From Bacillota bacterium (GTDB lineage Bacteria > Bacillota > Bacilli > Alicyclobacillales > SLC66), in contig JAJZCW010000020.1 in assembly GCA_021828865.1 (NCBI GenBank), positions 1 to 61,854 on the forward strand: a DNA stretch of 61,854 nucleotides, read 5' to 3'. Of this stretch, positions 1 through 61,854 are shown piece after piece. Made by a program: the position numbers and the translations under genes. The notes below the pieces were generated by a model, which was given only the letters and a program-made list of their open reading frames with translations, was not told the origin of the DNA and made no database searches. How positions within the stretch are numbered: the stretch's first letter is position 1; every line of letters begins with the position of its first letter.

Positions 1-1475
1 AACCACAAGTCCTTGCTTTCATACTGGGCCAGCCTGACGATCAGTTCCTTGCGAAGTTGCTCCGGTGGTACAATCGCGTCCACCACCAGTTCAGACGCTA
101 GTCGGTGGATGTCGATGTCTTTCTTGTACTCCTCCCGCTTCTCTTCCACAAACTTCGTCCGCTCCGGCTCCTCTAGTTCCGCAATCTTGTTCGAGTACAC
201 CGCGTTCACCGCCGCCTCCGGCCCCATCACCGCAATTTGCGCACTCGGCAATGCAATGCACACGTCCGGTTCAAACGCAGGTCCCGCCATCGCGTACAGC
301 CCTGCCCCGTATGCCTTTCGTACAATCACCGACAACTTCGGCACCGTCGCCTCCGACATCGCCGCAATCATCTTCGCCCCGTGACGGATGATGCCTGCCC
401 GCTCCACTTTCGTCCCAATCATGAAGCCAGGTACGTCTGCCAAAAATACAAGCGGAAGGTGGTACGCATCGCACAGTGTAATGAATCGCGCCGCCTTGTC
501 CGCAGAGTCCACAAACAGCACCCCGCCTTTCACCCGCGGCTGGTTCGCAATGATCCCGACCGGGCGACCGTCGATTCTCGCGAACCCCGTGATGATCTCC
601 TGCGCAAACAATTTCTTGATCTCAAAAAAGCTCCCCTCATCCACCAAGTGCTGGATCAGGTCGTGCATGTTAAACGGCGCATTCTGGTTCTCCGGGATGA
701 GCTCCGTGATCGGCTTTGGCATCGCTTTTGGTTCCCGCGCCTCGCCAATATCAGGCAACTCTTCAAAGCTTGCCGGAAAATACCCGAGGTAGTCCCGCGC
801 CATCTGCAGCGCTTCCTCCTCGCTTTTGGCGAGCACATCGCCCACACCACTTACCGAGCAGTGCATCCGCGCCCCGCCCATTTCCTCCAGCGTCACTTTC
901 TCCCCAATCACCATCTCCGCCATCCGCGGCGATCCCAGGTACATGCTGGCGTTGCCCTCCACCATGATGACCACATCGCAAAACGCCGGTATGTACGCGC
1001 CACCTGCAGCAGACGGTCCAAAGAGTACGCACACCTGCGGGATCATCCCTGACATTTTCACCTGATGATAAAAAATCCGTCCCGCTCCGCGGCGCCCAGG
1101 GAACATCTCCACCTGATCGGTGATCCTCGCGCCCGCCGAGTCGACCAGGTACACCATCGGCACCTTCAACTTCATCGCCATTTCCTGGATGCGCAAGATC
1201 TTTTCGACCGTCAGCTTGCCCCAAGAGCCCGCCTTGACCGTCGAGTCGTTGGCCATCACGCAGACCGTTTGCCCGTGGATCTTGCCGATTCCGGTCACCA
1301 CGCCGTCAGCGGGAAGGTCCTCCGCCATTGCATTGGCGTAGAGGCCGTCTTCTGTCTCAAGGTCCTCGTCAAACAGCAACTTCAAGCGATCGCGCACGAA
1401 CAGCTTGCCCTGTTCCTTGTTCTTTTCGTGGTAGCGGGCATGGCCGCCTTGCTTGATCTTCTCTTCCCAGTTCAC
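1..1475 (-). CDS. yngE: Acyl-CoA carboxylase carboxyltransferase subunit (YngE-like), 3' end cut by window
   Basis: Transfers the carboxyl group from carboxybiotin to an acyl-CoA, probably methylcrotonyl-CoA or propionyl-CoA. About 491 codons are present of the usual 510 or so; the C-terminus lies beyond base 1. The N-terminal half shows the acyl-CoA site DSAGARI, the glycine-rich PSAAGGAYIP and GGARMHC; the C-terminal half shows DVPGFMIG and AYGAGLYAM, which together make both crotonase-like halves of a decarboxylase-type carboxyltransferase. I chose GTG at 1475 because AAGGAAGGTG lies about eight bases upstream; GTG at 1487, overlapping the preceding stop, is possible. It follows the hydratase and biotin-carrier genes, the same order as yngHB-yngF-yngE of B. 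subtilis, which favours leucine/isovalerate breakdown. Family is certain; substrate is inferred from order only. Confidence 0.9.
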   Translation of the reverse strand, partial: MNWEEKIKQGGHARYHEKNKEQGKLFVRDRLKLLFDEDLETEDGLYANAMAEDLPADGVVTGIGKIHGQTVCVMANDSTVKAGSWGKLTVEKILRIQEMAMKLKVPMVYLVDSAGARITDQVEMFPGRRGAGRIFYHQVKMSGMIPQVCVLFGPSAAGGAYIPAFCDVVIMVEGNASMYLGSPRMAEMVIGEKVTLEEMGGARMHCSVSGVGDVLAKSEEEALQMARDYLGYFPASFEELPDIGEAREPKAMPKPITELIPENQNAPFNMHDLIQHLVDEGSFFEIKKLFAQEIITGFARIDGRPVGIIANQPRVKGGVLFVDSADKAARFITLCDAYHLPLVFLADVPGFMIGTKVERAGIIRHGAKMIAAMSEATVPKLSVIVRKAYGAGLYAMAGPAFEPDVCIALPSAQIAVMGPEAAVNAVYSNKIAELEEPERTKFVEEKREEYKKDIDIHRLASELVVDAIVPPEQLRKELIVRLAQYESKDLW

Positions 1476-1483
1476 TGATTGCT

Positions 1484-2260
1484 TCACCTTCCTTTGTAAG
1501 CAGGCTTCCTTTTTTCTGCAAAGGCTTGGAGACCTTCCAGACGATCTTCCGTGCCAATCACTTTTTCATAGGCTGTCACTTCGACCGCGAGCCCTTCAGC
1601 TAGCGACAGAGGATAGCCTGTTTCAATTGCCCATTTTGCCTGCCTAATCGCTATGGGACCACCATCCGATATTTCCCTGGCGAGCGCTTTTGCCTTCTGG
1701 TGCACCTCGACATCTGATGCCAGATACTCAGCAATCCCCAATCGGTGCGCTTCTTCACCTGTAATCCGGCGACCGGTGAAAATTAAGTCCTTTGCCTTTG
1801 CCACCCCCACCAAGCGACTCAGCCGTTGCGTACCGCCCGCACCAGGGATGATCGCGAGCCTCGTTTCCGTCAACCCAATCGTGGCGGTCTCCGAAAAGAC
1901 TCGCAAATCACAGGAAAGTGCCATCTCAAAACCACCACCGAGCGCCACACCTCGAACGGCAGCAATCGTTGGGATTGGCAAATCGCTGATCAGATTCATC
2001 GTGGCACGTATTTTGCTTACCGCCGACCGCACTTGGTCCTCGTTCATTCCGCGGCGCTCTTTCAGATCAGCACCAGCACAAAAAGCTTTATGAGAAGCGC
2101 TTTTTATAATCAACACCCGCGCACTATCGTCTTCCTTTATACGTTGCAATTCGACCATGATCTCATCTAAAAAATTTTGCGATAAGGCATTCATCGCCTC
2201 AGGGCGATTCAGTTCCAGTTCAAAAACTCCATCTTGTTTTTCCACATTGCAAAAACTCAT
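1484..2260 (-). CDS. yngF: Enoyl-CoA hydratase/isomerase (YngF/methylglutaconyl-CoA hydratase-like)
   Basis: Crotonase-fold protein of 258 residues that adds water to an enoyl-CoA. Visible motifs are the CoA/oxyanion stretch AFCAGADLKER and the GVALGGGFEMALSCDLR region, followed by the catalytic-loop segment IIPGAGGTQRL with the expected glutamate-bearing TETRLA just before it. ATG at 2260 is preceded by GGAGGTGGAG; an upstream in-frame extension lacks a ribosome site. The stop at 1484 overlaps the possible GTG start of the carboxyltransferase, so the two are likely coupled in translation. Its place between a biotin carrier and a carboxyltransferase suggests 3-methylglutaconyl-CoA hydratase in leucine degradation, but a general short-chain enoyl-CoA hydratase cannot be excluded. 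Confidence 0.9.
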   Translation of the reverse strand: MSFCNVEKQDGVFELELNRPEAMNALSQNFLDEIMVELQRIKEDDSARVLIIKSASHKAFCAGADLKERRGMNEDQVRSAVSKIRATMNLISDLPIPTIAAVRGVALGGGFEMALSCDLRVFSETATIGLTETRLAIIPGAGGTQRLSRLVGVAKAKDLIFTGRRITGEEAHRLGIAEYLASDVEVHQKAKALAREISDGGPIAIRQAKWAIETGYPLSLAEGLAVEVTAYEKVIGTEDRLEGLQAFAEKRKPAYKGR

Positions 2261-2300
2261 CTCTCCACCTCCGAGAACACTAGCGCTGCAGATTGGATTG

Positions 2301-2513
2301 TTATTCCCACTCCACCAACAGGTCGCCTTCATTGACGAAATCGCCTTCTACCACTGCTACGCGCATAACCGTTCCTGACTCTTGTGCGCTGACTGGGACC
2401 TCCATTTTCATGGATTCCAAAATCACCACATCTTCGCCCTCCGCGACTGCCTGTCCCGCTTGCACGAGCACTTTGAACACTGTGCCCGCCATATTGGATG
2501 TAATCCCACTCAT
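2301..2513 (-). CDS. yngHB: Biotin/lipoyl-attachment carrier protein (YngHB-like)
   Basis: Stand-alone biotinyl domain of 70 residues. The biotinylation motif ESMKME places the modified lysine at residue 36, in the middle of the domain as in all such carriers. The start at 2513 (MSGITSN) is supported by GAGGAGG about eight bases upstream; a longer frame begins 30 bases earlier but has no better site. It probably carries carboxybiotin to the carboxyltransferase encoded downstream, and it would be a substrate of the BirA ligase at 12.2-13.1 kb. The matching biotin carboxylase subunit is not in the window between these genes. Confidence 0.9.
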   Translation of the reverse strand: MSGITSNMAGTVFKVLVQAGQAVAEGEDVVILESMKMEVPVSAQESGTVMRVAVVEGDFVNEGDLLVEWE

Positions 2514-2546
2514 CCTGTCATCCTCCTCTATTTTGCTAACCATATT

Positions 2547-2927
2547 TTAAGAAACTGAAATAGACGTCACCATCGAACTATGACCTGCACCACAATATAC
2601 GTTACAAGCTATGGTATACACGCCTTTGGCTTGTGGCACCCAATAAATTACCTTTTGTGGGTCACCAGCGGTAACAGCACTGGATATATTGGTACCTACA
2701 ATAGAAAATCCATGCACTCCTTGAATGGATTTCACTAAAAATTTAACGGTTTCTCCATATTTCAAATGCTTGGAACTTAGTGTCCACTTCCAGTCGCTGG
2801 CTGTGACCTTTACTACTTGGTATGGGCCAGGTGGAATTTTAGGCGCACTCACTTGTCCGACTGAGCATCCGGTCGGTAAAAACCCTAACAAAACAAGTGA
2901 TAGAAGCCAAGCTTTACGCCTCAGCAC
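2547..2927 (-). CDS. CuA-domain lipoprotein, cytochrome oxidase subunit II-like (ba3 type)
   Basis: A 126-residue exported protein with lipobox LPTGC (lipidated Cys21) and one cupredoxin domain. The copper ligands of a CuA centre are all present: His72 (GVHGFSI), Cys108, Cys112, His116 and Met119 in CNVYCGAGHSSM, matching the C-x3-C-x3-H-x2-M pattern. The sequence around the ligands resembles subunit II of ba3 oxidases more than that of aa3 oxidases. The usual membrane helices of subunit II are absent; the lipid anchor replaces them. GTG at 2927 has GGGAGGTG upstream and an in-frame stop immediately before it. No oxidase subunit I or Sco chaperone lies nearby, so it may act as an electron carrier or serve an oxidase encoded elsewhere. 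Confidence 0.85.
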   Translation of the reverse strand: MLRRKAWLLSLVLLGFLPTGCSVGQVSAPKIPPGPYQVVKVTASDWKWTLSSKHLKYGETVKFLVKSIQGVHGFSIVGTNISSAVTAGDPQKVIYWVPQAKGVYTIACNVYCGAGHSSMVTSISVS

Positions 2928-3041
2928 CCATCATCACCTCCCATTTCAAATTAGAACTCAAAATATGTTATGATCACTTCGATATTGACCCTTTTACATT
3001 ATCGAAATCATCGCGATTTGTACAGGCAGGAGGTTCTCTGA

Positions 3042-3815
3042 TTGAGCGATTCACTCACTTTTTCGACGACCAGGCCGCTTTTTGGTCGCGTGGCTGTCAT
3101 TACCGGCGCTTCCCGGGGAATCGGCGCCGCCATTGCTATTTCACTTGCAAAAGCAGGGGCCGCCGTTGTCATTAATTATTTAAGCAACCAGGCACGCGCA
3201 GAAGCGGTGGCAAACAGTTGCAGAACGTATGGTTCGCGTGCCATAACCGTTCAAGCAGATGTGACAGATTTTCACGCGGTAGAACGTTTAATCAAAACGA
3301 CCGCAAATGAATTGGGAGAACCCGATATCCTCATTAACAATGCTGGTCGTGCACGCTCAGCGCTGTTACTCGACACCACAGAAGAACTTTGGGATGAACT
3401 GATGGACGCCAATCTGAAAGCACCATTTTTTTGCGTGAAAACTGTACTTCCCGGTATGATCAAAAAGCATTTTGGCCGTATCGTCAACATCAGTTCCATT
3501 TGGGGAATCTCCGGCGGTTCTTATGAAGTCGCCTATTCCGCTTCAAAAGGAGGTTTGATTGCACTCACAAAGGCTCTCGCCAAAGAACTAGGGCCATCTG
3601 GAATCACAGTGAATGCGGTGGCACCCGGTGCTATTGAGACGGACATGCTGAATGATCTGACTGTAGATGACTTAAAACAAATCAGCGAAGAGACTCCCGT
3701 TGGCCGTTTGGGAACCCCCGAAGACGTGGCGTCAGTGGTATTGTTTTTGGTCAGCCCTGGCGCATCCTTTATCACCGGGCAAATCATTAGTCCTAACGGT
3801 GGGCTTGTTATTTAA
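3042..3815 (+). CDS. Short-chain dehydrogenase/reductase, FabG-like
   Basis: Classical SDR of 257 residues. The Rossmann motif TGASRGIG lies near residues 20-27, NNAG near 92, the catalytic serine in NISSIWG and the YSASK active-site tyrosine/lysine near residues 164-168; the C-terminal segment carries the usual cofactor-contacting PGAIETDM. It should reduce a 3-oxoacyl thioester or a similar ketone with NAD(P)H in the cytoplasm. TTG at 3042 is preceded by CAGGAGG. The gene runs convergently into gerC with only four bases between the stops, so no shared operon is apparent. Assignment beyond FabG/PhaB-like reductase is not possible from sequence. Confidence 0.88.
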   Translation: MSDSLTFSTTRPLFGRVAVITGASRGIGAAIAISLAKAGAAVVINYLSNQARAEAVANSCRTYGSRAITVQADVTDFHAVERLIKTTANELGEPDILINNAGRARSALLLDTTEELWDELMDANLKAPFFCVKTVLPGMIKKHFGRIVNISSIWGISGGSYEVAYSASKGGLIALTKALAKELGPSGITVNAVAPGAIETDMLNDLTVDDLKQISEETPVGRLGTPEDVASVVLFLVSPGASFITGQIISPNGGLVI

Positions 3816-3819
3816 AGAG

Positions 3820-5055
3820 TTACGGTGCGATAGGCGCATTCAGTTGGGAACCGAGTCTTCTCATGACCACTTTCACATGACATTCTACTGGTGTGATAGC
3901 CAGCGTTTTTGGCCAGGGAAATTTGGCAAATGCATCATAGGTGGGAAAATCACCTCGCGCTTCTTCTAGGAAGTCAATGGGCGCCACCTTTTTTTTGCGC
4001 AAAAGTTTAATAAGCAGTCGATTTTCATACTTCTGCACAGTGTCTCCAATCATTTTTTCCAAAACGGTACGATTATTTTCATCGATATAGGATACATTCC
4101 CCTGATCACCCAAGAGTTCAGCCTCCATATTTTGTTGGATTTTAATATGCTGATTAGCACCTTTTAGGATGATTTCTTTTGTGGTAGTTTTGCTTGGCCG
4201 GATACCGACAGACAGATATGTTTGATGCTGGTATGGCGATGGCACGGCAATTTCAATTCGCTTGATTGAACCGTTTAAAAGTTGTAAGTACCTGGTTTCC
4301 ATTCCATCTATCATTCCTACCATTTTATCTTTTTGAAAAATAGCAGTGCCTACACACTCCACAGGATTCCCTCCCAATCTGTCAATGTGTCCAGGAGAAA
4401 AATGAAGCTTCTTGTTTTCTTTCTGCGTTTTTTGCTCATTGACGCTGAGCACTGGCAAAACGGGATCAATCACTGGTGAGTACAAGGCGTTTAAATATTG
4501 TTCCACTTGTACGCTAGGTGCGTACCCGAGACTGCGATTGGTTAAATGCAAATCTTCTATATACCTGGTGGCAGATAGCTCGAGCAGCGGTTTTTGGCTT
4601 TGCATCAGTTCGCTCAAATCGCCGTGACTGACAAAAAGATAATGATTACGTCGAAACTCCCGATAGCGGGAGAGGGTGCGTAAATAAGGTAGTAAACCTT
4701 GTTTTGCGGTTTCCTCGCTAAAAATAATGGCACTCAAATGGGAAAGATTTATTTTTCTCTCAATTCCAGTATTCATGAGAGACAATGCCTCATTGATGGT
4801 TCTGCCTTTTGCTGCCACAAGCGGCGTCCCCTGCTCAAAGTCTCCGCCTCCCGATGATCCCCCCTGGCCGCTTGTTCCGGAGAGTTTGCTCGGAATCGCG
4901 ACTCTTGCAATGACATTCACCACATCCGGTTTGGGGCTATCAAAACCCAGCATAATCAAAAAAGCCTGCTCTTCAAGTTCTGAACGATCAAAACATCCGG
5001 TAGAGAATAGAGACCCTACGATCATTACCGCCGCGCCGAGCCATCGGGACTTCAA
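3820..5055 (-). CDS. Ger(x)C family spore germination lipoprotein, orphan
   Basis: A 411-residue lipoprotein with signal peptide and lipobox FSTGC (Cys21), followed by the FDRSELEEQAFLIMLGFD start that is typical of GerAC/GerBC proteins and three consecutive GerC-type domains. In spore formers, C subunits assemble with GerA-type A and B membrane proteins in the inner spore membrane to sense germinants. Here neither an A nor a B subunit is adjacent. TTG at 5055 is preceded by GGAGGTGGG. The gene is probably expressed in the forespore, though no forespore promoter was verified. Being solitary, it may partner with receptor subunits encoded elsewhere. Confidence 0.9.
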   Translation of the reverse strand: MKSRWLGAAVMIVGSLFSTGCFDRSELEEQAFLIMLGFDSPKPDVVNVIARVAIPSKLSGTSGQGGSSGGGDFEQGTPLVAAKGRTINEALSLMNTGIERKINLSHLSAIIFSEETAKQGLLPYLRTLSRYREFRRNHYLFVSHGDLSELMQSQKPLLELSATRYIEDLHLTNRSLGYAPSVQVEQYLNALYSPVIDPVLPVLSVNEQKTQKENKKLHFSPGHIDRLGGNPVECVGTAIFQKDKMVGMIDGMETRYLQLLNGSIKRIEIAVPSPYQHQTYLSVGIRPSKTTTKEIILKGANQHIKIQQNMEAELLGDQGNVSYIDENNRTVLEKMIGDTVQKYENRLLIKLLRKKKVAPIDFLEEARGDFPTYDAFAKFPWPKTLAITPVECHVKVVMRRLGSQLNAPIAP

Positions 5056-5195
5056 TCACATCCCACCTCCTACTTGGATAAATTGGCGTTTTTTTCATCG
5101 ACTTATGTATGGTGCAGACAGAATCATAAGCGCAATACGGAAATCAGGGCAAGAAGTGTATAATAATAATTAATTGGATAAGGAGGAATTAGTGA

Positions 5196-5672
5196 ATGGC
5201 GACAGTGGAGAGACTTAGAGTCAACTTTAAGACCTTGGAAGAATTCAAGCGTTTTCGTGAAAATGGACTTGAGGAATTGTCCATGCAGGAAGATTTAAAT
5301 GAAAACATGATCGAGAACAGCGTAGACAGCCCATTTTATGGTGTCTATGAGGATGGGAAACTGGTCGCAAGAATGAGCTTGTATTTTATCAGCGCCAAAT
5401 ACGACCAGTATTTCAATCCCCCAAGTGACCACTACGAATTGTGGAAGTTAGAGGTCCTCACCGGATACAAAGGACGGGGGTACGGTACAGCGCTCGTGGA
5501 ATTCGCCAAGTCACTAGGTGAACCGATCAAAGTCAACGTCAGACGCCAATCCCAATCGTTCTTTATTCTTCTCGGCTTTGAACCAGTCAAATACAATGCC
5601 ATGCGCGATCGCGGCGAAAATCCCTATATCTGGATTCCGCCCGGTCGTCCTATCACACAAGTCGACGAATAA
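5196..5672 (+). CDS. ylbP: GNAT-family N-acetyltransferase, YlbP-like
   Basis: A 158-residue protein whose whole length resembles B. subtilis YlbP: the start VERLRVNFKTLEEFK, the SPFYGVY segment and the acetyl-CoA loop GYKGRGYGTALVEFAKS (the R/Q-x-x-G-x-G/A signature of GNAT proteins). It should transfer an acetyl group from acetyl-CoA to an unknown acceptor. A strong AAGGAGGAATT site precedes ATG at 5196. The gene appears to be a single transcription unit before sodA. Substrate unknown. Confidence 0.88.
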   Translation: MATVERLRVNFKTLEEFKRFRENGLEELSMQEDLNENMIENSVDSPFYGVYEDGKLVARMSLYFISAKYDQYFNPPSDHYELWKLEVLTGYKGRGYGTALVEFAKSLGEPIKVNVRRQSQSFFILLGFEPVKYNAMRDRGENPYIWIPPGRPITQVDE

Positions 5673-5703
5673 TATGATTTTCTTTCTCTAATTGAGGCAT
5701 TTA

Positions 5704-5734
5704 TTGGTCATGCATGATCCATTTGTGCTATAAT
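5704..5734 (+). promoter_or_regulatory. Probable sodA promoter with internal palindrome
   Basis: A perfect TATAAT lies at 5729-5734, 70 bases before the sodA start. The best -35 match, TTGGTC at 5704-5709, is 19 bases away, which is long. The spacer contains the perfect ten-base palindrome TCATGCATGA at 5708-5717, a possible operator. Assignment to sodA rests on position and direction. Confidence 0.45.
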
Positions 5735-5804
5735 TGTGTTGTCGCTGGAAAGGTTTTTATTTCCATGCTATCGCCAATTTTTAAAAAGAGAAAGAGAGGA
5801 ATTC

Positions 5805-6422
5805 ATGATGGCATTTCAAACACCGGCACTACCTTATGCAGTGGACGCACTGGAACCGTATATCGACGCGAAAACCATGACGGTTCACCATGATGGTCAC
5901 CATGTGGCTTATACAAATAACCTAAATGCAGCACTGGAAAGTTATCCCGATTGGCAAACAAAATCTGCAGAGGATATTCTGCGTCATTTGAATGATATTC
6001 CCGAAGCAGTCCGTACCGCAGTTCGCAACAATGGCGGAGGTTTTGTCAACCATAATTTATTCTGGACCGTGATGGGGCCAAAAGGCGGCGGCACTCCTAC
6101 AGGAGATTTAGCCAAAGCCATTGACAGCGCATTTGGTAGCTATGATGGATTCAGGGATCAATTCTCGAAAGCGGCAGCTACCCGTTTTGGCAGCGGATGG
6201 GCTTGGCTGGTAGCTGATGAATCAGGCAAACTCAGCGTCACCAGCTCTGCTAATCAAGATAGCCCTTATTCTGATGGCTTCACACCCATTTTGGGACTTG
6301 ATGTATGGGAGCATGCTTATTATTTGAAGTATCAGAATAAACGCGCGGATTATATTTCCGCTTGGTGGAATGTGGTGAATTGGAGCCAAGTAGCGGAGTA
6401 CTTCGCGGGACTGAACAAATAA
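5805..6422 (+). CDS. sodA: Superoxide dismutase, Mn/Fe type
   Basis: Converts superoxide to hydrogen peroxide and oxygen in the cytoplasm. The 205-residue product has all four metal ligands: His28 in TVHHDGHH, His83 in VNHNLFW, Asp166 and His170 in DVWEHAYY. The GGGFVNH and SGWAWL segments are typical of the Mn-type enzyme in Bacilli, although metal use between Mn and Fe cannot be settled by eye. I chose ATG at 5805 with GAGAGGA upstream; an in-frame upstream extension is not family-like. A strong terminator follows directly, so the gene is monocistronic. Confidence 0.95.
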
Positions 6423-6434
6423 AAATAAATTTCC

Positions 6435-6470
6435 AAAAGGGCTGTTCTCCTTGGGGTGACAGCCCTTTTT
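6435..6470 (+). terminator. Intrinsic terminator after sodA
   Basis: Eleven-base arms AAAAGGGCTGT and ACAGCCCTTTT enclose a short loop and end in a T-run. Because the arms carry A-runs as well, it may also end rsfA transcription from the other strand. Confidence 0.85.
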
Positions 6471-6473
6471 GCT

Positions 6474-7016
6474 TTACACGTCATGTGGCATGCCAAGTAC
6501 TCGTTCCCGAGCGCGTTCCACGATTCCTAGCAACGCCATGTAATCATCATGGATCATTTTATACTCTTCGGATAGTTTGTATATCTGCACTTCCAGTTGC
6601 TGTTTTTCCTGAGTTAGCCGATCAGTTTCAAAATTTGCGAATTCCACATTCTTTTCTAATTGCTTGATGCGATTTTGCAGACTTTGAAAATCCCTTCGCT
6701 GGTTCCTTAAAAACCTTAGTACCTCGGTCCAAGTGAGTGTTACTTGCATCCGTTCGGGCTGGTCGTCATCAGAAAATCCAATTACCTCTATCTCTTCTTT
6801 TCGCTCTTTTCTTTTCTGTTTTGCCATTCCGATGTTATCCAAGTACTGTCTTCTCACATTGGCATTCCAACGGTAGCCGCAAGCTGCTGGTGTACGATTC
6901 AATGCTTTCGCCACTTCTTCAAAAGCTGCGAGTTGTGTGCTGCCATCTCGAATGTGTCTTAGCGTTGTTTCCGCTAATATGGCATCATCCTCATTCGTCC
7001 ATGCATCTTGTCTCAT
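6474..7016 (-). CDS. rsfA: RsfA family prespore transcriptional regulator
   Basis: A 180-residue protein starting with [16 protein letters not shown], followed by [15 protein letters not shown] and [12 protein letters not shown], which is the Myb/SANT-like DNA-binding region that defines the RsfA family. The C-terminal half (roughly residues 95-170) is rich in heptad-like leucines and charged residues and looks like a coiled coil. Known family members tune sigma-F-dependent gene expression in the forespore. ATG at 7016 follows a purine-rich GGGGGGAGAGG stretch. The product is shorter than B. subtilis RsfA, so it may be one of the several paralogues common in spore formers rather than the strict orthologue. 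Confidence 0.85.
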
Positions 7017-7098
7017 TGTCGGGTGCCTCTCCCCCCTCTGCACTCAGGTTCTATAAGCCCATGTATATGCAAGAAGAGTAGGGGCAACACTACTTATT

Positions 7099-7182
7099 TC
7101 AGATAAGATGAAACTTTAATAATCCAAGTAGTATAAAGAAAGCGGCGGCAATAAACAAAATCACAGCTAATCGTCCATACAC
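7099..7182 (-). CDS. Very small single-span membrane protein, coupled to MidA-like gene
   Basis: An unlisted 27-codon frame begins with GTG at 7182, sharing the G of the TAG stop of the methyltransferase gene, so ribosomes could pass directly from one to the other. The product ([16 protein letters not shown] and a further hydrophobic stretch, ending in KFHLI) would be a single membrane helix with a short positively charged tail. An AAGGGGAT site lies 12 to 13 bases upstream, inside the methyltransferase gene. I do not recognise the family. Support is overlap, ribosome site and uninterrupted hydrophobicity; conservation was not tested. Confidence 0.5.
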   Translation of the reverse strand: MYGRLAVILFIAAAFFILLGLLKFHLI

Positions 7183-8297
7183 TACTTCTGATATCCCCTT
7201 TCTGCAAGCAAAACAAAAAAACGTTCTCCCATTCCTCCAGGCAATACAAGTGTCTTAATGGCTTGATAGACACTCGGATCACTCGCCGCTCGTTCATTTA
7301 CGACCTGTTCAAAGAAAGGTTGAGTCACCAGAAACATACCCTGTTTTTTCAATGACGTCCCATACTCCAGCTGTTGAAACAAGGAAATGACAGGACTAAA
7401 ATCCACATCATACGTTAAGTCTACCTGCCCTTGATAATCTAGGAAACGATCCACCAACTGATGTTCCCGGAATGCGCGAAGTGAGCCATTCGGGCGATCT
7501 TCCCCGATGACATCAACGGTATACCCTCCATAATCCACAAGCGCCATGACCCCTGGGTGTATCTTTTCGACCACTTGCGTGACTGCGGCAAGACTTTCAA
7601 GAGACACTTCTGCCACCAGCCGGTCTTCCTCATAATCTTGGAAAAGTGGCACCATCCATTTATTCACATACGAGAGTAATTTTTGATCCCCAGATATCTT
7701 CCACTCCGTTTGTAGGTACTCTCCCTGAAATGGTCCCGCTACGTCAGATGAGGGCGGAGACGTTTCGATCGTTTTACTTACCCATAAAGACTCTACTAGG
7801 CCGTTCCTCGAAACTCTGACCACATCACAGGGGAACGCGTCCAGCCACTCATTGGCAAAAACAAAGCAGCCGTCCCAAGCATCTGGTTGACACTTTTGCA
7901 ACTCATCCAATGAGCTATAAACACTCACATCCAGCCTATCATCTGATGCCTTATCCCTTAACACCTTTAGCTTGTCCGCCAACCGTTCACGCCCTGCTGG
8001 GGACACTTCAATTCCTGCGTAATGGATCATTCGATCATCCATACGAAGTAATGCCGTAAGCAAGCTGATCGCAAAATCCCCGTCACCAGGTCCAAATTCT
8101 ACAATGCGATACTCGCCCTCTGCCACTTTTTGCATAACAAAAGACGCCCAAAGTTCACTGAATACAGGAGAAACTTGGGCGCTTGTAAAAAAATCTCCGG
8201 ATTTTCCAAAACGATTGCGGTCTATCATGTAATAACCGTTTAGTCCATAGAGCGCTTCCTGCATATATGCAGAAAAAGGCATCCACATCGAAGTCAT
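7182..8297 (-). CDS. MidA/NDUFAF7-family SAM-dependent methyltransferase
   Basis: A 371-residue protein with the N-terminal family signature [12 protein letters not shown] and [16 protein letters not shown], then the SAM-binding motif [15 protein letters not shown] near residues 66-80, and the [14 protein letters not shown] block. The eukaryotic member NDUFAF7 methylates an arginine of respiratory complex I; the bacterial substrate is unknown. ATG at 8297 overlaps the clpP stop as ATGA, so translation is probably coupled to ClpP. That link to a protease is unexpected and may reflect only compact gene packing. Length fits the family (about 370-380). Confidence 0.88.
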
Positions 8298-8872
8298 GGA
8301 TACAGCACTTGGTCAATCAAACCATAGTTTTTGGCTTCTTCCGCCGTCATGAAATGATCCCTCTCCGTATCCACTTCTATCACTTCGAGCGGCTTGCCAG
8401 ATTGCTCCGAGAGTATGTGATTCAATCGATCCCTCGTCTTAATAATGTGTTCCGCCGCAATTTTCAAGTCTTCCGCTTGCCCTTGTCTTCCACCAAGTGG
8501 CTGGTGGATCATCACTTCACTATTGGGTAGCGCACTGCGTTTGCCTTTTGCACCGCCTGTCAAAAGCACGGCCCCCATTGACGCAGCAAGTCCCACACAG
8601 ATTGTGGCCACGTCTGGTTTGATGATGTTCATTGTGTCATAAATCGCAAGGCCTGCTGACACCGAACCGCCTGGACTGTTTATGTATAGAAAAATATCCT
8701 TATCAGGGTCCTCCGAGGCCAAGAACAGTAGTTGGGCGACGATGGAATTGGCCACCTCGTCATCAATCTCCGTTCCTAAAAACACGATGCGGTCTTTCAA
8801 CAGGCGAGAATACAGGTCATACGCTCTTTCTCCCCGACTGGTTTGCTCAATGACGGTAGGCACTACGCTCAT
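8294..8872 (-). CDS. clpP: ATP-dependent Clp protease proteolytic subunit ClpP
   Basis: Serine peptidase core of the Clp protease, which degrades proteins unfolded by ClpC, ClpX or ClpE in the cytoplasm. The 192-residue product carries the catalytic triad Ser98 (GLAASMGA), His123 (MIHQPLGG) and Asp172, plus the NSPGGSV substrate-binding loop. A perfect AAGGAGGGTG site precedes ATG at 8872. No CtsR or CIRCE operator was recognised in the upstream 140 bases, which is unlike the usual Bacilli pattern. It is cotranscribed with the downstream methyltransferase gene. Confidence 0.96.
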
Positions 8873-9015
8873 ACTTTCACCCTCCTTAATGGATTACGAT
8901 ATATTATCATAGCACATGAATAACGAATGTAAAACGCCCCCTCCCCAAGCGAAAAAAATGTAGACGGTTTTTCGCCGGGAAGAAGGCGCACTCACTATTC
9001 TGCTAAGTGAAAATT

Positions 9016-9483
9016 TTAGACCCAAACGCGTTGTGTGCCGTAATCCACCACGTTTTCATTGCCAACAATCGTACGGGCAATGCCCATAGCTGCACCATTT
9101 TGACCATGTGCCGATGCAATGACGCGTTCCATTACTTTCACTTCATAACCCTTATCAACGAGCGAGAACATGGTGGCAAGAATCGTTGCCTCTGCATCCA
9201 CGCCACCAATATGAACTTCTTTGATGCCATTATCCTTCAGCAGTTTTTCTACATCCGGGGTAATGGCGCTGTAAGATGTTTTTTCAATCACTTTGGCTCC
9301 TTCATAATGGAGAAGGAGAGGATTTTCGCCTTTGTTGCCGCTATGGCGCCAAAGCGTCAAAATGACCAAGTCGTATTCTTTTCCGTGATCATTTAGGTAC
9401 CTTTGTGCTATCATTTTAATATAATCCAATTGATTGCGAAGAAAATCTTCTTGCACGTCCGTAAGAATTAACGCTTTTTTCAA
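9016..9483 (-). CDS. Isochorismatase-like (cysteine hydrolase superfamily) protein without the cysteine
   Basis: A 155-residue protein with the fold signature: Asp9 in LTDVQEDF and Lys68 in VIEKTSYSA occupy two places of the catalytic triad. In the third motif, normally GVDTDxCVLAT, the sequence reads GVDAEATILAT, putting Thr100 where the nucleophilic cysteine belongs. Hydrolysis by the normal thiol route is therefore unlikely. TTG at 9483 has GAGGTGA upstream. The protein could have a binding or regulatory role, or use another residue. It stands alone between clpP and a divergent small-gene group. Confidence 0.75.
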   Translation of the reverse strand: MKKALILTDVQEDFLRNQLDYIKMIAQRYLNDHGKEYDLVILTLWRHSGNKGENPLLLHYEGAKVIEKTSYSAITPDVEKLLKDNGIKEVHIGGVDAEATILATMFSLVDKGYEVKVMERVIASAHGQNGAAMGIARTIVGNENVVDYGTQRVWV

Positions 9484-9680
9484 CGAAAGTTCACCTCAGA
9501 TCAATCATTTTGTCACCGATATCGTAGCATTCTCTTTTGCAAGGTGTAAACGCAAATTAAAAGTTGTCACATAATGTTAATCAAAAAAACAATTTCGTTA
9601 TGGGGTTGCCGTAAAGTCAGAAAGTTCGTATGATAAAAATAAGAATTATTCTAAATAAGTTTGATAAGGGGGCTCAATCG

Positions 9681-10151
9681 ATGATCAATCCAACAAAACT
9701 CTCAGACCTGCACATTAAAATTCTTCCGCCTGGAGCAGATCGCGTGCTGGACATACTCGAAAAGCACACTGATCGAGTAGAGTTGATCTCTTTTGTCATC
9801 GAAAAAGTTCCTTTGCTTATCATTGGAAGACATGGAATGATCGCGCGACTCCCTCAAAACAATGTGATACAAAAGTATTCCCAACCTGTGGAGATCATCA
9901 ATGCCTTGCGTGATTTCTTTCAGCAGCAGGAAACGCTATACTTGTTTATCAACCTCCCCAATTTGCCTGTTCCAAAACACGTCAGCGAGCTGATCGATGA
10001 GGTGGCAAATATGGTGGAAACGATGGAAGGAATCAAACGCAAGATTGACGATGCCCTTGATCGGCGCGACCACGTTGCATTTCTACAATGGACGCAGGAA
10101 CTGAAAAACTTGGAGAACAAACATACATCGTCCCAATTTTGTGGATCTTAA
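9681..10151 (+). CDS. Hypothetical protein with C-terminal IDEAL-like motif
   Basis: A 156-residue protein of unknown role. The C-terminal part, KIDDALDRRDHVAF with the following WTQELKNL, resembles the short helical IDEAL domain found at the end of several Bacillus proteins such as YpiB. The N-terminal 100 residues, including LLIIGRHGMIARLP, match nothing I recognise. ATG at 9681 has AAGGGGG upstream; the longer in-frame start has none. It is followed after 18 bases by a DUF3055 gene on the same strand, so the two form a likely operon. Confidence 0.7.
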   Translation: MINPTKLSDLHIKILPPGADRVLDILEKHTDRVELISFVIEKVPLLIIGRHGMIARLPQNNVIQKYSQPVEIINALRDFFQQQETLYLFINLPNLPVPKHVSELIDEVANMVETMEGIKRKIDDALDRRDHVAFLQWTQELKNLENKHTSSQFCGS

Positions 10152-10169
10152 TTCATAGGAGCGAAGCAT

Positions 10170-10439
10170 ATGGAACAAAGCATTGACATCATGTACGACG
10201 AGACGGAAATGGCACCAGCCAGGTTTATTGGATTTGTCGGTGAACATGGCCGATTTGATCTAGCCATTATCACTACCAATAACTTTTTTGGCAAGAAAAT
10301 CGTCCACTGCCTGCAAACAGGCAGATCTGCCATCTTAAACGCAGAAGAAGCTGAGCAAGCGGATTATATCCAAACGACTTTTCAAGTGAGCGAAGAAGAA
10401 GCGAGCGAATTGTCGCTTTTCCTATCTGCTAACCTTTAA
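10170..10439 (+). CDS. DUF3055 (SAV0927-like) protein
   Basis: An 89-residue acidic protein. The segment ARFIGFVGEHGRFDLAI followed by FFGKKIVHCLQTGR and the end EEEASELSLFLSANL fit the DUF3055 family, which is widespread in Bacilli and has no assigned function. ATG at 10170 has TAGGAGCG upstream. Probably cotranscribed with the preceding gene. Confidence 0.8.
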   Translation: MEQSIDIMYDETEMAPARFIGFVGEHGRFDLAIITTNNFFGKKIVHCLQTGRSAILNAEEAEQADYIQTTFQVSEEEASELSLFLSANL

Positions 10440-10463
10440 TGACACGGGGTCGCACCCCATCCG

Positions 10464-10922
10464 TCAGGTATCGAAAGAAAATAAGCCCTGATACCGTTCG
10501 GAAAATGCCGTTGCGACCCGATCGTGCTCATCTTCCTCTTCCACCGCTTCAAGCGATGCCACAGGCCCTTCTCCCAATACACGCAAAAAGTAAATGGTGT
10601 GCGCAGCCTGACCCCGTGGATAATAGGCACCATACCAGGTGTCCTCCACAGGGAAAAAAGCACCTAATGCCAATTTGACCGGTTCTCCGCCAGACTCAGT
10701 GAGCTCAACAAAAAAAACAGTCTCCACTTTATCCCGCACTTGTTCCTCGAACAGTTCCCCCGGATATTCGAGTTCTAGGTGATCTTCTTCTGCTTCATGA
10801 ATTAAGAAAAACAACCAGCGCTCGTCGCGTTCCAAGCGTATTAGCAAAAGTTGGGTATCTTCAAAAAAGAACGCGCATTCTTCCGCATTCCTGAACTGTA
10901 TTAATGGATTAGTCCGTGCCAT
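10464..10922 (-). CDS. Hypothetical acidic protein
   Basis: A 152-residue, strongly acidic cytoplasmic protein with no signal peptide or membrane span. It has a beta-rich pattern (LLLIRLERDERWLFFLIH, FFVELTESGG) and an acidic stretch (EAVEEEDEHD) near the end. The family is not recognised; the general look recalls small DUF1292-type proteins, but I see no clear motif. ATG at 10922 is preceded by AGGATCG; a TTG one codon earlier is equally possible. It converges with the DUF3055 gene, leaving 24 bases between. Confidence 0.6.
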   Translation of the reverse strand: MARTNPLIQFRNAEECAFFFEDTQLLLIRLERDERWLFFLIHEAEEDHLELEYPGELFEEQVRDKVETVFFVELTESGGEPVKLALGAFFPVEDTWYGAYYPRGQAAHTIYFLRVLGEGPVASLEAVEEEDEHDRVATAFSERYQGLFSFDT

Positions 10923-10931
10923 CAATCGATC

Positions 10932-11063
10932 CTACGCTTGTGCTTGCATGGCCTTGTTGTTTTGCTTTTCAAGCGCTTTATTCACTTTCTCAGAGGTGAT
11001 CGTGTTGCAAATATAAAGCATCACTATTCCCGCAAGCATTGGTGCAATGGTTCCTAAAATCAT
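10932..11063 (-). CDS. Small membrane-anchored protein, 43 residues
   Basis: A short frame below usual size cut-offs. It starts at ATG 11063, with AAGGAGGG eight bases upstream, and encodes one hydrophobic helix (APMLAGIVMLYIC) followed by a charged, helix-prone tail (SEKVNKALEKQNNK). The stop at 10932 is only ten bases before the next gene start, so the two are likely cotranscribed. Function unknown. The very good ribosome site is the main support. Confidence 0.65.
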   Translation of the reverse strand: MILGTIAPMLAGIVMLYICNTITSEKVNKALEKQNNKAMQAQA

Positions 11064-11195
11064 GCCTTACCCTCCTTTTTATATAGTGGTAAGGTTATAT
11101 TACCACAAGACAATGATAAAGAAACAAAAAGCCAAGAATCTGTCACGATTGTGTCTGTTATAATAAGAGAAGTTGATAGCGAGGAGTGAACGAAA

Positions 11196-11396
11196 ATGAA
11201 TCGACCCCTGCGTTTTACCCTTTTTACTTTCATGTTCCTTTTTGGATTTATCGGGTTACTTATCGGAGTACCAGTCATGAAAATTTCAATGATTGTGCTG
11301 GCCGTTCTGATGGGGGTTCTTGCTGATTTTATCGACAATTTAAAAGATAGACCGTTTCAGCAGTATAATGAACTTCATGGTCATTATAAGAAATGA
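11196..11396 (+). CDS. Small two-span membrane protein
   Basis: A 66-residue protein with two hydrophobic helices (about residues 8-26 and 28-46) and a charged tail ending in HGHYKK. ATG at 11196 is preceded by GCGAGGAGTG. Family not recognised. It lies 26 bases before a YlbF-family gene on the same strand, so cotranscription is likely. Confidence 0.65.
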   Translation: MNRPLRFTLFTFMFLFGFIGLLIGVPVMKISMIVLAVLMGVLADFIDNLKDRPFQQYNELHGHYKK

Positions 11397-11422
11397 ACAC
11401 AAGACAAAAGGAGCGATAGATT

Positions 11423-11719
11423 TTGGCGCTGCAAAACGATATTTTACTTCGTGCCACCGAACTAGGCAAATTACTGGCACAAACTGAAGAAGTCGCAGAA
11501 TATAAGGAAGCGGAGAAAAAACTCCTACAGCATCCTGTCGCAAAAGAAAAAATGGATCAGTTGAAAGCAGTGGGGGAAAATGAACAAGCGTTAAACAAAG
11601 CGCTGTCTGAACTCGAATCCATCGAGGAAGTGCAAAACTTCCAAAAAGCGCAGGAACATGTACAGGCATTATTACAAACCGTATCCCAAATTGTCGCCGA
11701 CAGTGTGCTGAATGCCTGA
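11423..11719 (+). CDS. YlbF/YmcA (RicF/RicA) family protein
   Basis: A 98-residue, all-helical cytoplasmic protein with the family start (LLRATELGKLLAQTEEVAEYKEAEKKL) and a second amphipathic helix. Relatives YlbF, YmcA and YaaT form the Ric complex that binds FeS clusters, promotes RNase Y activity and affects competence, biofilm formation and sporulation. No cysteines are present, so this copy alone does not bind a cluster. It could be YmcA, YlbF or the uncharacterised YheA-like paralogue; I cannot tell which. TTG at 11423 follows AAAGGAGCG. Confidence 0.75.
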   Translation: MALQNDILLRATELGKLLAQTEEVAEYKEAEKKLLQHPVAKEKMDQLKAVGENEQALNKALSELESIEEVQNFQKAQEHVQALLQTVSQIVADSVLNA

Positions 11720-11797
11720 TTTGACCAGTTGACATAGCTAATGCTATGATGTATTGGCATAATTGCTAAGAAACGCCTTGAAAAGAGGGATTTACAC

Positions 11798-12136
11798 TTG
11801 GCCAAAGACCACGATCACGACCACCATGACCACGATCACGACCATCATGACCATGAGCACGATCATGAGCATGACGATATTGTGATCCTTGAAGATGAGG
11901 AAGGCAATGAGCATGAATTCATCATTGCTGAAACATTTGAGGTCAACACCCATCTGTACGCAGTGCTGGTTTCCGCTGACGGTAGCACAGAAGAAGGATA
12001 CATTTTCCGTATCGAAGAGAAGGAAGAGGACGGAGAAGCATTCCTTGATTTTGTTCCCATCGAAGATGATCAGGAATGGAAAGAAGTAGAACGGGTATAC
12101 AACGAACTAATTGAAGAAGACGAAGACGCCGACTAA
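11798..12136 (+). CDS. DUF1292 protein with His/Asp-rich N-terminus
   Basis: A 112-residue acidic protein. Residues 4-27 alternate His and Asp/Glu, with about a dozen histidines; the DUF1292 (YrzB-like) domain follows, from DDIVILEDEEGNEHEF through ETFEVNTHLYAVLV and GYIFRIEE. DUF1292 proteins usually lack such a head, which looks like a metal-binding extension. TTG at 11798 has AGAGGGA upstream, and the first codons would be lost if translation began further in, so the histidine stretch depends on this start. The stop codon lies in the loop of the terminator. Confidence 0.8.
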   Translation: MAKDHDHDHHDHDHDHHDHEHDHEHDDIVILEDEEGNEHEFIIAETFEVNTHLYAVLVSADGSTEEGYIFRIEEKEEDGEAFLDFVPIEDDQEWKEVERVYNELIEEDEDAD

Positions 12137-12150
12137 GTCGGCGTTTTTTT
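12126..12150 (+). terminator. Terminator overlapping the DUF1292 stop codon
   Basis: Perfect eight-base arms ACGCCGAC (12126-12133) and GTCGGCGT (12137-12144) followed by a run of T. The three-base loop is exactly the TAA stop codon. Confidence 0.9.
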
Positions 12151-12153
12151 ATG

Positions 12154-13146
12154 CTATATCATGGGTGTAGCAATCACATCTCCACTATACACTTTTTGAA
12201 TTTGATCACCCGCCACCCTCAGGACAAGTGCCCCATCGTCTGCAATATCCTCGGCGAAACCCGTGATCATCCTTGATCCCACGTCTACCTTCACGTAACG
12301 GCCAAGGGTGGCACTGTGCGTTTTTATGTAATCGATAATTCCTGCGAATTCCCCATGATGGATGAAGCCTTCGTATAGCTTTTCCATGTTCGATAACACA
12401 TTCGCCACTACCTGCGCGCGTTTCATTCTCTTCCCAGTCACTTCTTCGAGCGAAACGACCGTCGGTTGCAGTGATTCAGGAATCAGTCGGCTTATATATC
12501 CAGTATTAATCCCCACTCCGACAATGGCATATTGAACCATATTGCCTTCCGCACTCACTTCGGTAAGGATGCCGCTGATTTTTTTACCTTCAAACAAAAT
12601 ATCGTTTGGCCATTTAATCTGCACTAGCTTGCCTGACAATTCCATCAGTGCCTGAGCGACCGCCACCGCAGCTAGTGAGGTAATTCTTGGCGCCTCAGCG
12701 ATAGATAACGGTGGACGAATGATGAGCGACATAAGCACGCCTGATTTAGGAGGAGAAATCCAAGCCCGGTTCAGTCTGCCGCGTCCCGCTGACTGTTCGT
12801 TTGCAATGATTAGTGTTCCTTCCTCTGCACCCGCGTCCGCCAATTTTTTCGCCATATTGTTCGTGGAATCAAGGAGCTCAAAGTAGGCCACCCTCTTGCC
12901 AAACAATCCAGTACCGACAGCCTCTCTAATTTCATGAGAGGTCACCATATCCGCTTCACTCATGAAAATACGGTAACCTTTGTTGGTGATCGCTTCGACC
13001 TGGTAACCCTGTTCCTGAAGCGTGTGAATGTGTTTCCACACAGCGGTGCGACTGGTCTTCAGCGCGGCACAGATTTCTCGGCTAGATACAAACGAACCAT
13101 CTGCATTTTTTAGCATTTCCAGAATTTTATCCCGAGTCTCACTCAA
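12154..13146 (-). CDS. birA: Bifunctional biotin protein ligase and biotin repressor BirA
   Basis: Attaches biotin to carrier lysines through biotinyl-AMP, and represses biotin genes when charged. The 330-residue product has an N-terminal winged helix-turn-helix (about residues 5-60, with SREICAALKTSRTAVWKHI) and a ligase core carrying GRGRLNRAW and KWPNDI. Its C-terminal domain is of normal length. TTG at 13146 has AGAGG upstream. It begins 17 bases after bioY, so bioY-birA form an operon under the BirA operator at 13801, which implies autoregulation. The nearby biotin carrier (2301-2513) is a probable substrate. Confidence 0.95.
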   Translation of the reverse strand: MSETRDKILEMLKNADGSFVSSREICAALKTSRTAVWKHIHTLQEQGYQVEAITNKGYRIFMSEADMVTSHEIREAVGTGLFGKRVAYFELLDSTNNMAKKLADAGAEEGTLIIANEQSAGRGRLNRAWISPPKSGVLMSLIIRPPLSIAEAPRITSLAAVAVAQALMELSGKLVQIKWPNDILFEGKKISGILTEVSAEGNMVQYAIVGVGINTGYISRLIPESLQPTVVSLEEVTGKRMKRAQVVANVLSNMEKLYEGFIHHGEFAGIIDYIKTHSATLGRYVKVDVGSRMITGFAEDIADDGALVLRVAGDQIQKVYSGDVIATPMI

Positions 13147-13163
13147 TCCATTCGCCTCTTTTT

Positions 13164-13757
13164 TTACTCCAGTTCCACCACATTCCGCTGACTTTTCCCG
13201 ATCAGGCGAGCGGTGGGGTAAATTGCTTTAATGGGAACAACGATCAGTGTAGCGACAATCGCCTTGATCGCATCTCCTGGCAAATAGGGATAGCATCCCA
13301 TAATCATCGCCTTTGAAAAAGGAACCTGCACTACATGCTGTAGCCAAGGAACACCAGGGAGGTACATGATTAACGACCCAAACACTTCCATGATAACAAA
13401 GGCCCATATATAGGAACCCACGCCATGTCCTTTTATTTTATCGATAAATAGTCCAATGAAAAGCGCGGAAAATGGCCAACTCCAGACAAAACCTGCAGTG
13501 GGACCAACAATTATCGCAATTCCTCCGCTACCCCCGATAAAAGGGAGACCGATGACCGCGAGTAGGATTACCAAAAGCACGCTGAAAAACCCATACCACG
13601 GCCCTAAAAAAGCGCCAGCCAACATGATCGCAAATGTGGCGAGGGTGATCGGAACCGGAGTAAATCCCAAATTGATCGTGACAAAACCAAAAACAACAAG
13701 CAATGCAGCAAATAATGCACTGAACACCAATCCGCGCACCGTAATGGAAAACTTCAT
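13164..13757 (-). CDS. bioY: Biotin transporter BioY (ECF S component)
   Basis: Substrate-binding membrane subunit for biotin uptake. The 197-residue protein has six hydrophobic helices and the family stretches FTPVPITLATFAIMLAGA and GGSGGIAIIVGPT. It needs an energising module; the divergent genes supply two ATPase domains and EcfT. An AGGAGAGAAGGGG stretch precedes ATG at 13757. It is first gene of the bioY-birA operon. Confidence 0.95.
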   Translation of the reverse strand: MKFSITVRGLVFSALFAALLVVFGFVTINLGFTPVPITLATFAIMLAGAFLGPWYGFFSVLLVILLAVIGLPFIGGSGGIAIIVGPTAGFVWSWPFSALFIGLFIDKIKGHGVGSYIWAFVIMEVFGSLIMYLPGVPWLQHVVQVPFSKAMIMGCYPYLPGDAIKAIVATLIVVPIKAIYPTARLIGKSQRNVVELE

Positions 13758-13800
13758 GATTCCCCTTCTCTCCTATTTTTGATATGCTTAGCACATCTTA

Positions 13801-13832
13801 TTGTTAACCTAAATTATAATTCAAGTTAACAA
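13801..13832. promoter_or_regulatory. BirA operator in the bioY / ecfA1 divergent region
   Basis: TTGTTAAC at 13801-13808 and its reverse complement GTTAACAA at 13825-13832 are separated by exactly 16 bases, which fits the Gram-positive BirA consensus (TGTTAAC, 14-16 bases, GTTAACA). The spacer contains the palindrome AATTATAATT, so a TATAAT -10 box can be read on both strands. A bound BirA dimer would block both divergent promoters. Confidence 0.9.
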
Positions 13833-13876
13833 TTGAAGAGTAGCATAGAATTCTAGATTGTAGAAGAGGATATCCT

Positions 13877-14692
13877 TTGAATCAAAAATGTTTGGTAGAG
13901 TTGAAAAAGATAGCGGTCGCTTTTCAGCATGCAGGACAAATACACCGTGCCCTAAACACCATAGATTTATCCATTTACGATGGGGAGTGGATTGGCATTG
14001 TCGGCAAGAACGGCAGTGGCAAAAGCACTCTGGCAAGCGTCCTCACCGGCATTTGCCCCACCTCTAAAGGATTTATGGAATATCACGATGCATCAGTACA
14101 AATGGTATTTCAAAACCCCGAGGCCCAGATTGTCGGCGAAACCATCATGGAAGAAATTTGCTTTGGTATGGAAAACCAATCGATAGACCCGATGGAAATG
14201 CGGGAAAGGGCTGAAACTGTATTGCAGCAGGTGGGATTGACAGAAGCACTCGACCAACCGATCGCCTCACTGTCAGGAGGTCAAAAGCAACTGTTGAACA
14301 TTGCCAGTTGCCTGGCGCTTCGCGCCTCCGTACTGGTATTTGATGAAGCCACCGCCATGCTCGATCCGCTCTCCAGGCAACGAGTGATGGATATCGCCGT
14401 AAAGCTGCACCGGCAGGGACAGACCATCGTATGGATCACGCAGTGGATGGAGGAACTCTCAGGGGTAGACCGCGTGGTGGCACTGGAAGAGGGAAATATC
14501 CTATTTAACGGTAGCCGCTCTGAGTTTTTTTATGATATCGCAAGTGGGTCTGCGAAAAGCCCTTGCGAAGCGATGGGATTCACACTTCCCTACAGCGTGC
14601 AGGTGGCCAAACACTTGCTGTCTATGGGTTACGAATTGAACGGATTCCCCGTTTCCGCAGCGCAACTGGCAGAGGCGGTGACCATGAGATGA
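13877..14692 (+). CDS. ecfA1: Energy-coupling factor ATPase EcfA1 (biotin uptake)
   Basis: A 271-residue ABC ATPase. Walker A is GKNGSGKST (near residues 43-51), the Q-loop is in VFQNPEAQIVG, the signature is SLSGGQKQ and Walker B is VLVFDEAT. The Q-loop QNPE/D and the extended C-terminal region are typical of ECF transporters. TTG at 13877 follows AGAGGA. The stop overlaps the next start as ATGA. Unlike the usual arrangement in Bacilli, in which one shared ECF set sits near ribosomal protein genes, this set is next to bioY and is likely dedicated to biotin. Confidence 0.9.
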   Translation: MNQKCLVELKKIAVAFQHAGQIHRALNTIDLSIYDGEWIGIVGKNGSGKSTLASVLTGICPTSKGFMEYHDASVQMVFQNPEAQIVGETIMEEICFGMENQSIDPMEMRERAETVLQQVGLTEALDQPIASLSGGQKQLLNIASCLALRASVLVFDEATAMLDPLSRQRVMDIAVKLHRQGQTIVWITQWMEELSGVDRVVALEEGNILFNGSRSEFFYDIASGSAKSPCEAMGFTLPYSVQVAKHLLSMGYELNGFPVSAAQLAEAVTMR

Positions 14693-16374
14693 GCATTCGC
14701 TTGGAACAAGTCAGTGTAAAAGTAGGAAAGGCCTCCCCCATTACGCTTCTCCATGACATTAACGGGACGATGGAAGACAGGAAAATCACGCTGATCATAG
14801 GCAAAACGGGTTCTGGAAAAACCACTCTTTTAGAAGCCATGTCTGGACTCTCACCAATCTCTTCCGGGACGATACGGTCAGTCCATCAACCCCTTTGGGT
14901 CGGCAAACGGGTGAACAACGCGCTGCGGCTTTTGACAGGCAACGTCTTTCAATACCCTGAGCACCAACTGTTTGCAAGAAAAGTGAAGGGTGAATTTGAG
15001 TATTCTTTAAAACCTTATCGGCTGCCCAAAAAAACCATTGATGAACGCGCCCGATCTTCCTTACAAGCGGTACAGCTAGATCAAGCACTGCTTTCTCAAT
15101 CTCCTCTGATACTGAGCGGTGGCCAAAAGAGGCGCGTATCGATTGCCAGCACCTTCTCCACCCATCCGGAATGGTTGTTTTTAGATGAACCCTCTGCCGG
15201 ACTTGATCCCATCGCATTGCAACAACTCATCGCGATGATCCTTGAATGGAAGCAACATAGGCGCGGCGGAATCGTCATCGCCACACACGATCTGGATGCT
15301 TTTTTGCCCATTGCAGATATGGTGTTGATGCTTAAAAATGGACGAGTATTCGCAAGCACCACTCCAAATGAGTTGATAAGCCGTATGGATCTCTTGCGAG
15401 ATGCTGAAATAGGCTTGCCGACTTCCGCTGAAGTCGCCAGGCTTTTTCACGACAAAGGGATAGCAATTCCAATTGGTTGGTTGTCACCTGAACAAATGGC
15501 GATGGCCATCGCGAGTCAGGAACCACTTGCTCCCAAAAATAACCCTGAAGAATGTACTCCTGAGTCACCTTTTAAATTGACAAAAGGTCATCATTCAGAA
15601 GGGAAAAAACCGCGATCCACTCTGGCAATGTACATCATAGACCTTGATCCGCGGGCTAAATGGGGCATGTATTTACTCTTCTCCATCGGAATTCTCGTTC
15701 AACCAACGTGGATGGGACTGTTCTATGCCACCATGGTGAGCGCTCTGGTGATTGGCTTGTCCCAGGTGCCAATTCGTGACTTGCGCCGATTTCTTATGCC
15801 ATTTTTTGTATTTATCGTCATATCCGTTGGATTTTCGGGGATAACACTCATTTATCACACTCACCGCTTTGCAGGCATTGAATTTTCCCTACCACATGCC
15901 ATGTATACTGGGAAACAAATGTATCGTATTTTGCTCATCATGGTGCTCGGCCTCTGGTTGCCTCTCACCACCACCCACCTAAAAATAAAAAAAGGAATTG
16001 AGCAATCCCTCTCTCGGATTCCCGGCATGGCAACGGTTGCCGAAGCAGTGGCGCTGAGCGCCTCGTTAACCATGAGGTTTATTCCCATGATGCTGAGGGA
16101 AACAGACCGTTTCTCCAAAGTGGCCAGAGCACGGGGCAAATCTAATGCCAAACCCGGGAGCATACGTCTACAAGACATCCGCGCGATCATGACGCCGCTA
16201 CTTTTGGCGGTCTTTCAATTGGCAGACAACCTATCCACTGCGATGGAAGTGCGGGGTTATCATCGACTGGGTTTAAAGCGCACCGCAAGCATCCAACTTA
16301 AAATGACCCGTAAAGATGCTATGGGAATCATCATCGGTGCGCTGCTCACCTTGATACTTTTTATCATCAGATGA
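14689..16374 (+). CDS. Fused ECF transporter ATPase EcfA2 and transmembrane protein EcfT
   Basis: A 561-residue fusion. Residues 1-250 are an ABC ATPase with Walker A GKTGSGKTT (38-46), signature LSGGQKRR and Walker B WLFLDEPS. A linker near 270-305 is hydrophilic. From about residue 305 to the end is EcfT, with five or so hydrophobic helices and the two coupling-motif regions ARARGKSN and VRGYHRLGLKRT. The start at 14689 overlaps the ecfA1 stop and is translationally coupled; an in-frame start 126 bases earlier lies inside ecfA1 and is unlikely. There is no stop between the two halves. Together with EcfA1 and BioY it would form a complete biotin importer. Confidence 0.9.
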   Translation: MSIRLEQVSVKVGKASPITLLHDINGTMEDRKITLIIGKTGSGKTTLLEAMSGLSPISSGTIRSVHQPLWVGKRVNNALRLLTGNVFQYPEHQLFARKVKGEFEYSLKPYRLPKKTIDERARSSLQAVQLDQALLSQSPLILSGGQKRRVSIASTFSTHPEWLFLDEPSAGLDPIALQQLIAMILEWKQHRRGGIVIATHDLDAFLPIADMVLMLKNGRVFASTTPNELISRMDLLRDAEIGLPTSAEVARLFHDKGIAIPIGWLSPEQMAMAIASQEPLAPKNNPEECTPESPFKLTKGHHSEGKKPRSTLAMYIIDLDPRAKWGMYLLFSIGILVQPTWMGLFYATMVSALVIGLSQVPIRDLRRFLMPFFVFIVISVGFSGITLIYHTHRFAGIEFSLPHAMYTGKQMYRILLIMVLGLWLPLTTTHLKIKKGIEQSLSRIPGMATVAEAVALSASLTMRFIPMMLRETDRFSKVARARGKSNAKPGSIRLQDIRAIMTPLLLAVFQLADNLSTAMEVRGYHRLGLKRTASIQLKMTRKDAMGIIIGALLTLILFIIR

Positions 16375-16388
16375 TGAGGCTTGGTCTC

Positions 16389-17090
16389 CTAGCGAACACC
16401 TTCATAGCCGTCAGGGTCGTCAATGTTCGTGATCATGGACTTGTATTCCAGCCAGCGATCCCTTCCCCTTGTCCGCCACTTTTGATCTGCGGACTTATCC
16501 ATGAACAGGTGGCTGAACCATATCCGGGTTTTTTCCCATTCTGCAAGCCTTCCGTAGAGTTCTCCTATAATGAACATCAGCTTCGAGTCTGGCATAACCT
16601 CTTCATCGTAATCCTGCGATTCGTACATGCTCACGTAAAGAGATACAGCGTATTCCAGAAAGCGTTTCTCGTCAGTCGGTCTCTTCTCATAGCGGTAAAG
16701 CCAAGCAATCCGCAATGCTAAATTGGCTTGGATCAGTAACTTCTCTTTGACGATTCGACTAGACAAAAATGCTAGTTCATAACTTCTGAGTGCATCTTCC
16801 CACGACCTCTCCCCACATAGCTCGGGAATCCGAATCTTGGAAAGGTATTCTTTCTCCAATTTTTCACGAATAGCAGGAAGGATCGGAGAAAAACTGTCCG
16901 TAAAGGCCAACCCGCAATGTGGACAAACATTGACATCATAATAGATGGGGTTTTCATTTTTATAATGCGGACAAAAATCAGTGTCCACTTTCTCCATTCG
17001 TACACTGTTGGACCTCATCCGCTTGGTTTGAAAAGCTTGTCCACAATTGATGCATTTTACCGATTTGTCATATAACAAGCCAACTGCCAA
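16389..17090 (-). CDS. DUF2225 zinc-ribbon protein
   Basis: A protein of about 233 residues with two CxxC pairs near the N-terminus (VKCINCG and VCPHCGLAF), probably one zinc site, and a helical remainder resembling TPR repeats (ALRSYELAFLSSRIV, KRFLEYAVSLYVSMY). The family is common in Bacilli; function is unknown. TTG at 17090 follows GAGGCGG; an upstream TTG at 17114 is in frame but lacks a ribosome site. It converges on ecfA2T. Confidence 0.78.
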   Translation of the reverse strand: MAVGLLYDKSVKCINCGQAFQTKRMRSNSVRMEKVDTDFCPHYKNENPIYYDVNVCPHCGLAFTDSFSPILPAIREKLEKEYLSKIRIPELCGERSWEDALRSYELAFLSSRIVKEKLLIQANLALRIAWLYRYEKRPTDEKRFLEYAVSLYVSMYESQDYDEEVMPDSKLMFIIGELYGRLAEWEKTRIWFSHLFMDKSADQKWRTRGRDRWLEYKSMITNIDDPDGYEGVR

Positions 17091-17279
17091 TACTTCCGCC
17101 TCTTTTTCTTCCAATGATATCAGCGATTTTAACCATTCAAGTATGAATACTCATGGTGATAGGGTTGTATCCGTCCGTCCTTAACTGATATCATCGTTAT
17201 TCGTTCAAGTAATCATGGTTTTATTGTAACAGTATCCATCCCTAATTCACTACTTGACAAGAAGCGTTTTATGAGACTT

Positions 17280-18266
17280 TTAAACAGGTTGCCTTCTTCC
17301 CTCACGATCATGCTGATGACGGTACCAATCGCGCCAGATGAGTTTATAAACTGGAAAAACCCTTGGTAAGGAATTCAAACCGGGAATCCAAGGTACAAAA
17401 AGAAGAATAAGTACCAGAACCAGAACGGTGTACGCAGCCAATTGATCACCTGCGGGAATGGTCGACCAAGGCGGGACTTGATACAAAAATGTATAGGGAG
17501 TAAGCCACCATGGGCCAGGATAGGACTGTTCGTCGTGACTAATCCCCCATTGCTCCCCTAACATATTGATATTGCCAGCAATCTGATGTAGGGGATCGCC
17601 TTGTAGAAACAGTAAATCGTTCTGGACATTCCATCGGTATACCCCTTGATTAGTTTCGGAATTCAATACGCCAGACAGCAACCCAGCTTGGGCAAACCTC
17701 AATTCAGCCTGCATCAATTGTGCTACAGGACCGTAATTTCCTATTGGAATGTTCACTTGACTTCCTGATGCCGTTGCCCTTGACAAGGCTTGCCTGAATT
17801 GATTGTTCCATGCCATTTGCTGTGCATAAGGCGCGGATTGGTAAGTCGTAAGTGCGCTCCTGAGACTGCTGTTGCCAGAAGCCATCGCTAGCTTTGAAAG
17901 TGGGGTGAGTACAAAATCTTTCGCTGTATTCACAGGATAGGGTGCACCCCACCACGTTTGTGGGGAAAAACCTCCTAAAGACTGTACCCCAGTCACATTC
18001 CCATGCCAACCGTAGTTATACGGAGGTCCATAAGAGGCAATATCTTCTGTGCCATCAATATAGCCAAGAGCCGTTTGTTCAAAAAGAATCGGGTCCCTTG
18101 TCGCAATCTCTTGATTAGTGATGGCCGGGCGATAGGGAGCTCCTGCAAAACCGGCCACAATCAATATAATGATGGTGATGATGACCAGACTAACGGTTCC
18201 CTCTTTGATCAAATCAAAATCTTTTACTTTAAATCTTCTACTGTCAGGATAGGCCCATTCCTTCAA
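17280..18266 (-). CDS. Two-span membrane protein paired with cytochrome b (bc-complex-like subunit)
   Basis: A 328-residue protein with one membrane helix near residues 24-41, a large outside domain rich in Trp, Gln and Pro (about 50-270), and a second helix near 277-296. No CxxCH heme motif and no FeS motif is present. It overlaps the cytochrome b gene by four bases (ATGA), so the two are surely expressed together. Position suggests it takes the place of subunit IV or of the cytochrome c subunit in a quinol-oxidising complex; I do not recognise a family beyond that. The C-terminus (IWRDWYRHQHDREGRR) is strongly charged and cytoplasmic. Confidence 0.7.
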   Translation of the reverse strand: MKEWAYPDSRRFKVKDFDLIKEGTVSLVIITIIILIVAGFAGAPYRPAITNQEIATRDPILFEQTALGYIDGTEDIASYGPPYNYGWHGNVTGVQSLGGFSPQTWWGAPYPVNTAKDFVLTPLSKLAMASGNSSLRSALTTYQSAPYAQQMAWNNQFRQALSRATASGSQVNIPIGNYGPVAQLMQAELRFAQAGLLSGVLNSETNQGVYRWNVQNDLLFLQGDPLHQIAGNINMLGEQWGISHDEQSYPGPWWLTPYTFLYQVPPWSTIPAGDQLAAYTVLVLVLILLFVPWIPGLNSLPRVFPVYKLIWRDWYRHQHDREGRRQPV

Positions 18267-18871
18267 ATCCCGTCACCTTCTTCCGGGGTACCGATAGGGG
18301 GCACTACACCACGCCTGCGCACAGCGATGAGGTGAATTCCCACAATGGCCATTAAAATGATGGGTAGTACAGAGACATGCAATCCATAAACCTGGCCGTT
18401 ATTGAGAATATTCAAGAAACCATCTGCTCCAGCGCCATTAAACGCATCTTTGCTCTGAACCTGGTTCCATTGGGAGAAGAAATCTCCTCTGCTTAAATAG
18501 CCCGTAAATGCAGTGACCACACTAAGCGCAAATGAGATGACCCCCCAAATCCAAGTTGCGCCTCTTCCCTCTCGCCACGACGACATGAAGAATTGCGCCA
18601 CCAAGTGAAGCGTCATAAAGAAAAAAAAGGACTGAACACTCCAAAAGTGAACGCTACGAACATAAGCACCAAGACCGGACACTTGGTACCAAACAGGATT
18701 TTTAGCTGCCATAATGATACCGGACACAATCACTACCGCCAAACTGCTTAACGTAAACACGCCAAAACTGTAAACAAGCGATGAAACATAAATCGGTTGT
18801 TCTGAAGGGAGTAATTTGTCCCAAGCCAAGTCAACAGCAATTTTTTCACGGGCTTGTCTTGTCCAGTTCAC
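18263..18871 (-). CDS. Cytochrome b6-like subunit of a bc-type complex
   Basis: A 202-residue membrane protein with four helices and all four heme ligands of a b6-type cytochrome: His75 and His89 (13 residues between) and His165 and His180 (14 between). It should carry two b hemes and oxidise menaquinol. GTG at 18871 has AAGGAG upstream, inside the small gene before it. The usual partners (Rieske protein and cytochrome c subunit) are not adjacent. The loop after the third helix (RGDFFSQWNQVQSKDAF) is unlike the canonical quinol-site region. Confidence 0.85.
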   Translation of the reverse strand: MNWTRQAREKIAVDLAWDKLLPSEQPIYVSSLVYSFGVFTLSSLAVVIVSGIIMAAKNPVWYQVSGLGAYVRSVHFWSVQSFFFFMTLHLVAQFFMSSWREGRGATWIWGVISFALSVVTAFTGYLSRGDFFSQWNQVQSKDAFNGAGADGFLNILNNGQVYGLHVSVLPIILMAIVGIHLIAVRRRGVVPPIGTPEEGDGI

Positions 18872-18874
18872 GCT

Positions 18875-18979
18875 CTATTTCTCCTTCAAAGGGTATTTTA
18901 AGAAAACAAATACGATGAAGACCACGAGCCAAAAGATTCCTACGTAATAATTGATCCATCCGTTGGCTGTATAATCCAC
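18875..18979 (-). CDS. 34-residue single-span membrane peptide, first gene of cytochrome b operon
   Basis: A short frame running from GTG 18979, with AAGGTGA upstream, to a TAG four bases before the cytochrome b start. It encodes VDYTANGWINYYV, then a single helix rich in Phe and Val, and a basic end (KYPLKEK). The Shine-Dalgarno for cytochrome b lies in its last codons, so the two genes are coupled. It resembles in size the tiny accessory helices of b6f and cbb3 complexes, but that is only an analogy. Confidence 0.65.
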   Translation of the reverse strand: MDYTANGWINYYVGIFWLVVFIVFVFLKYPLKEK

Positions 18980-19060
18980 GCATTCACCTTCATTCCAAGA
19001 AATGTCCTGCTTAATTTGCGTACATAATCAAAAAATATTCGTTACTATTGGTTTTTTATT

Positions 19061-19097
19061 AAAAAAGAAACCGTGATGATGAGTCTACGGTTTCTTT
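19061..19097 (-). terminator. Terminator of the response regulator-histidine kinase operon
   Basis: Eleven-base arms (AAAGAAACCGT at 19064-19074 and its complement at 19087-19097). On the minus strand the hairpin ends in a T-run. It lies 43 bases after the kinase stop. Confidence 0.85.
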
Positions 19098-19139
19098 GAT
19101 ACTAATGATTACATCTTTTAACCTAGGCGGTGTCGTCAA

Positions 19140-20426
19140 TTAAAAAGTCGCTATAAATGTGCTGCCAAGACCTTTTTCACTTTGTACAGTTAATTTCGCT
19201 CCATGCATCTCCACGATCCATTTGGCAATTGAAAGCCCTAACCCTGTGCCACCTGTCTCCCGCTTTCGCGCCAAATCCGCGCGATAAAACCGATCAAAAG
19301 CATGCGCCATCTCTTTCTGATCCATGCCAATTCCTGTGTCCTGCACCTTCAAGATCGTATGATGGCGTTGTTGGGAGAGGATGACTTTGATCACCCCATC
19401 TTCCAGCGTGTACTTGAGGGCATTATCAATGAGAATGATCAACAGTTGTCGTAACCTCGCACGATCCCCTTTGACCATGAAGTCCACGCCAGACTTTGTG
19501 TCCTTTTCCATCATCAGTTGAATTTGCTTCACTTCGGCAAGCGGTGAAAAAAGGTCGTTCACCTCCATCACCAAACTGGACAGTTCCACTTCGGTAATTT
19601 CGAGAACGGTTTCGTTGCCATCGCTTCTTGCCAGTGTCAACAGATCATCTGTAAGTCTCGTCAAACGTCTGGCTTCCGCCTTCGCATTACTCACCCACTC
19701 CAGCACCTCCACTTTCGTATCCTCTGCATGACTCAACGCCAGATCAAGATTGGACTGGATGATAGTAAGCGGTGTTCTCAATTCGTGAGAAGCGTCGGCC
19801 ACAAACCGTTGCTGCTGAACCCATGAGTTTTTAATCGGTCTGAGCGCCCTTCCTGACACATAATATCCCGCTAAGAGCGCCACTACAAAGCCGATTACTC
19901 CCACAGTGGAAAACACTTGCCAAAATTTTTGCAAAACCTGTACCTGTGGGGATATATCCATTCCCAATTGTAAAAAACCTATTCGCCCACCGTTTCCGTT
20001 AATGATCGGCACCGTAATCAAACGCAAATGATTACCGCTTGAAGGATCCCGCCAAGTGAGGAATTGAATCTGATTTTCCTTGCTCAGTGAAAAAGGCACC
20101 GCTTGCGCCAGTGCTTTATCGTTTTCCGCAAGCAGTTGCCCATTATTTGACCTGATATCGACCAGAAAAAGAGAGTGGATCATATGGGGCGAAATCCGGT
20201 TATCTGGAAGATTGTCAGGTTGAGGTTGGTTCAGCGCCAATTTAAGCAAGTTTTCATGATGCAACAATTCCATAGCACCTGTTCGCATTGACCTGTCCAC
20301 CTGTCCGATTGTGAGCGTGTTGACCACCTCTCCTGCCATCAGAGACAAGAGAGCATAGAGCAAAATGAGAATCACAGCCAGTAGTACCGTTAACTTGATT
20401 CGGGTCTTGGTAAACACATCAAACAT
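19140..20426 (-). CDS. Sensor histidine kinase
   Basis: A 428-residue membrane kinase. Helices at about 13-32 and 171-190 enclose an extracytoplasmic sensor of about 140 residues without a recognised fold. The H-box DASHELRTPL puts the phosphorylated histidine at 214; N-, G1- and G2-boxes are present (IDNALKYT, DTGIGM, GGTGLGLSIAKWIV). A HAMP domain is short or missing between helix 2 and the H-box. It overlaps the response regulator gene by eight bases and should phosphorylate it. Signal unknown. Confidence 0.92.
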   Translation of the reverse strand: MFDVFTKTRIKLTVLLAVILILLYALLSLMAGEVVNTLTIGQVDRSMRTGAMELLHHENLLKLALNQPQPDNLPDNRISPHMIHSLFLVDIRSNNGQLLAENDKALAQAVPFSLSKENQIQFLTWRDPSSGNHLRLITVPIINGNGGRIGFLQLGMDISPQVQVLQKFWQVFSTVGVIGFVVALLAGYYVSGRALRPIKNSWVQQQRFVADASHELRTPLTIIQSNLDLALSHAEDTKVEVLEWVSNAKAEARRLTRLTDDLLTLARSDGNETVLEITEVELSSLVMEVNDLFSPLAEVKQIQLMMEKDTKSGVDFMVKGDRARLRQLLIILIDNALKYTLEDGVIKVILSQQRHHTILKVQDTGIGMDQKEMAHAFDRFYRADLARKRETGGTGLGLSIAKWIVEMHGAKLTVQSEKGLGSTFIATF

Positions 20427-21105
20427 CCTTCAGGCGATATCCCACGCCTCGTACCGTTTCGATGGCTGGGCTATCTTCCAACTGTGCCTCTGATGCGAGT
20501 TGTTGAATTTTCCTTCGAAGAAAGTGAACATAGGATTCTACCACATTGATATCCATGTCCAGTCCCCAAACGCGGTCCAAAATCAGTTCTTTGGGGAGTA
20601 TGCGATTGGGATTTCGCAAGAACAGTTCGAGCAATTGAAATTCTTTGGGCGTCAGAGCCAAAACATGCGCACCCAAATACACCGTTCTCTCGATCAGATT
20701 CAAGCGGAAGCACCCTGCTTCGAGTTCACTCACGCCAATTAAATCTCCAGAACGCCTAGTGAGTGCACGGACTCTGGCTAGCAATTCCTGTGTGGCAAAC
20801 GGCTTGACTAGATAATCATCGGCCCCGCTATCCAACCCTTCCACCCGATCATGTACCGAATCTTTTGCGGTTAAAAATAAGATGGGCGTCGAATTCCCAT
20901 CTTGCCTTAGTTGTTGTACAAGTTCATAGCCATTCATGTACGGCAACATGACATCGACAATTAACAAGTCGTAACTACTGTCATAAGCTTTTTGCAATCC
21001 CTCTTTACCATCTTCCGCAGTATCCACTTCATAGTGGTGATCTTTCAGCAACTGCTCTAAAACTTGTAATAATCGTTTTTCATCATCAATCACCAAAATA
21101 CGCAA
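20419..21105 (-). CDS. OmpR/PhoB-family response regulator
   Basis: A 228-residue regulator with receiver domain (phosphorylated Asp51 in LLIVDVMLP, Lys of VKPF at about 101) and a C-terminal winged helix with LTPKEFQLLELFLRN and the recognition region VVESYVHFLRRKI. TTG at 21105 has GGTAGGTG upstream. It pairs with the kinase encoded just downstream. Targets unknown; the neighbouring cytochrome operon and isochorismatase-like gene are candidates only by position. Confidence 0.93.
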   Translation of the reverse strand: MRILVIDDEKRLLQVLEQLLKDHHYEVDTAEDGKEGLQKAYDSSYDLLIVDVMLPYMNGYELVQQLRQDGNSTPILFLTAKDSVHDRVEGLDSGADDYLVKPFATQELLARVRALTRRSGDLIGVSELEAGCFRLNLIERTVYLGAHVLALTPKEFQLLELFLRNPNRILPKELILDRVWGLDMDINVVESYVHFLRRKIQQLASEAQLEDSPAIETVRGVGYRLKDV

Positions 21106-21198
21106 AAGATTGCACCTACCCCATCTCACATACAACCATCTACCAATATGTCTCTCATTATAGACAAGATTCTTGAAATCCGCTGTATGATAAAAACT

Positions 21199-21774
21199 TT
21201 AGAGCGATGCGATGATGTCATCTGTTTTGCGAATTTTGCCGATGCGAGGGAAGATGTATTTCAAGGTATGATAGTGCTCTTCCGCATTTAAGGCGGTCAT
21301 GGCATCTTCTACGAATACTTGCTGGTAATTATACTGATAGGCTTCACGGGCGGTTGTCTCGACTCCAATACTCGTGGCGATTCCGCACAAGACGATGGTA
21401 TCGATCCCCCTTCTGCGTAATTGCAGATCCAGATCCGTTCCAAAAAAAGCGCCCCACTGATGTTTCGTTACCAAATGATCAGTTGCCTTCGGACCAAGTT
21501 CGGGGACAATAACTGCCCAATCGTTAGGCCTTTCTCCTGCAAGCGCGGTAGGTTGATCCGTAAGTGGGCGAAGCATATCCTTACCATCCCTAGAGCCCAC
21601 ATTTACTAACACCACAAATGCTTCTTTTTCCCTGAATTCATCAGCGAGTTTGACCACATTGGCCAACACTGTATTTGAATCATAAGGGGCACCTTGCAAT
21701 CCCACGATTCCTTTTTGCATATCGATCACGACCAGCGCTGTCTTTTTCATATCCAGTTGCAGCCTATCAACCAC
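21199..21774 (-). CDS. Isochorismatase-family hydrolase
   Basis: A protein of about 191 residues. The aspartate of VVIDMQKGI (residue 18), the lysine of VTKHQWGAFFGT and the third motif CGIATSIGVETTA are visible. The usual catalytic cysteine position is glycine here, as also in EntB-type isochorismatases, so the chemistry may resemble ether hydrolysis rather than thiol hydrolysis. GTG at 21774 follows GGAGG; an ATG five codons further upstream has a weaker site. Substrate not known. Confidence 0.82.
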   Translation of the reverse strand: MVDRLQLDMKKTALVVIDMQKGIVGLQGAPYDSNTVLANVVKLADEFREKEAFVVLVNVGSRDGKDMLRPLTDQPTALAGERPNDWAVIVPELGPKATDHLVTKHQWGAFFGTDLDLQLRRRGIDTIVLCGIATSIGVETTAREAYQYNYQQVFVEDAMTALNAEEHYHTLKYIFPRIGKIRKTDDIIASL

Positions 21775-21947
21775 ATGATTCGCCTCCATTACTTCTTTAT
21801 CCAATAAAGAATATAGCACAAAAGCTGACGTGAACGTGAAATCATGGATGGATATCGCTTAAAAAAATAATGACCATGGACATCCGTCGACACGACTCTT
21901 TGACAGATGCCGTATTGTTCAGTATCAAACCTTGGAGGTGATTCCTG

Positions 21948-22067
21948 ATGTATGGAACATTCGGTGGGTATACACGCTGGGCAGTCGTGTTTCTGATCAT
22001 TTTCGTTCTGTTCTTCTTGCTCGTACCTGCATGGGGCGGAGGTTATGGCGGCGGCGCGGGATACTAA
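21948..22067 (+). CDS. YjcZ-like small sporulation-associated membrane protein, copy 1
   Basis: A 39-residue protein: a short head (MYGTFGGYTRW), a single hydrophobic helix (AVVFLIIFVLFFLLVPA) and a glycine-tyrosine tail. This is the pattern of YjcZ-family proteins, which are abundant in Bacilli and often made during sporulation. GGAGGTG lies upstream. It is the first of a tandem pair. Confidence 0.8.
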   Translation: MYGTFGGYTRWAVVFLIIFVLFFLLVPAWGGGYGGGAGY

Positions 22068-22108
22068 TCCCCCGCTCTCAATCCAATAAAAACTGGGGGT
22101 AATATGGT

Positions 22109-22231
22109 ATGGATGGGGTATATGGCGGTTACACACGCTGGGCCATCGTGTTTCTGATCATTTTCGTCTTGTTCCTGCTCCTTGTCCCTTACGGCACAAG
22201 GGAAGTCTGCAACACCGTGCCGGTTTACTAG
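22109..22231 (+). CDS. YjcZ-like small membrane protein, copy 2
   Basis: A 40-residue paralogue of the preceding gene. The head GGYTRWA and helix VFLIIFVLF are nearly the same, but the glycine-rich tail is replaced by YGTREVCNTVPVY with a cysteine. GGGGGTAAT lies upstream. The pair appears to be a tandem duplication whose C-terminus has diverged. Confidence 0.75.
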   Translation: MDGVYGGYTRWAIVFLIIFVLFLLLVPYGTREVCNTVPVY

Positions 22232-22238
22232 AAAAGAG

Positions 22239-22278
22239 GTGGGCAGATTGGTTTCAGGGTCTGCCCACTTTTACTTTT
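22239..22278 (+). terminator. Terminator after the YjcZ-like pair
   Basis: Nine-base arms GTGGGCAGA and TCTGCCCAC with a 12-base loop, followed by TTTTACTTTT. Confidence 0.85.
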
Positions 22279-22373
22279 GTCTAAATAAATATGGTAGTAT
22301 AACCTTAAGTGCGAATTAAATCGAAAAAATAGCTTTTCGCGATCATTTATTGGTCCTACGAGAAGGTGTACCC

Positions 22374-25300
22374 ATGCGATTACGAGATATCAGATTCGGT
22401 ATATTTTATAAATTCATCGGAGTTACCCTAATCCCCATCGTCATTCTCCTATTGTCGGTGGTATTGGTCTTACATGACGTACAATCCTCAGCTTACGATT
22501 TTGCGCTTGAAAGCAAATCGTACAGTCCCTTGATGATCAGAATGGAGCAACTATCTAGAAGATTTTATCGCTGGGATGACGACCTCAATATGGCCGTGCT
22601 CGCATTGCTTGATCATCGTCCGTCCATGGTAAGCCCTCAACTGAATGATGCACAAAATTCGGAAAGTCAACTCTACTCAGATCTCGAATCTGCTAAACAA
22701 CTTGGCATGTCTACTACAGATTATGCTCGCCTCAAAAAAGAACTGGATATTTATGCGGATTATTCCAATGTCGTCACCCATGCCATTCACAGCAGAAACC
22801 TCCCCACGGCAATCAAAACACAACTGATCACCAATGCAAACATTTCCAATACACTGACCACTGACTTAAACCGCATGAAGAACCAATATTATGCACAATA
22901 TCAGTTACTCAATGAGCGGCTCCATGCAGCAATTCGAGCACTTCGCATTACGCTATACACCGCTTCGGCCATAGCACTCGTGTTGTCGCTTGGCATTGCT
23001 ATTGTGCTTGCACGACGTCTTGTCGAACAAGTACAGCGGTTGATTCTGGCATTGAAGAAAGTCGCAAATGGCAACAGGCAGATTGACGATTTATATCGCT
23101 CCACCAATGATGAAATAGGAGACGCGTTTGCCGCACTGTACAATACAGTAGCGATGTTAAATGAGGCAGAAGGCGATCTTCATGAGCAACTTAAATTTAG
23201 AAAACTACTCTTGAATTCGATTCCTGTCCCCGTTTTTTATAAAGATACAAGTGGAAAGTACCTCGAGGTCAACCATGCGTTTGAAGCATTTCATGGAAAG
23301 ACCATCAATGAACTGGTTCATTTGACGATCCTTGATTTGGCACCAGCACCTTCTGCGGACGAGCATTATCAGAAAGACCAGGAGATCCTCTCTCGCCTCG
23401 GTTCTTATGTTTATGAATCGACTGCCTACGATGCGATGGGAAAAGCACATGATGTCATTTTTCACAAAGCGACATTTCAAAAAGCGGATGGGGAAATTGG
23501 CGGAATCATCGGCATCATGATCGACATCAGCGAACACAAAGAAGCAGAACGCCACATTAAATACCTAACCCAAATGTACGCAGCACTTGCCCAAACCAAC
23601 CAAACGATCGTCCATTGCAAGGACGAACAGATTCTGTTCGATGAAGTATGTCGCATTGCTGTGGAGTTCGGTGGCATGAAACTCGCGTGGATCGGCCAAC
23701 AAGACACCTTAACCGGGAAAATTATCCCGATTGCCAGTGATGGAGCCAAGAGTTCCCTGAATGGATTGGTTTTTTCGATTAACGCCAAAGATCAAACCGA
23801 AGCTGGACTCATTGATACTGCGCTGAGGGAAAATCACTACATGATTGTACAGAGCTATGCGGATGATGAGCGACCGCTTCCCTATCGATCGCAAGTGCTA
23901 CGATACGGATTTGAATCTGGCGCTGCCTTCCCCATCATTCGGGCAGGACAAGTCTATGCGGCGCTGACAGTTTTTCATGGGGAACCGCAAATTTTTGATG
24001 AAAACATGATCGCGCTATTGCAGGAAATGTGCATGGACATTGGTTTTGCGCTGGATCAATACGATGTCGAAGCCAAACGCATGGCGGCGGAAAAAGAATT
24101 GGAGCTCTCTGCAAAAGTGTTTGAACAAAGTCATGAAGGGATCGCGATCACAGACACGATGGGGAATATCCTCACTGTGAACAAGGCGTTTACTGAGATT
24201 ACAGGGTATGGGGAAGAAGAAGTCATTGGAAAGACTTCTGGCAGAAAAGACCTTGATTTTTATCGAGACCTTTTCTTTCAGCAAAGCCATCATGGGCACT
24301 GGCAAGGGGAAGTCTGGAATCGCAGACGGGACGGAATTGACTATATTGAATGGCTGTCGCTTACGGAAGTGCGGGACGAGCATGGCAACGTGACCAATTA
24401 CATCAGTATTTTTTCCGATATCACGGAGAGGAAAAGAGCAGAAGAATCGCTTCGCGATGCTGAAAACCGCTATCGAACATTATTCGAAGAATCACAAGAT
24501 GCGATGATGACGATAGAACCCCCAGACTGGCATTTCACATCAGTAAATCCAGCAACCTTACAGTTGTTCCTCGTAAATGATGAAACGCATTTTCTTCAAC
24601 TTGGTCCTTTGGACATATCTCCTGAACGGCAACCTGATGGAGCGCTTTCCTCAGAAAAATCATTGGCGATGATCACCCAAGCGATGGAGCAAGGCGCCAA
24701 TTTCTTTGAATGGACACACAAGCGTTCAAGTGGCGAAGAATTTCCAGCTACCGTGTTGTTGACTAGAATGGAGATTAATGGGAAATTTTTGATTCAGGCA
24801 ACGGTTCGCGACATCACAGAACAGAAACGCGCCGAACAGGCACTGCTAGAAACGGAAAGACGATGGAAAGATGTAGTGAATTTCTTGCCGGATGCCACTT
24901 TCGTGATTGATAAAGAATCCAAGGTGATTGCATGGAATCACGCAATGGAACTCTTGACGGGCATTCCAGAGGCTGAAATGGTCGGCAAAGGCGATTATGC
25001 GTATGCGGTGCCTTTTTACGGTGAAAAAAGGCCCATTCTCATTGACCTCGCCTATAATTTTGACGAAAACAACGCGTACCTCTACAACAACCTATGGTTA
25101 CAAGGGGACACGTTATATGGCGAAACGGTTGCCAATTTGCCGGCAGGGAAAACTTATCTGAATGCAACAGCGTCTGTGTTAAGGTCTCCGGAAGGTGAAG
25201 TGATCGCGGTTATCGAGAGCATCCGCGACATCACGGAAAGAAAGTTACAAGAAGCGCAAATTCAGCATTTGGCCCACTTTGACCCACTGACTGGTTTGCC

Positions 25301-26558
25301 TAATCGTACCTTGCTCACTGATCGCGCAAACCAACTCATCAATTGGGCACAGCATAACAACGGCACTTTTTCACTACTGTTCCTTGATCTTGATCATTTC
25401 AAAAACATCAACGATACGCTTGGCCACAAAATTGGCGACTTGCTTTTAGTGGAAGTCGGTAAACGTTTGTCGTCGATGGTCGAGGAGCAAGATACAGTCT
25501 CACGCATTGGAGGAGACGAATTCATCCTACTTTTGCCAAGCACAAATGAAGATACTGTAGGCCCACTCGCCCAATCGATGATTCAATCGATTGCACTCCC
25601 GTTTAGGGTAGAAGGCTATGACCTGACGACTACCCCCTCCATCGGGATTGCCATTTATCCAGTGGATGGTGACAATTGGGATACTCTATATAAGCATGCA
25701 GATATTGCTATGTATCGAGCCAAACACGAAGGCCGCAATTCGTTTTGCTTTTTTACTGAAGAAATGCAAAAGCACTCGGAGCGCCGATTACAGTTAGAAA
25801 ATGCACTGCGCATGGCACTCGAAAAGAATGAATTCCTGCTTTACTACCAGCCGCTAGTGTCCCTGTCCTCCAATACCGTTACTGGGGTAGAAGCGCTTTT
25901 GCGCTGGAAACACACAAAACTTGGGATGATCTCACCTGCCGAATTTATCCCTATCGCAGAAGACAGTGGGCTGATTATCCCCATTGGGGAATGGGCGTTA
26001 AGAACGGCCATCCGGCAAATGAAAAGTTGGTTGAATAGTGGTTTCACCCTCAAAACGATGGCGGTGAATTTGTCCGCACTGCAATTGAATCAATTTCAAT
26101 TTCCTGAAATGGTCCTTCGCATTTTGGAGGAAGAAAGCTTGCCCCCAGACTACTTAGAACTTGAAATCACGGAGAGCGTGGCGATGAAAGAACCCGAAAA
26201 GGCCATTAGAATCATGGATGTGCTGCATCAACGTGGCGTCAGAATGTCAATTGACGACTTTGGCACCGGCTACTCATCGCTCGCCTATTTAAATCGTTTT
26301 CCCATCGATAAACTTAAAATTGACCAGTCCTTTGTAAGGGATATTGACACAGACCCCGATGACGAAGCGATCGTCAAAGCGGTCATCAGTATGGCGAAAA
26401 CCCTACGCCTGCACACGCTCGCAGAAGGAGTGGAGACGGAGAACGAGTTGCAACTGTTGCGCCGCAATGATTGTGATGATGTGCAAGGATATTACTTTAG
26501 TCGACCTCTTCCTACGGATGATTTAGAGAAATGGCTCAACAACTTTTCGTCCCTTTAA
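22374..26558 (+). CDS. Multi-sensor GGDEF-EAL cyclic-di-GMP enzyme
   Basis: A 1394-residue membrane protein. Order: helix 1 (about 11-33), outside helical sensor (to about 190), helix 2, HAMP (to 265), PAS, GAF (about 405-555), three further PAS domains (to about 950), GGDEF (about 960-1115) and EAL (about 1130-1385). The diguanylate cyclase site RIGGDEF is intact. The phosphodiesterase site has TGVEALLRW, ELEITES, DDFGTGYSSL and KIDQSFVRD, so both activities are possible. The product-inhibition site before GGDEF reads ExxD rather than RxxD. ATG at 22374 has AGAAGGTG upstream. Its end overlaps the convergent methyltransferase gene by 23 bases. Confidence 0.93.
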   Translation: MRLRDIRFGIFYKFIGVTLIPIVILLLSVVLVLHDVQSSAYDFALESKSYSPLMIRMEQLSRRFYRWDDDLNMAVLALLDHRPSMVSPQLNDAQNSESQLYSDLESAKQLGMSTTDYARLKKELDIYADYSNVVTHAIHSRNLPTAIKTQLITNANISNTLTTDLNRMKNQYYAQYQLLNERLHAAIRALRITLYTASAIALVLSLGIAIVLARRLVEQVQRLILALKKVANGNRQIDDLYRSTNDEIGDAFAALYNTVAMLNEAEGDLHEQLKFRKLLLNSIPVPVFYKDTSGKYLEVNHAFEAFHGKTINELVHLTILDLAPAPSADEHYQKDQEILSRLGSYVYESTAYDAMGKAHDVIFHKATFQKADGEIGGIIGIMIDISEHKEAERHIKYLTQMYAALAQTNQTIVHCKDEQILFDEVCRIAVEFGGMKLAWIGQQDTLTGKIIPIASDGAKSSLNGLVFSINAKDQTEAGLIDTALRENHYMIVQSYADDERPLPYRSQVLRYGFESGAAFPIIRAGQVYAALTVFHGEPQIFDENMIALLQEMCMDIGFALDQYDVEAKRMAAEKELELSAKVFEQSHEGIAITDTMGNILTVNKAFTEITGYGEEEVIGKTSGRKDLDFYRDLFFQQSHHGHWQGEVWNRRRDGIDYIEWLSLTEVRDEHGNVTNYISIFSDITERKRAEESLRDAENRYRTLFEESQDAMMTIEPPDWHFTSVNPATLQLFLVNDETHFLQLGPLDISPERQPDGALSSEKSLAMITQAMEQGANFFEWTHKRSSGEEFPATVLLTRMEINGKFLIQATVRDITEQKRAEQALLETERRWKDVVNFLPDATFVIDKESKVIAWNHAMELLTGIPEAEMVGKGDYAYAVPFYGEKRPILIDLAYNFDENNAYLYNNLWLQGDTLYGETVANLPAGKTYLNATASVLRSPEGEVIAVIESIRDITERKLQEAQIQHLAHFDPLTGLPNRTLLTDRANQLINWAQHNNGTFSLLFLDLDHFKNINDTLGHKIGDLLLVEVGKRLSSMVEEQDTVSRIGGDEFILLLPSTNEDTVGPLAQSMIQSIALPFRVEGYDLTTTPSIGIAIYPVDGDNWDTLYKHADIAMYRAKHEGRNSFCFFTEEMQKHSERRLQLENALRMALEKNEFLLYYQPLVSLSSNTVTGVEALLRWKHTKLGMISPAEFIPIAEDSGLIIPIGEWALRTAIRQMKSWLNSGFTLKTMAVNLSALQLNQFQFPEMVLRILEEESLPPDYLELEITESVAMKEPEKAIRIMDVLHQRGVRMSIDDFGTGYSSLAYLNRFPIDKLKIDQSFVRDIDTDPDDEAIVKAVISMAKTLRLHTLAEGVETENELQLLRRNDCDDVQGYYFSRPLPTDDLEKWLNNFSSL

Positions 26559-28023
26559 TCATTTGGAGCGGGGACAAAAATATTCGCTCTTCTGGACTAT
26601 ACTTTTTACAGAGCGTTTTCCCCAACTCAAACACTTCGTTAATGATGTCTTCTCTCGCTTTCCAGGGCACCATCGACAATTCCTCTTGCATCCAGCCAAC
26701 CCCTCGAATCACATGTTTTACTACTGTTTCCGGGTCCTTAAAAAAGTTTACCGCCTTGGGTAACAACTGTTTAATATGCAAGTAACCAGCGCTCACAAAA
26801 TCCGCCAGTATTTCTTCAGGGGATTTTTGATTGTCGATGGGTACCTGATTTTTTGAGTTGTTGCCTATCCTGCTTTTTGCCAGCCTAGTGATCGGTTCCA
26901 TCCATTCCTGTACCAGTTTGTTCTCAGCCATATTAAATTTCAAAGGATGAGCTGTTGCAAAAAAGCCTTCAGGCCTTATTACGCGCATCACTTCTTGCAA
27001 GGCCTGGGGTAAATCCATAAAATGAAGGGAATTAAATGCAACCACTGCATCAAACGAATCTGATTCAAAGGGCAGGTGCTCAGCAGCAGCCTGAATAATC
27101 GTCACCCAATGCGCCCCCAGTTCATCTTGGCGTTTATTCGCGCGATACACCATTCCCATCGATGGGTCGATGGCCACCACTTGACCTTTTTCACCGACCA
27201 GTTCCGCCAACCCCGCGTCAAATGTGAAGAGGCCATTGGCACAACCAAGTTCCAGCACACGCATTCCCGGGTGAACTCCTGACCACGTAAGAAAATCCTT
27301 GCGAAGTTGCGTCATATTGGGCCAGAATTCATTAGCCACTTCCGTGTAATTTTGATAGAAAGTGAAATTATGAATCTGCAGTTGCCTTACTCTGCGAGTG
27401 AGATACCCACATTCATTTAAAATGTTTATATCTTCAAGGTATACCCTTTCCCCTCTATCGGTTAACGAAACGAAGCGAGTGCTATCGTGGATTTCAATCT
27501 GATAATTCCCTGAAAAAATACCCCAGAACAATTCATCACTTAAGGAATAGTCAACCCATGGTCGATGCCAACTTCCTAAATTGAATGTCTTCTCAGGAAT
27601 CTTCCCGTAATAATGCAATACCTGTGCATTTTCAAATGAAGTAACAAGACCATAAAGCTTCAAGACATTCCCAAACCCATAATCTGCAATAAATTGATTC
27701 AGGAGCCCTACCGCTTCCAAGATTTGTTCGTGATAGATGTCAAAATCGGCAAACTTGTAATGCGCGATCGACAACGCCGTGGAGGCAATAATTTCATAGA
27801 CAGCTGTTTTGGGAACGCGTTCTGAAAGAGGAAAAGCGCCGAACGCTTCAATTTTTTCTTCTTCGGTCCAGTTAAGATCTACCGTATTGGAGGCAATCTG
27901 ATCTACCAACGTAAATAAATCTACGTCAAAGCGAGATTCTGAATTCATCATCAGCCACGGACTGATGACTAATCCACGCTGCAAAAAATCCACCAATACT
28001 CGTTTGATGTCTTTATTCGCCAA
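26536..28023 (-). CDS. SAM-dependent methyltransferase with a long N-terminal domain
   Basis: A protein of about 495 residues. Residues from about 245 on form a class I methyltransferase (VLELGCANGLFTFDAG as motif I, VVAIDPSMGM, and VMRVIRPEGFFAT as a late motif). The first 240 residues contain a helical segment and a region resembling a winged helix (YLEDINILNECGYLTRRVRQL) with no family I can name. TTG at 28023 has AAGGTGG about eight bases upstream; the in-frame GTG at 28035 overlaps that site and is less likely. Substrate unknown. It sits directly after decayed acyl-CoA genes. Confidence 0.75.
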   Translation of the reverse strand: MANKDIKRVLVDFLQRGLVISPWLMMNSESRFDVDLFTLVDQIASNTVDLNWTEEEKIEAFGAFPLSERVPKTAVYEIIASTALSIAHYKFADFDIYHEQILEAVGLLNQFIADYGFGNVLKLYGLVTSFENAQVLHYYGKIPEKTFNLGSWHRPWVDYSLSDELFWGIFSGNYQIEIHDSTRFVSLTDRGERVYLEDINILNECGYLTRRVRQLQIHNFTFYQNYTEVANEFWPNMTQLRKDFLTWSGVHPGMRVLELGCANGLFTFDAGLAELVGEKGQVVAIDPSMGMVYRANKRQDELGAHWVTIIQAAAEHLPFESDSFDAVVAFNSLHFMDLPQALQEVMRVIRPEGFFATAHPLKFNMAENKLVQEWMEPITRLAKSRIGNNSKNQVPIDNQKSPEEILADFVSAGYLHIKQLLPKAVNFFKDPETVVKHVIRGVGWMQEELSMVPWKAREDIINEVFELGKTLCKKYSPEERIFLSPLQMIKGTKSC

Positions 28024-28046
28024 AGGAGCAACCACCTTTTTAGTGA

Positions 28047-28666
28047 CTAGAGTCCAAGATTTTTCGCAATAATCGTCTTCATAATCTCATTGGTCCCTGC
28101 ATAGATGGCCATTACAGGTATATCGCGAAATCTACGGGCTATTTCGTACTCCACCATATACCCGTAGCCGCCAAAAAGTTGCATACATTCAGCGATGATA
28201 TCCTTTGCCACATCGGTAGACCACCACGATTAAGTCGGCCTGAATGCCATTGGTGATAAACGTTTTTTGGCCGTTAAGGACATAGTCATGTCTATCTCGC
28301 TTGGCGGTGATGATGTCCCCATTTGCACAGCCGGGAGCTACCTCTTTTTTTGCTCCTCCGAACCATATGCTAACAAATAAAGAACGACCACATCGTTGTG
28401 CAGGCTGATGCCGACCATCCCGGATCCAACGCGCTCCAACTCCTCATCAATGACCACCGAATAACCGAAATCCGCTTCCGGCCCTCCATACGTTTCTGGC
28501 ACTGAAGGAGCCAGGTACCTCTGAGTGCCCATTTTCCTCCAAAATTCCTTAGGAATAAAATGTTTCCGCTCCCACTCTTCAAAATAAGGGACCGCCTCTT
28601 TTTCTAAAATCTGTGAAACGCCTGCCGAAACTGATGGTGTTCATCAGATAAATATAAATGGTTCAA
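28047..28666 (-). pseudogene. Decayed acyl-CoA dehydrogenase gene
   Basis: Pieces of an acyl-CoA dehydrogenase are readable on the minus strand: the N-terminus (SDEHHQFRQAFHRF, with a stop), a one-base shift to EKEAVPYFEEWERKH, the PETYGGPEADFGYSVV region, VLNGQKTFITNGI, and the C-terminus MQLFGGYGYMVEYEIARRF with AGTNEIMKTIIA. At least one frameshift and an internal deletion of roughly 150 codons (between ITNGIQAD and TDVAKDIIAE) break the gene. A Shine-Dalgarno before TTG 28666 survives. The gene was once part of a beta-oxidation set. Confidence 0.85.
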
Positions 28667-28686
28667 CCTACTACACTCCTTTATCG

Positions 28687-28845
28687 TTAACGCGGAGCCA
28701 TGCGAATCGCGCCATCCAGTCGAATCACTACACCATTTAACATGGATTTTTCTGCAATATGCTTGGCCAATAATCCCTATTCACGAGGTTGACCAAGGCG
28801 GGAGGGAAACGGCACTTGCGAGCCAAGCAATTGGATGATCACACC
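28687..28845 (-). pseudogene. 3' fragment of an SDR 3-hydroxyacyl-CoA dehydrogenase-like gene
   Basis: The remnant reads GVIIQLLGSQVPFPSRLG then QPRE, a TAG stop where a tyrosine codon is expected, GLLAKHIAE and finally MLNGVVIRLDGAIRMAPR before a proper TAA. That end is typical of the SDR-type 3-hydroxyacyl-CoA dehydrogenases. The N-terminal three quarters are missing. It lies 20 bases before the broken acyl-CoA dehydrogenase on the same strand, so a former operon decayed here. Confidence 0.7.
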
Positions 28846-29027
28846 GCTATCTCAGGTTGGATCATCATGAGCATGCCTTTGGCGGCGTCTATGATATTGT
28901 CACTGATTCATAACGAAATAGAGGAATGGAAGAAGGTCCACCACCATACCCAAGAATCCCCACGCGAAGCATGGGCAGATCAATGGAATGGTAGGTTGGG
29001 GATTTATTCATGAAAACGACTAGCTTT
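28846..29027. other. Intergenic DNA, no convincing gene
   Basis: A plus-strand frame (28789-29013) contains SGWIIMSMPLAASMILSLIH, faintly like the end of a GspF/TadB protein, but it overlaps the SDR fragment, has no start signal and is probably chance or more debris. Confidence 0.4.
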
Positions 29028-29396
29028 TCAATTGGGTTCTGTATGTTTTTTTAAGGTGGCTAATATGTGTTCCGCCTGAAATGGCTTGACGATAAAATCT
29101 TTAACTCCAGCTTTCATCGCATCTACTACCATTGCTTGCTGACCCATGGCAGAAACCATAATAATTTTTGCGTCTGGGTCCATAGCCATGATCTCTTTCA
29201 CTGCGTGAATCCCATCCATATCTGGCATAGTGATGTCCATGGTGACTACCTGCGGCTTAAGCTCCTTGAATTTTTCGATGGCTTCCACGCCATCTTTTGC
29301 CTCAGCCACCACCTCATACCCGCCTTTTTCTAAAATCCCTTTTAAAAGCATTCTCATAAATGCAGCATCATCTGCAATCATCACCCGAGTACCCAA
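29028..29396 (-). CDS. cheY: CheY-like single-domain response regulator
   Basis: A 122-residue receiver domain: acidic pair in MIADDAAFMRMLL, phosphorylated Asp53 or 54 in VVTMDITMPDMDG, the Thr/Ser position in MVSAMGQQ and the lysine in IVKPFQ. It has no output domain and so should act as a diffusible signal to the flagellar switch. TTG at 29396 has AGGAGGTTAT upstream. A chemoreceptor gene lies 1 kb away on the same strand, but CheA and the flagellar genes are not here. Confidence 0.88.
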   Translation of the reverse strand: MGTRVMIADDAAFMRMLLKGILEKGGYEVVAEAKDGVEAIEKFKELKPQVVTMDITMPDMDGIHAVKEIMAMDPDAKIIMVSAMGQQAMVVDAMKAGVKDFIVKPFQAEHILATLKKHTEPN

Positions 29397-29540
29397 CTGA
29401 TAACCTCCTGAAATTATGCCTTTATCGTGATCACTATATGTATTCAGTATACCGTGTTATCAAAATTTCGCCATTGTTATTGTATGCCTTCTTCAGATAT
29501 AGTGAGAAAGTGCCAACAAAAACTGACAGGAGCGGATACT

Positions 29541-30281
29541 GTGAAAAAAGGAATGATCGTCATCCTTCTCCTATTCTTTTTAGGGGGTATCTTTTTATAC
29601 CAATGGCAACATTCTTTAAAAGTAACGGAAGCGGTTTCGAAAAACACTACCCCCATCAGCAAAAAAACACCGAAAACAACTAGAAAATTGATTACAGGCA
29701 TTCGTGTGATGGGCATTGGCGGATCGATCGCAGAAGGTCACGGCGCACCAAACGACAATGGCTACTTGCAAATGACTTTTCACCATTTTGGCGATCAATA
29801 TTACAATAAGGCGATTTATGGAGCCAATGGGACACAACTTGCCACGTTATACAAAGGCGACTATCATTCATGGCTAAACCAAATTCATCCACAGGCAGTG
29901 GCTATTTCTTGGGGACTATTGAATGATGTGGTTCCTAACACACCTTATTCCAAGTTCAACGGATATATCAGGACGGAAATCAATCAGGCGCTTGCCAAAA
30001 ATGCGATCGTTTTCATCATTACACCACCTGTCACTGAATTTTCCTATGGGACTTATGGAAAAAAGGAAATCTTATATAGCCAAGAAGAAATTCACTTTAT
30101 CCAAAAAATGCACACCCCTCATGTCTATATTCTCGACTTGTTTACGCAGATGAAAAGGTACATTGAAAATAATCATATAAGCATTAGTAGTCTATCTTCC
30201 GACCCCCATCACCCCAACACCAAAGGCTATCAAATAGCAGCCAATATTTTGGTTTCCGATCTGAATCAATTATTCCCTTGA
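29541..30281 (+). CDS. Membrane-anchored SGNH/GDSL hydrolase
   Basis: A 246-residue protein with an N-terminal signal anchor (GMIVILLLFFLGGIF) and an SGNH esterase-type domain. The catalytic serine is in GIGGSIAEGHGA, block III is SWGLLNDV and the Asp-His pair is in SDPHHPNTKGYQ. It should act outside the membrane on an ester bond of lipid or carbohydrate. GTG at 29541 has AGGAGCGG upstream. A terminator follows directly. Confidence 0.83.
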   Translation: MKKGMIVILLLFFLGGIFLYQWQHSLKVTEAVSKNTTPISKKTPKTTRKLITGIRVMGIGGSIAEGHGAPNDNGYLQMTFHHFGDQYYNKAIYGANGTQLATLYKGDYHSWLNQIHPQAVAISWGLLNDVVPNTPYSKFNGYIRTEINQALAKNAIVFIITPPVTEFSYGTYGKKEILYSQEEIHFIQKMHTPHVYILDLFTQMKRYIENNHISISSLSSDPHHPNTKGYQIAANILVSDLNQLFP

Positions 30282-30290
30282 TGATCGAGG

Positions 30291-30312
30291 AGGGGGGCCT
30301 AACCCCCTTTTT
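30291..30312 (+). terminator. Terminator after the SGNH hydrolase
   Basis: AGGGGG and CCCCCT arms with a six-base loop, followed by five Ts. Confidence 0.8.
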
Positions 30313-30351
30313 AATTCAATTTTATAGGCAAAAGCTGCGAACCAATTCTTC

Positions 30352-32151
30352 TTATTGTTGAGTCACGTCTTCAGATTGATCGTAGGAACCTGTGGTACTA
30401 TCTTCGATAGGTTCTATGTTGATCTCCTTTGTCACGTCACCCATATGAAATTGTAAGGAATGCGATTGTAACTTTTCTGCATATTCTTGCAAAGTAGTGC
30501 TTGCTGCGGACATTTCCTCAGTCGCCGCATTTTGCTCTTCCGCTGTTGCAGAAACGTTTGTAATTTCGTTCAGCACCTGTTGTGATAATCTGGTCATCTG
30601 CTCTGCAGATTGATTCAGTTGATTCACGTTTCCTGACATTACACTCGTTGCATCGATCACTTCACCAATGTGGTTGGAAATCACCAGTACTGATTCAGCT
30701 ATTTCAGAGAACACTTGATTCACTAACTGCATCGCAGATGAACCACTATTGACCTGTTCTTTCTCAATGTTGGCGGATTCCACCGATTCTTTCATATCAC
30801 GTTGAATTTCTTCAATTAACGATGAGATTTGGGAGGAGGCCTTTTGCGATTCCTCTGCTAGTTTTCTAACTTCGTCGGCAACCACTGCAAATCCTTTGCC
30901 CTGTTCACCTGCCCTGGCCGCTTCAATCGCTGCATTTAGCGCAAGCAGATTGGTCTGTTCTGCAATTTCATTAATCATTTGAATGATTTCCCCAATAGAT
31001 TGCGAACGCTTGTTCAACCTTTCAATGCGGGAATAATTAAGATCTACATTGGATCGAATTTCGTTCATTTTTTGAATGGCGTCCTTAACAATCGTATCGC
31101 CCCTATCCTTGTGATTCACTAACTGCTGGACAAGTCCACTGGTATGTGCGGTACTTTCGGACACCAGATTGATCGCTTGCATCAATTGTTCAATCGCCTT
31201 CATCATGCTTGTGGCCTGTAAATTTTGCTGATCAGCAGCTTCATTCACCTGAATCGCTGATTCCGACAGATTCGATGCAGAAACTGCCACTTGGTCCGTG
31301 ATGAAATGCATCTCATTAGAGGTTGAATATAAGTGTGTAGCAGTTTGCTGCAATTCCCTTATTAAATTGGCAATTGCACTCTGCATTGTGAAAAATGCAT
31401 TAATCAAATCTCCCGTCTCATCGCGATTGACTACTTGGACTTCTTGATGACTGAAATCTCCTGTTGCCATTTTGTTGGCTAAATCAAGAGATAGCTTGAT
31501 GTTTTTTGTGATTCTTGACGATAGCCAAACGCCTAGCAGAATAGCAACCAAAGCTGCAATGATCGTGCCTATGATGCCCACCATTTTTGCCAAAGAGATT
31601 TGCATGCGAAATTGAGATTTAGCCATTAATTGTTGTTTGGTAATAGAATCCGCGAAGTTAGAAAGCGCTTTCGTTGTTGACGTTAGCGGAATTTGTGCAT
31701 ACTTTTCTTGCGTTTTCATCTGCTGTTGAGTTGACGTAAATGAACTCGTCATATATAAAAAACTATTCATGATATAACTGGACCAGGTAGTTTCAAACTG
31801 ATTCAAATTATTCGTATACAATGTTTTTGAGGATGGAGGTAACGTATTAATCAATTTTTGTAGCGAACGCTCAAGATTTGCAATCTGACTAACCGCAGCT
31901 TGATATTGATTATAATAGGTCGGCTGTTCGCTAGAGGATGCCATCAAGTAACGGGCTCCAATATCATCCACTGTAATTGCTTTTGAATTCAGCGCATTAA
32001 CCCCTGACAATAACTGATTATCCACATTCATGATCTGTTCACTCAAATTAAGAGATGCGTTGTTCTCACCAATTTGAATGATAATGGTCACCAAAAATAT
32101 AATAACAACAAATACAAAAGAAGTAAGTAATTTAGATCGTATTGTTTTCAT
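30352..32151 (-). CDS. Methyl-accepting chemotaxis protein
   Basis: A 599-residue receptor. Helices at about 8-27 and 190-212 flank a four-helix-bundle type outside domain. HAMP follows (to about 265). The signalling hairpin tip ([21 protein letters not shown], with [15 protein letters not shown]) is intact. ATTEEM-like methylation segments ([10 protein letters not shown]) lie near 555. The C-terminus has no CheB/CheR tether pentapeptide. It should act with the CheY of this region. Ligand unknown. Confidence 0.94.
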
Positions 32152-32310
32152 ACATGCCTCCGCTTTGTACTGAGAAGATTATAATTTCCGATACACAACT
32201 ATACATGATTACGATGTTTAATTCTATAGAAAGTTGTATTGAATCTTTTTCGTTGTGCCAATCCTCTATTGAGACGATACCTTTTCATGCCACGAGAACA
32301 GACTTAAATG

Positions 32311-32319
32311 TGGTATAAT
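32311..32319 (+). promoter_or_regulatory. Extended -10 promoter for the MFS gene
   Basis: TGGTATAAT is a perfect extended -10 element; no good -35 box is seen 16-18 bases upstream, as is common with extended -10 promoters. A transcript from about 32326 would carry a leader of some 150 bases. Confidence 0.55.
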
Positions 32320-32327
32320 GGAAACAC

Positions 32328-32480
32328 AGGTGAATCCCCTTGGTAGTTGTTGCTTGACACTTCCATATTACCAAACTGGGACACACCTTTATTATTTTTA
32401 CTTCTTAAGTTGGCATGGATTTCAACTTGCTGGGAAAGACGATCATTGAAAGTAAAGTGTAAATGAAAGGATGCCAACTT
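32328..32480 (+). promoter_or_regulatory. Structured 5' leader, candidate riboswitch or attenuator
   Basis: Two stems are predicted. The first uses nested arms AGGTG/CACCT (32328-32332 with 32384-32388), CCC/GGG (32378-32380) and TTGGTA/TACCAA (32340-32345 with 32369-32374), followed by the U-rich TTTATTATTTTTA. The second pairs AAGTTGGCAT (32407-32416) with ATGCCAACTT (32471-32480), which covers the TTG start, with TTTCAA/TTGAAA inside. I know no riboswitch class with this form. Confidence 0.5.
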
Positions 32481-33672
32481 GAAGATATCAAGCAAATATT
32501 TTCGACTTTCTTTATACTATTTTTTTTATTTCACCACAATCTCTACATATGCTCCCTATTTAGGGTTGTACTTATCTTTTCGCGGCTTGAGTTATACCGA
32601 AGTTGGATTGGCTCTTGCGGTCCCTCCGTTTATTGGATTGTTCGCTCAACCAGTTTGGGGTATGATCGTTGACCACTACCAAAATGAGCGCTGGTTAGTA
32701 CCAAGTTGGATCGGATTGTCCGCATTGGCTCTCCTGTTGTTCCAGCACCTGTCTGGCTTGGATTGGCTTCTACCGGGATTGGCAGTTTTCGCGTTAATGC
32801 AAACGGGAACAGTGCCTGTGGTTGACAGTCTAACCATTCGCGTAACTGGCATTGAAAATTTTGGGAAAGTTCGCTTATTTGGTTCTCTGGGATGGGCTCT
32901 TGCTGCTCTGCCAACCGCTTTTATATACCACAAATTTGGTATTACTATGCTTCCGTACACCTATTTTGTCGCAGTTATTTTGGCACTGATTGGCTGGTCG
33001 ATATACCCAAAAATGATAAGTTCCAAAAGATACAGGAATCGATCTCATCATACTAATAATCGATTGGCATTAAAACGCTTACTTCACAATAAGCGCTTTC
33101 TATTGGTATTGCTGGCTACCACTTTGGTAACAACAAGCCAATCAATTAACGGAAATTTCTTTGCTATCTACTATCACGATTTAGGACATCCAATGAACCT
33201 ATTGGGAGGGATTTATTCACTAGGCGCCCTGTGTGAACTTCCATTTATGTTCTTCGTCGGTAGATTATTGAACCGATTTGGCCCGGGGAGAGTGTTTCTT
33301 ATTGGAGCCACCGTATTTGCATTGCGATGGGTAACCTTATCCCTTTCTCCGCCAACCTATATTTTACTGCTCGCGCAGTTGACACACGGAATTTCGTTTG
33401 GATTTACGTTTCCTGCTGGTGTGGCAATTGCCGCCGGCGTTAGCGAGGAAGGCACTCGTGCCACTGCGCAAGCAATTTACAGTGCTTTTAATACGGGGAT
33501 ATCATTTATTATAGGTAGCATTTTTGGGGGCATAGCGCTTACCTCCTTTGGACCACTTGCTCTATATCGTGAAGCAACTGGACTGGCTCTTATCGGAATT
33601 TTGGCGATGGTTTTCATGTTACGCCGATGGGGAGAATTGGTTGCTTCTGAAAATGATCAAAGCATGAACTAA
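32479..33672 (+). CDS. Major facilitator superfamily transporter
   Basis: A 397-residue protein with about 12 hydrophobic helices and the MFS loop GMIVDHYQNERW between helices 2 and 3. The start (YYFFYFTTISTYAPYLGLYLSFRGLS) and overall pattern resemble the MFS_1-like/LacY-type group rather than a drug exporter. TTG at 32479 has AAAGGATG upstream and is included in a predicted stem. Next to an amino-sugar locus on the opposite strand; its substrate cannot be told from sequence. Confidence 0.85.
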   Translation: MKISSKYFRLSLYYFFYFTTISTYAPYLGLYLSFRGLSYTEVGLALAVPPFIGLFAQPVWGMIVDHYQNERWLVPSWIGLSALALLLFQHLSGLDWLLPGLAVFALMQTGTVPVVDSLTIRVTGIENFGKVRLFGSLGWALAALPTAFIYHKFGITMLPYTYFVAVILALIGWSIYPKMISSKRYRNRSHHTNNRLALKRLLHNKRFLLVLLATTLVTTSQSINGNFFAIYYHDLGHPMNLLGGIYSLGALCELPFMFFVGRLLNRFGPGRVFLIGATVFALRWVTLSLSPPTYILLLAQLTHGISFGFTFPAGVAIAAGVSEEGTRATAQAIYSAFNTGISFIIGSIFGGIALTSFGPLALYREATGLALIGILAMVFMLRRWGELVASENDQSMN

Positions 33673-33708
33673 TAACGTCCTAAAATCAAATCACCGAAAA
33701 TTCCCCAC

Positions 33709-34836
33709 TTACTTCCTGTAAACCAAATTGCCACGAACAAAAGTATGTGTCACATCCCATCCATCATCGATGCTAATGATATTAGCAGGAGAACCCACCC
33801 TTATTTGCCCGAAGGGAAGATTCAATAATCTTGACTGATTCGCTGAGGTGACTGGGATGACATCCTCTTTTTGTAGAATTCCTAAATTCAATAAATTTTT
33901 TACTGCTTTATCCAATGTCAATACACTTCCAGCTATAGTACCGTCCAATAATCGAACAGTTCCATTTTTGACAGTCACAATTTGATTGCCCAACGTATAT
34001 TGTTGACCTTCAGGCATACAAGCTGCCCGAATAGCATCAGTGATCAGCATGACTTTATCAGTTCCCTTCATTCGAAAAATGATTTTCATCACCGCTGAAT
34101 TCACATGAATTTTGTCTGCAATCAATTCCGCATAAATATCATCACTGTCGAACACTGCACCAACTAACCCTGGATCTCGATGATATAACCCCGTCATTGC
34201 ATTAAAAAGATGAGTAGCGCTCTGAACACCCCATACAAATGATTCTTTCGCTTGTTGAAAGGTGGCTGAGGAATGTCCGGCTGAAACGATAATTCCCATT
34301 CTCCTGCATGCTTTAATGAGTTCATCTGCCCCGTTCACGTCGGGAGCGACAGTAATATACCGAATCGCGTTGCCGGAAAGCTTCATCCATCTGGATAGCA
34401 ATTCAACATTGGGTGCCTGTATGAATTCTTTGGGCTGAGCACCTGCTTTATCCATATGAATAAAAGGTCCTTCTAAATGAAAACCAATAATTTCTGCACC
34501 GTCTCTCTTTCGATCAGGCCGAAAAGCAGTGAGTGACTTTTCAATGTGATCAGCACGCTCAGTGATCGTAGTTAACAGCAAAGCCGTCGTCCCGTGTTTG
34601 GCGTGAGTAGCGGCAATTTGCTCAAACGCATCTTCAGAAGCGTCCATGGTATCGGCTCCCCCACCACCATGGACATGGATATCGATATACCCCGGTAAAA
34701 GAGTTCCTGACGTATCCACCAATTCGCTACCCACAGTGGCTATTGTCCCATTATCGCGAATATCTGTAATCAAACCATCTTCTACTTCAATAACTTTAGT
34801 GACACCTTCCAGCGTGCCTTTTATCAGTTGTTTCAT
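33709..34836 (-). CDS. nagA: N-acetylglucosamine-6-phosphate deacetylase
   Basis: Removes acetate from GlcNAc-6-P in the cytoplasm, feeding NagB. The 375-residue product has metal-site motifs DIHVHGGGG and GFHLEGPFI, histidines in AGHSSAT and THLFNAM, and the catalytic aspartate in ITDAIRAA. It ends the amino-sugar operon, 16 bases after the SIS gene. Start ATG. Confidence 0.93.
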   Translation of the reverse strand: MKQLIKGTLEGVTKVIEVEDGLITDIRDNGTIATVGSELVDTSGTLLPGYIDIHVHGGGGADTMDASEDAFEQIAATHAKHGTTALLLTTITERADHIEKSLTAFRPDRKRDGAEIIGFHLEGPFIHMDKAGAQPKEFIQAPNVELLSRWMKLSGNAIRYITVAPDVNGADELIKACRRMGIIVSAGHSSATFQQAKESFVWGVQSATHLFNAMTGLYHRDPGLVGAVFDSDDIYAELIADKIHVNSAVMKIIFRMKGTDKVMLITDAIRAACMPEGQQYTLGNQIVTVKNGTVRLLDGTIAGSVLTLDKAVKNLLNLGILQKEDVIPVTSANQSRLLNLPFGQIRVGSPANIISIDDGWDVTHTFVRGNLVYRK

Positions 34837-34851
34837 AATTTATCGCCCCAA

Positions 34852-35592
34852 TTAAATTCTGCCTGTATAAAGGCTCCGTATTTTTGCGTTATGTTCATCT
34901 GCCCCATCGACATTTGCACTAATCAGAATAGGTACATCCATTCCTTTTTGTAGTAAATTTTTTGTAATTTCTGCTGTTAAGCATTGTGCTATCACAGCGC
35001 CAGTAACAGATGATATTGAACATACTTTGGTGATCAAGGATTCGTCATCCAATATGGCATCGCCGAGAGGTCCTCCATTATCAATGAGATGATCAGCCAA
35101 CTCGAAAAGTCGCTTTCCGGAAGGGTGCCTGGCTGTCACTTTCGTGGTATGATCCATAGACGTCACCACCACTAAAGGCAATCCCCTCTGTTTTAAAAGT
35201 AATGCCATTTCGATGAGGGCTCCATTACGCCCAGAATTGGACACTAAAATTGCGGCATCATTGTCCCGAATGTCATACAAATTAAGAAGTTCATGTGCCA
35301 CCCGAGGATCTCGTTCAATTTCTGGATTATTGATATCGTCTGCATCTTTTACACCGTGCCTTAACAAATCATCAAAGGACATGGCATGCATTGGTACTAG
35401 GCCGCCTGCTCTGTTTGACATTTCCATAGAAAAAGCTCGTGAATGTCCAGAACCAAATATATGCACCACGCCACCCAACTGTATTTGATTCGCCAACATG
35501 TCAGCTGCGCGTTTTATCGAATCCATCTGTGTATCCAATGTTTTTCTTAAATATAACTCTGCCTGTTGAAAATAAGATTCAGCACTTACCAA
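34852..35592 (-). CDS. SIS-domain phosphosugar-binding protein (UPF0309 type)
   Basis: A 246-residue protein with a single SIS domain: HIFGSGHSRAF and ILVSNSGRNGA form the sugar-phosphate pocket; the end (SANVDGADEHN) is typical of the UPF0309 group. It could be an isomerase or etherase of GlcNAc or MurNAc phosphates; it is shorter than MurQ and lacks the MurQ signature. TTG at 35592 follows GAGGTGG. A longer frame overlaps the preceding gene and has no site. Confidence 0.82.
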   Translation of the reverse strand: MVSAESYFQQAELYLRKTLDTQMDSIKRAADMLANQIQLGGVVHIFGSGHSRAFSMEMSNRAGGLVPMHAMSFDDLLRHGVKDADDINNPEIERDPRVAHELLNLYDIRDNDAAILVSNSGRNGALIEMALLLKQRGLPLVVVTSMDHTTKVTARHPSGKRLFELADHLIDNGGPLGDAILDDESLITKVCSISSVTGAVIAQCLTAEITKNLLQKGMDVPILISANVDGADEHNAKIRSLYTGRI

Positions 35593-35632
35593 TATGTCCA
35601 CCTCATTTTTTATTGAAATTTTCTTTTCCTTT

Positions 35633-36220
35633 TCACTGAAAATGCATTTTTTCTTCAAGTTTCAATATTAACCACCCAATAAAAGCACCATCTGCCAATA
35701 AAATGAATATTGGAATCTTAACACTAATGACAATCACGAGCAGAATAGCAAAAGTGATCAATATCGTTTTACTAGGGAACATCATTAGCGCACCCCATGC
35801 AGTAAACAAAACATCACGAATCGGTCTTTTATCATTAGATAAAATTGAAACAGATTGAATAACAATGCCTTGAAGCAAAAAATTGATAAATATAATCACT
35901 CCGATGTAAATAATCGCTAAAATCAAATGGCTTGAATGCAACATGATCTGAATGTTGATCCATGAAAGTGATAAAATGAGCAAATAGGGGATCCCTATCA
36001 ACAAACCACTGATTGCCCTGTCTGCGAAAGTTTGAAAAAAGATGGTCACCGTTCCCCAATACCCTTGATTGATATACCGCATCGCTCTCGTTGCCGCAAT
36101 CGTCGCAGGAATACAGGTCACGATGAAAAGTGAACTAAAGATCCAAAGCAGGCTAATTAAAATCCCTACGGTAAGTGTGGTCCAACGGTCTATCATAAGA
36201 TGGACCCACTTTCCTATCAT
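35633..36220 (-). CDS. YesL-like (DUF624) membrane protein
   Basis: A 195-residue membrane protein with about five helices. IPATIAATRAMRYI and similar segments fit the DUF624/YesL family, which is nearly always encoded beside ABC sugar permeases. ATG at 36220 has GGGGGTGAT upstream and follows the second permease by 14 bases. Function unknown, probably accessory to the transporter. Confidence 0.8.
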   Translation of the reverse strand: MIGKWVHLMIDRWTTLTVGILISLLWIFSSLFIVTCIPATIAATRAMRYINQGYWGTVTIFFQTFADRAISGLLIGIPYLLILSLSWINIQIMLHSSHLILAIIYIGVIIFINFLLQGIVIQSVSILSNDKRPIRDVLFTAWGALMMFPSKTILITFAILLVIVISVKIPIFILLADGAFIGWLILKLEEKMHFQ

Positions 36221-36234
36221 GCGATCACCCCCAA

Positions 36235-37077
36235 TCACGATTTCAGCGACCCGGCGACTGCTCCTGCAATCAAATATCTCTGCAAAAATACAAACGCAAT
36301 AATTAACGGAGCTGCCACAATAAATACACCTGCCGCCAATAGTGTCCAATCACTCTGATTGCTACCATAGAAGGTATATAACCCTCTGGTTAAGGGATAG
36401 AGAGAATTACTTGCTAAAAATACGACTGGACCAATTAAATCATTCCAAACATTAATCGCGACATATATCCCCACAGTAGCCAGCGCCGGACGAATTAGAG
36501 GAATTAAAATCCGCCAAATATAATGAAAATAACCGCAGCCGTCAATTGCCGCACTTTCATCTAATTCAACGGGTATCGTGCGAAAATAACCTACAAAAAT
36601 GAAAAATCCAAATGTCAACCCGTATTGTAAATGCAAAATAATATATCCCAGGCGATTGTTATACAAATCTAGTAACCGTGACTCAATAAAAAGTGGAACT
36701 AATCCTACCGGCAAGAACATGCCTGCCAAAAACAACGTGTAGATGATTTGCGAACCTCGTATATAGCGTCTTGATACTGGAAATGCAAGTAGAGCAGCAA
36801 AAAGCAAAGAAATCGCAGTGGAGAAAAAAGTGTAAATAATGGAGTTAAAAAAATACGTTCCCATCGTCGCTTGGTTCCAAGCATCTACGAAATTAAACAA
36901 TCGAATGGGATGGGGAAAAGAAACTGGATTATTGAGAAATTGCGCAGGCGTTTGCAATGCGACGGATAATAAATAGGTAAGGGGCCCAAGATACAGCAAT
37001 AAAGCAACCACAGCTGCAACGATGAAAGCCACCCAGTGCCTTTTGCGATTCAGGAACATGGTACTTGCGCTTTTCAC
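36235..37077 (-). CDS. ABC sugar transporter permease (MalG type)
   Basis: A 280-residue permease with six helices and the EAA-loop (DESAAIDGCGYFHYIWRIL...P pattern) that contacts the ATPase. It overlaps the first permease by four bases. The ATPase itself (MsmX type, usually shared) is not in the locus. Confidence 0.9.
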   Translation of the reverse strand: MKSASTMFLNRKRHWVAFIVAAVVALLLYLGPLTYLLSVALQTPAQFLNNPVSFPHPIRLFNFVDAWNQATMGTYFFNSIIYTFFSTAISLLFAALLAFPVSRRYIRGSQIIYTLFLAGMFLPVGLVPLFIESRLLDLYNNRLGYIILHLQYGLTFGFFIFVGYFRTIPVELDESAAIDGCGYFHYIWRILIPLIRPALATVGIYVAINVWNDLIGPVVFLASNSLYPLTRGLYTFYGSNQSDWTLLAAGVFIVAAPLIIAFVFLQRYLIAGAVAGSLKS

Positions 37078-37964
37078 CCCAATACCTCCTCGCGCTTTCT
37101 AAGTACTTTTTGCAAAACCAAGGCGACAATTAAAGTAATCGCAAACTCGACCATATTGATCGCTGCCGCTAGTCCCAAATTGCTCGATCCTTGAAAAGCA
37201 GTGTTAAACATATACATACCAAGTGTATTCGTATGATACAGGCCATCCGTTAACACATAAATTAAATCATAGGTATTAAGAGATCCCACCGCCGCCAGCA
37301 AGACATTGACCGTTGTGCTAGGCGCAATCATTGGAAAAGTAATATTACGAAAAATTCGCCATCCATTGGCACCATCAAGCTTTGCCGCCTCATATAATTC
37401 TTCTGGAACAGTATTCATTCCAGCCAAATAAACAATGGTTGTGAATCCTAAATTGGCCCATATTTGAACGAATATGACGAGTGGCATAGCCAGGCTGTTA
37501 GAACCGAAAAATGCAGAATTCCCACCCCAGAGAGAGAGAAAATTAGCTGCTGGCCCCCCTGATGGATTGAATATAAGCGCCCAAGTCAATCCTATAACAG
37601 TCACGCCAAGTGATGCAGGCATAAAAACTAATGAACGAAAAACTGCTCTTCCGGGGTATTTTTTGGTGAACAAATGCGCAAGTCCTAGTGCAAAAAGATT
37701 TTGAAACACCGTTACACTCACAGCAAAAACCAGCGTATCTCGTATAGATCCTGTTAATCCTGCAGAATCCAATATAAAGGCTTGCACATAGTTGGTTAGC
37801 CCTATGAATTGAGCCGGTATGCCTGGGATGCCTGAATAATTGGTTAAAGAAATCACTGCGGTCGCAACTGAAGGTACAATACCAAACAAAAAGTAAACCA
37901 GTAATCCCGGTGCCATTCCTATGCGCATTTGTATACGATCGCGACCACGGTAAATTGATGACAC
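37074..37964 (-). CDS. ABC sugar transporter permease (MalF type)
   Basis: A 296-residue permease with six helices and the EAA-loop YEAAKLDGANGWRIF. GTG at 37964 has GGTGGGGG upstream; a GTG seven codons earlier is in frame but lacks a site. It works with the other permease and the binding protein to import an oligosaccharide or amino sugar. Confidence 0.9.
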   Translation of the reverse strand: MSSIYRGRDRIQMRIGMAPGLLVYFLFGIVPSVATAVISLTNYSGIPGIPAQFIGLTNYVQAFILDSAGLTGSIRDTLVFAVSVTVFQNLFALGLAHLFTKKYPGRAVFRSLVFMPASLGVTVIGLTWALIFNPSGGPAANFLSLWGGNSAFFGSNSLAMPLVIFVQIWANLGFTTIVYLAGMNTVPEELYEAAKLDGANGWRIFRNITFPMIAPSTTVNVLLAAVGSLNTYDLIYVLTDGLYHTNTLGMYMFNTAFQGSSNLGLAAAINMVEFAITLIVALVLQKVLRKREEVLG

Positions 37965-38004
37965 GATTGTCCCCCACCCCAGCACTCTTTTTGAAACAAT
38001 GAGC

Positions 38005-38036
38005 GAAAAAAGGGTGTGCTCAAGCTGGACACACCC
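38005..38036 (-). terminator. Attenuating terminator between binding protein and permeases
   Basis: On the minus strand, arms GGGTGTG and CACACCC with an 11-base loop are followed by six Ts. Placed between the binding-protein gene and the permeases, it would allow much more binding protein to be made than permease, a common arrangement. Confidence 0.8.
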
Positions 38037-38051
38037 TCATGCCCATCAACA

Positions 38052-39359
38052 TTACTTCTGAATCTGATTCCAAGCGTTTTGATACATTTGCGCCACTTGT
38101 TGTGGTGTGTACTTTCCTTGATACATTTCTAGTTGCAATTGCCACCAGTTTTTCGGTTGCACATAATAAGATCCACTACCAGGTAACGCTGGGAAAATGG
38201 TGGCTAATGAAACTCCTTTGCCAAACCAACTTCCCAACGTGCGAGAAGATACACTGTTATAAGTACCCACATTTCTGCTTGGGGAAATGCCTGTGGCATT
38301 TACGTATTGTGCATAAATCTTTGGCGAAGCAAAGAAATTCAACCATTTTAATGCAGCTGCTTTGTGAGGACTATTGTTTAAGACAACAAAGGTCAAATCA
38401 GGTTGCAGCAAAGATTGGTTCAGCTTAGGATTATTGGATCCTGGAAATGGGAAGTACCCCATATTAATATGAGGATTGGCTTGTACAACAGATGGTAAAT
38501 CCCAAGAACCATCCAACAACATAGCCGCTTTTCCATTGGCAAAGGCACCCGGCATTTGTTGCCACGGAACTCCTGTAAAGTTTGGTTCTAAATATTTCAT
38601 CACTTCTTTTTCACGCTGCATGACGGTGATAAAGGCAGGATCTGTCCACTTTGTTTTTCCCGTCCAAAGAGCAGTATTAATATTGCCCACCTTAGGTAAC
38701 CAGACTTCCTGCATCAATGGATAAGTGATAAACTGCAGATACAAAGGTCCCACATTTTGTAATCCATCAAAAAATGGAACAACGTGATGAGAGCTTAGCA
38801 CTTTAGCGATTTGCATAAACTGATTGAATGTCTTGGGAGGAGTCAGATGGTATTTGGCGAAAATCGCTTTATTGTAAAACACACCATCCTGGTAGACACC
38901 GGAAACCAAGCCATAATACTTCCCTTTATACTGATCATTAGCGAGAACAGAAGAATTAAAGTCTTTTATCCAAGGCTGCCCGTTAAGCGGTGTAAATACA
39001 TTGTTAACTGCCCACAATTGGGTCGGGCTTAAACTATTTTGATTCGTAGTCGTCGGCAAAGGCTGAATGGGGAACGTCCCCATAATATCTGCGGAGCCAC
39101 CTTGAACCGCTGTTTGTTGCATGGTAGCATATCCACCTGTTACATCAGCGGTAGTCTGATAATTCACTGTATAGCCAGGATTAGCTTTTTCGAATTCTGT
39201 ATTGATTTTTTTGAGCACTGCCACCGCAGGTGGATTGACCCATGTAATGAGGTTGACAACATTCTGTGAAGATGCAAGTGCAGGTGCGGTTATTGTTAAT
39301 CCTGTTGCCATTGTCAAAGCAACCGCAATGGCTCCCGTGATTTTTGTGTTTTTTTTCAA
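38052..39359 (-). CDS. ABC transporter sugar-binding protein (secreted form)
   Basis: A 435-residue family 1 solute-binding protein: signal sequence of 29 residues ending in ITAPALASS, then NLITWVNPPAVAVL and TEFEKANPGYTVN, typical of sugar binders. The signal lacks a lipobox cysteine, so cleavage by signal peptidase I is predicted. That is unusual for a Gram-positive cell, where binding proteins are normally lipid anchored. TTG at 39359 has AAGGGGG upstream. Confidence 0.9.
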   Translation of the reverse strand: MKKNTKITGAIAVALTMATGLTITAPALASSQNVVNLITWVNPPAVAVLKKINTEFEKANPGYTVNYQTTADVTGGYATMQQTAVQGGSADIMGTFPIQPLPTTTNQNSLSPTQLWAVNNVFTPLNGQPWIKDFNSSVLANDQYKGKYYGLVSGVYQDGVFYNKAIFAKYHLTPPKTFNQFMQIAKVLSSHHVVPFFDGLQNVGPLYLQFITYPLMQEVWLPKVGNINTALWTGKTKWTDPAFITVMQREKEVMKYLEPNFTGVPWQQMPGAFANGKAAMLLDGSWDLPSVVQANPHINMGYFPFPGSNNPKLNQSLLQPDLTFVVLNNSPHKAAALKWLNFFASPKIYAQYVNATGISPSRNVGTYNSVSSRTLGSWFGKGVSLATIFPALPGSGSYYVQPKNWWQLQLEMYQGKYTPQQVAQMYQNAWNQIQK

Positions 39360-39464
39360 TCAAGTTACCCCCTTATTTTCGTTCAATATGAAAACAACAT
39401 TCCAACAGGATCTTCTAATAACGGTAACCCGCCATCACCCCCTTACCATTAGTAATCTGAATTT

Positions 39465-40694
39465 TCACTGTTGGCCTTCTTGAATATCAAAATGATAGTT
39501 AGTTTCAAGAAGTGATTCAGAGGATCTAAGAAACCCGTTTTTCTCCAAAATAATAGCTACTATCCCTGCAACAGCGGCAAATTCTCTTAATTCTCCGGTT
39601 AAAACCAATGGTTTATCGTGTGGAAAATTAATTAGCCTACGATTAATATTTTTTTGAAGAGCTCGCATAAATTCATCGCATTGATCAAAAATCCCTTCTA
39701 AAATAATAATGCTCGGATCCGTAGTAGATATCAGAGAAGCGATCCCAACCGCCAGTATCTCAGACACTTGTTCCAGAATCTCAGCAACGTCTCCTTTTTG
39801 ATAAATGGAATTTAAGTAACTGGCTCGATCAACAATGGTTTCAAAATCATCTTCTGACAATTCTTTTGGTAGATGATCTTTTAGCAAAGAAATAACTTCA
39901 TGCCAACTCACATAAGCTTCCAAACAACCGATACTTCCACATCTGCATTTTTTCCCATTTAATTCAACAGGCATATGGCCAATCTCACCGGCATATCCTC
40001 GACTTCCAAGTAATATGTGCCTATCAACAATGATCCCAGCCCCCACACCTGTTCCGACATGCACATAACAAAAAGAATTCACCCCTCTCCCTCTTCCAAA
40101 ATAGGCTTCCCCTATCGCAGCGGCATTCGTATCGTTTTCTATAAAAGTAGGAATCTTATGATTATTCATTATATCTCCAGTAAATTTCAAGGATTTCCAA
40201 GGGAAGTTTGCTATATTTACTATTTCACCTTCTGAGCGATTTAATATACCAGGGGTGGCTAATCCAACACCAATAACCGTCGATTCATCATGCCCATCCA
40301 TCAGTTCACTAATCACAGATTGTAAAACTGATCTAATATCATCTGATAATTCAAATTTTTTTTCTGATATTTTTTTTATCTCAGCTGCTATATTGGTTCG
40401 AACACCTAAAACCTTATTATCTACGATAGACAAACCAATTACCGAACGAGAATCCCATTGTATATCTAATAGCATAGGGCGCCTTCCCATAGGCGAAACA
40501 ACCTTTCCCACTTCTTGAACCAAATTTTCTGATTGTAATTCAATAATGGCGTTTCCAACTGTAGTGGGACTTAGCGTTGTCTGCCGGGAAATTTCAATTT
40601 TTGACATGGGGCCATGATTTAATAGGGTGTCGAGCACAAGTCGCCGATTCATTTGTTGAACGTACTGCAAATCCCCTGTCGGTCTGTGTCTCAC
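39465..40694 (-). CDS. ROK-family transcriptional regulator
   Basis: A 409-residue NagC/XylR-type repressor: N-terminal winged helix-turn-helix (SKIEISRQTTLSPTTVGNAI) and a ROK sugar-sensing domain with GTGVGAGIIV and zinc motif CRCGSIGCLEAY. GTG at 40694 follows AAAGGGG. Likely repressor of the surrounding locus through the two matching sites at 40730 and 43757; inducer is probably an amino-sugar phosphate. Confidence 0.92.
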   Translation of the reverse strand: MRHRPTGDLQYVQQMNRRLVLDTLLNHGPMSKIEISRQTTLSPTTVGNAIIELQSENLVQEVGKVVSPMGRRPMLLDIQWDSRSVIGLSIVDNKVLGVRTNIAAEIKKISEKKFELSDDIRSVLQSVISELMDGHDESTVIGVGLATPGILNRSEGEIVNIANFPWKSLKFTGDIMNNHKIPTFIENDTNAAAIGEAYFGRGRGVNSFCYVHVGTGVGAGIIVDRHILLGSRGYAGEIGHMPVELNGKKCRCGSIGCLEAYVSWHEVISLLKDHLPKELSEDDFETIVDRASYLNSIYQKGDVAEILEQVSEILAVGIASLISTTDPSIIILEGIFDQCDEFMRALQKNINRRLINFPHDKPLVLTGELREFAAVAGIVAIILEKNGFLRSSESLLETNYHFDIQEGQQ

Positions 40695-40729
40695 AGTGAA
40701 ACCCCTTTCAAAAAAATTAAACGAAAAAC

Positions 40730-40752
40730 ATTATTTTTTCCAATAGAATAAT
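40730..40752. promoter_or_regulatory. Operator-like inverted repeat before the ROK gene
   Basis: ATTATT (40730-40735) and AATAAT (40747-40752) are separated by 11 bases, and the core TTTTTTCCAATAGAATA is shared with the site at 43757. Position between kinase gene and ROK start suggests autoregulation. Confidence 0.7.
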
Positions 40753-40818
40753 TATTTAGCTACATAATAATCATGACTCTTTTACTTTGTCAATCATTTT
40801 ATTAATCCCTGTACTTTC

Positions 40819-41811
40819 CTAAGAAATATTCAGCAACTCAGCTTTATTAGCCAGTTGTTCCCATAATTTAATGACCTCTCTTGACGAGTAGTCTTCTGCG
40901 TAGCGCATTCTTTGTTCGTATTGAATTGCCCGAAGAACAGCCCCCGCAGCAGGACTTAACGTCAGTACAAGAAAAATTGAGTCAGGCATTTTTTGCTGTA
41001 ATAAGTCTCTCATGTCTGTTGTTTTCGTAAATATACTTCCTGACAATACCACTTTCTTATTGAGGTTATGATTGATTTGGATGTACACGGATTGTATTAA
41101 TCGTATGTATTGATCTACCGCTTTATTAATAATTTGATTGGAAACTAAATCATGGGGAGAAGACTCAATGACAATGCGTGCAAATGATGCAATCGATTGG
41201 ATCGGATTGGACGCGCCATAAATAGCAGGCACAATATCAAGAACCTGCTCAATTTGGTAAAATGATTGGACTTTTTGCCACAATATTGTAGCTGTCCCCC
41301 TGTGTTCCGCGCTTTGAATAGCGGCTATGATTCCAGATCTTCCGATATCAAATCCACTGCCTTCGTCTCCTACCAGATTACCGTAACCACCGGCCCGAAA
41401 GATTTCTCCTGTTTCTGTTTCTCCTAAACATACAGAACCTGTCCCCGCAATCAAAACAACTCCTGGTGTTCCAAACGTACCTGCCGTGAGAGCAGCTAAG
41501 GCATCACCGGACACTTCTATCAATGCATTCGTGAATATTGAAGAAAACTTTTCTTTCATTTTTTCAATATGTTCACTACGAGACAGTCCAGCTAAACAAA
41601 ATGATAATCCAAGTACTTCATTATCACTGGCATTAATTGACTTCATTAAAAAATGAATTAGGTAATCCATCGTCTCTAATGCCGCATCCCAAGGCACAGT
41701 GTTGGGGTTGCTTGCCTTTCCAATACAAGTGATTCCAATACGGCGCTCCATATCCATCAAAAAAACCTGTGTCTTAGACCCACCGCCATCTATCCCTACA
41801 TAAAGGCCCAA
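40819..41811 (-). CDS. BadF/BcrA-type sugar kinase (N-acetylglucosamine kinase-like)
   Basis: A 330-residue ASKHA-fold kinase with phosphate-1 motif YVGIDGGGSKT at the start, GVVLIAGTGSVCLG as phosphate-2, and GGYGNLVGDEGSGFDIG, the region typical of bacterial and human GlcNAc kinase relatives. It should phosphorylate the imported amino sugar before NagA. TTG at 41811 follows GGGAGTGAT. Confidence 0.87.
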   Translation of the reverse strand: MGLYVGIDGGGSKTQVFLMDMERRIGITCIGKASNPNTVPWDAALETMDYLIHFLMKSINASDNEVLGLSFCLAGLSRSEHIEKMKEKFSSIFTNALIEVSGDALAALTAGTFGTPGVVLIAGTGSVCLGETETGEIFRAGGYGNLVGDEGSGFDIGRSGIIAAIQSAEHRGTATILWQKVQSFYQIEQVLDIVPAIYGASNPIQSIASFARIVIESSPHDLVSNQIINKAVDQYIRLIQSVYIQINHNLNKKVVLSGSIFTKTTDMRDLLQQKMPDSIFLVLTLSPAAGAVLRAIQYEQRMRYAEDYSSREVIKLWEQLANKAELLNIS

Positions 41812-41830
41812 GCTGATCACTCCCAAATTG

Positions 41831-42898
41831 TTATATGTCAGTTAATGCAGAAGCTATAATATTATGCGATTTTTCTCGTAACTCTTTCATGATGAGGTTG
41901 TCTCTTCCATAATGAACTCTATTGGTAAGTAAAATAGTCCACAATTTTGATGAAGGATCCATGGTTATACTCGTACCTGTAAATCCTGTGTGTCCCACTG
42001 TTGTTGGAGGCCAAAGATCACCGCTATGATCAAAACTATCTCTTCGATACGTCCATCCTAGCCCGCGGCATCCATTTAAACGATCAGTATGACATTGACA
42101 TGCGATGTGACGAACAGATTCAGAAAGAATGGATATACTCGGAGTCAACCACATTTTTACATAACGTGTTAAATCAGAGATTGGCGCAAAAAGTCCGGCA
42201 TGCCCCGAAAATCCATCCATTTGATAGGCATTTTCATCATGAACCACTCCCACTTTCACACCAAACCCCGAACTTTCTTCCGTTGCGGCAATCCGATCGC
42301 GTAAGTTTTTATCAGGATTGTAATTAGTCTCATTCATTGATAGTGGCTGAAAAATATACTCTTTACTAAATTCAGCAATCGTTTTACTGGTAATTATTCG
42401 AACAATTTCACCAAGCAAAATAAATCCCAAGTCACTATAAACCACCCTTGTTCCCGGAGAACACTCCAATTCTTCTTTTTTCACCATACTGATTATTTCA
42501 TCTCTGGAATGAGAATGTTGATAATATGCTCGATGTGATGGTAAGCCTGAGGAGTGAGTGAGCAAGTGTTGCACAGTCACAACTGATTTTGGATCCGATC
42601 GGAAATTAGCAATAAACTTAGCAACCGGGTCATGCAAACGAATCTCTCCATAGTCAATTAACCACAAAATACTCGGTAAAGTAGCAACTACTTTTGTAAG
42701 TGAAGCCAGATCGAATATGGTGTCATCTCTCATTAATCGTGTAACGCCATTTTTATTTTCTGCGTACCCACCAAAGCTTTGGTGAATAATTTCGTTTCCT
42801 AAACCAACCGCTATAGAATAACCAGGCAAACGACCATCATCTACTTCTTTTCTTAATAATTCATCCAATCTGTAAAGCTTTACTCTATTAATATTCAT
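41831..42898 (-). CDS. Serine hydrolase of the class C beta-lactamase family (YbbE-like)
   Basis: A 355-residue penicillin-binding-protein-like hydrolase with catalytic FDLASLTKV (SxxK), VYSDLGFILLGE (Tyr motif) and VGHTGFTGT (HTG in place of KTG). No signal peptide is seen, so it is probably cytoplasmic. In B. subtilis a related gene, ybbE, sits in the muropeptide recycling operon; by analogy this one may act on a cell-wall fragment. Confidence 0.85.
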   Translation of the reverse strand: MNINRVKLYRLDELLRKEVDDGRLPGYSIAVGLGNEIIHQSFGGYAENKNGVTRLMRDDTIFDLASLTKVVATLPSILWLIDYGEIRLHDPVAKFIANFRSDPKSVVTVQHLLTHSSGLPSHRAYYQHSHSRDEIISMVKKEELECSPGTRVVYSDLGFILLGEIVRIITSKTIAEFSKEYIFQPLSMNETNYNPDKNLRDRIAATEESSGFGVKVGVVHDENAYQMDGFSGHAGLFAPISDLTRYVKMWLTPSISILSESVRHIACQCHTDRLNGCRGLGWTYRRDSFDHSGDLWPPTTVGHTGFTGTSITMDPSSKLWTILLTNRVHYGRDNLIMKELREKSHNIIASALTDI

Positions 42899-42966
42899 GA
42901 CTAAGTCAACCTTTCACTTTAATGAGGGTATTTTTTAAATAACCTTTTTCGTTTTCGATGTAAGTT

Positions 42967-43737
42967 CTACTTAATTTTCAAATGATTCGCATCTAAATAA
43001 TCGGTGTTTTTTAACAAATCAGTTGCACCATCCTGATCCAGAATGACCATTACATCTGGATGAAATTGTAAAATACTAGCTGGGATAGTGGTACTAACAT
43101 TTCCAATCACCACTTGTTCAATGATTTTTGACTTTTCAGTGCCAAAAGCCATCAGTACTATTTTCTTTGCTTGCAATATCGATTGGATTCCCATTGTAAT
43201 TGCTTGTTTTGGTACCTGATCTTCACTATCGAAAAAACGGGCGTTGCTCTTTATGGTTTCGTGTCGGAGTTCCACCACATGAGTTTTTGCAATTAGGGTA
43301 TCTGAGGGTTCATTAAACCCAATATGCCCATTGATACCAATACCTAGTATCTGTAAATCAATTGGATAATTTTTTAAGATTTCATCATATCGAAGGCATT
43401 CTTCCACTAAATTAGCAGAGGCACCATTTGGAACAAAAGTGCAAGAAGACGATAAGTTAGTTTTTGAAAAAAGATTGCTTTTCATGAAATGGAAATAACT
43501 TTGGGGATGCTCCGCGCTAAGCCCTACATATTCGTCCAAATTGATAGTGGTTACATGCGATAAATCAAGACCACACTCATATAAACGCACCAACGACTCA
43601 TAAAATGGAACGGGAGTTTGCCCTGTCGCTAAACCAAGTACTGGGTTGCGTTTATTCATAATCACGAATTCTGCTAATGAGGCCACATATATGCCCGCAT
43701 CGTGAGGAGTGTTAAAAACACGGATGGTAAATGTCAA
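42967..43737 (-). CDS. nagB: Glucosamine-6-phosphate deaminase
   Basis: Converts GlcN-6-P to fructose-6-P and ammonia. The 256-residue product has LGLATGQTPVPFY, catalytic NLDEYVG and GINGHIGFNEP. TTG at 43737 follows GGAGTG. It is the first gene of the locus, behind an operator-like repeat. Length is normal for the short Gram-positive type without the allosteric C-terminus. Confidence 0.94.
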   Translation of the reverse strand: MTFTIRVFNTPHDAGIYVASLAEFVIMNKRNPVLGLATGQTPVPFYESLVRLYECGLDLSHVTTINLDEYVGLSAEHPQSYFHFMKSNLFSKTNLSSSCTFVPNGASANLVEECLRYDEILKNYPIDLQILGIGINGHIGFNEPSDTLIAKTHVVELRHETIKSNARFFDSEDQVPKQAITMGIQSILQAKKIVLMAFGTEKSKIIEQVVIGNVSTTIPASILQFHPDVMVILDQDGATDLLKNTDYLDANHLKIK

Positions 43738-43756
43738 TTCAACCCCACACTCCTAG

Positions 43757-43787
43757 AATATTTATTTTTTCCAATAGAATAAATATT
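43757..43787. promoter_or_regulatory. Operator-like inverted repeat before nagB
   Basis: AATATTTATT (43757-43766) and AATAAATATT (43778-43787) are perfect ten-base arms with an 11-base spacer. The central portion matches the site at 40730 over about 21 positions. Probable binding site of the ROK regulator. Confidence 0.78.
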
Positions 43788-43883
43788 TAGGCAAATATAA
43801 TCAAGATTTTTTCATTTGTCAAGAGATTAAGCTCTCACTAGACCTTGGGACTCATTCGCATATTACTTGCACAATGGACACTA

Positions 43884-43921
43884 AAAAACGGAGGTCTCAT
43901 TTTCTGAGAACCCCCGTTTTT
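43884..43921 (-). terminator. Terminator of the tRNA unit
   Basis: Arms AAAACGGAGGTCTCA and TGAGAACCCCCGTTTT (one bulge) enclose a short loop and carry T-runs on both strands; it probably ends tRNA transcription on the minus strand. Confidence 0.75.
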
Positions 43922-43944
43922 CCTTGATTTATCAAGCTTTTTGG

Positions 43945-44020
43945 TGGAGCCACTTGGCGGAGTCGAACCGTCGACCTGTTCATTACGAGTGAACCGCTCT
44001 ACCTACTGAGCTAAAGTGGC
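43945..44020 (-). tRNA. tRNA-Thr (CGU anticodon)
   Basis: Read on the minus strand it begins GCCACTTTAGCTCAG, has the anticodon loop with CGT, the TTCGACTCC T-loop and encoded CCA. Acceptor stem pairs GCCACTT with AAGTGGC. This decodes ACG. Confidence 0.93.
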
Positions 44021-44025
44021 AAATG

Positions 44026-44102
44026 TGGTAGCGGAGGAGGGATTTGAACCCCCGACACTACGGGTATGAACCGTATGCTCTGACCACCTGAGCTACTCCG
44101 CC
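44026..44102 (-). tRNA. tRNA-Met (CAU anticodon, elongator)
   Basis: Begins GGCGGAGTAGCTCAG, anticodon loop TTCATAC, T-arm GGGGGTTCAAATCCC, encoded CCA. The paired first base of the acceptor stem marks it as elongator, not initiator; a lysidine-modified Ile tRNA is less likely from the stem sequence. Confidence 0.9.
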
Positions 44103-44108
44103 GTGCCA

Positions 44109-44199
44109 TGGCGGAGAGAGTGGGATTCGAACCCACGAGACGCTATCAACGCCTACACGATTTCCAATCGTGCTCCTTCGACCACTCGGACATCTCTCC
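44109..44199 (-). tRNA. tRNA-Ser (GGA anticodon)
   Basis: Class II tRNA of 91 bases with long variable arm. Begins GGAGAGATGTCCGAG, anticodon loop TTGGAAA, T-loop GTTCGAATC, encoded CCA. Decodes TCC and TCT. Confidence 0.94.
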
Positions 44200-44264
44200 G
44201 TAGGAACGCAATAGATAAGATACCATGAATCGCGGCAATAATCAACCAATCAACGCTTGAATTT

Positions 44265-44684
44265 TTAATCTTTCTTCGGCGTGCTTTGAATGGCCTTCAC
44301 TTGCGTTTTATATGTGCGAAGCAGTCCCAACGCATCATGGAACCAAGGTCCTCCATAAGCCACCAGTACCCCGGCAAAACCGTAATCAAGCAAACTCCCC
44401 ACCCATTCCGGCTGCAAAGAACTCCAAATCGGGCGAAGTTTCAATAATTGCAACGGATGAACCTGTGCCACTCCAGCCAAAACGGCCCCATTGATCCCTG
44501 CCAAGAGATGAATATTGACGCGCCGCAATGCTTCTTCATACACTTCATCCCATACCGAGTCATTGGGTTTTGCTTTCGCGTTTAAATGCAGGATGGTAAT
44601 TCGTTTTTTCATTTGTTGCGTAATTGCCTGAGCGCCCGCTGACAGAGCCGCCATCACCGCGAGAAATTGCATGAGTTCATCCAT
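44265..44684 (-). CDS. Hypothetical protein with hydrophobic segments
   Basis: A 139-residue protein. It has a possible helix near residues 5-22 and others near 60-75 and 95-115, with charged linkers, so it may associate with the membrane. The family is not recognised. ATG at 44684 has GGGGGAAT upstream. It lies between trpE and the tRNAs and is not obviously linked to either. Confidence 0.6.
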   Translation of the reverse strand: MDELMQFLAVMAALSAGAQAITQQMKKRITILHLNAKAKPNDSVWDEVYEEALRRVNIHLLAGINGAVLAGVAQVHPLQLLKLRPIWSSLQPEWVGSLLDYGFAGVLVAYGGPWFHDALGLLRTYKTQVKAIQSTPKKD

Positions 44685-44751
44685 GCCGATTCCCCCTATG
44701 AAATTTAGTTACTATCAGCCTACGCCTAGGCATTTGTCCACTAGTACTTGA

Positions 44752-46179
44752 TCATTCCTGAAAAATAGCCCGCAGCGCCCCCAGTTTGTGGTCGCATTCA
44801 TTCCACTCCTGTTCAGGCTCCGAATCTGCCACAATCCCCGCTCCCGCCTGGATATAGGCCACTTCGTCCTTATACACCACCGTGCGGATGAGAATGGCGG
44901 AGTCGAGGTTCCCCATGTGGTCAAACATGCCCACAATCCCACCGTAAGGCCCACGTAAAAACGATTCTGTCTTCGCCAAAATCTGTATAGCTCGAATCTT
45001 AGGGGCACCAGAGAGCGTTCCAGCAGGAAACGTAGCAAAAACAGCCGCAAACGGATTCGATCCTTTCGGCAGCTCCGCCGACACATGCGACACCAGGTGA
45101 AACACATGCGAATACTCCTCCACCTGCAGCAGCTTCTCCACCTTTACGCTACCCGGTATCGCCACACGCCCCAAATCATTGCGGCAAAGATCCACCAACA
45201 TCACATGCTCCGCGCGCTCTTTCGGATCATCAAAAAGTTCACGAATCAAGCGCTCATTTTCTTCCTTTGTCTTCCCTTTGCCCTTCGAAGTCCCCGCAAT
45301 AGGCTTCATCAGCGCTTTTCCGTTGACCAGCCGCAGTTGCATCTCAGGACTGGCACCAAAGAGGACAAATGAGCCGTAATCCACATAAAACATGTACGGT
45401 GACGGATTGATCTTGCGCAGCTTGGCGTATGCCTGAAGGGGTTTTTTCAGGCCGTGCACCCGAATCCGCTTGGACGGGACGCATTGGAAAATATCACCCG
45501 CGCGAATATGCGCTTTAATCTCGACCACACGCGACATAAATGCTTCCTTACTTACCTCTTCCACAAATTCCACCTGCCCCAAAGGTTCAGCAGGCGGCAA
45601 TTCCTTGCCTTTTGCCACCATCACCAAGCGCCAGAAATCTTCAGCAGAAAATGGCGCTATCCCATCGCCGAAGTCGTGCAAAAAAACGCTGGTGTAGTCC
45701 GGGTTGACATGGATCATCACCCGGTGCATCTGCAAATCAATATCAGGGAGCCCCCGATCATCCACCGCATCAAATTCAATCGATTCCATATACTTCATCG
45801 CTTCAAATCCAAAATACCCCATAAACCCAAATGAAAACGGCGGCAACTTATCATCCGCAGAAAATAACGATAACCACTCATGAAGATGCTCATCGAGATG
45901 ATTCTCGATGGTTTGACGCTTTGGACGACTGATTTGCGTAAGCAGTGAGTTATCCCCCGTCACTTCAAGCTGCTCATTTTTTACCTTTAAATGGAGCGCC
46001 GGAAACAATCCGATCATCGCTTGATTAAAAACGGTGTCCTCCTGAACGTGCGCATCAAGCAGCGCCACATTGTGACTTCCATATTCCTGATTCAGCACCG
46101 TAAAAAAACCAAACGCAGAAGCCGTGGTCGGCACTCTGATGACTTTCGTTTTGATGGTGATTTTTTGCGCCGTATCCAT
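44752..46179 (-). CDS. trpE: Anthranilate synthase component I
   Basis: Makes anthranilate from chorismate with ammonia from TrpG. The 475-residue product carries the chorismate-site motif PIAGTSKGKGK (alanine where aminodeoxychorismate synthases have lysine), ERAEHVMLVDLCRNDLGR, TFPAGTLSGAPK and QAGAGIVADS. Start ATG at 46179 shares its A with the stop of trpG. The rest of the tryptophan pathway is not encoded in the window. Confidence 0.93.
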   Translation of the reverse strand: MDTAQKITIKTKVIRVPTTASAFGFFTVLNQEYGSHNVALLDAHVQEDTVFNQAMIGLFPALHLKVKNEQLEVTGDNSLLTQISRPKRQTIENHLDEHLHEWLSLFSADDKLPPFSFGFMGYFGFEAMKYMESIEFDAVDDRGLPDIDLQMHRVMIHVNPDYTSVFLHDFGDGIAPFSAEDFWRLVMVAKGKELPPAEPLGQVEFVEEVSKEAFMSRVVEIKAHIRAGDIFQCVPSKRIRVHGLKKPLQAYAKLRKINPSPYMFYVDYGSFVLFGASPEMQLRLVNGKALMKPIAGTSKGKGKTKEENERLIRELFDDPKERAEHVMLVDLCRNDLGRVAIPGSVKVEKLLQVEEYSHVFHLVSHVSAELPKGSNPFAAVFATFPAGTLSGAPKIRAIQILAKTESFLRGPYGGIVGMFDHMGNLDSAILIRTVVYKDEVAYIQAGAGIVADSEPEQEWNECDHKLGALRAIFQE

Positions 46180-46796
46180 TATGCCACCCCGCCACGAACC
46201 GCGATATCACCCTGGTGATTCGATGTTTTTGTCATCTTAATAAAATTCCGTAAAATGTCCATCCCATATTCACTTAGCACGCTTTCCGGATGAAACTGTA
46301 CACCATACACCCGTAGACGCTCATGCTCGAGTGCCATAATCGTCCCATCTTCAGTAGCGGCGGTGACCTTCAGTTCATTGGGAAGTGTATCTGGGTCGAC
46401 AATAAGGGAATGATAACGAATGGCGTCAAATGTTGGGGGAATGCCTTCAAAAAGCTTAGAGGTTCCACTTTGAATCATGGTGGAAGATTTGCCGTGCATC
46501 ATGGTGGCGGCCAGTACTACTTGGCCTCCGAATACCTGTCCGATCGCCTGATGACCTAGGCAAACGCCAAGTACGGGGATTTTAGTTGCAAAATTACGAA
46601 TTGCTTCCATCGAAATGCCCGCATCGTCAGGTGTCCCGGGTCCTGGGGAAATGATGAGACCACTTGGTTGAATGGCCGCCACTTGATCCATTGTCACTTT
46701 GTCGTTACGAAACACTGTCACTTCTTCGCCGAGCATATACAGATACTGCACCAGGTTATACGTAAACGAGTCGTAATTGTCAATCACGACGATCAT
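46179..46796 (-). CDS. trpG: Anthranilate/aminodeoxychorismate synthase glutamine amidotransferase
   Basis: Supplies ammonia from glutamine to TrpE (and often to PabB). The 205-residue product has IDNYDSFTYNLVQY, SPGPGTPDDAG, nucleophile LGVCLGHQAIG and the HPES of the His-Glu pair. ATG at 46796 lies 12 bases after GGAGG; TTG at 46802 is closer to that site and also possible. An attenuator-like leader precedes it. Confidence 0.93.
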   Translation of the reverse strand: MIVVIDNYDSFTYNLVQYLYMLGEEVTVFRNDKVTMDQVAAIQPSGLIISPGPGTPDDAGISMEAIRNFATKIPVLGVCLGHQAIGQVFGGQVVLAATMMHGKSSTMIQSGTSKLFEGIPPTFDAIRYHSLIVDPDTLPNELKVTAATEDGTIMALEHERLRVYGVQFHPESVLSEYGMDILRNFIKMTKTSNHQGDIAVRGGVA

Positions 46797-46822
46797 ATAC
46801 AACACCATCCTCCGCTGGAAAT

Positions 46823-46910
46823 AAAAAAAACTCAGCGTCAGTGTCGTCTTGCCGAGTCCATGCGAACAATATGGGTGTTGTTCTCATCTCAGCTCAACTC
46901 AACCAACCTA
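46823..46910 (-). promoter_or_regulatory. TRAP-like attenuator leader of trpG-trpE
   Basis: On the minus strand the transcript has triplets UAG, UGG, GAG, GAG, GAG, GAG at exact five-base intervals (plus-strand 46910 down to 46883), the spacing bound by TRAP. A hairpin follows (ACUCGGC with GCUGAGU, plus-strand 46830-46857) and a T-run. The repeat region also contains GCUGAG, so it can pair with the same 5' arm as an antiterminator. Confidence 0.7.
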
Positions 46911-46982
46911 ATCCGGCGTTTCGCTCATTGAACGCCGCGATCAAATACTTACAATTTAGGATACCGACTGACAAGCTTTTCG

Positions 46983-47810
46983 TCAAGCAAAATCACCTGA
47001 CTCCCGTATGCTTTTTTGATTGCCTTTTTTCCAAAAAAGACTCACGATCACGAGAAAACCAACATAGAACATCACCTGCAACGCCGTTGGACTATCTGCG
47101 TACCCGAAAAAAGAGTGCAAAATATCGCCAAACGTGCTGTTTTCACTGAGAAAAGTGGCTGAACTCCACAAAGCATGCTGCCTCGGAAGCCAACCGAGTT
47201 GTTGAAAATCCTCAATCCCATTCGCAAGCAGTCCCGCCGCAAAAAACATCAATAAAATCCCCATCACATGAAAAAAATACCCCAGATTGATTCGCTTCCC
47301 CAGCACATAGATGAAATAACTAAGCAAAAGACCTAACATGGTCCCCACGATCGCGCCGATGGTGAGCCATAGCGGACTCGAATGAAAGGCGATCGCGATC
47401 ATAAAAATCACCGTTTCTAGCCCTTCTCTTCCCACCGTGATAAATGTGATAAATACAATGGCAGCAAGCGAACCCGTACTCACTGCATCCTGAATTTTGG
47501 ATTGAAGTGCACTTTTCAGGTGACGCCCCTGCTTTTTCATCCAAAATGTCATATACGTCAAGACAGCGCACGCGATAAAATACGTCATGCCTTCTATCTG
47601 ACTCTGCAGGATGGAACCGTCATAACGGTGGATCGTGGTAACTATCGCGATACCACTCAGGATATCAAGCCCAAGCGCCATACCGATCCCTATCCACACC
47701 TCCTTAAAGCGATCGCGTCGACCGATCTGCTTCAAATACGATAACATGATGGCGCAGATCATGGCTGCTTCCAGCGATTCGCGAAAAAAGATGAGAACAG
47801 ATGCCAGCAA
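46983..47810 (-). CDS. FTR1-family high-affinity iron permease
   Basis: A 275-residue membrane protein with seven or so helices. Both iron-binding REXXE motifs are present: RESLE (residues 10-14) and REGLE (near 128). EfeU and yeast Ftr1 belong here. The start at 47810 (TTG) follows GGGAG by about eight bases and is supported by a promoter that would begin transcription near 47842; an in-frame TTG at 47849 lies at the -10 box and cannot be right. No EfeO, EfeB or oxidase partner is next to it. Confidence 0.88.
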   Translation of the reverse strand: MLASVLIFFRESLEAAMICAIMLSYLKQIGRRDRFKEVWIGIGMALGLDILSGIAIVTTIHRYDGSILQSQIEGMTYFIACAVLTYMTFWMKKQGRHLKSALQSKIQDAVSTGSLAAIVFITFITVGREGLETVIFMIAIAFHSSPLWLTIGAIVGTMLGLLLSYFIYVLGKRINLGYFFHVMGILLMFFAAGLLANGIEDFQQLGWLPRQHALWSSATFLSENSTFGDILHSFFGYADSPTALQVMFYVGFLVIVSLFWKKGNQKSIRESGDFA

Positions 47811-47834
47811 CAACCCCACTCCCGTCCTAATGTC

Positions 47835-47854
47835 GACTAATTTAGTCAATTATA
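47835..47854 (-). promoter_or_regulatory. -10 box and palindromic operator of the iron permease gene
   Basis: TATAAT on the minus strand (47849-47854) is followed one base later by the perfect palindrome GACTAA-A-TTAGTC (47835-47847), just where RNA polymerase starts. This would suit repression by an iron- or manganese-sensing protein. No Fur consensus is obvious. Confidence 0.55.
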
Positions 47855-47992
47855 CTTTTACGATCTTATCGTTTACTTGCTAACCCGTCAACCATTTAAC
47901 GAATGTGATCATTTGTACAATATCAAAAAATATGATAAACCTATCACTATAAATAAATCATAGAAATCATAATAAAAGGATGGTGTGTTTCT

Positions 47993-48487
47993 TTGGAACC
48001 AATGGATACGCTTACACTTGCGGTGCAAGATTATTATCCTGATGATTTTTCCTATTGCTACGGATGCGGGCGATTAAATGATCATGGCTTGCAATTAAAA
48101 ACCAGATGGGACGGCGAAGAAACCGTCACCGAATATGTTCCCCGCCCGGAACATTTGGCCATTCCTGGGTTTGTCTACGGCGGACTCATCGCTTCGCTGA
48201 TTGATTGCCACAGCACAGGTTCTGCATCACTCGCGCTTCATCGCAGAGATGGTCACGAACTTGGCAATGGTGTAAATGTACCCCGTTGTGTGACGGCATC
48301 GTTAAAGGTTGATTTCCTCAAGCCCACTCCCCACGGAGAACCCATTACTGTCAGAGGCAAAATCGTGGAAGTAGGACGGAAAAAAGCAGTGATCCACAGC
48401 GAGTTAATTGTTGCAGGGGAAGTATGTGTACGCGGTGAGGTGGTGGCAGTCATCGCGCCGGATTCCATGTTAAACGCCGCCAGATAG
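47993..48487 (+). CDS. PaaI-type hotdog thioesterase
   Basis: A 164-residue hotdog protein with cysteine-containing YCYGCGRLNDHGL head, GGLIASLIDCHSTGSAS (helix of the active site) and VDFLKPTP. It should hydrolyse an acyl-CoA. TTG at 47993 has GGATGGTGTG upstream; ATG at 48002 is possible. The stop lies in the loop of a terminator. It is divergent from the iron permease gene. Confidence 0.83.
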   Translation: MEPMDTLTLAVQDYYPDDFSYCYGCGRLNDHGLQLKTRWDGEETVTEYVPRPEHLAIPGFVYGGLIASLIDCHSTGSASLALHRRDGHELGNGVNVPRCVTASLKVDFLKPTPHGEPITVRGKIVEVGRKKAVIHSELIVAGEVCVRGEVVAVIAPDSMLNAAR

Positions 48488-48512
48488 GGCGGCGTTTAAC
48501 ATCCTTTTTTAT
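48469..48512 (+). terminator. Terminator overlapping the thioesterase stop codon
   Basis: Perfect 13-base arms GTTAAACGCCGCC (48469-48481) and complement (48488-48500) around a six-base loop that contains the TAG stop. T-run follows at 48505. Confidence 0.92.
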
Positions 48513-48519
48513 CTCTGAT

Positions 48520-48632
48520 TTAGAGAGAAAAGCCTTCTACCATCAATTGCAATTTTTCTGCCAATTGTTCGAACGAATGAGCGGACGCCGCGATCTCTTC
48601 CATGCTCGCCAGTTGTCCTTCCGCTTCCTTGA
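48520..48632 (-). pseudogene. 3' fragment of a chemoreceptor gene
   Basis: About 36 codons read KEAEGQLASMEEIAASAHS then FEQLAEKLQLMVEGFSL and a stop, matching the end of methyl-accepting chemotaxis proteins. No upstream receptor sequence is present; the acyl-CoA ligase gene starts its 3' end ten bases away. A remnant of a former gene. Confidence 0.7.
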
Positions 48633-48641
48633 AAATATAGA

Positions 48642-50042
48642 TTAATCAAGTTTACTTTTTTGGAGAATTTCATGTAGTAAAGCTGATTTCAGCACCTTTC
48701 CTGTAGCATTACGGGGCAAGGATTCTATCTGCCACCAAAATCTTGGGCGTTTGTACCCGCTCAGATGCGTTTTGATGTACTCATCAATCTCCTTTGCTGA
48801 ACCGTGGCGATCTACCATCACGATAAAAGCCACAGGCACTTCCCCAAGGCGTTCATCCGGCATCGCCAAGACCGCCACTTCTTTGATGTTCGGATGGCGC
48901 TCCATTACAGTTTCCATTTCACGAGGGTATATATTGACGCCGCCCACCACCATTTTGTCATGCTGACGACCCGTCACATACAAATACCCTTCATCATCTA
49001 TATAGCCCCAATCGCTCGTCGCGAGAAATCCATCTTCCCGCAACAATTTTTCGAAATGTAAGGTGGCATCTGGCCCATCGTAGCCAGAAAACCCCATGGT
49101 GCTTCGAACTTGTATTTCATCATCAATGCAACGAACTTCAGCCTTATAAAAAGGTTTACCGACCGATTCCGGTTTCCGAAGTTGGTCGCTTGGGGACAAA
49201 AGTGAGACAAAGCCTACTTCTGAAGTCCCGTAATATTCATAAAGTGCAGCGTTAGGAAAGACTGCCATTAATTTTTCCTTGGTGGTAACCGCCATTTTGT
49301 CCCCCGCAGTGATCATCGTGATTGTATGCTGATTGGGTTTCTCCCCTTGCGCATTCACCACATCCCGATACATGGTAGGCACCATGTATAGCGTATTCAC
49401 GTCAGATTCTGTCAAACGTTGACACACTCGCCTCGGGTCAAATGTCTCGTGAACCTCCACCGTAGCTCCGATAAAAAGCCCGTGAAGTCCCGCAATCAAA
49501 GATCCGGAATAATACAGCGGGCCGGGAAGCAGCAAAACTGATGCATCATCCATACCAAATTCCTTACTCATGGCAAAAAAACTATCCACCCACGACTTGT
49601 GTGTCCGGCGAATTCCCTTAGGGATGCCAGTTGTCCCTGAGGTATATCCGATGTAAAACAAGTCATCTTCACCATCGTAAGCATCCTTATGATCAGGCTT
49701 CTTCTTCCAAGAAAGCACCCCAGCTTTCTCCTCTATGATCAGCACCGGGCGAAGCGCCTTGAGCATCTGACGCCTTTCTGAGTCAATAAGTCTCGGATTG
49801 ATCGGGGAAGCCACCAATCCAGCATGAATGATACCGAGAAACCACACCAAATAATCCAGGCGATTAGGCAAACAAAGCGCCACGCGCTCGCCGGGCATCA
49901 ATCCTCGTTGAAAGATCGAATCCTTTATTTCCCCTATTTGCCTAGCCAGTTCCGCATACGTGATCGCGCTTCCTTCGTTTCGCAGCGCAATCTGTTGGGA
50001 TCGGAGGGACGCTTGATAGAGAACTTCTTCATCGATTCTCAA
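48642..50042 (-). CDS. yhfT: AMP-forming acyl-CoA ligase (YhfT-like)
   Basis: A 466-residue ANL-superfamily ligase. The P-loop YIGYTSGTTGIPKG, YEYYGTSEVG, SDWGYIDDEGYLYVTGR and the catalytic lysine region PRNATGKVLKSAL are complete. It should activate a carboxylic acid as CoA thioester. TTG at 50042 overlaps the thiolase stop as TTGA; an in-frame ATG at 50063 exists inside the thiolase. Third gene of an operon with a BirA operator, like yhfT in B. subtilis. Confidence 0.88.
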   Translation of the reverse strand: MRIDEEVLYQASLRSQQIALRNEGSAITYAELARQIGEIKDSIFQRGLMPGERVALCLPNRLDYLVWFLGIIHAGLVASPINPRLIDSERRQMLKALRPVLIIEEKAGVLSWKKKPDHKDAYDGEDDLFYIGYTSGTTGIPKGIRRTHKSWVDSFFAMSKEFGMDDASVLLLPGPLYYSGSLIAGLHGLFIGATVEVHETFDPRRVCQRLTESDVNTLYMVPTMYRDVVNAQGEKPNQHTITMITAGDKMAVTTKEKLMAVFPNAALYEYYGTSEVGFVSLLSPSDQLRKPESVGKPFYKAEVRCIDDEIQVRSTMGFSGYDGPDATLHFEKLLREDGFLATSDWGYIDDEGYLYVTGRQHDKMVVGGVNIYPREMETVMERHPNIKEVAVLAMPDERLGEVPVAFIVMVDRHGSAKEIDEYIKTHLSGYKRPRFWWQIESLPRNATGKVLKSALLHEILQKSKLD

Positions 50043-51205
50043 TAGCAGACAACCCTTTCCCATACGGAAGCAATTCCAAGCCCTCCGCCAACGCCTAACG
50101 TGGCTAGACCATACTTGCCCTTTCTCCGCTGCAACTCATAAAAAAGACGTGTCAGCAAAATAGCACCGGACGCACCATACGGATGGCCGAGTGCAATCGC
50201 ACCGCCATTTACATTCAATCGATCCATGGGCATCGAAAGTTCCCTCACTGAAGCGATGACTTGGGAAGCAAACGCTTCATTTAATTCAATCAAGTCTATC
50301 TCATCCATCGCAAGCTGAGTCCGAGTCAACAATCGTCGTACAGCAGGTATCGGACCAATCCCCAGATAATTGGGGTCGACACCTACCAATTCCGAATCCA
50401 TGTATCGTAAAACGGGTCGCAATCCCAGCCTTTTGCAGGCATCCCCTGAGGCAATCATCACCACCGCCGCGCCGTCGTTAATCCCGCAGGCATTACCCGC
50501 GGTCACCGTGCCATCAGGGATAAATACAGGCGGAAGCTTGGACAATTTTCCTAGGCTGGTATCCGATCTTGGTCCTTCGTCCTGATCAAACCATGTGCCA
50601 TCCCGTAGACAAAAAGGAGCTATTTCAGGAACCATCTTACTTTCTTTGATCGCATGGACCGCTTTCTGATGGCTGAGTAGCGAAAAGGCATCCTGATCTT
50701 CTCGTGACACCCGGTATTGCTTTGCCACGTTTTCTGCCGCGACTCCCATGTCAGGGTCCCCGATCTCATATGGAGCAAACCTTGCCCGCTGGAAGAACGC
50801 TGGTCCTATAGCCCCGTACAAATTCAGCGGTTTTTGCACCTTCCAGGGCGCACGACTCGAGCTTTCCACACCGCCCGCAATCACCAAATCCCGCTGACCC
50901 ATGATCACTTCATAAGCGGCTATATGAATCGCCTGCAGGCCCGATCCACACTGCAAATCAATCGCAACTCCCGGTGTGGTGTCTGGAAACCCAGCCGATA
51001 ATGCTGATAACCTTCCCATGTTGCCACCTGGGCCTACCACATTGCCAAGGATGATTTCCTCGACTTCTTCTTTTCTAATACCCATCTCATTTACCACCGC
51101 GCGAAGCACCGCACTAGCAAGATCCTGCGGCTCGACCTCTCTTAGCTCACCGCCCAATTTCCCAATCGCGGTACGCTTAGCAGCGACGACAAACGCTTCT
51201 CGCAC
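50039..51205 (-). CDS. yhfS: Thiolase-family protein (YhfS-like) with Gly in place of the second Cys
   Basis: A 388-residue thiolase. The nucleophile Cys86 (DLQCGSGLQA) and His341 (GGAIALGHPYGASG) and NEAFA are intact, but the last motif, normally ATLCIGGGxG, reads ATLGVGGGLG, so Gly371 replaces the acid-base cysteine. Thus normal thiolysis or condensation by acyl exchange may be altered. ATG at 51205 has AGGAGGAAAA upstream. It is the middle gene of the operon and overlaps the ligase. Confidence 0.88.
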   Translation of the reverse strand: MREAFVVAAKRTAIGKLGGELREVEPQDLASAVLRAVVNEMGIRKEEVEEIILGNVVGPGGNMGRLSALSAGFPDTTPGVAIDLQCGSGLQAIHIAAYEVIMGQRDLVIAGGVESSSRAPWKVQKPLNLYGAIGPAFFQRARFAPYEIGDPDMGVAAENVAKQYRVSREDQDAFSLLSHQKAVHAIKESKMVPEIAPFCLRDGTWFDQDEGPRSDTSLGKLSKLPPVFIPDGTVTAGNACGINDGAAVVMIASGDACKRLGLRPVLRYMDSELVGVDPNYLGIGPIPAVRRLLTRTQLAMDEIDLIELNEAFASQVIASVRELSMPMDRLNVNGGAIALGHPYGASGAILLTRLFYELQRRKGKYGLATLGVGGGLGIASVWERVVCY

Positions 51206-51217
51206 TTTTTTTTCCTC

Positions 51218-52174
51218 CTAACGCATCATCCCGTCTATCTGCGCTTGAAACCTTTCTGCGGTGGCCACCATCTCGTCAAACAGTTCTTTCACACTCAGTA
51301 CGGATTGAATCAATCCAACCGATTGGCCTGCCCATGCATACCCATTTTGAAAATCGCCGTCATACACTGCTTTTTTATTCCGTTCACCAGAGATCAGGTG
51401 ATAAAACTCTTCCTTAGTCAAACCTTCCGTTTCCGCCTCTAGAATGTGCACTGCCCATTCGCCGTTAATGACCCGTCCCGGTGCGCCAATGGAGCGCTTG
51501 ATCACCTTTGTATCAAGCTCAGATCCCTTCACCAGTCGTGCTTTATATTCGTCGCTGGCGACACTTTCCTTCGTGGCAACAAACCTCGTCCCCATCTCTA
51601 TTCCTTCCGCGCCAAGCGCAAGAGCTGCAAGCAACCCTCTACCATCAGCAATGCCACCGCTTGCAATAACCGGAATGGCAACTGCATCCACAACACGTGG
51701 AATGAGAACGATCGTGCCTGTATCATCACGTCCAATGTGACCTCCCCCTTCCTGGCCTACGGCAATGACCGCATCCGCACCGAGCGATTCTGCTTTTTGC
51801 GCCTGCCTCACGGTACTCACCAGAATTAGTTTTTTAATCGGGTGGCCTTCCAAACGCTTCATCGTTTTTTCCGGATTTCCGCCAGTTAGAGTGACTGCGG
51901 AGACTTTTTTGTCAATCACCAGATCCACCATATCATCAACGGAATGGTGTTGTCCGATAGCAATATTGACCGCAAAAGGCTTGTCAGTCTGCTCGCGGAC
52001 GCGATCGATTTCCTTCGCCAATTCTTCCGTAGAGGCGAGTGAGGTGGCCGTAATTTGCCCCAGCCCGCCAGCACTCGATACTGCCGCAGCAAGGTTGGCA
52101 AATGCCAGATGAGCTAGTCCCCCTTGGATTATCGGAACACTGATTCCTAGTAGTTCTGTCATTCGCGTTTTCAT
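51218..52174 (-). CDS. Nitronate monooxygenase / FabK-like flavoprotein
   Basis: A 318-residue FMN protein of the 2-nitropropane dioxygenase family: IIQGGLAHLAFANLAAAVSSAG at the N-terminus, VGQEGGGHIG (catalytic-histidine loop), PVIASGGIADGRG and LGAEGIEMGTRFV for phosphate binding. FabK-type enoyl-ACP reductases share this fold, so it may reduce an enoyl thioester. ATG at 52174 has AGGAGG upstream. First gene of the BirA-operator operon. Confidence 0.88.
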   Translation of the reverse strand: MKTRMTELLGISVPIIQGGLAHLAFANLAAAVSSAGGLGQITATSLASTEELAKEIDRVREQTDKPFAVNIAIGQHHSVDDMVDLVIDKKVSAVTLTGGNPEKTMKRLEGHPIKKLILVSTVRQAQKAESLGADAVIAVGQEGGGHIGRDDTGTIVLIPRVVDAVAIPVIASGGIADGRGLLAALALGAEGIEMGTRFVATKESVASDEYKARLVKGSELDTKVIKRSIGAPGRVINGEWAVHILEAETEGLTKEEFYHLISGERNKKAVYDGDFQNGYAWAGQSVGLIQSVLSVKELFDEMVATAERFQAQIDGMMR

Positions 52175-52189
52175 CTATAAGCCTCCTAT

Positions 52190-52221
52190 TTGTTAACCTA
52201 TTATTATAATCCGGTTAACAA
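52190..52221 (-). promoter_or_regulatory. BirA operator of the FabK-like / thiolase / ligase operon
   Basis: TTGTTAAC (52190-52197) and GTTAACAA (52214-52221) with a 16-base spacer, the same arms and spacing as at 13801. On the minus strand TATAAT lies in the spacer and the ribosome site of the nitronate monooxygenase gene follows directly. Confidence 0.88.
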
Positions 52222-52259
52222 TCACTTTATCATAGATCGATGGCATGATACGAATCTCT

Positions 52260-52637
52260 TTATTTTCGCACAAAAAAAGTGCCCGTTGCTCTGGCGACAA
52301 GCAGATTTTCCTCGTTTACCACCTGGCAATCCGCATACATGAGCGTACGCCCTGTTTTGACTATTGTCGCCACCGCCGTAAGACTTTTCCCCTTTGCCCC
52401 CTGCAAAAAAGTCGTATGTAAATCAATGGTCACTGCATTTTGAACACCTGCCTCATCTGCATCCATTAAATTAGACATGGCCACATCGACCAGCGCCGAA
52501 ATGATGCCACCGTGTACTATCCCTACACTGTTGATGTGAAGCGGCTGCAAAGGCAGCGTTACATGGACTTCATTGGGACTCACACGCTCATAAACAAATC
52601 CCAAAAATTCATCAAACGGTTGTTTAATAAAACTCAT
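52260..52637 (-). CDS. PaaI-type hotdog thioesterase
   Basis: A 125-residue hotdog protein with HINSVGIVHGGIISALVDVAM (active-site helix) and VTIDLHTTFLQGA. It is a candidate acyl-CoA thioesterase. ATG at 52637 has AGAGGAT upstream. It lies just upstream of the BirA-operator operon on the same strand but has its own start region. Confidence 0.85.
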   Translation of the reverse strand: MSFIKQPFDEFLGFVYERVSPNEVHVTLPLQPLHINSVGIVHGGIISALVDVAMSNLMDADEAGVQNAVTIDLHTTFLQGAKGKSLTAVATIVKTGRTLMYADCQVVNEENLLVARATGTFFVRK

Positions 52638-52706
52638 CAAAATCCTCTCCCGATCATCATGTAGGTATGATCTATTCTACCGATTAACAGGGCAACAAAG
52701 TCAAGC

Positions 52707-52738
52707 AAAAAACCGGGAATCTCATTGAGATTTCCGGT
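52707..52738 (-). terminator. Terminator of the CotF-like gene
   Basis: 13-base arms (ACCGGGAATCTCA at 52712-52724 with TGAGATTTCCGGT at 52726-52738), one G-U pair; a T-run follows on the minus strand. Confidence 0.8.
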
Positions 52739-52791
52739 CGTTTTGTAAAACTTTCCCATCATTTTTCAATCTTCAGTGATTTTTCAAATCG

Positions 52792-53343
52792 TTAGTGAAC
52801 CCCTACAGGATGCGTGGCGGTGTCGTAGGTATTAGCAAGCATTTGCAAGTACGTGTTTGTCGCCTGTTCACCAGGATAATAGCCGTTTTTCGACATCCAA
52901 CCCGCCACTTCAAACGCATGGTGGGAACTCATGGTAAACGCGTCTTCCAAAAACTGGCGAAGTTGCGGGTCATCCGCTTCAAATGCGGCGGAAGCATAGT
53001 TTTTCCCTGCTGCCTTAACTGCTAGCAAGTAGGAGGTAGCAATAGCCCTGTCATCAAAAGTGGTTCCGCTTGGACTCGGTTTGGCGGCCTGTGGTGGCTT
53101 TGGTGTTCCAGACATTTTGGCTGGCATCGCAGGCACTTTCAATTTTTCACTGGAGGTCCCTGTCTTCGCCCACTCCACTTTGATGTTATAGTCCTGAATG
53201 TGTGCGGCTAGTTGATTTTGCAGAATTCCCTTTAACTCAGGATCTTTTGCCTGTTGGATGAACACACCCATACTGTTGATCGTATTGACGCAACCCATCA
53301 GCAATTCATTTAATTCGTAGGCCTCATGACCACGAAGTGCCAT
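52792..53343 (-). CDS. CotF-like spore coat protein
   Basis: A 183-residue protein with two helical parts joined by a proline-rich linker (KMSGTPKPPQAAKPSPSG). The second, DRAIATSYLLAVKAAGKNYASAAFEADDPQLRQFLEDA then GWMSKNGYYP, is the coat F domain of ferritin-like fold. Such proteins are made in the mother cell and join the spore coat. Start ATG, GGGGGAC upstream. A spore gene in line with the others of the window. Confidence 0.85.
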   Translation of the reverse strand: MALRGHEAYELNELLMGCVNTINSMGVFIQQAKDPELKGILQNQLAAHIQDYNIKVEWAKTGTSSEKLKVPAMPAKMSGTPKPPQAAKPSPSGTTFDDRAIATSYLLAVKAAGKNYASAAFEADDPQLRQFLEDAFTMSSHHAFEVAGWMSKNGYYPGEQATNTYLQMLANTYDTATHPVGVH

Positions 53344-53413
53344 GCCAAGTCCCCCTTATGCGCATTGATATCTTATCGTCAGCCTATAAGGTACCCAACA
53401 TCGCTAAACTCAT

Positions 53414-54097
53414 TCAGCGAATGATTCCCAGATTGCCCAGCTCATCCCGTATGATTTCTGCCATCGCTTTGTAGCCCGCACGACTCGGGTGAATACCATC
53501 ATCACTGAGTAAATCATCCAGGTTGCCAGCTTGCTTGAACCTACTTCTCAGATCAATACTGAGCACATTCATTTCTTTCATTAAATTTCTCAGCTGACGA
53601 TTATAATTGCCATGCCAGTGCTCAATTCCACCGCAAGTGGCGATCCAGTGAGCAATATTTTTCCCATGAAGCAACATGATTTGAGCATAATAGCGAACGG
53701 GGTCAAGCGGTAAAACGGTCATCAAGATCGGGGTGATCCCTGCGTTTGTCACATTTTCGACAATTTGGCGCAGATTGTTAAGATAATCATTCAAGAGAAC
53801 GATCGGTTCATGATCTTCATCCGGCCTTTTTGCCACTTCTGCCCAGTCGAAATTGCAATCGTTGCCTCCCACTTCGACTAGGACAAAATCCGGTTGCTGC
53901 TCGATTACATCAGACTCAAGGCGTTCCACCATCAATGTGGAATTGTCGTTAAAGACTCCTTTATTTAATACTTCACCGTTACCCTCACCTATCAATTGTT
54001 GAAGTATTGCCGGATAACTTTCTTTTACGATGCGGAGGCGGCCTTTTAAAAAGGTGATGCCTCTAGTGACGCTATCTCCAAAACATACAATGCGCAT
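53414..54097 (-). CDS. SGNH/GDSL hydrolase
   Basis: A 227-residue cytoplasmic protein without signal sequence. Serine in IVCFGDSVTRG, block III EVGGNDCNF, and the Asp-His pair SDDGIHPSRAGYK are visible. Probable esterase of unknown substrate. ATG at 54097 follows GGTGAGAG; the in-frame start further upstream is less supported. Confidence 0.83.
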   Translation of the reverse strand: MRIVCFGDSVTRGITFLKGRLRIVKESYPAILQQLIGEGNGEVLNKGVFNDNSTLMVERLESDVIEQQPDFVLVEVGGNDCNFDWAEVAKRPDEDHEPIVLLNDYLNNLRQIVENVTNAGITPILMTVLPLDPVRYYAQIMLLHGKNIAHWIATCGGIEHWHGNYNRQLRNLMKEMNVLSIDLRSRFKQAGNLDDLLSDDGIHPSRAGYKAMAEIIRDELGNLGIIR

Positions 54098-54184
54098 TTC
54101 TCTCACCACTTGTCCCATCTCTCTCACTGATATCTTTATCTCTCATCATGATAACCTGAACAGATTTCCAATTGCAGTCAGCCA

Positions 54185-54853
54185 TTAAGGGATCGTCGCT
54201 TCACTTATGCACAGCGTGGAATCATTTTTGACATTGCCAACAAGCGGCGAGACGGGATAGGCCCTCATCTTCTCAGCATCATAAGGACGCAATAGCTGCT
54301 TCACGTATTGAAAATCATCCGCAGACAACCAAGCTTCTTCCGCCTCTTTCGTCAAAATGACAGGCATGCGTTCATGGATCGTTGCCATCCATTCGCTCGC
54401 AGCCGTGGTGACGATCGTGCAACTGCTGATTTTTTCCCCTTCAATGTTGATGCAAGTGTCGTACAGGCCCGCCATCGCAAAAAGCGGGCGATCCCTTAGA
54501 ACGATCCGATAGGGAGTGGTTTTCCCTGCTTCCCTTTTCCATTCATAATAACCATCTGCCGGAATCAAGCAGCGTTTTCGGTCAAGCAGTTTCCGATACG
54601 ATGGTTTGTCCTCAAGCGTTTCTGCACGGGCGTTGATCATCTTGTATCCCACGCTGGCATCTTTCGAAAAATGCGGAATCAGTCCCCACTTGAGTGGCCC
54701 TATTCGGCGTTCACCATGTCCGAAAATAATGGCGGTGATGAGTTGGCCAGGCGCCACATTGTAACGGGGTCGATCCGTATACTGTGAAGTGGGAATCAAA
54801 AATTCCCGAAGCACCTCCTCCCACTCAGTGGCGAAGGAAAACCTGCCGCACAT
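54185..54853 (-). CDS. SOS response-associated peptidase (SRAP/HMCES)
   Basis: A 222-residue protein that crosslinks to abasic sites in single-stranded DNA through Cys2 (MCGRFSF). INARAETL, RCLIPADGYYEWKR, and ERMPVIL are family motifs. ATG at 54853 has TTGGAGGAAT upstream. The initiator methionine is removed to expose Cys2. No LexA site was identified. Confidence 0.93.
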   Translation of the reverse strand: MCGRFSFATEWEEVLREFLIPTSQYTDRPRYNVAPGQLITAIIFGHGERRIGPLKWGLIPHFSKDASVGYKMINARAETLEDKPSYRKLLDRKRCLIPADGYYEWKREAGKTTPYRIVLRDRPLFAMAGLYDTCINIEGEKISSCTIVTTAASEWMATIHERMPVILTKEAEEAWLSADDFQYVKQLLRPYDAEKMRAYPVSPLVGNVKNDSTLCISEATIP

Positions 54854-54924
54854 TTCTCATTCCTCCAAACCAATCGATCATTTGGACCTACCTTCTATCG
54901 TACCTCATCTTTCCCGATGGAGCC

Positions 54925-54960
54925 AAAAAAAAGGACCTGAGCCCATCTACCCGGCTCAGG
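54925..54960 (-). terminator. Terminator of the APC permease gene
   Basis: On the minus strand, CCTGAGCC and GGCTCAGG arms with a nine-base loop, then a run of eight Ts. Confidence 0.85.
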
Positions 54961-54987
54961 CCACTTGTCCATTTAGTGAAATACTTT

Positions 54988-56559
54988 TTACGCACTCTTA
55001 TGCATTTGCTTAGCTTCTCCTAGGGATTTGGTTGCGTATCCGCTTCGCACACCCCAAATAAAGAACAGTAAAGAGAAAATCGCGACGACCACATTATCCC
55101 ACGGGAACGGTATAATTTTTTGACCACCAAAACTCCCCATATAAGACATGAGGAGAATAAATAGCAAGTAGACAACCAACCAGATACCTGCTTTGATGTC
55201 CCTGCCTAGGTTTTCTCTTAGTTCAGGTTTTTTCATCACAAAACCCACATAAATGATCAAGCCGACGATTTCCATGACGATGAGCGGCCACACGTTCGAC
55301 CAACCTGTCCAATAGATAATCAGCGTCCCCACAATAAACGCTAAAGTACTGACAAGTGTCAAATTGCGCACGCGAAATGGGGTGGCCATATCCTGTGCGG
55401 TGCGTCGGAACACCACCGCAGAAACTGGCCCGATCACATAGGTGAGTACAGTGGCTCCAGAAATAAAGCCGACGAGTGCACTCCATGTCGGAAATGGCGC
55501 CGTCCAAAAGATTCCCACAATCAAAGAGAACCAGAGCGCAGCACGGGGAATTCCCGATTTTTCATGAACATTGCCAAATTTTTTCCACCAGTAGTGGTTC
55601 TCGGCCATCGCCATGGTGATGCGAGACGTCGAGGCAATATAGACGTTTCCAGTACCCGATGGAGAAATCAGGGCATCTGCATAAAGGAAAATAGCAAACC
55701 AGCCAAACCCGACAATGCCGAGCAACTGAACAAATGGCGCCGTAAAGTTAAGCGCGCTCCATCCTCCAGACAAGTTGCGAACGCCGCCGATAAACCCGAT
55801 CTGCAATAAGGTATAGAGTACTGCTGCAAGTAAAATCGCAATCACAATCGCGGGCCCGATATGTTTTTGCGGGTTTTTTGCCTCGCCGGCAAGTGCGCTG
55901 ATTTGCCTGAATCCTAGGAAGGCAAACACCACACCTGAGGTTGCGATGGCGGAAAAAATCCCTTTCACGCCAAAAGGAGCAAACTGATGACTCGTAAAAT
56001 TAGAGCCATGGAACGCTGCCAAAAGCAAAATAATGGTAAGTGTAGGAACGATAAATTTCAGTGAAGTAACGACAGTATTGATCTTTGCAAATAAGTTGAC
56101 GCCAAAATAATTTAATAAAAAGAAAAGTACGAGTAATCCCACTTCAATCAGCCAACCGACAATGGTAGGCATACCGGAAGCTTGAAATAAAACTCCTTGA
56201 GGAAAATATCCGCTCGCGTAGTTGACGACAGCCTGAGCTTCAACGGGAGGGACTGTAGAATAAGCGATCAGTGCGGCGAAACCCATCAAATAACTGGTGA
56301 GCGAACCATGCGAATAATCCGGATACTTCACAATACCGCCCGATTCGGGCATTCTGGCGCCGAGTTCCCCATACACAAGCCCAATGAGAATAACTGCCAC
56401 CGCGCCAATAATCCAGGCAAAAAACGCTGCGGGACCGGAAGTTTTTGCGGCTGCCTGCGCTCCCAATAACCACCCGGAACCAATGATCCCACCTAAACCG
56501 ATCATCGTAAGATCTAGGAAGCCAAGAGACTTTTTCAGTTTAGATTGACTTAGCACCAA
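54988..56559 (-). CDS. APC-family amino acid permease
   Basis: A 523-residue protein with about 12-13 helices. TMIGLGGIIGSGWLLGAQ is the unwound first helix of APC transporters; GVVFAFLGFRQISALAGEAKNP is the helix-6 region. Substrate not assigned. TTG at 56559 or GTG at 56556 start with AAGGAG upstream. It ends before a terminator. Confidence 0.9.
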   Translation of the reverse strand: MVLSQSKLKKSLGFLDLTMIGLGGIIGSGWLLGAQAAAKTSGPAAFFAWIIGAVAVILIGLVYGELGARMPESGGIVKYPDYSHGSLTSYLMGFAALIAYSTVPPVEAQAVVNYASGYFPQGVLFQASGMPTIVGWLIEVGLLVLFFLLNYFGVNLFAKINTVVTSLKFIVPTLTIILLLAAFHGSNFTSHQFAPFGVKGIFSAIATSGVVFAFLGFRQISALAGEAKNPQKHIGPAIVIAILLAAVLYTLLQIGFIGGVRNLSGGWSALNFTAPFVQLLGIVGFGWFAIFLYADALISPSGTGNVYIASTSRITMAMAENHYWWKKFGNVHEKSGIPRAALWFSLIVGIFWTAPFPTWSALVGFISGATVLTYVIGPVSAVVFRRTAQDMATPFRVRNLTLVSTLAFIVGTLIIYWTGWSNVWPLIVMEIVGLIIYVGFVMKKPELRENLGRDIKAGIWLVVYLLFILLMSYMGSFGGQKIIPFPWDNVVVAIFSLLFFIWGVRSGYATKSLGEAKQMHKSA

Positions 56560-57130
56560 AACATCTCCTTATGAAAATAATTATAATTTTAGAATATATT
56601 ACAAGTCAAAGCCGATAAATCACCTCATTTCAATGATGGATGTGCATTCAGAATTTCAAGAAATCCCCCTTAAGAATGTAAGCACTTTCACAAAGATTCC
56701 GCAAGCATACGCTTTACCGTATCACCGCACGAAAACAAGGGGATGTAATGAATGAAATACGCTTGCCCCATCCTGATGTAGATTTTTTGTTTTTGCGTCC
56801 ATTCCCACGAAATTGCTGACTACATCTTCACCGCCTTATCATATTCACTCTCCATTCGCCCATGTTCACTAAGAGCTATTGTTTCCAACCATTAAGTCGT
56901 CAATGCCCCATGCGTCGAATTAGTTTGCAACAGCCCCGGCGCCTTATGTGATTTTGCGTATAATTAATCACAATTTGGTTTATTGTAACTTGCGCATAAG
57001 CCCCCTTATGTGCAACAGACTCTCTGCGTCGATAATCAATGGAATGTGTTTACAGGAAGTATCAGATTCTCCTGTCGACCATTGTAACAGTGCTCAGATA
57101 TCGCTCATTGCTGCTATAGGCATCAGTGGA
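56560..57130. other. 571-base intergenic region, no supported gene
   Basis: It holds the AT-rich promoter area of the permease gene and the inverted repeat at 56990. A 23-codon plus-strand frame at 56748 has a fair ribosome site (AAGGGGATGTA) but no recognisable sequence. I call no gene here. Confidence 0.5.
56990..57015. repeat. Inverted repeat, possible mobile-element trace
   Basis: TTGCGCATAAG (56990-57000) and CTTATGTGCAA (57005-57015) are 11-base arms with one G-T position and a four-base spacer. TTGCGTATAA at 56954 and CTTATGTG at 56943 are further copies. Confidence 0.6.
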
Positions 57131-57973
57131 TTACAACGCGCCTGCATATTTTGCTGAAAGATAAGAAGGAAAAATCGGACGATAATTTAATTCCTCCCTT
57201 ATACGCGTTGTATCGACCACCATTTGCCACGGGTTGAATTCCTGTTGATTCGATTCTTGTGGGACTTCACTATTATGAAACTGGAATAACTCGCTCACTG
57301 AAATTGGAGCATCGTCGGCAACATTATATATTCGCCCATCAACCCCTTGTACGGTAGCAGCGAGATGCAAGGCCTGACTTACATCTGCATGGTGTACCAT
57401 GTGGAAACGCTGAGCAGGATTCCAGTTCTTCATCATTGGGAGAAATTCGGTGATATGCGGGTCGCTGTCACCATATACAAACCCAAGTCTTACGATGCGC
57501 AGTCCTAACCCCTGCCTTCGATAAAGCTGTAGTAGGGCCTCTTCCGCAGCAACTTTGGTTTGAGGATATGGCATGGTCGGCCTTAATAGATCATCTTCGT
57601 GGTTAGGTCTTGAATGATTACCAGCTCCATATACCAAACTAGTGCTGGTAAAAATAAACCTTGGCACATCGGCCCTTAATGCAGCATGTGCTAACTCGAT
57701 ACTTGCATCGATGTTTGACCTTCTCGCGGTGTTTTCGTCAACACCGCGGAACTGCGCTGCTAGGTGTACCACGGCATCTGTGCCTTGAAGAGTATTACCC
57801 CAGCTTCCCGTTTGCAAGAGATCGCCTTCTAACACTTCAGCCCCTAACTGCTGTAACCAATGCGCATTTGCAATATCCCGAACCAAGCACTTAACGTGAT
57901 GTCCTTGCTGCAACAATCGCCGGACAAAGCGACTTCCAACTTTACCTGTAGCTCCTGTTACAAAAACGTTCAT
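57131..57973 (-). CDS. NAD-dependent epimerase/dehydratase
   Basis: A 280-residue extended SDR: MNVFVTGATGKVGSRF (NAD site), DAVVHLAAQFRG, STSLVYGAG and YPQTKVAAEE for the Tyr/Lys pair. It may reduce or epimerise a sugar nucleotide or an aldehyde. ATG at 57973 has GGGAGGATT upstream. It diverges from a broken MmyB-like regulator, an arrangement often seen for oxidoreductases controlled by that type. Confidence 0.87.
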   Translation of the reverse strand: MNVFVTGATGKVGSRFVRRLLQQGHHVKCLVRDIANAHWLQQLGAEVLEGDLLQTGSWGNTLQGTDAVVHLAAQFRGVDENTARRSNIDASIELAHAALRADVPRFIFTSTSLVYGAGNHSRPNHEDDLLRPTMPYPQTKVAAEEALLQLYRRQGLGLRIVRLGFVYGDSDPHITEFLPMMKNWNPAQRFHMVHHADVSQALHLAATVQGVDGRIYNVADDAPISVSELFQFHNSEVPQESNQQEFNPWQMVVDTTRIREELNYRPIFPSYLSAKYAGAL

Positions 57974-58095
57974 TGTTTGAATCCTCCCTAGTGGTTTCAG
58001 TACTATACACAGGAAGTATGACACGATTTGTCTCTGGTTTCCCTCCTTCGTTTATCGTACGATTGAGAGTGTCAGGATAAGGAGGTGCATCGGAA

Positions 58096-58814
58096 GTGTT
58101 GTCACCCAGAATCTCGTTAGGCGAGTTTTTACGTTCACGTCGAGAACGACTCGTGCCTGAAGATGCAGGCTTACCATCCCATGGACGCCGACGGACCCTG
58201 GACTTCGTAGAGAGGAAGTCGCTCAACTCGCAAATATCGGAACATCTTGGTACACATCTTTGGAACAAGGCAGAAGCGTGAATCCTTCAGAGGACGTTCT
58301 CAATAACATTGCAACCGCGTTGCAATTAACTGAAGATGAACGTCGCCACCTTCACCTTCTAGCACGACCAGTAGAACAGAGCAAACTTGAAACTTCCGAA
58401 CTTAGTGTTGCTCTAAAACGGACCATAATCGCTCTTGACCCTAATCCCGCATTCATCATGGAGAAATGGTGGGATTTGCTGTTTTGGAATGAAGCCGCTG
58501 AACTTGTATTTCGACTACCGTCGTGCTCGACCAATATACAACAAGGCCCCAATTGGCTGAGACGATTTTTGACGGATCCCGAACTTAAATCGAACACGAG
58601 TGACTGGGAAAATAAAGCAAAGATCATGATTGCAAACTTTCGCACAGATTACGCTTTCTACTCTAACGACGAACACTTCAAAAATCTGATTGAGGAATTT
58701 ACCCAAGTCAGTTTCTTGTTTCGCGATACATGGCCACGACATGATGTTCAAGTCGTTACCGATTGTCACAAGCAGTGGCATGACCCACGTATCGGGGAAA
58801 TGGAGTTCGAGTAA
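58096..58814 (+). pseudogene. MmyB-like helix-turn-helix regulator, frameshifted
   Basis: GTG at 58096 (GGAGGTG upstream) starts SLGEFLRSRRERLVPEDAGLPSHGRRR. Near 58196 the frame slips: the downstream frame continues PGLRREEVAQLANIGTSWY, then EQGRSVNPSEDVL, and a ligand-binding domain with DPNPAFIMEKWWDLLFWNEAA. One C appears missing in GGACC-CTGG; with it the whole protein would read through. The first part alone would stop at 58281. It would be a functional regulator if the deletion is an assembly error. Confidence 0.85.
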
Positions 58815-59022
58815 TCTGATAAGTTTCATAAAATGAACTGTTAAAGGCATCGGTCGCTCATATTTCTCATTTCTGTTCGGGTAGCTCTGCCCCCCTTGCG
58901 ATACCCTCGCATTGAATACTCCTGCCCATTTGTCCCATAAGGCAGGGTAACTAATATCGAATATTCATGCATCGAAGACAGCTACGATTCCTCAAGTCTC
59001 GCCAACTTCAATGCAGTTTTCG

Positions 59023-59388
59023 TCAGGTTCTTAATTTCTCTATGAAAAAATTTCGCATCCAGACAAAAAGAATTTCCGGCAGCAAAATAAAAATCATAAA
59101 GTTAATTATAATCAGGGGATACCAACCAAGAATGTCTGTATATCCGGCTTGGTGCGGAGCGATTACAAACCACCAAATTGGAATGGCGGTAGCGACCATG
59201 ATGACTGTGGAGAGCAAGACATACCGAACGTTTGCCCACAAGACGCAGAAGAGCAGGAGTGCCGCAATCCACGGGCTCAGCACGTCATGCCCATCAAGTA
59301 TTCCGAACCATACGGCTGCGTACAACACCACAAGAAAGATCTGGACTAATCTCGACTTATAGAGATTAATGAATTCACCTTCCCACAT
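59023..59388 (-). CDS. Hypothetical four-span membrane protein
   Basis: A protein of about 121 residues with four hydrophobic helices and many tryptophans (GILDGHDVLSPWIAALLLF, IPIWWFVIAPHQ). Start uncertain: ATG at 59388 has no strong ribosome site. Family unknown. It lies by a direct repeat and near the VapBC genes. Confidence 0.5.
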   Translation of the reverse strand: MWEGEFINLYKSRLVQIFLVVLYAAVWFGILDGHDVLSPWIAALLLFCVLWANVRYVLLSTVIMVATAIPIWWFVIAPHQAGYTDILGWYPLIIINFMIFILLPEILFVWMRNFFIEKLRT

Positions 59389-59434
59389 CGTCATTGTACC
59401 ATTTATACACATATTTATAGTAGATGCGCTATTG

Positions 59435-59452
59435 CGCATAGCGACCCAAGAG
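59435..59452 (+). repeat. Direct repeat, left copy, by the VapBC locus
   Basis: CGCATAGCGACCCAAGAG; 15 of 18 positions agree with 60337-60354 in the same orientation. The pair brackets the VapBC genes. Confidence 0.5.
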
Positions 59453-59606
59453 CGTCAGAAGACGCACCTCAACACCTCTGTTTAATTAAGCATTGGACGA
59501 CCATGCGGCACAAGCTCCACTGTTATGCGGGGTTATCGTTTTAACGTTCACTAAAACGGAAGAATCGAACAAGCTGACAGGATTAAAAAATAACGAAGAA
59601 TTTTTT

Positions 59607-60008
59607 TCACAACCGTATAACCAATACGTCCCGTTCATTCTTAATAAACTGCATATCAGAATCTCGTGACACAAGTCCTAATTGGGCATCAATTGCAGTT
59701 GCGATGATCAAAGCATCAGGAGTTTTTAATTTTCTGCCTTTGTCACGCTGTTCGCGCCTTAACTCACCTGCCGTTCGAGCTATTGAAGAGGTAACATCTA
59801 AACAACGGCGCTTGTTAAAAAGTTGCAAGCCATGTCGCTTTTGTTCGGATGAAATTCCACTAAAAACCTCACATTCGGTGATCACTGAGAAATATAATGG
59901 CATCTTGTCGTTCGCTGCCTGTTTAACAAACTCCATTACTATTGGCTCGTTAGCCAGAATCGCAATGGCAATATTGGTATCAAGTAAATACCCGTGAATA
60001 GAATTCAT
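59607..60008 (-). CDS. vapC: PIN-domain toxin VapC
   Basis: A 133-residue ribonuclease with the acidic residues of the PIN site: Asp10 in LLDTNIAI, Glu45 in VITECEV, Asp98 in KTPDALIIATA, and Asp116 or 118 in RDSDMQF. Overlaps the antitoxin-like gene upstream by four bases (ATGA). It cleaves RNA, most likely tRNA, when free of its partner. Confidence 0.88.
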   Translation of the reverse strand: MNSIHGYLLDTNIAIAILANEPIVMEFVKQAANDKMPLYFSVITECEVFSGISSEQKRHGLQLFNKRRCLDVTSSIARTAGELRREQRDKGRKLKTPDALIIATAIDAQLGLVSRDSDMQFIKNERDVLVIRL

Positions 60009-60256
60009 TCCCAGTCACTCTCGCGCATTTGGTGTACCATCGCTTCAAGTTTTCGCGCCTCTTCCGGAGTTAGAATTCCAGCGGACTCTAGAATGTCATC
60101 AACCGTGTATTCATCTTCTGACTCAATGGTTTCATTGTACAAGTCGACTGTTATCTTTCGACTATTCAAATTCAGTTTGGAAAAGATTTTCCTCAATTGA
60201 TTTGCCGTTTCATGATCAAGCTTCTTTGAAATCGCCAAAGTCTTCGCTCCCTCCAT
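60005..60256 (-). CDS. Antitoxin partner of VapC
   Basis: An 83-residue protein, coupled to vapC by a four-base overlap. Two parts: an N-terminal LAISKKLDHETANQLRKIF, and a C-terminal acidic tail (DDILESAGILTPEEARKL) that would enter the PIN active site. No AbrB-type or RHH motif is clear. GGAGGG lies inside the first codons, so TTG at 60238 may be the true start; TATAAT precedes it. Confidence 0.75.
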   Translation of the reverse strand: MEGAKTLAISKKLDHETANQLRKIFSKLNLNSRKITVDLYNETIESEDEYTVDDILESAGILTPEEARKLEAMVHQMRESDWE

Positions 60257-60336
60257 AAATGAGTGTAGTAATATTATATCTGAATTACGCGATGGAAACC
60301 TTCATCAACTAATCATTATGGGCTTACATCTTGTGT

Positions 60337-60354
60337 CGCATAACGGCCCAAAAG
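60337..60354 (+). repeat. Direct repeat, right copy, by the VapBC locus
   Basis: CGCATAACGGCCCAAAAG; partner of 59435-59452 at a spacing of about 0.9 kb. Confidence 0.5.
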
Positions 60355-60501
60355 TCCAAGATGACTAATCAGTTGCTTTGGAATAATTATACGCCATAAG
60401 TGCACAATCAAAGAATCATCACCTTCAAAGGATCATGAATAGTGGATCGGCTCTTGTGTTATAATCGTTGTAACAAATTGTGTAATGGAGGATCCATAAC
60501 A

Positions 60502-60741
60502 ATGGAAGTGCGAAAGGTATTTAAAGCTGGGAACAGTTTCGCTGTGTCCATTCCTGCAGATTGGGTTCGCGAAATGCACCTTGAAGATCAACCCGTACAA
60601 GTCACGCGAAATGAAAAGGGTGAGATCGTGGTTCGCCCCATCCCGGAATCAGGTTCTGACATCACTCCCGAGTTCTATGAAGCTGTAGACCGATTCGTGA
60701 CCGAATATGGTGATGTTCTCAAAGGCTTGGCGCACCGATGA
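60502..60741 (+). CDS. AbrB/SpoVT-type antitoxin
   Basis: A 79-residue protein with the swapped-hairpin DNA-binding motif FKAGNSFAVSIPADWV (AbrB/MazE type) and an acidic C-terminal tail that would neutralise the Doc protein. ATG at 60502 has ATGGAGGATC upstream. Its stop overlaps doc by four bases. Confidence 0.85.
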   Translation: MEVRKVFKAGNSFAVSIPADWVREMHLEDQPVQVTRNEKGEIVVRPIPESGSDITPEFYEAVDRFVTEYGDVLKGLAHR

Positions 60742-61127
60742 AGTTATTAACTGTCGAGGAGGTTCTATACATTCATTTTCAGGTCATTGATCGCTTCGGC
60801 GGCCTACACGGTGTCCGCGATATTGGTGGGCTTCAATCGGCTTTAGCTCGCCCTCAGACCACTGTATTTGGAAACGATGCCTACCCGACTTTACTTTTGA
60901 AAGCATCGTCCATACTTCACTCACTGATACTCAATCACCCGTTTCATGATGGGAACAAACGGACCGCATTTGCATCTGTTGGGCTATTTCTGCACTTTAA
61001 CGGTATCAGCATTGCTGCTGAGCACAAAGAGATTGAGGATTTCGTCGTTAGTGTTGCCGAGACGCATTTATCCGTCGAATCCATCGGTGATTGGCTCTCA
61101 GATCATGTGACCACTCCCCATACCTAA
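60738..61127 (+). CDS. doc: Doc-type Fic-domain toxin
   Basis: A 129-residue toxin with the Doc motif HPFHDGNKRT (catalytic His67, Asp71, then GNKR). Doc phosphorylates elongation factor Tu in the phage P1 system; the same activity is inferred for this protein. Start ATG overlaps the antitoxin stop (ATGA). Here the partner is AbrB-type rather than Phd-type. Confidence 0.9.
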   Translation: MKLLTVEEVLYIHFQVIDRFGGLHGVRDIGGLQSALARPQTTVFGNDAYPTLLLKASSILHSLILNHPFHDGNKRTAFASVGLFLHFNGISIAAEHKEIEDFVVSVAETHLSVESIGDWLSDHVTTPHT

Positions 61128-61838
61128 AGGGATTTATCCGAAAATGCAAAAAAAGAGTCTCTTTCTCGTCACGATCGCATGCAAAAACTCCATGATTTAG
61201 CCATTCTTACGTTACCATTTGATACTATAATTTAATGTGCTTTTATTGAACTAATCGGCCCTTTCGTTGAGCAATCCAACAAATACCACGAAATCATAAA
61301 TATTCAAACTCATAATTCCAAGCCTTGCAGGGTTTGCGCACTATCAATCAGGTAGATTCTACCCAAATTCCCGATAGTTATATACGTCTTTGGTTCACCC
61401 CGACCGTACAATTTGCACGAATTTTAAAACTATAAACTTATGTTTTAAGTTTCAATTTTTAGAATACACTTTTCACCCTACTGTTTTATAACAAACAAAA
61501 CGGCGTAGTTTGATACGCCGTTTAAAATGTTGCGTTTGCCTCTGTTCTTATGTATTGGCAGTGATTTACATGATAAGTTTATAAGCTAAACCAATCTCGC
61601 GATTTTACTGATAATGTAATGTAACTACACCGGAAAATTTCGACAAGCTATCGGTATTAATGTCTAAAATTCTCACTTCTGTCGCCCGTTGACCAGAAGC
61701 TTCAATAAATTTGTCTACTTTATCGAAAGGTTCTGTTAGTGAAAAATGTTGTTATTGTTTACAAAAAAGCTATTCAGTAAAATTTAATACTGATGTAGTT
61801 ATATAACATTATGAATTCAGTACCACGAGGTGATTTTG
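61128..61838. other. AT-rich region of about 700 bases without a supported gene
   Basis: No frame of useful length on either strand. It holds one strong hairpin (61498-61523) and AT-rich stretches such as 61740-61800 that may contain promoters for the gene that starts at the end of the window. Confidence 0.55.
61498..61523. terminator. Hairpin, possible terminator
   Basis: Perfect ten-base arms AAACGGCGTA and TACGCCGTTT with a six-base loop; no long T-run on the plus strand, but the minus strand has TTTTGTTTGTT after it. Confidence 0.45.
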
Positions 61839-61854
61839 TTGAAAATAACCCCAG
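61839..61854 (+). CDS. Start of an unidentified gene, cut by the window end
   Basis: TTG at 61839 follows CGAGGTGAT; only five codons (LKITP) are visible. Nothing can be said of the product. Confidence 0.35.

What the first reader, a model, noticed from the sequence alone, without database searches (positions are those of the whole stretch)
48642..52221. A second, near-identical BirA operator places a FabK-like / thiolase / acyl-CoA ligase operon in the biotin regulon
Arms and 16-base spacing equal those at bioY, and a TATAAT lies within the spacer. The order resembles yhfS-yhfT of B. subtilis, which are reported BirA targets with bioY, but here a nitronate monooxygenase/FabK-like gene leads the operon. 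It may form a pathway toward a pimelate-type precursor or salvage of a biotin-related acid; the biochemical role of these genes is unknown.
Basis: partly seen in the sequence, partly recalled or inferred. Interest (0 to 1): 0.75.

Follow-up and report, generated by a model that had tools for sequence, protein, structure and literature searches.

The report
Biotin-shortage acyl salvage operon
A bacterium that appears unable to make biotin carries three fat-metabolism genes behind the same DNA switch that sits at its biotin importer; the switch likely turns them on when biotin runs low, where they would recycle acids into membrane lipid building blocks rather than make biotin, and one of the three is a thiolase look-alike that has lost one of the usual active-site residues.

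Summary
Window 52190-52221 is TTGTTAAC-N16-GTTAACAA, one of only two exact sites in the genome assembly; the other lies between bioY-birA and the ECF genes. It sits 15 bases upstream of a FabK-like gene, a YhfS-type thiolase and a YhfT-type ligase. In a sister genome the operator arms are unchanged (18 of 18 bases) while 6 of 14 spacer bases differ. The trio occurs in 9 of 61 genomes, own included: behind the operator in an ECF operon (G004), behind operator-bioY (G037, G054), behind a weaker site in G046; four trio loci show no site. The pimelate idea fails here: BioB is not found in this genome, nor in one-contig G037, which keeps operator-bioY-trio; BioD and BioW are not found either, but they say less. 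New: all 198 YhfS-type thiolases examined have Gly where thiolases carry the acid/base Cys, while 13 of 13 readable paralogues keep Cys. So this is a BirA-regulon yhfST variant with an added reductase, probably an acyl-salvage module for biotin shortage. Regulation is well supported by sequence; the chemistry is inferred.

The parts
52190..52221 (.). BirA-type operator TTGTTAACC-N14-GGTTAACAA (perfect 9-base arms)
   Evidence: arms 18/18 conserved and spacer 8/14 conserved in G003; score above all 200 shuffles (the weight matrix was trained on exact sites, this one included)
52203..52208 (-). TATAAT inside the operator spacer, possible -10
   Evidence: sequence; no promoter found here by the scan; not kept in G003
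51218..52174 (-). FabK-like / nitronate-monooxygenase-family flavin reductase, first gene of the operon
   Evidence: TIGR03151 FabK 295 bits, cut-off 453; PF03060; best PDB match FabK 7l00; GGGH motif with His146 invariant in 13
50039..51205 (-). YhfS-type thiolase-fold protein; Cys86, His341 and NEAF kept, acid/base Cys replaced by Gly371
48642..50063 (-). YhfT-type AMP-forming acyl ligase (probable start TTG at 50042)
   Evidence: NF005797 325 bits, cut-off 518; PF00501/PF13193; C-terminal NATGK with the lysine kept
13801..13832 (.). second BirA-type operator, between bioY-birA (-) and the ECF genes (+)
13164..13757 (-). bioY, biotin ECF S component
   Evidence: PF02632 120.6 bits
12154..13146 (-). 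birA with HTH domain: biotin ligase and predicted repressor
   Evidence: TIGR00121 206 bits, PF08279 55 bits, both over cut-off
13877..16374 (+). ECF ATPase genes and T component, divergent from bioY
   Evidence: for the first ATPase (TIGR04520 224 bits, below its 315 cut-off); the rest read by eye from the translation

Best explanation
A FabK-like reductase gene, a thiolase-fold gene and an acyl-ligase gene lie in one direction behind a palindrome whose arms equal those at bioY, so they are likely repressed by BirA when biotin is plentiful and would be switched on in biotin shortage, where they probably salvage free acids into acyl thioesters instead of making a biotin precursor. Inferred steps: (1) BirA carrying biotinyl-AMP binds 52190-52221 and blocks transcription; when biotin is short, apo-carrier of acetyl-CoA carboxylase builds up and the site opens together with bioY and the ECF genes. 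(2) The YhfT-type ligase activates an acid, likely a fatty or 3-hydroxy fatty acid, as acyl-AMP. (3) The YhfS-type protein takes the acyl group on Cys86 and passes it to ACP or CoA; lacking the base of Claisen thiolases, it would act as an acyltransferase. (4) The FabK-like flavin enzyme would reduce the enoyl thioester to the saturated one, with a FabG-like reductase joining in G004 and G008. The outcome would be acyl chains for lipids without malonyl-CoA, whose making needs biotin. Shown here: gene order, operators, conservation, BioB not found and the Cys-to-Gly change. Not shown: any activity or substrate.
For: Operator. Linkage to biotin uptake genes in other genera: G004 operator-ecf-trio-FabG-like, G037 and G054 operator-bioY-trio (FabG-like). 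Trio or pair occurs as often without BioB (6 of 35 genomes) as with it (5 of 26), Fisher p = 1.0, so the module does not follow biotin synthesis. Thiolase: 198 of 198 listed relatives have Gly at the acid/base position with the nucleophile QCG and GHP kept; 13 of 13 readable paralogues have Cys. PMC3406046 (passages) gives the Cys378 proton-abstraction role. PMC10988940, a review (passages), says that with B. subtilis YhfT only acyl adenylates and no CoA thioesters are seen, and that acyl-AMP is passed to ACP. PMC6391492 (passages) shows BirA binding and biotin-dependent repression at S. aureus yhfS-yhfT.
Against: Four of nine trio loci (G005, G020, G029, G058) and the ligase-thiolase pair in G051 show no operator by the same scan. 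Sister genome G003 keeps operator and FabK-like gene but has lost thiolase and ligase from this place, so the reductase may work alone. FabK-like relatives in other Bacillales stand without thiolase or operator next door, so its basic role need not be tied to biotin. G046 thiolase looks frameshifted. No substrate evidence; the YhfT biochemistry is second-hand, from a remote relative, and another review (PMC7960918, passages) names only LcfA and YhfL as characterised in vitro. Another residue could replace the lost Cys. Whether this genome has the usual fatty acid salvage genes was not searched.
Confidence: 0.4

Rival explanations
1. Biotin vitamer repair: the ligase activates a side-chain-shortened biotin such as bisnorbiotin, the thiolase-fold protein and the reductases rebuild the chain, giving biotin from a degraded form taken up by BioY.
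For: Co-operonic with bioY (G037, G054) and with ECF genes (G004); present in genomes where BioB is not found, where vitamer salvage would be most useful; reductase pair FabK-like plus FabG-like fits chain rebuilding.
Against: Chain rebuilding needs Claisen condensation, but the acid/base Cys is Gly in 198 of 198. The one search run gave 8 papers, none on bacterial bisnorbiotin re-elongation by title (listing only). No dehydratase was recognised in the cluster.
Confidence: 0.2
2. The operon makes a pimelate-type precursor for biotin synthesis.
For: Regulated with biotin genes; a ligase plus thiolase plus enoyl reductase could in principle build or trim a C7 diacid; five of the eleven trio or pair genomes do have BioB.
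Against: BioB is not found over cut-off in this genome, its three same-genus relatives, or G037, which is one contig, 99% complete and has operator-bioY-trio. BioD and BioW are not found in G000 or G037 either, but this is weak: 11 of 26 BioB-positive genomes also show no BioD over cut-off, and BioW is found in only 3 of 61 (G016, G044, G057, none with the trio).
Confidence: 0.08
3. The FabK-like gene is a nitronate monooxygenase or quinone reductase for detoxification that happens to lie at the head of a yhfST operon; the operon is a loose bundle, not a pathway.
For: It scores below the FabK cut-off; its family profile matches PA1024 (2gjl, 282 bits) nearly as well as FabK 7l00 (309 bits) and has two extra residues after GGGHIG that 7l00 and 3bo9 lack; it stands without thiolase in other Bacillales and is kept without thiolase and ligase in G003.
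Against: Repeated linkage with thiolase and ligase in nine genomes and with bioY or ECF genes in three of them.
Confidence: 0.2
4. The palindrome is not a BirA site, or is a non-functional relic.
For: Four trio loci lack it; no consensus promoter found.
Against: Only two such sites in the 3-Mb assembly, the other at bioY-birA; arms fixed while spacer drifts, Fisher p = 0.003; 21 of 61 genomes, own included, carry such sites, mostly near bioY, ECF, bioB or bioD genes, while the backwards control matches in one genome, G045.
Confidence: 0.05

Closest known systems
yhfS-yhfT operon of the Staphylococcus aureus and Bacillus subtilis BirA regulons
   Same: Thiolase-type and acyl-ligase-type genes controlled by BirA together with bioY (PMC6391492, PMC7235819, PMC6323116, passages).
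   Different: Here a FabK-like reductase leads, the thiolase precedes the ligase, bioY is not in the operon, and BioB is not found in the host genome. Own ligase scores 325 bits against a 518-bit cut-off for the YhfT-type model.
FabK flavin enoyl-ACP reductase
   Same: Best scoring family and PDB match; GGH histidine kept.
   Different: 295 bits against a 453-bit cut-off; two extra residues after GGGHIG; same-genus genomes G001 and G003 have FabI.
Biosynthetic/degradative thiolases (TIGR01930)
   Different: Acid/base Cys is Gly; GHP followed by Tyr or Phe; shorter in the loop region.
Thiolase-like protein TLP1 of Mycobacterium smegmatis
   Same: A thiolase fold with altered catalytic motifs, CXG included (PMC3406046, passages).
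   Different: TLP1 lost nucleophile, NEAF and GHP too; the YhfS-type proteins keep those and differ at the CXG Cys.

Membership tests
BirA regulon | Exact TTGTTAAC-N16-GTTAACAA operator upstream | tested here: met
BirA regulon | BirA with DNA-binding domain in the genome | tested here: met
   PF08279 and TIGR00121 over cut-off, 12154-13146
BirA regulon | Operator kept with the operon in relatives | tested here: inconclusive
   Present in G004, G037, G054, weaker in G046, and in G003 with the FabK-like gene alone; not found in G005, G020, G029, G058
BirA regulon | Biotin-dependent binding and repression | not testable with these tools
   needs EMSA or expression data
YhfS/YhfT pair | Scores over the curated cut-off of NF005212 / NF005797 | tested here: not met
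   415 of 498 and 325 of 518 bits; best narrow models, but none of 61 genomes passes either; homologues, not filed as strict equivalogs
YhfS-type thiolase clade | Gly at the CXG position with nucleophile Cys and GHP[YF] (signature defined here) | tested here: met
Canonical Claisen thiolase | Acid/base Cys of the CXG motif | tested here: not met
   Gly371
FabK | Score over TIGR03151 cut-off | tested here: not met
   295 of 453 bits
Pimelate/biotin synthesis pathway | BioB present | tested here: not met
   no match over cut-off in G000 (94% complete), G001, G002, G003 or one-contig G037
Pimelate/biotin synthesis pathway | BioD present | tested here: inconclusive
   not found in G000 or G037, but the model also misses 11 of 26 BioB-positive genomes at its cut-off
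Pimelate/biotin synthesis pathway | BioW | tested here: not met
   found in only 3 of 61 genomes, so its absence is common here
Pimelate/biotin synthesis pathway | BioI, BioF, BioA, BioC/BioH, BioZ | not tested

The most novel reading that the evidence does not exclude
YhfT, YhfS and the FabK-like enzyme form a biotin-sparing route: acyl-AMP from the ligase is loaded by a Claisen-dead thiolase onto ACP and reduced, so that BirA, by sensing biotin, switches the cell from malonyl-CoA-dependent fatty acid synthesis to acid salvage; this would explain the yhfS-yhfT arm of the BirA regulon.
Probability: 0.25. Interest if true: 0.78.

Novelty: new variant of a known kind. Interest (0 to 1): 0.57.

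Why it matters
yhfS-yhfT is a published BirA target; the passages I read tie YhfT to surfactin but do not say why biotin status should control the pair. Three results narrow it. Six of the eleven trio or pair genomes show no BioB, so the module cannot be just a precursor supply. An enoyl-reductase-type gene has joined it in Alicyclobacillus relatives. And its thiolase lacks the base of Claisen chemistry in all 198 relatives examined, which points to acyl transfer. That makes the function testable with purified proteins and with B. subtilis deletion strains.

Tried and rejected
FabK-like protein as the only enoyl-ACP reductase of this organism: rejected. A FabI probe found FabI in 32 of 61 genomes at 55-66% identity, among them same-genus G001 and G003, but its best match in G000 is only 25% identical, E 1.7e-14. 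None of the 19 PF13561 proteins of G000 clearly looks like FabI; five have a Y-x6-K somewhere and L211 has one without Y-x3-K, which I set aside by eye. However a 7.5-kb stretch of G003 around FabI has no match at all in the G000 assembly, so an assembly gap is the simpler reading. The tool warns that an empty answer without a positive control shows nothing; elsewhere the two genomes align at about 89-93%. FabV and FabL were not searched.

Trio as a marker of biotin auxotrophy: rejected, 6 of 35 BioB-negative against 5 of 26 BioB-positive genomes, p = 1.0.

Wide spread of the trio: not seen. Among 80 FabK-like loci of the named genome collection (best 80 of 497), 4 have thiolase and ligase next door, all Alicyclobacillus (A. 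pomorum, A. contaminans, sp. ALC3, A. herbarius); L111 (G003) has the operator alone; L134 has a remote ligase-family gene (28%) 1.3 kb upstream. L120, L126 and L189 end soon after the gene, so their downstream side is untested. Weak 3-mismatch sites in L167, L178 and L186 lie over 600 bases away and were taken as chance.

Structure: thiolase model good, but no coordinates were at hand in the Python box, so I could not see what fills the place of the lost Cys. The FabK-like model (pLDDT 79.8, weak at residues 141-157) was not searched or used.

Rodionov 2002 on the BirA regulon is not held; I saw it only as a reference. Literature searches behind 'not found in print'. In their listings I saw no paper that pairs FabK or nitronate monooxygenase with a BirA regulon; each listed one paper, by its title on another topic, which I did not open.
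Full report
1. The observation. The 32-base palindrome TTGTTAACC-N14-GGTTAACAA lies at 52190-52221, and a second with the same 8-base arms and 16-base spacing lies at 13801-13832 between bioY (-) and the ECF genes (+). No shuffle of 100 gives any such site. In the 3.08-Mb assembly these are the only two exact sites, and the backwards control finds none. At two mismatches one more site appears, against four for the control. So the predicted regulon of this genome is these two places. birA itself (12154-13146) follows bioY and carries the DNA-binding domain.

2. The genes. 51218-52174 (-) is a FabK-like protein: TIGR03151 at 295 bits, below its 453-bit cut-off, and PF03060; the best solved relatives are FabK 7l00, then T. 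maritima and PA1024 entries (organism of the second recalled). 50039-51205 (-) is a thiolase, with NF005212 (PRK06690) as best narrow model; 48642-50063 (-) is an AMP-forming ligase, with NF005797 (PRK07638) as best. In the 14 control genomes each model passes its cut-off in exactly one, which the output does not name; that this one is B. subtilis, and that the models are YhfS and YhfT, is my inference. The ligase probably starts at TTG 50042, since several relatives have MRIADG or MRIEDD there, giving a 4-base overlap with the thiolase stop. A TATAAT is in the operator spacer, but the scan finds no promoter there.

3. Conservation of the operator. There, 0 of 18 arm bases differ and 6 of 14 spacer bases differ (Fisher p = 0.003). 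The TATAAT is lost, a GATAAT being left 3 bases on. G003 has no thiolase or ligase in this place: 17 thiolase codons remain, then an intact chemotaxis-receptor-like gene (receptor by eye). The window in turn keeps only the last 37 codons of that receptor gene behind the ligase (48526-48636, 92% identity). So the common ancestor most likely had all four genes, and each lineage deleted a different part. G003 is only 65% complete; its best thiolase to the YhfS-type model scores 287 bits (trio thiolases 303 to 436) and its best ligase 236.

4. Relatives. FabK-like genes of at least 55% identity were found in 22 of 61 genomes, own included, three of the 23 places being partial or disrupted. I looked at the surroundings of all 23. 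The full trio is in nine genomes: G000, G004, G005, G020, G029, G037, G046, G054, G058. In G004 the operator lies between bioY-birA and an ECF-FabK-like-thiolase-ligase-FabG-like gene row. In G037 and G054 (Alicyclobacillus sp. ALC3, L114) the operator heads bioY-FabK-like-thiolase-ligase. G008 has thiolase-ligase and the same kind of short-chain reductase at a contig end; G051 has a ligase-thiolase pair of the closer YhfT/YhfS type. A weight-matrix scan of 22 upstream stretches (two start points for G058) found a site above all 200 mononucleotide shuffles in six: G000, G003, G004, G054, G037, G046. The matrix was trained on 27 exact sites, which include those of G000, G003 and G004 but not the other three. 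It found none in trio loci G005, G020, G029, G058, none in the G051 pair and none in ten solo FabK-like genes; the partial or disrupted genes of G020:C5, G032 and G051 were not tested. Of the 80 named loci (which overlap the 61 genomes), 4 have the trio, one is G003, and in the other 75, mostly Bacillaceae and other Bacillales, no thiolase (30% identity or more) lies within the fetched flanks; one, L134, has a 28% ligase-family gene 1.3 kb upstream, and three loci end soon after the gene.

5. No BioB. BioB is over its cut-off in 26 of 61 genomes and not in G000-G003. BioD is over the cut-off in 15 of 61 and not in G000; since all 15 are BioB-positive and 11 BioB-positive genomes have no such match, absence of BioD is weak evidence. 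BioW is found in three of 61, none with the trio, and not in G000; this too is common here. G000 is 94% complete, so a gap is possible, but G037 is one contig (3,617,228 bases), 99% complete, and shows no BioB, BioD or BioW while keeping operator-bioY-trio. The thiolase listing names a contig of the same length as Alicyclobacillus cycloheptanicus (P0007). Trio or pair presence does not depend on BioB: 5 of 26 with, 6 of 35 without. BioI, BioF, BioA, BioC, BioH and BioZ were not searched.

7. How it may work. The parts fit acid activation, acyl transfer and enoyl reduction. BirA reads biotin status against its own carrier protein (established knowledge, not from a call), so the genes would open when acetyl-CoA carboxylase is short of biotin and malonyl-CoA is scarce. 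Salvaging acids into acyl thioesters is then useful, and the review PMC10988940 (passages) describes YhfT as forming acyl adenylates that go to ACP, while PMC7960918 (passages) names only LcfA and YhfL as characterised in vitro. This is the reading I commit to, at about 0.4 for the whole; I hold BirA control itself at about 0.85. Repair of biotin vitamers remains the best rival pathway, though chain rebuilding sits badly with the lost base. On rechecking BioD and BioW I raised the pimelate rival from 0.06 to 0.08.

8. Novelty. The regulon link of yhfS-yhfT is known. The reductase at its head, its tie to bioY and ECF gene rows in Alicyclobacillus relatives, the presence in genomes without a BioB match, and the uniform Cys-to-Gly change are what is new to me; I found none of these in the listings and passages of the ten searches named under Tried and rejected.

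Noticed in passing
window 48526-48636 (-); L057 3665-5608: Relic of the last 37 codons of a chemotaxis-receptor-like gene behind the ligase; the gene is intact in G003, which in turn lost thiolase and ligase. Reciprocal deletions at one locus.
   Followed up: yes
window 52260-52640 (-) and 47993-48487 (+): Two hotdog thioesterase genes flank the operon on both sides, outside the operator's reach, and both are kept in G003 (95% and 98%).
   Followed up: partly
window 12154-16374: One BirA-type operator lies between two diverging units, bioY-birA and an ECF module; bioY and ECF genes diverge around such a site in several relatives too, e.g. L060, L063, L075.
   Followed up: partly
L222 5930-6700: FabI of sister genome G003; a 7.5-kb stretch around it has no match in the window's own assembly.
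   Followed up: partly
L085 6274-7275: Thiolase of G046 (A. pomorum) appears frameshifted towards its end while reductase and ligase frames look intact.
   Followed up: no
61 genomes: Eleven genomes have BioB over cut-off but no BioD over cut-off; either the BioD model misses them or another enzyme does the step.
   Followed up: no
window 33709-43737: By eye, an amino-sugar uptake and recycling cluster (nagA, SIS domain, ABC sugar transporter, ROK regulator, kinase, nagB).
   Followed up: no
L065 8133; G044:C2:24278: Relative G044 carries the same BirA-type site with the same spacer on two contigs, with a BioB gene about 1.7 kb from each.
   Followed up: no
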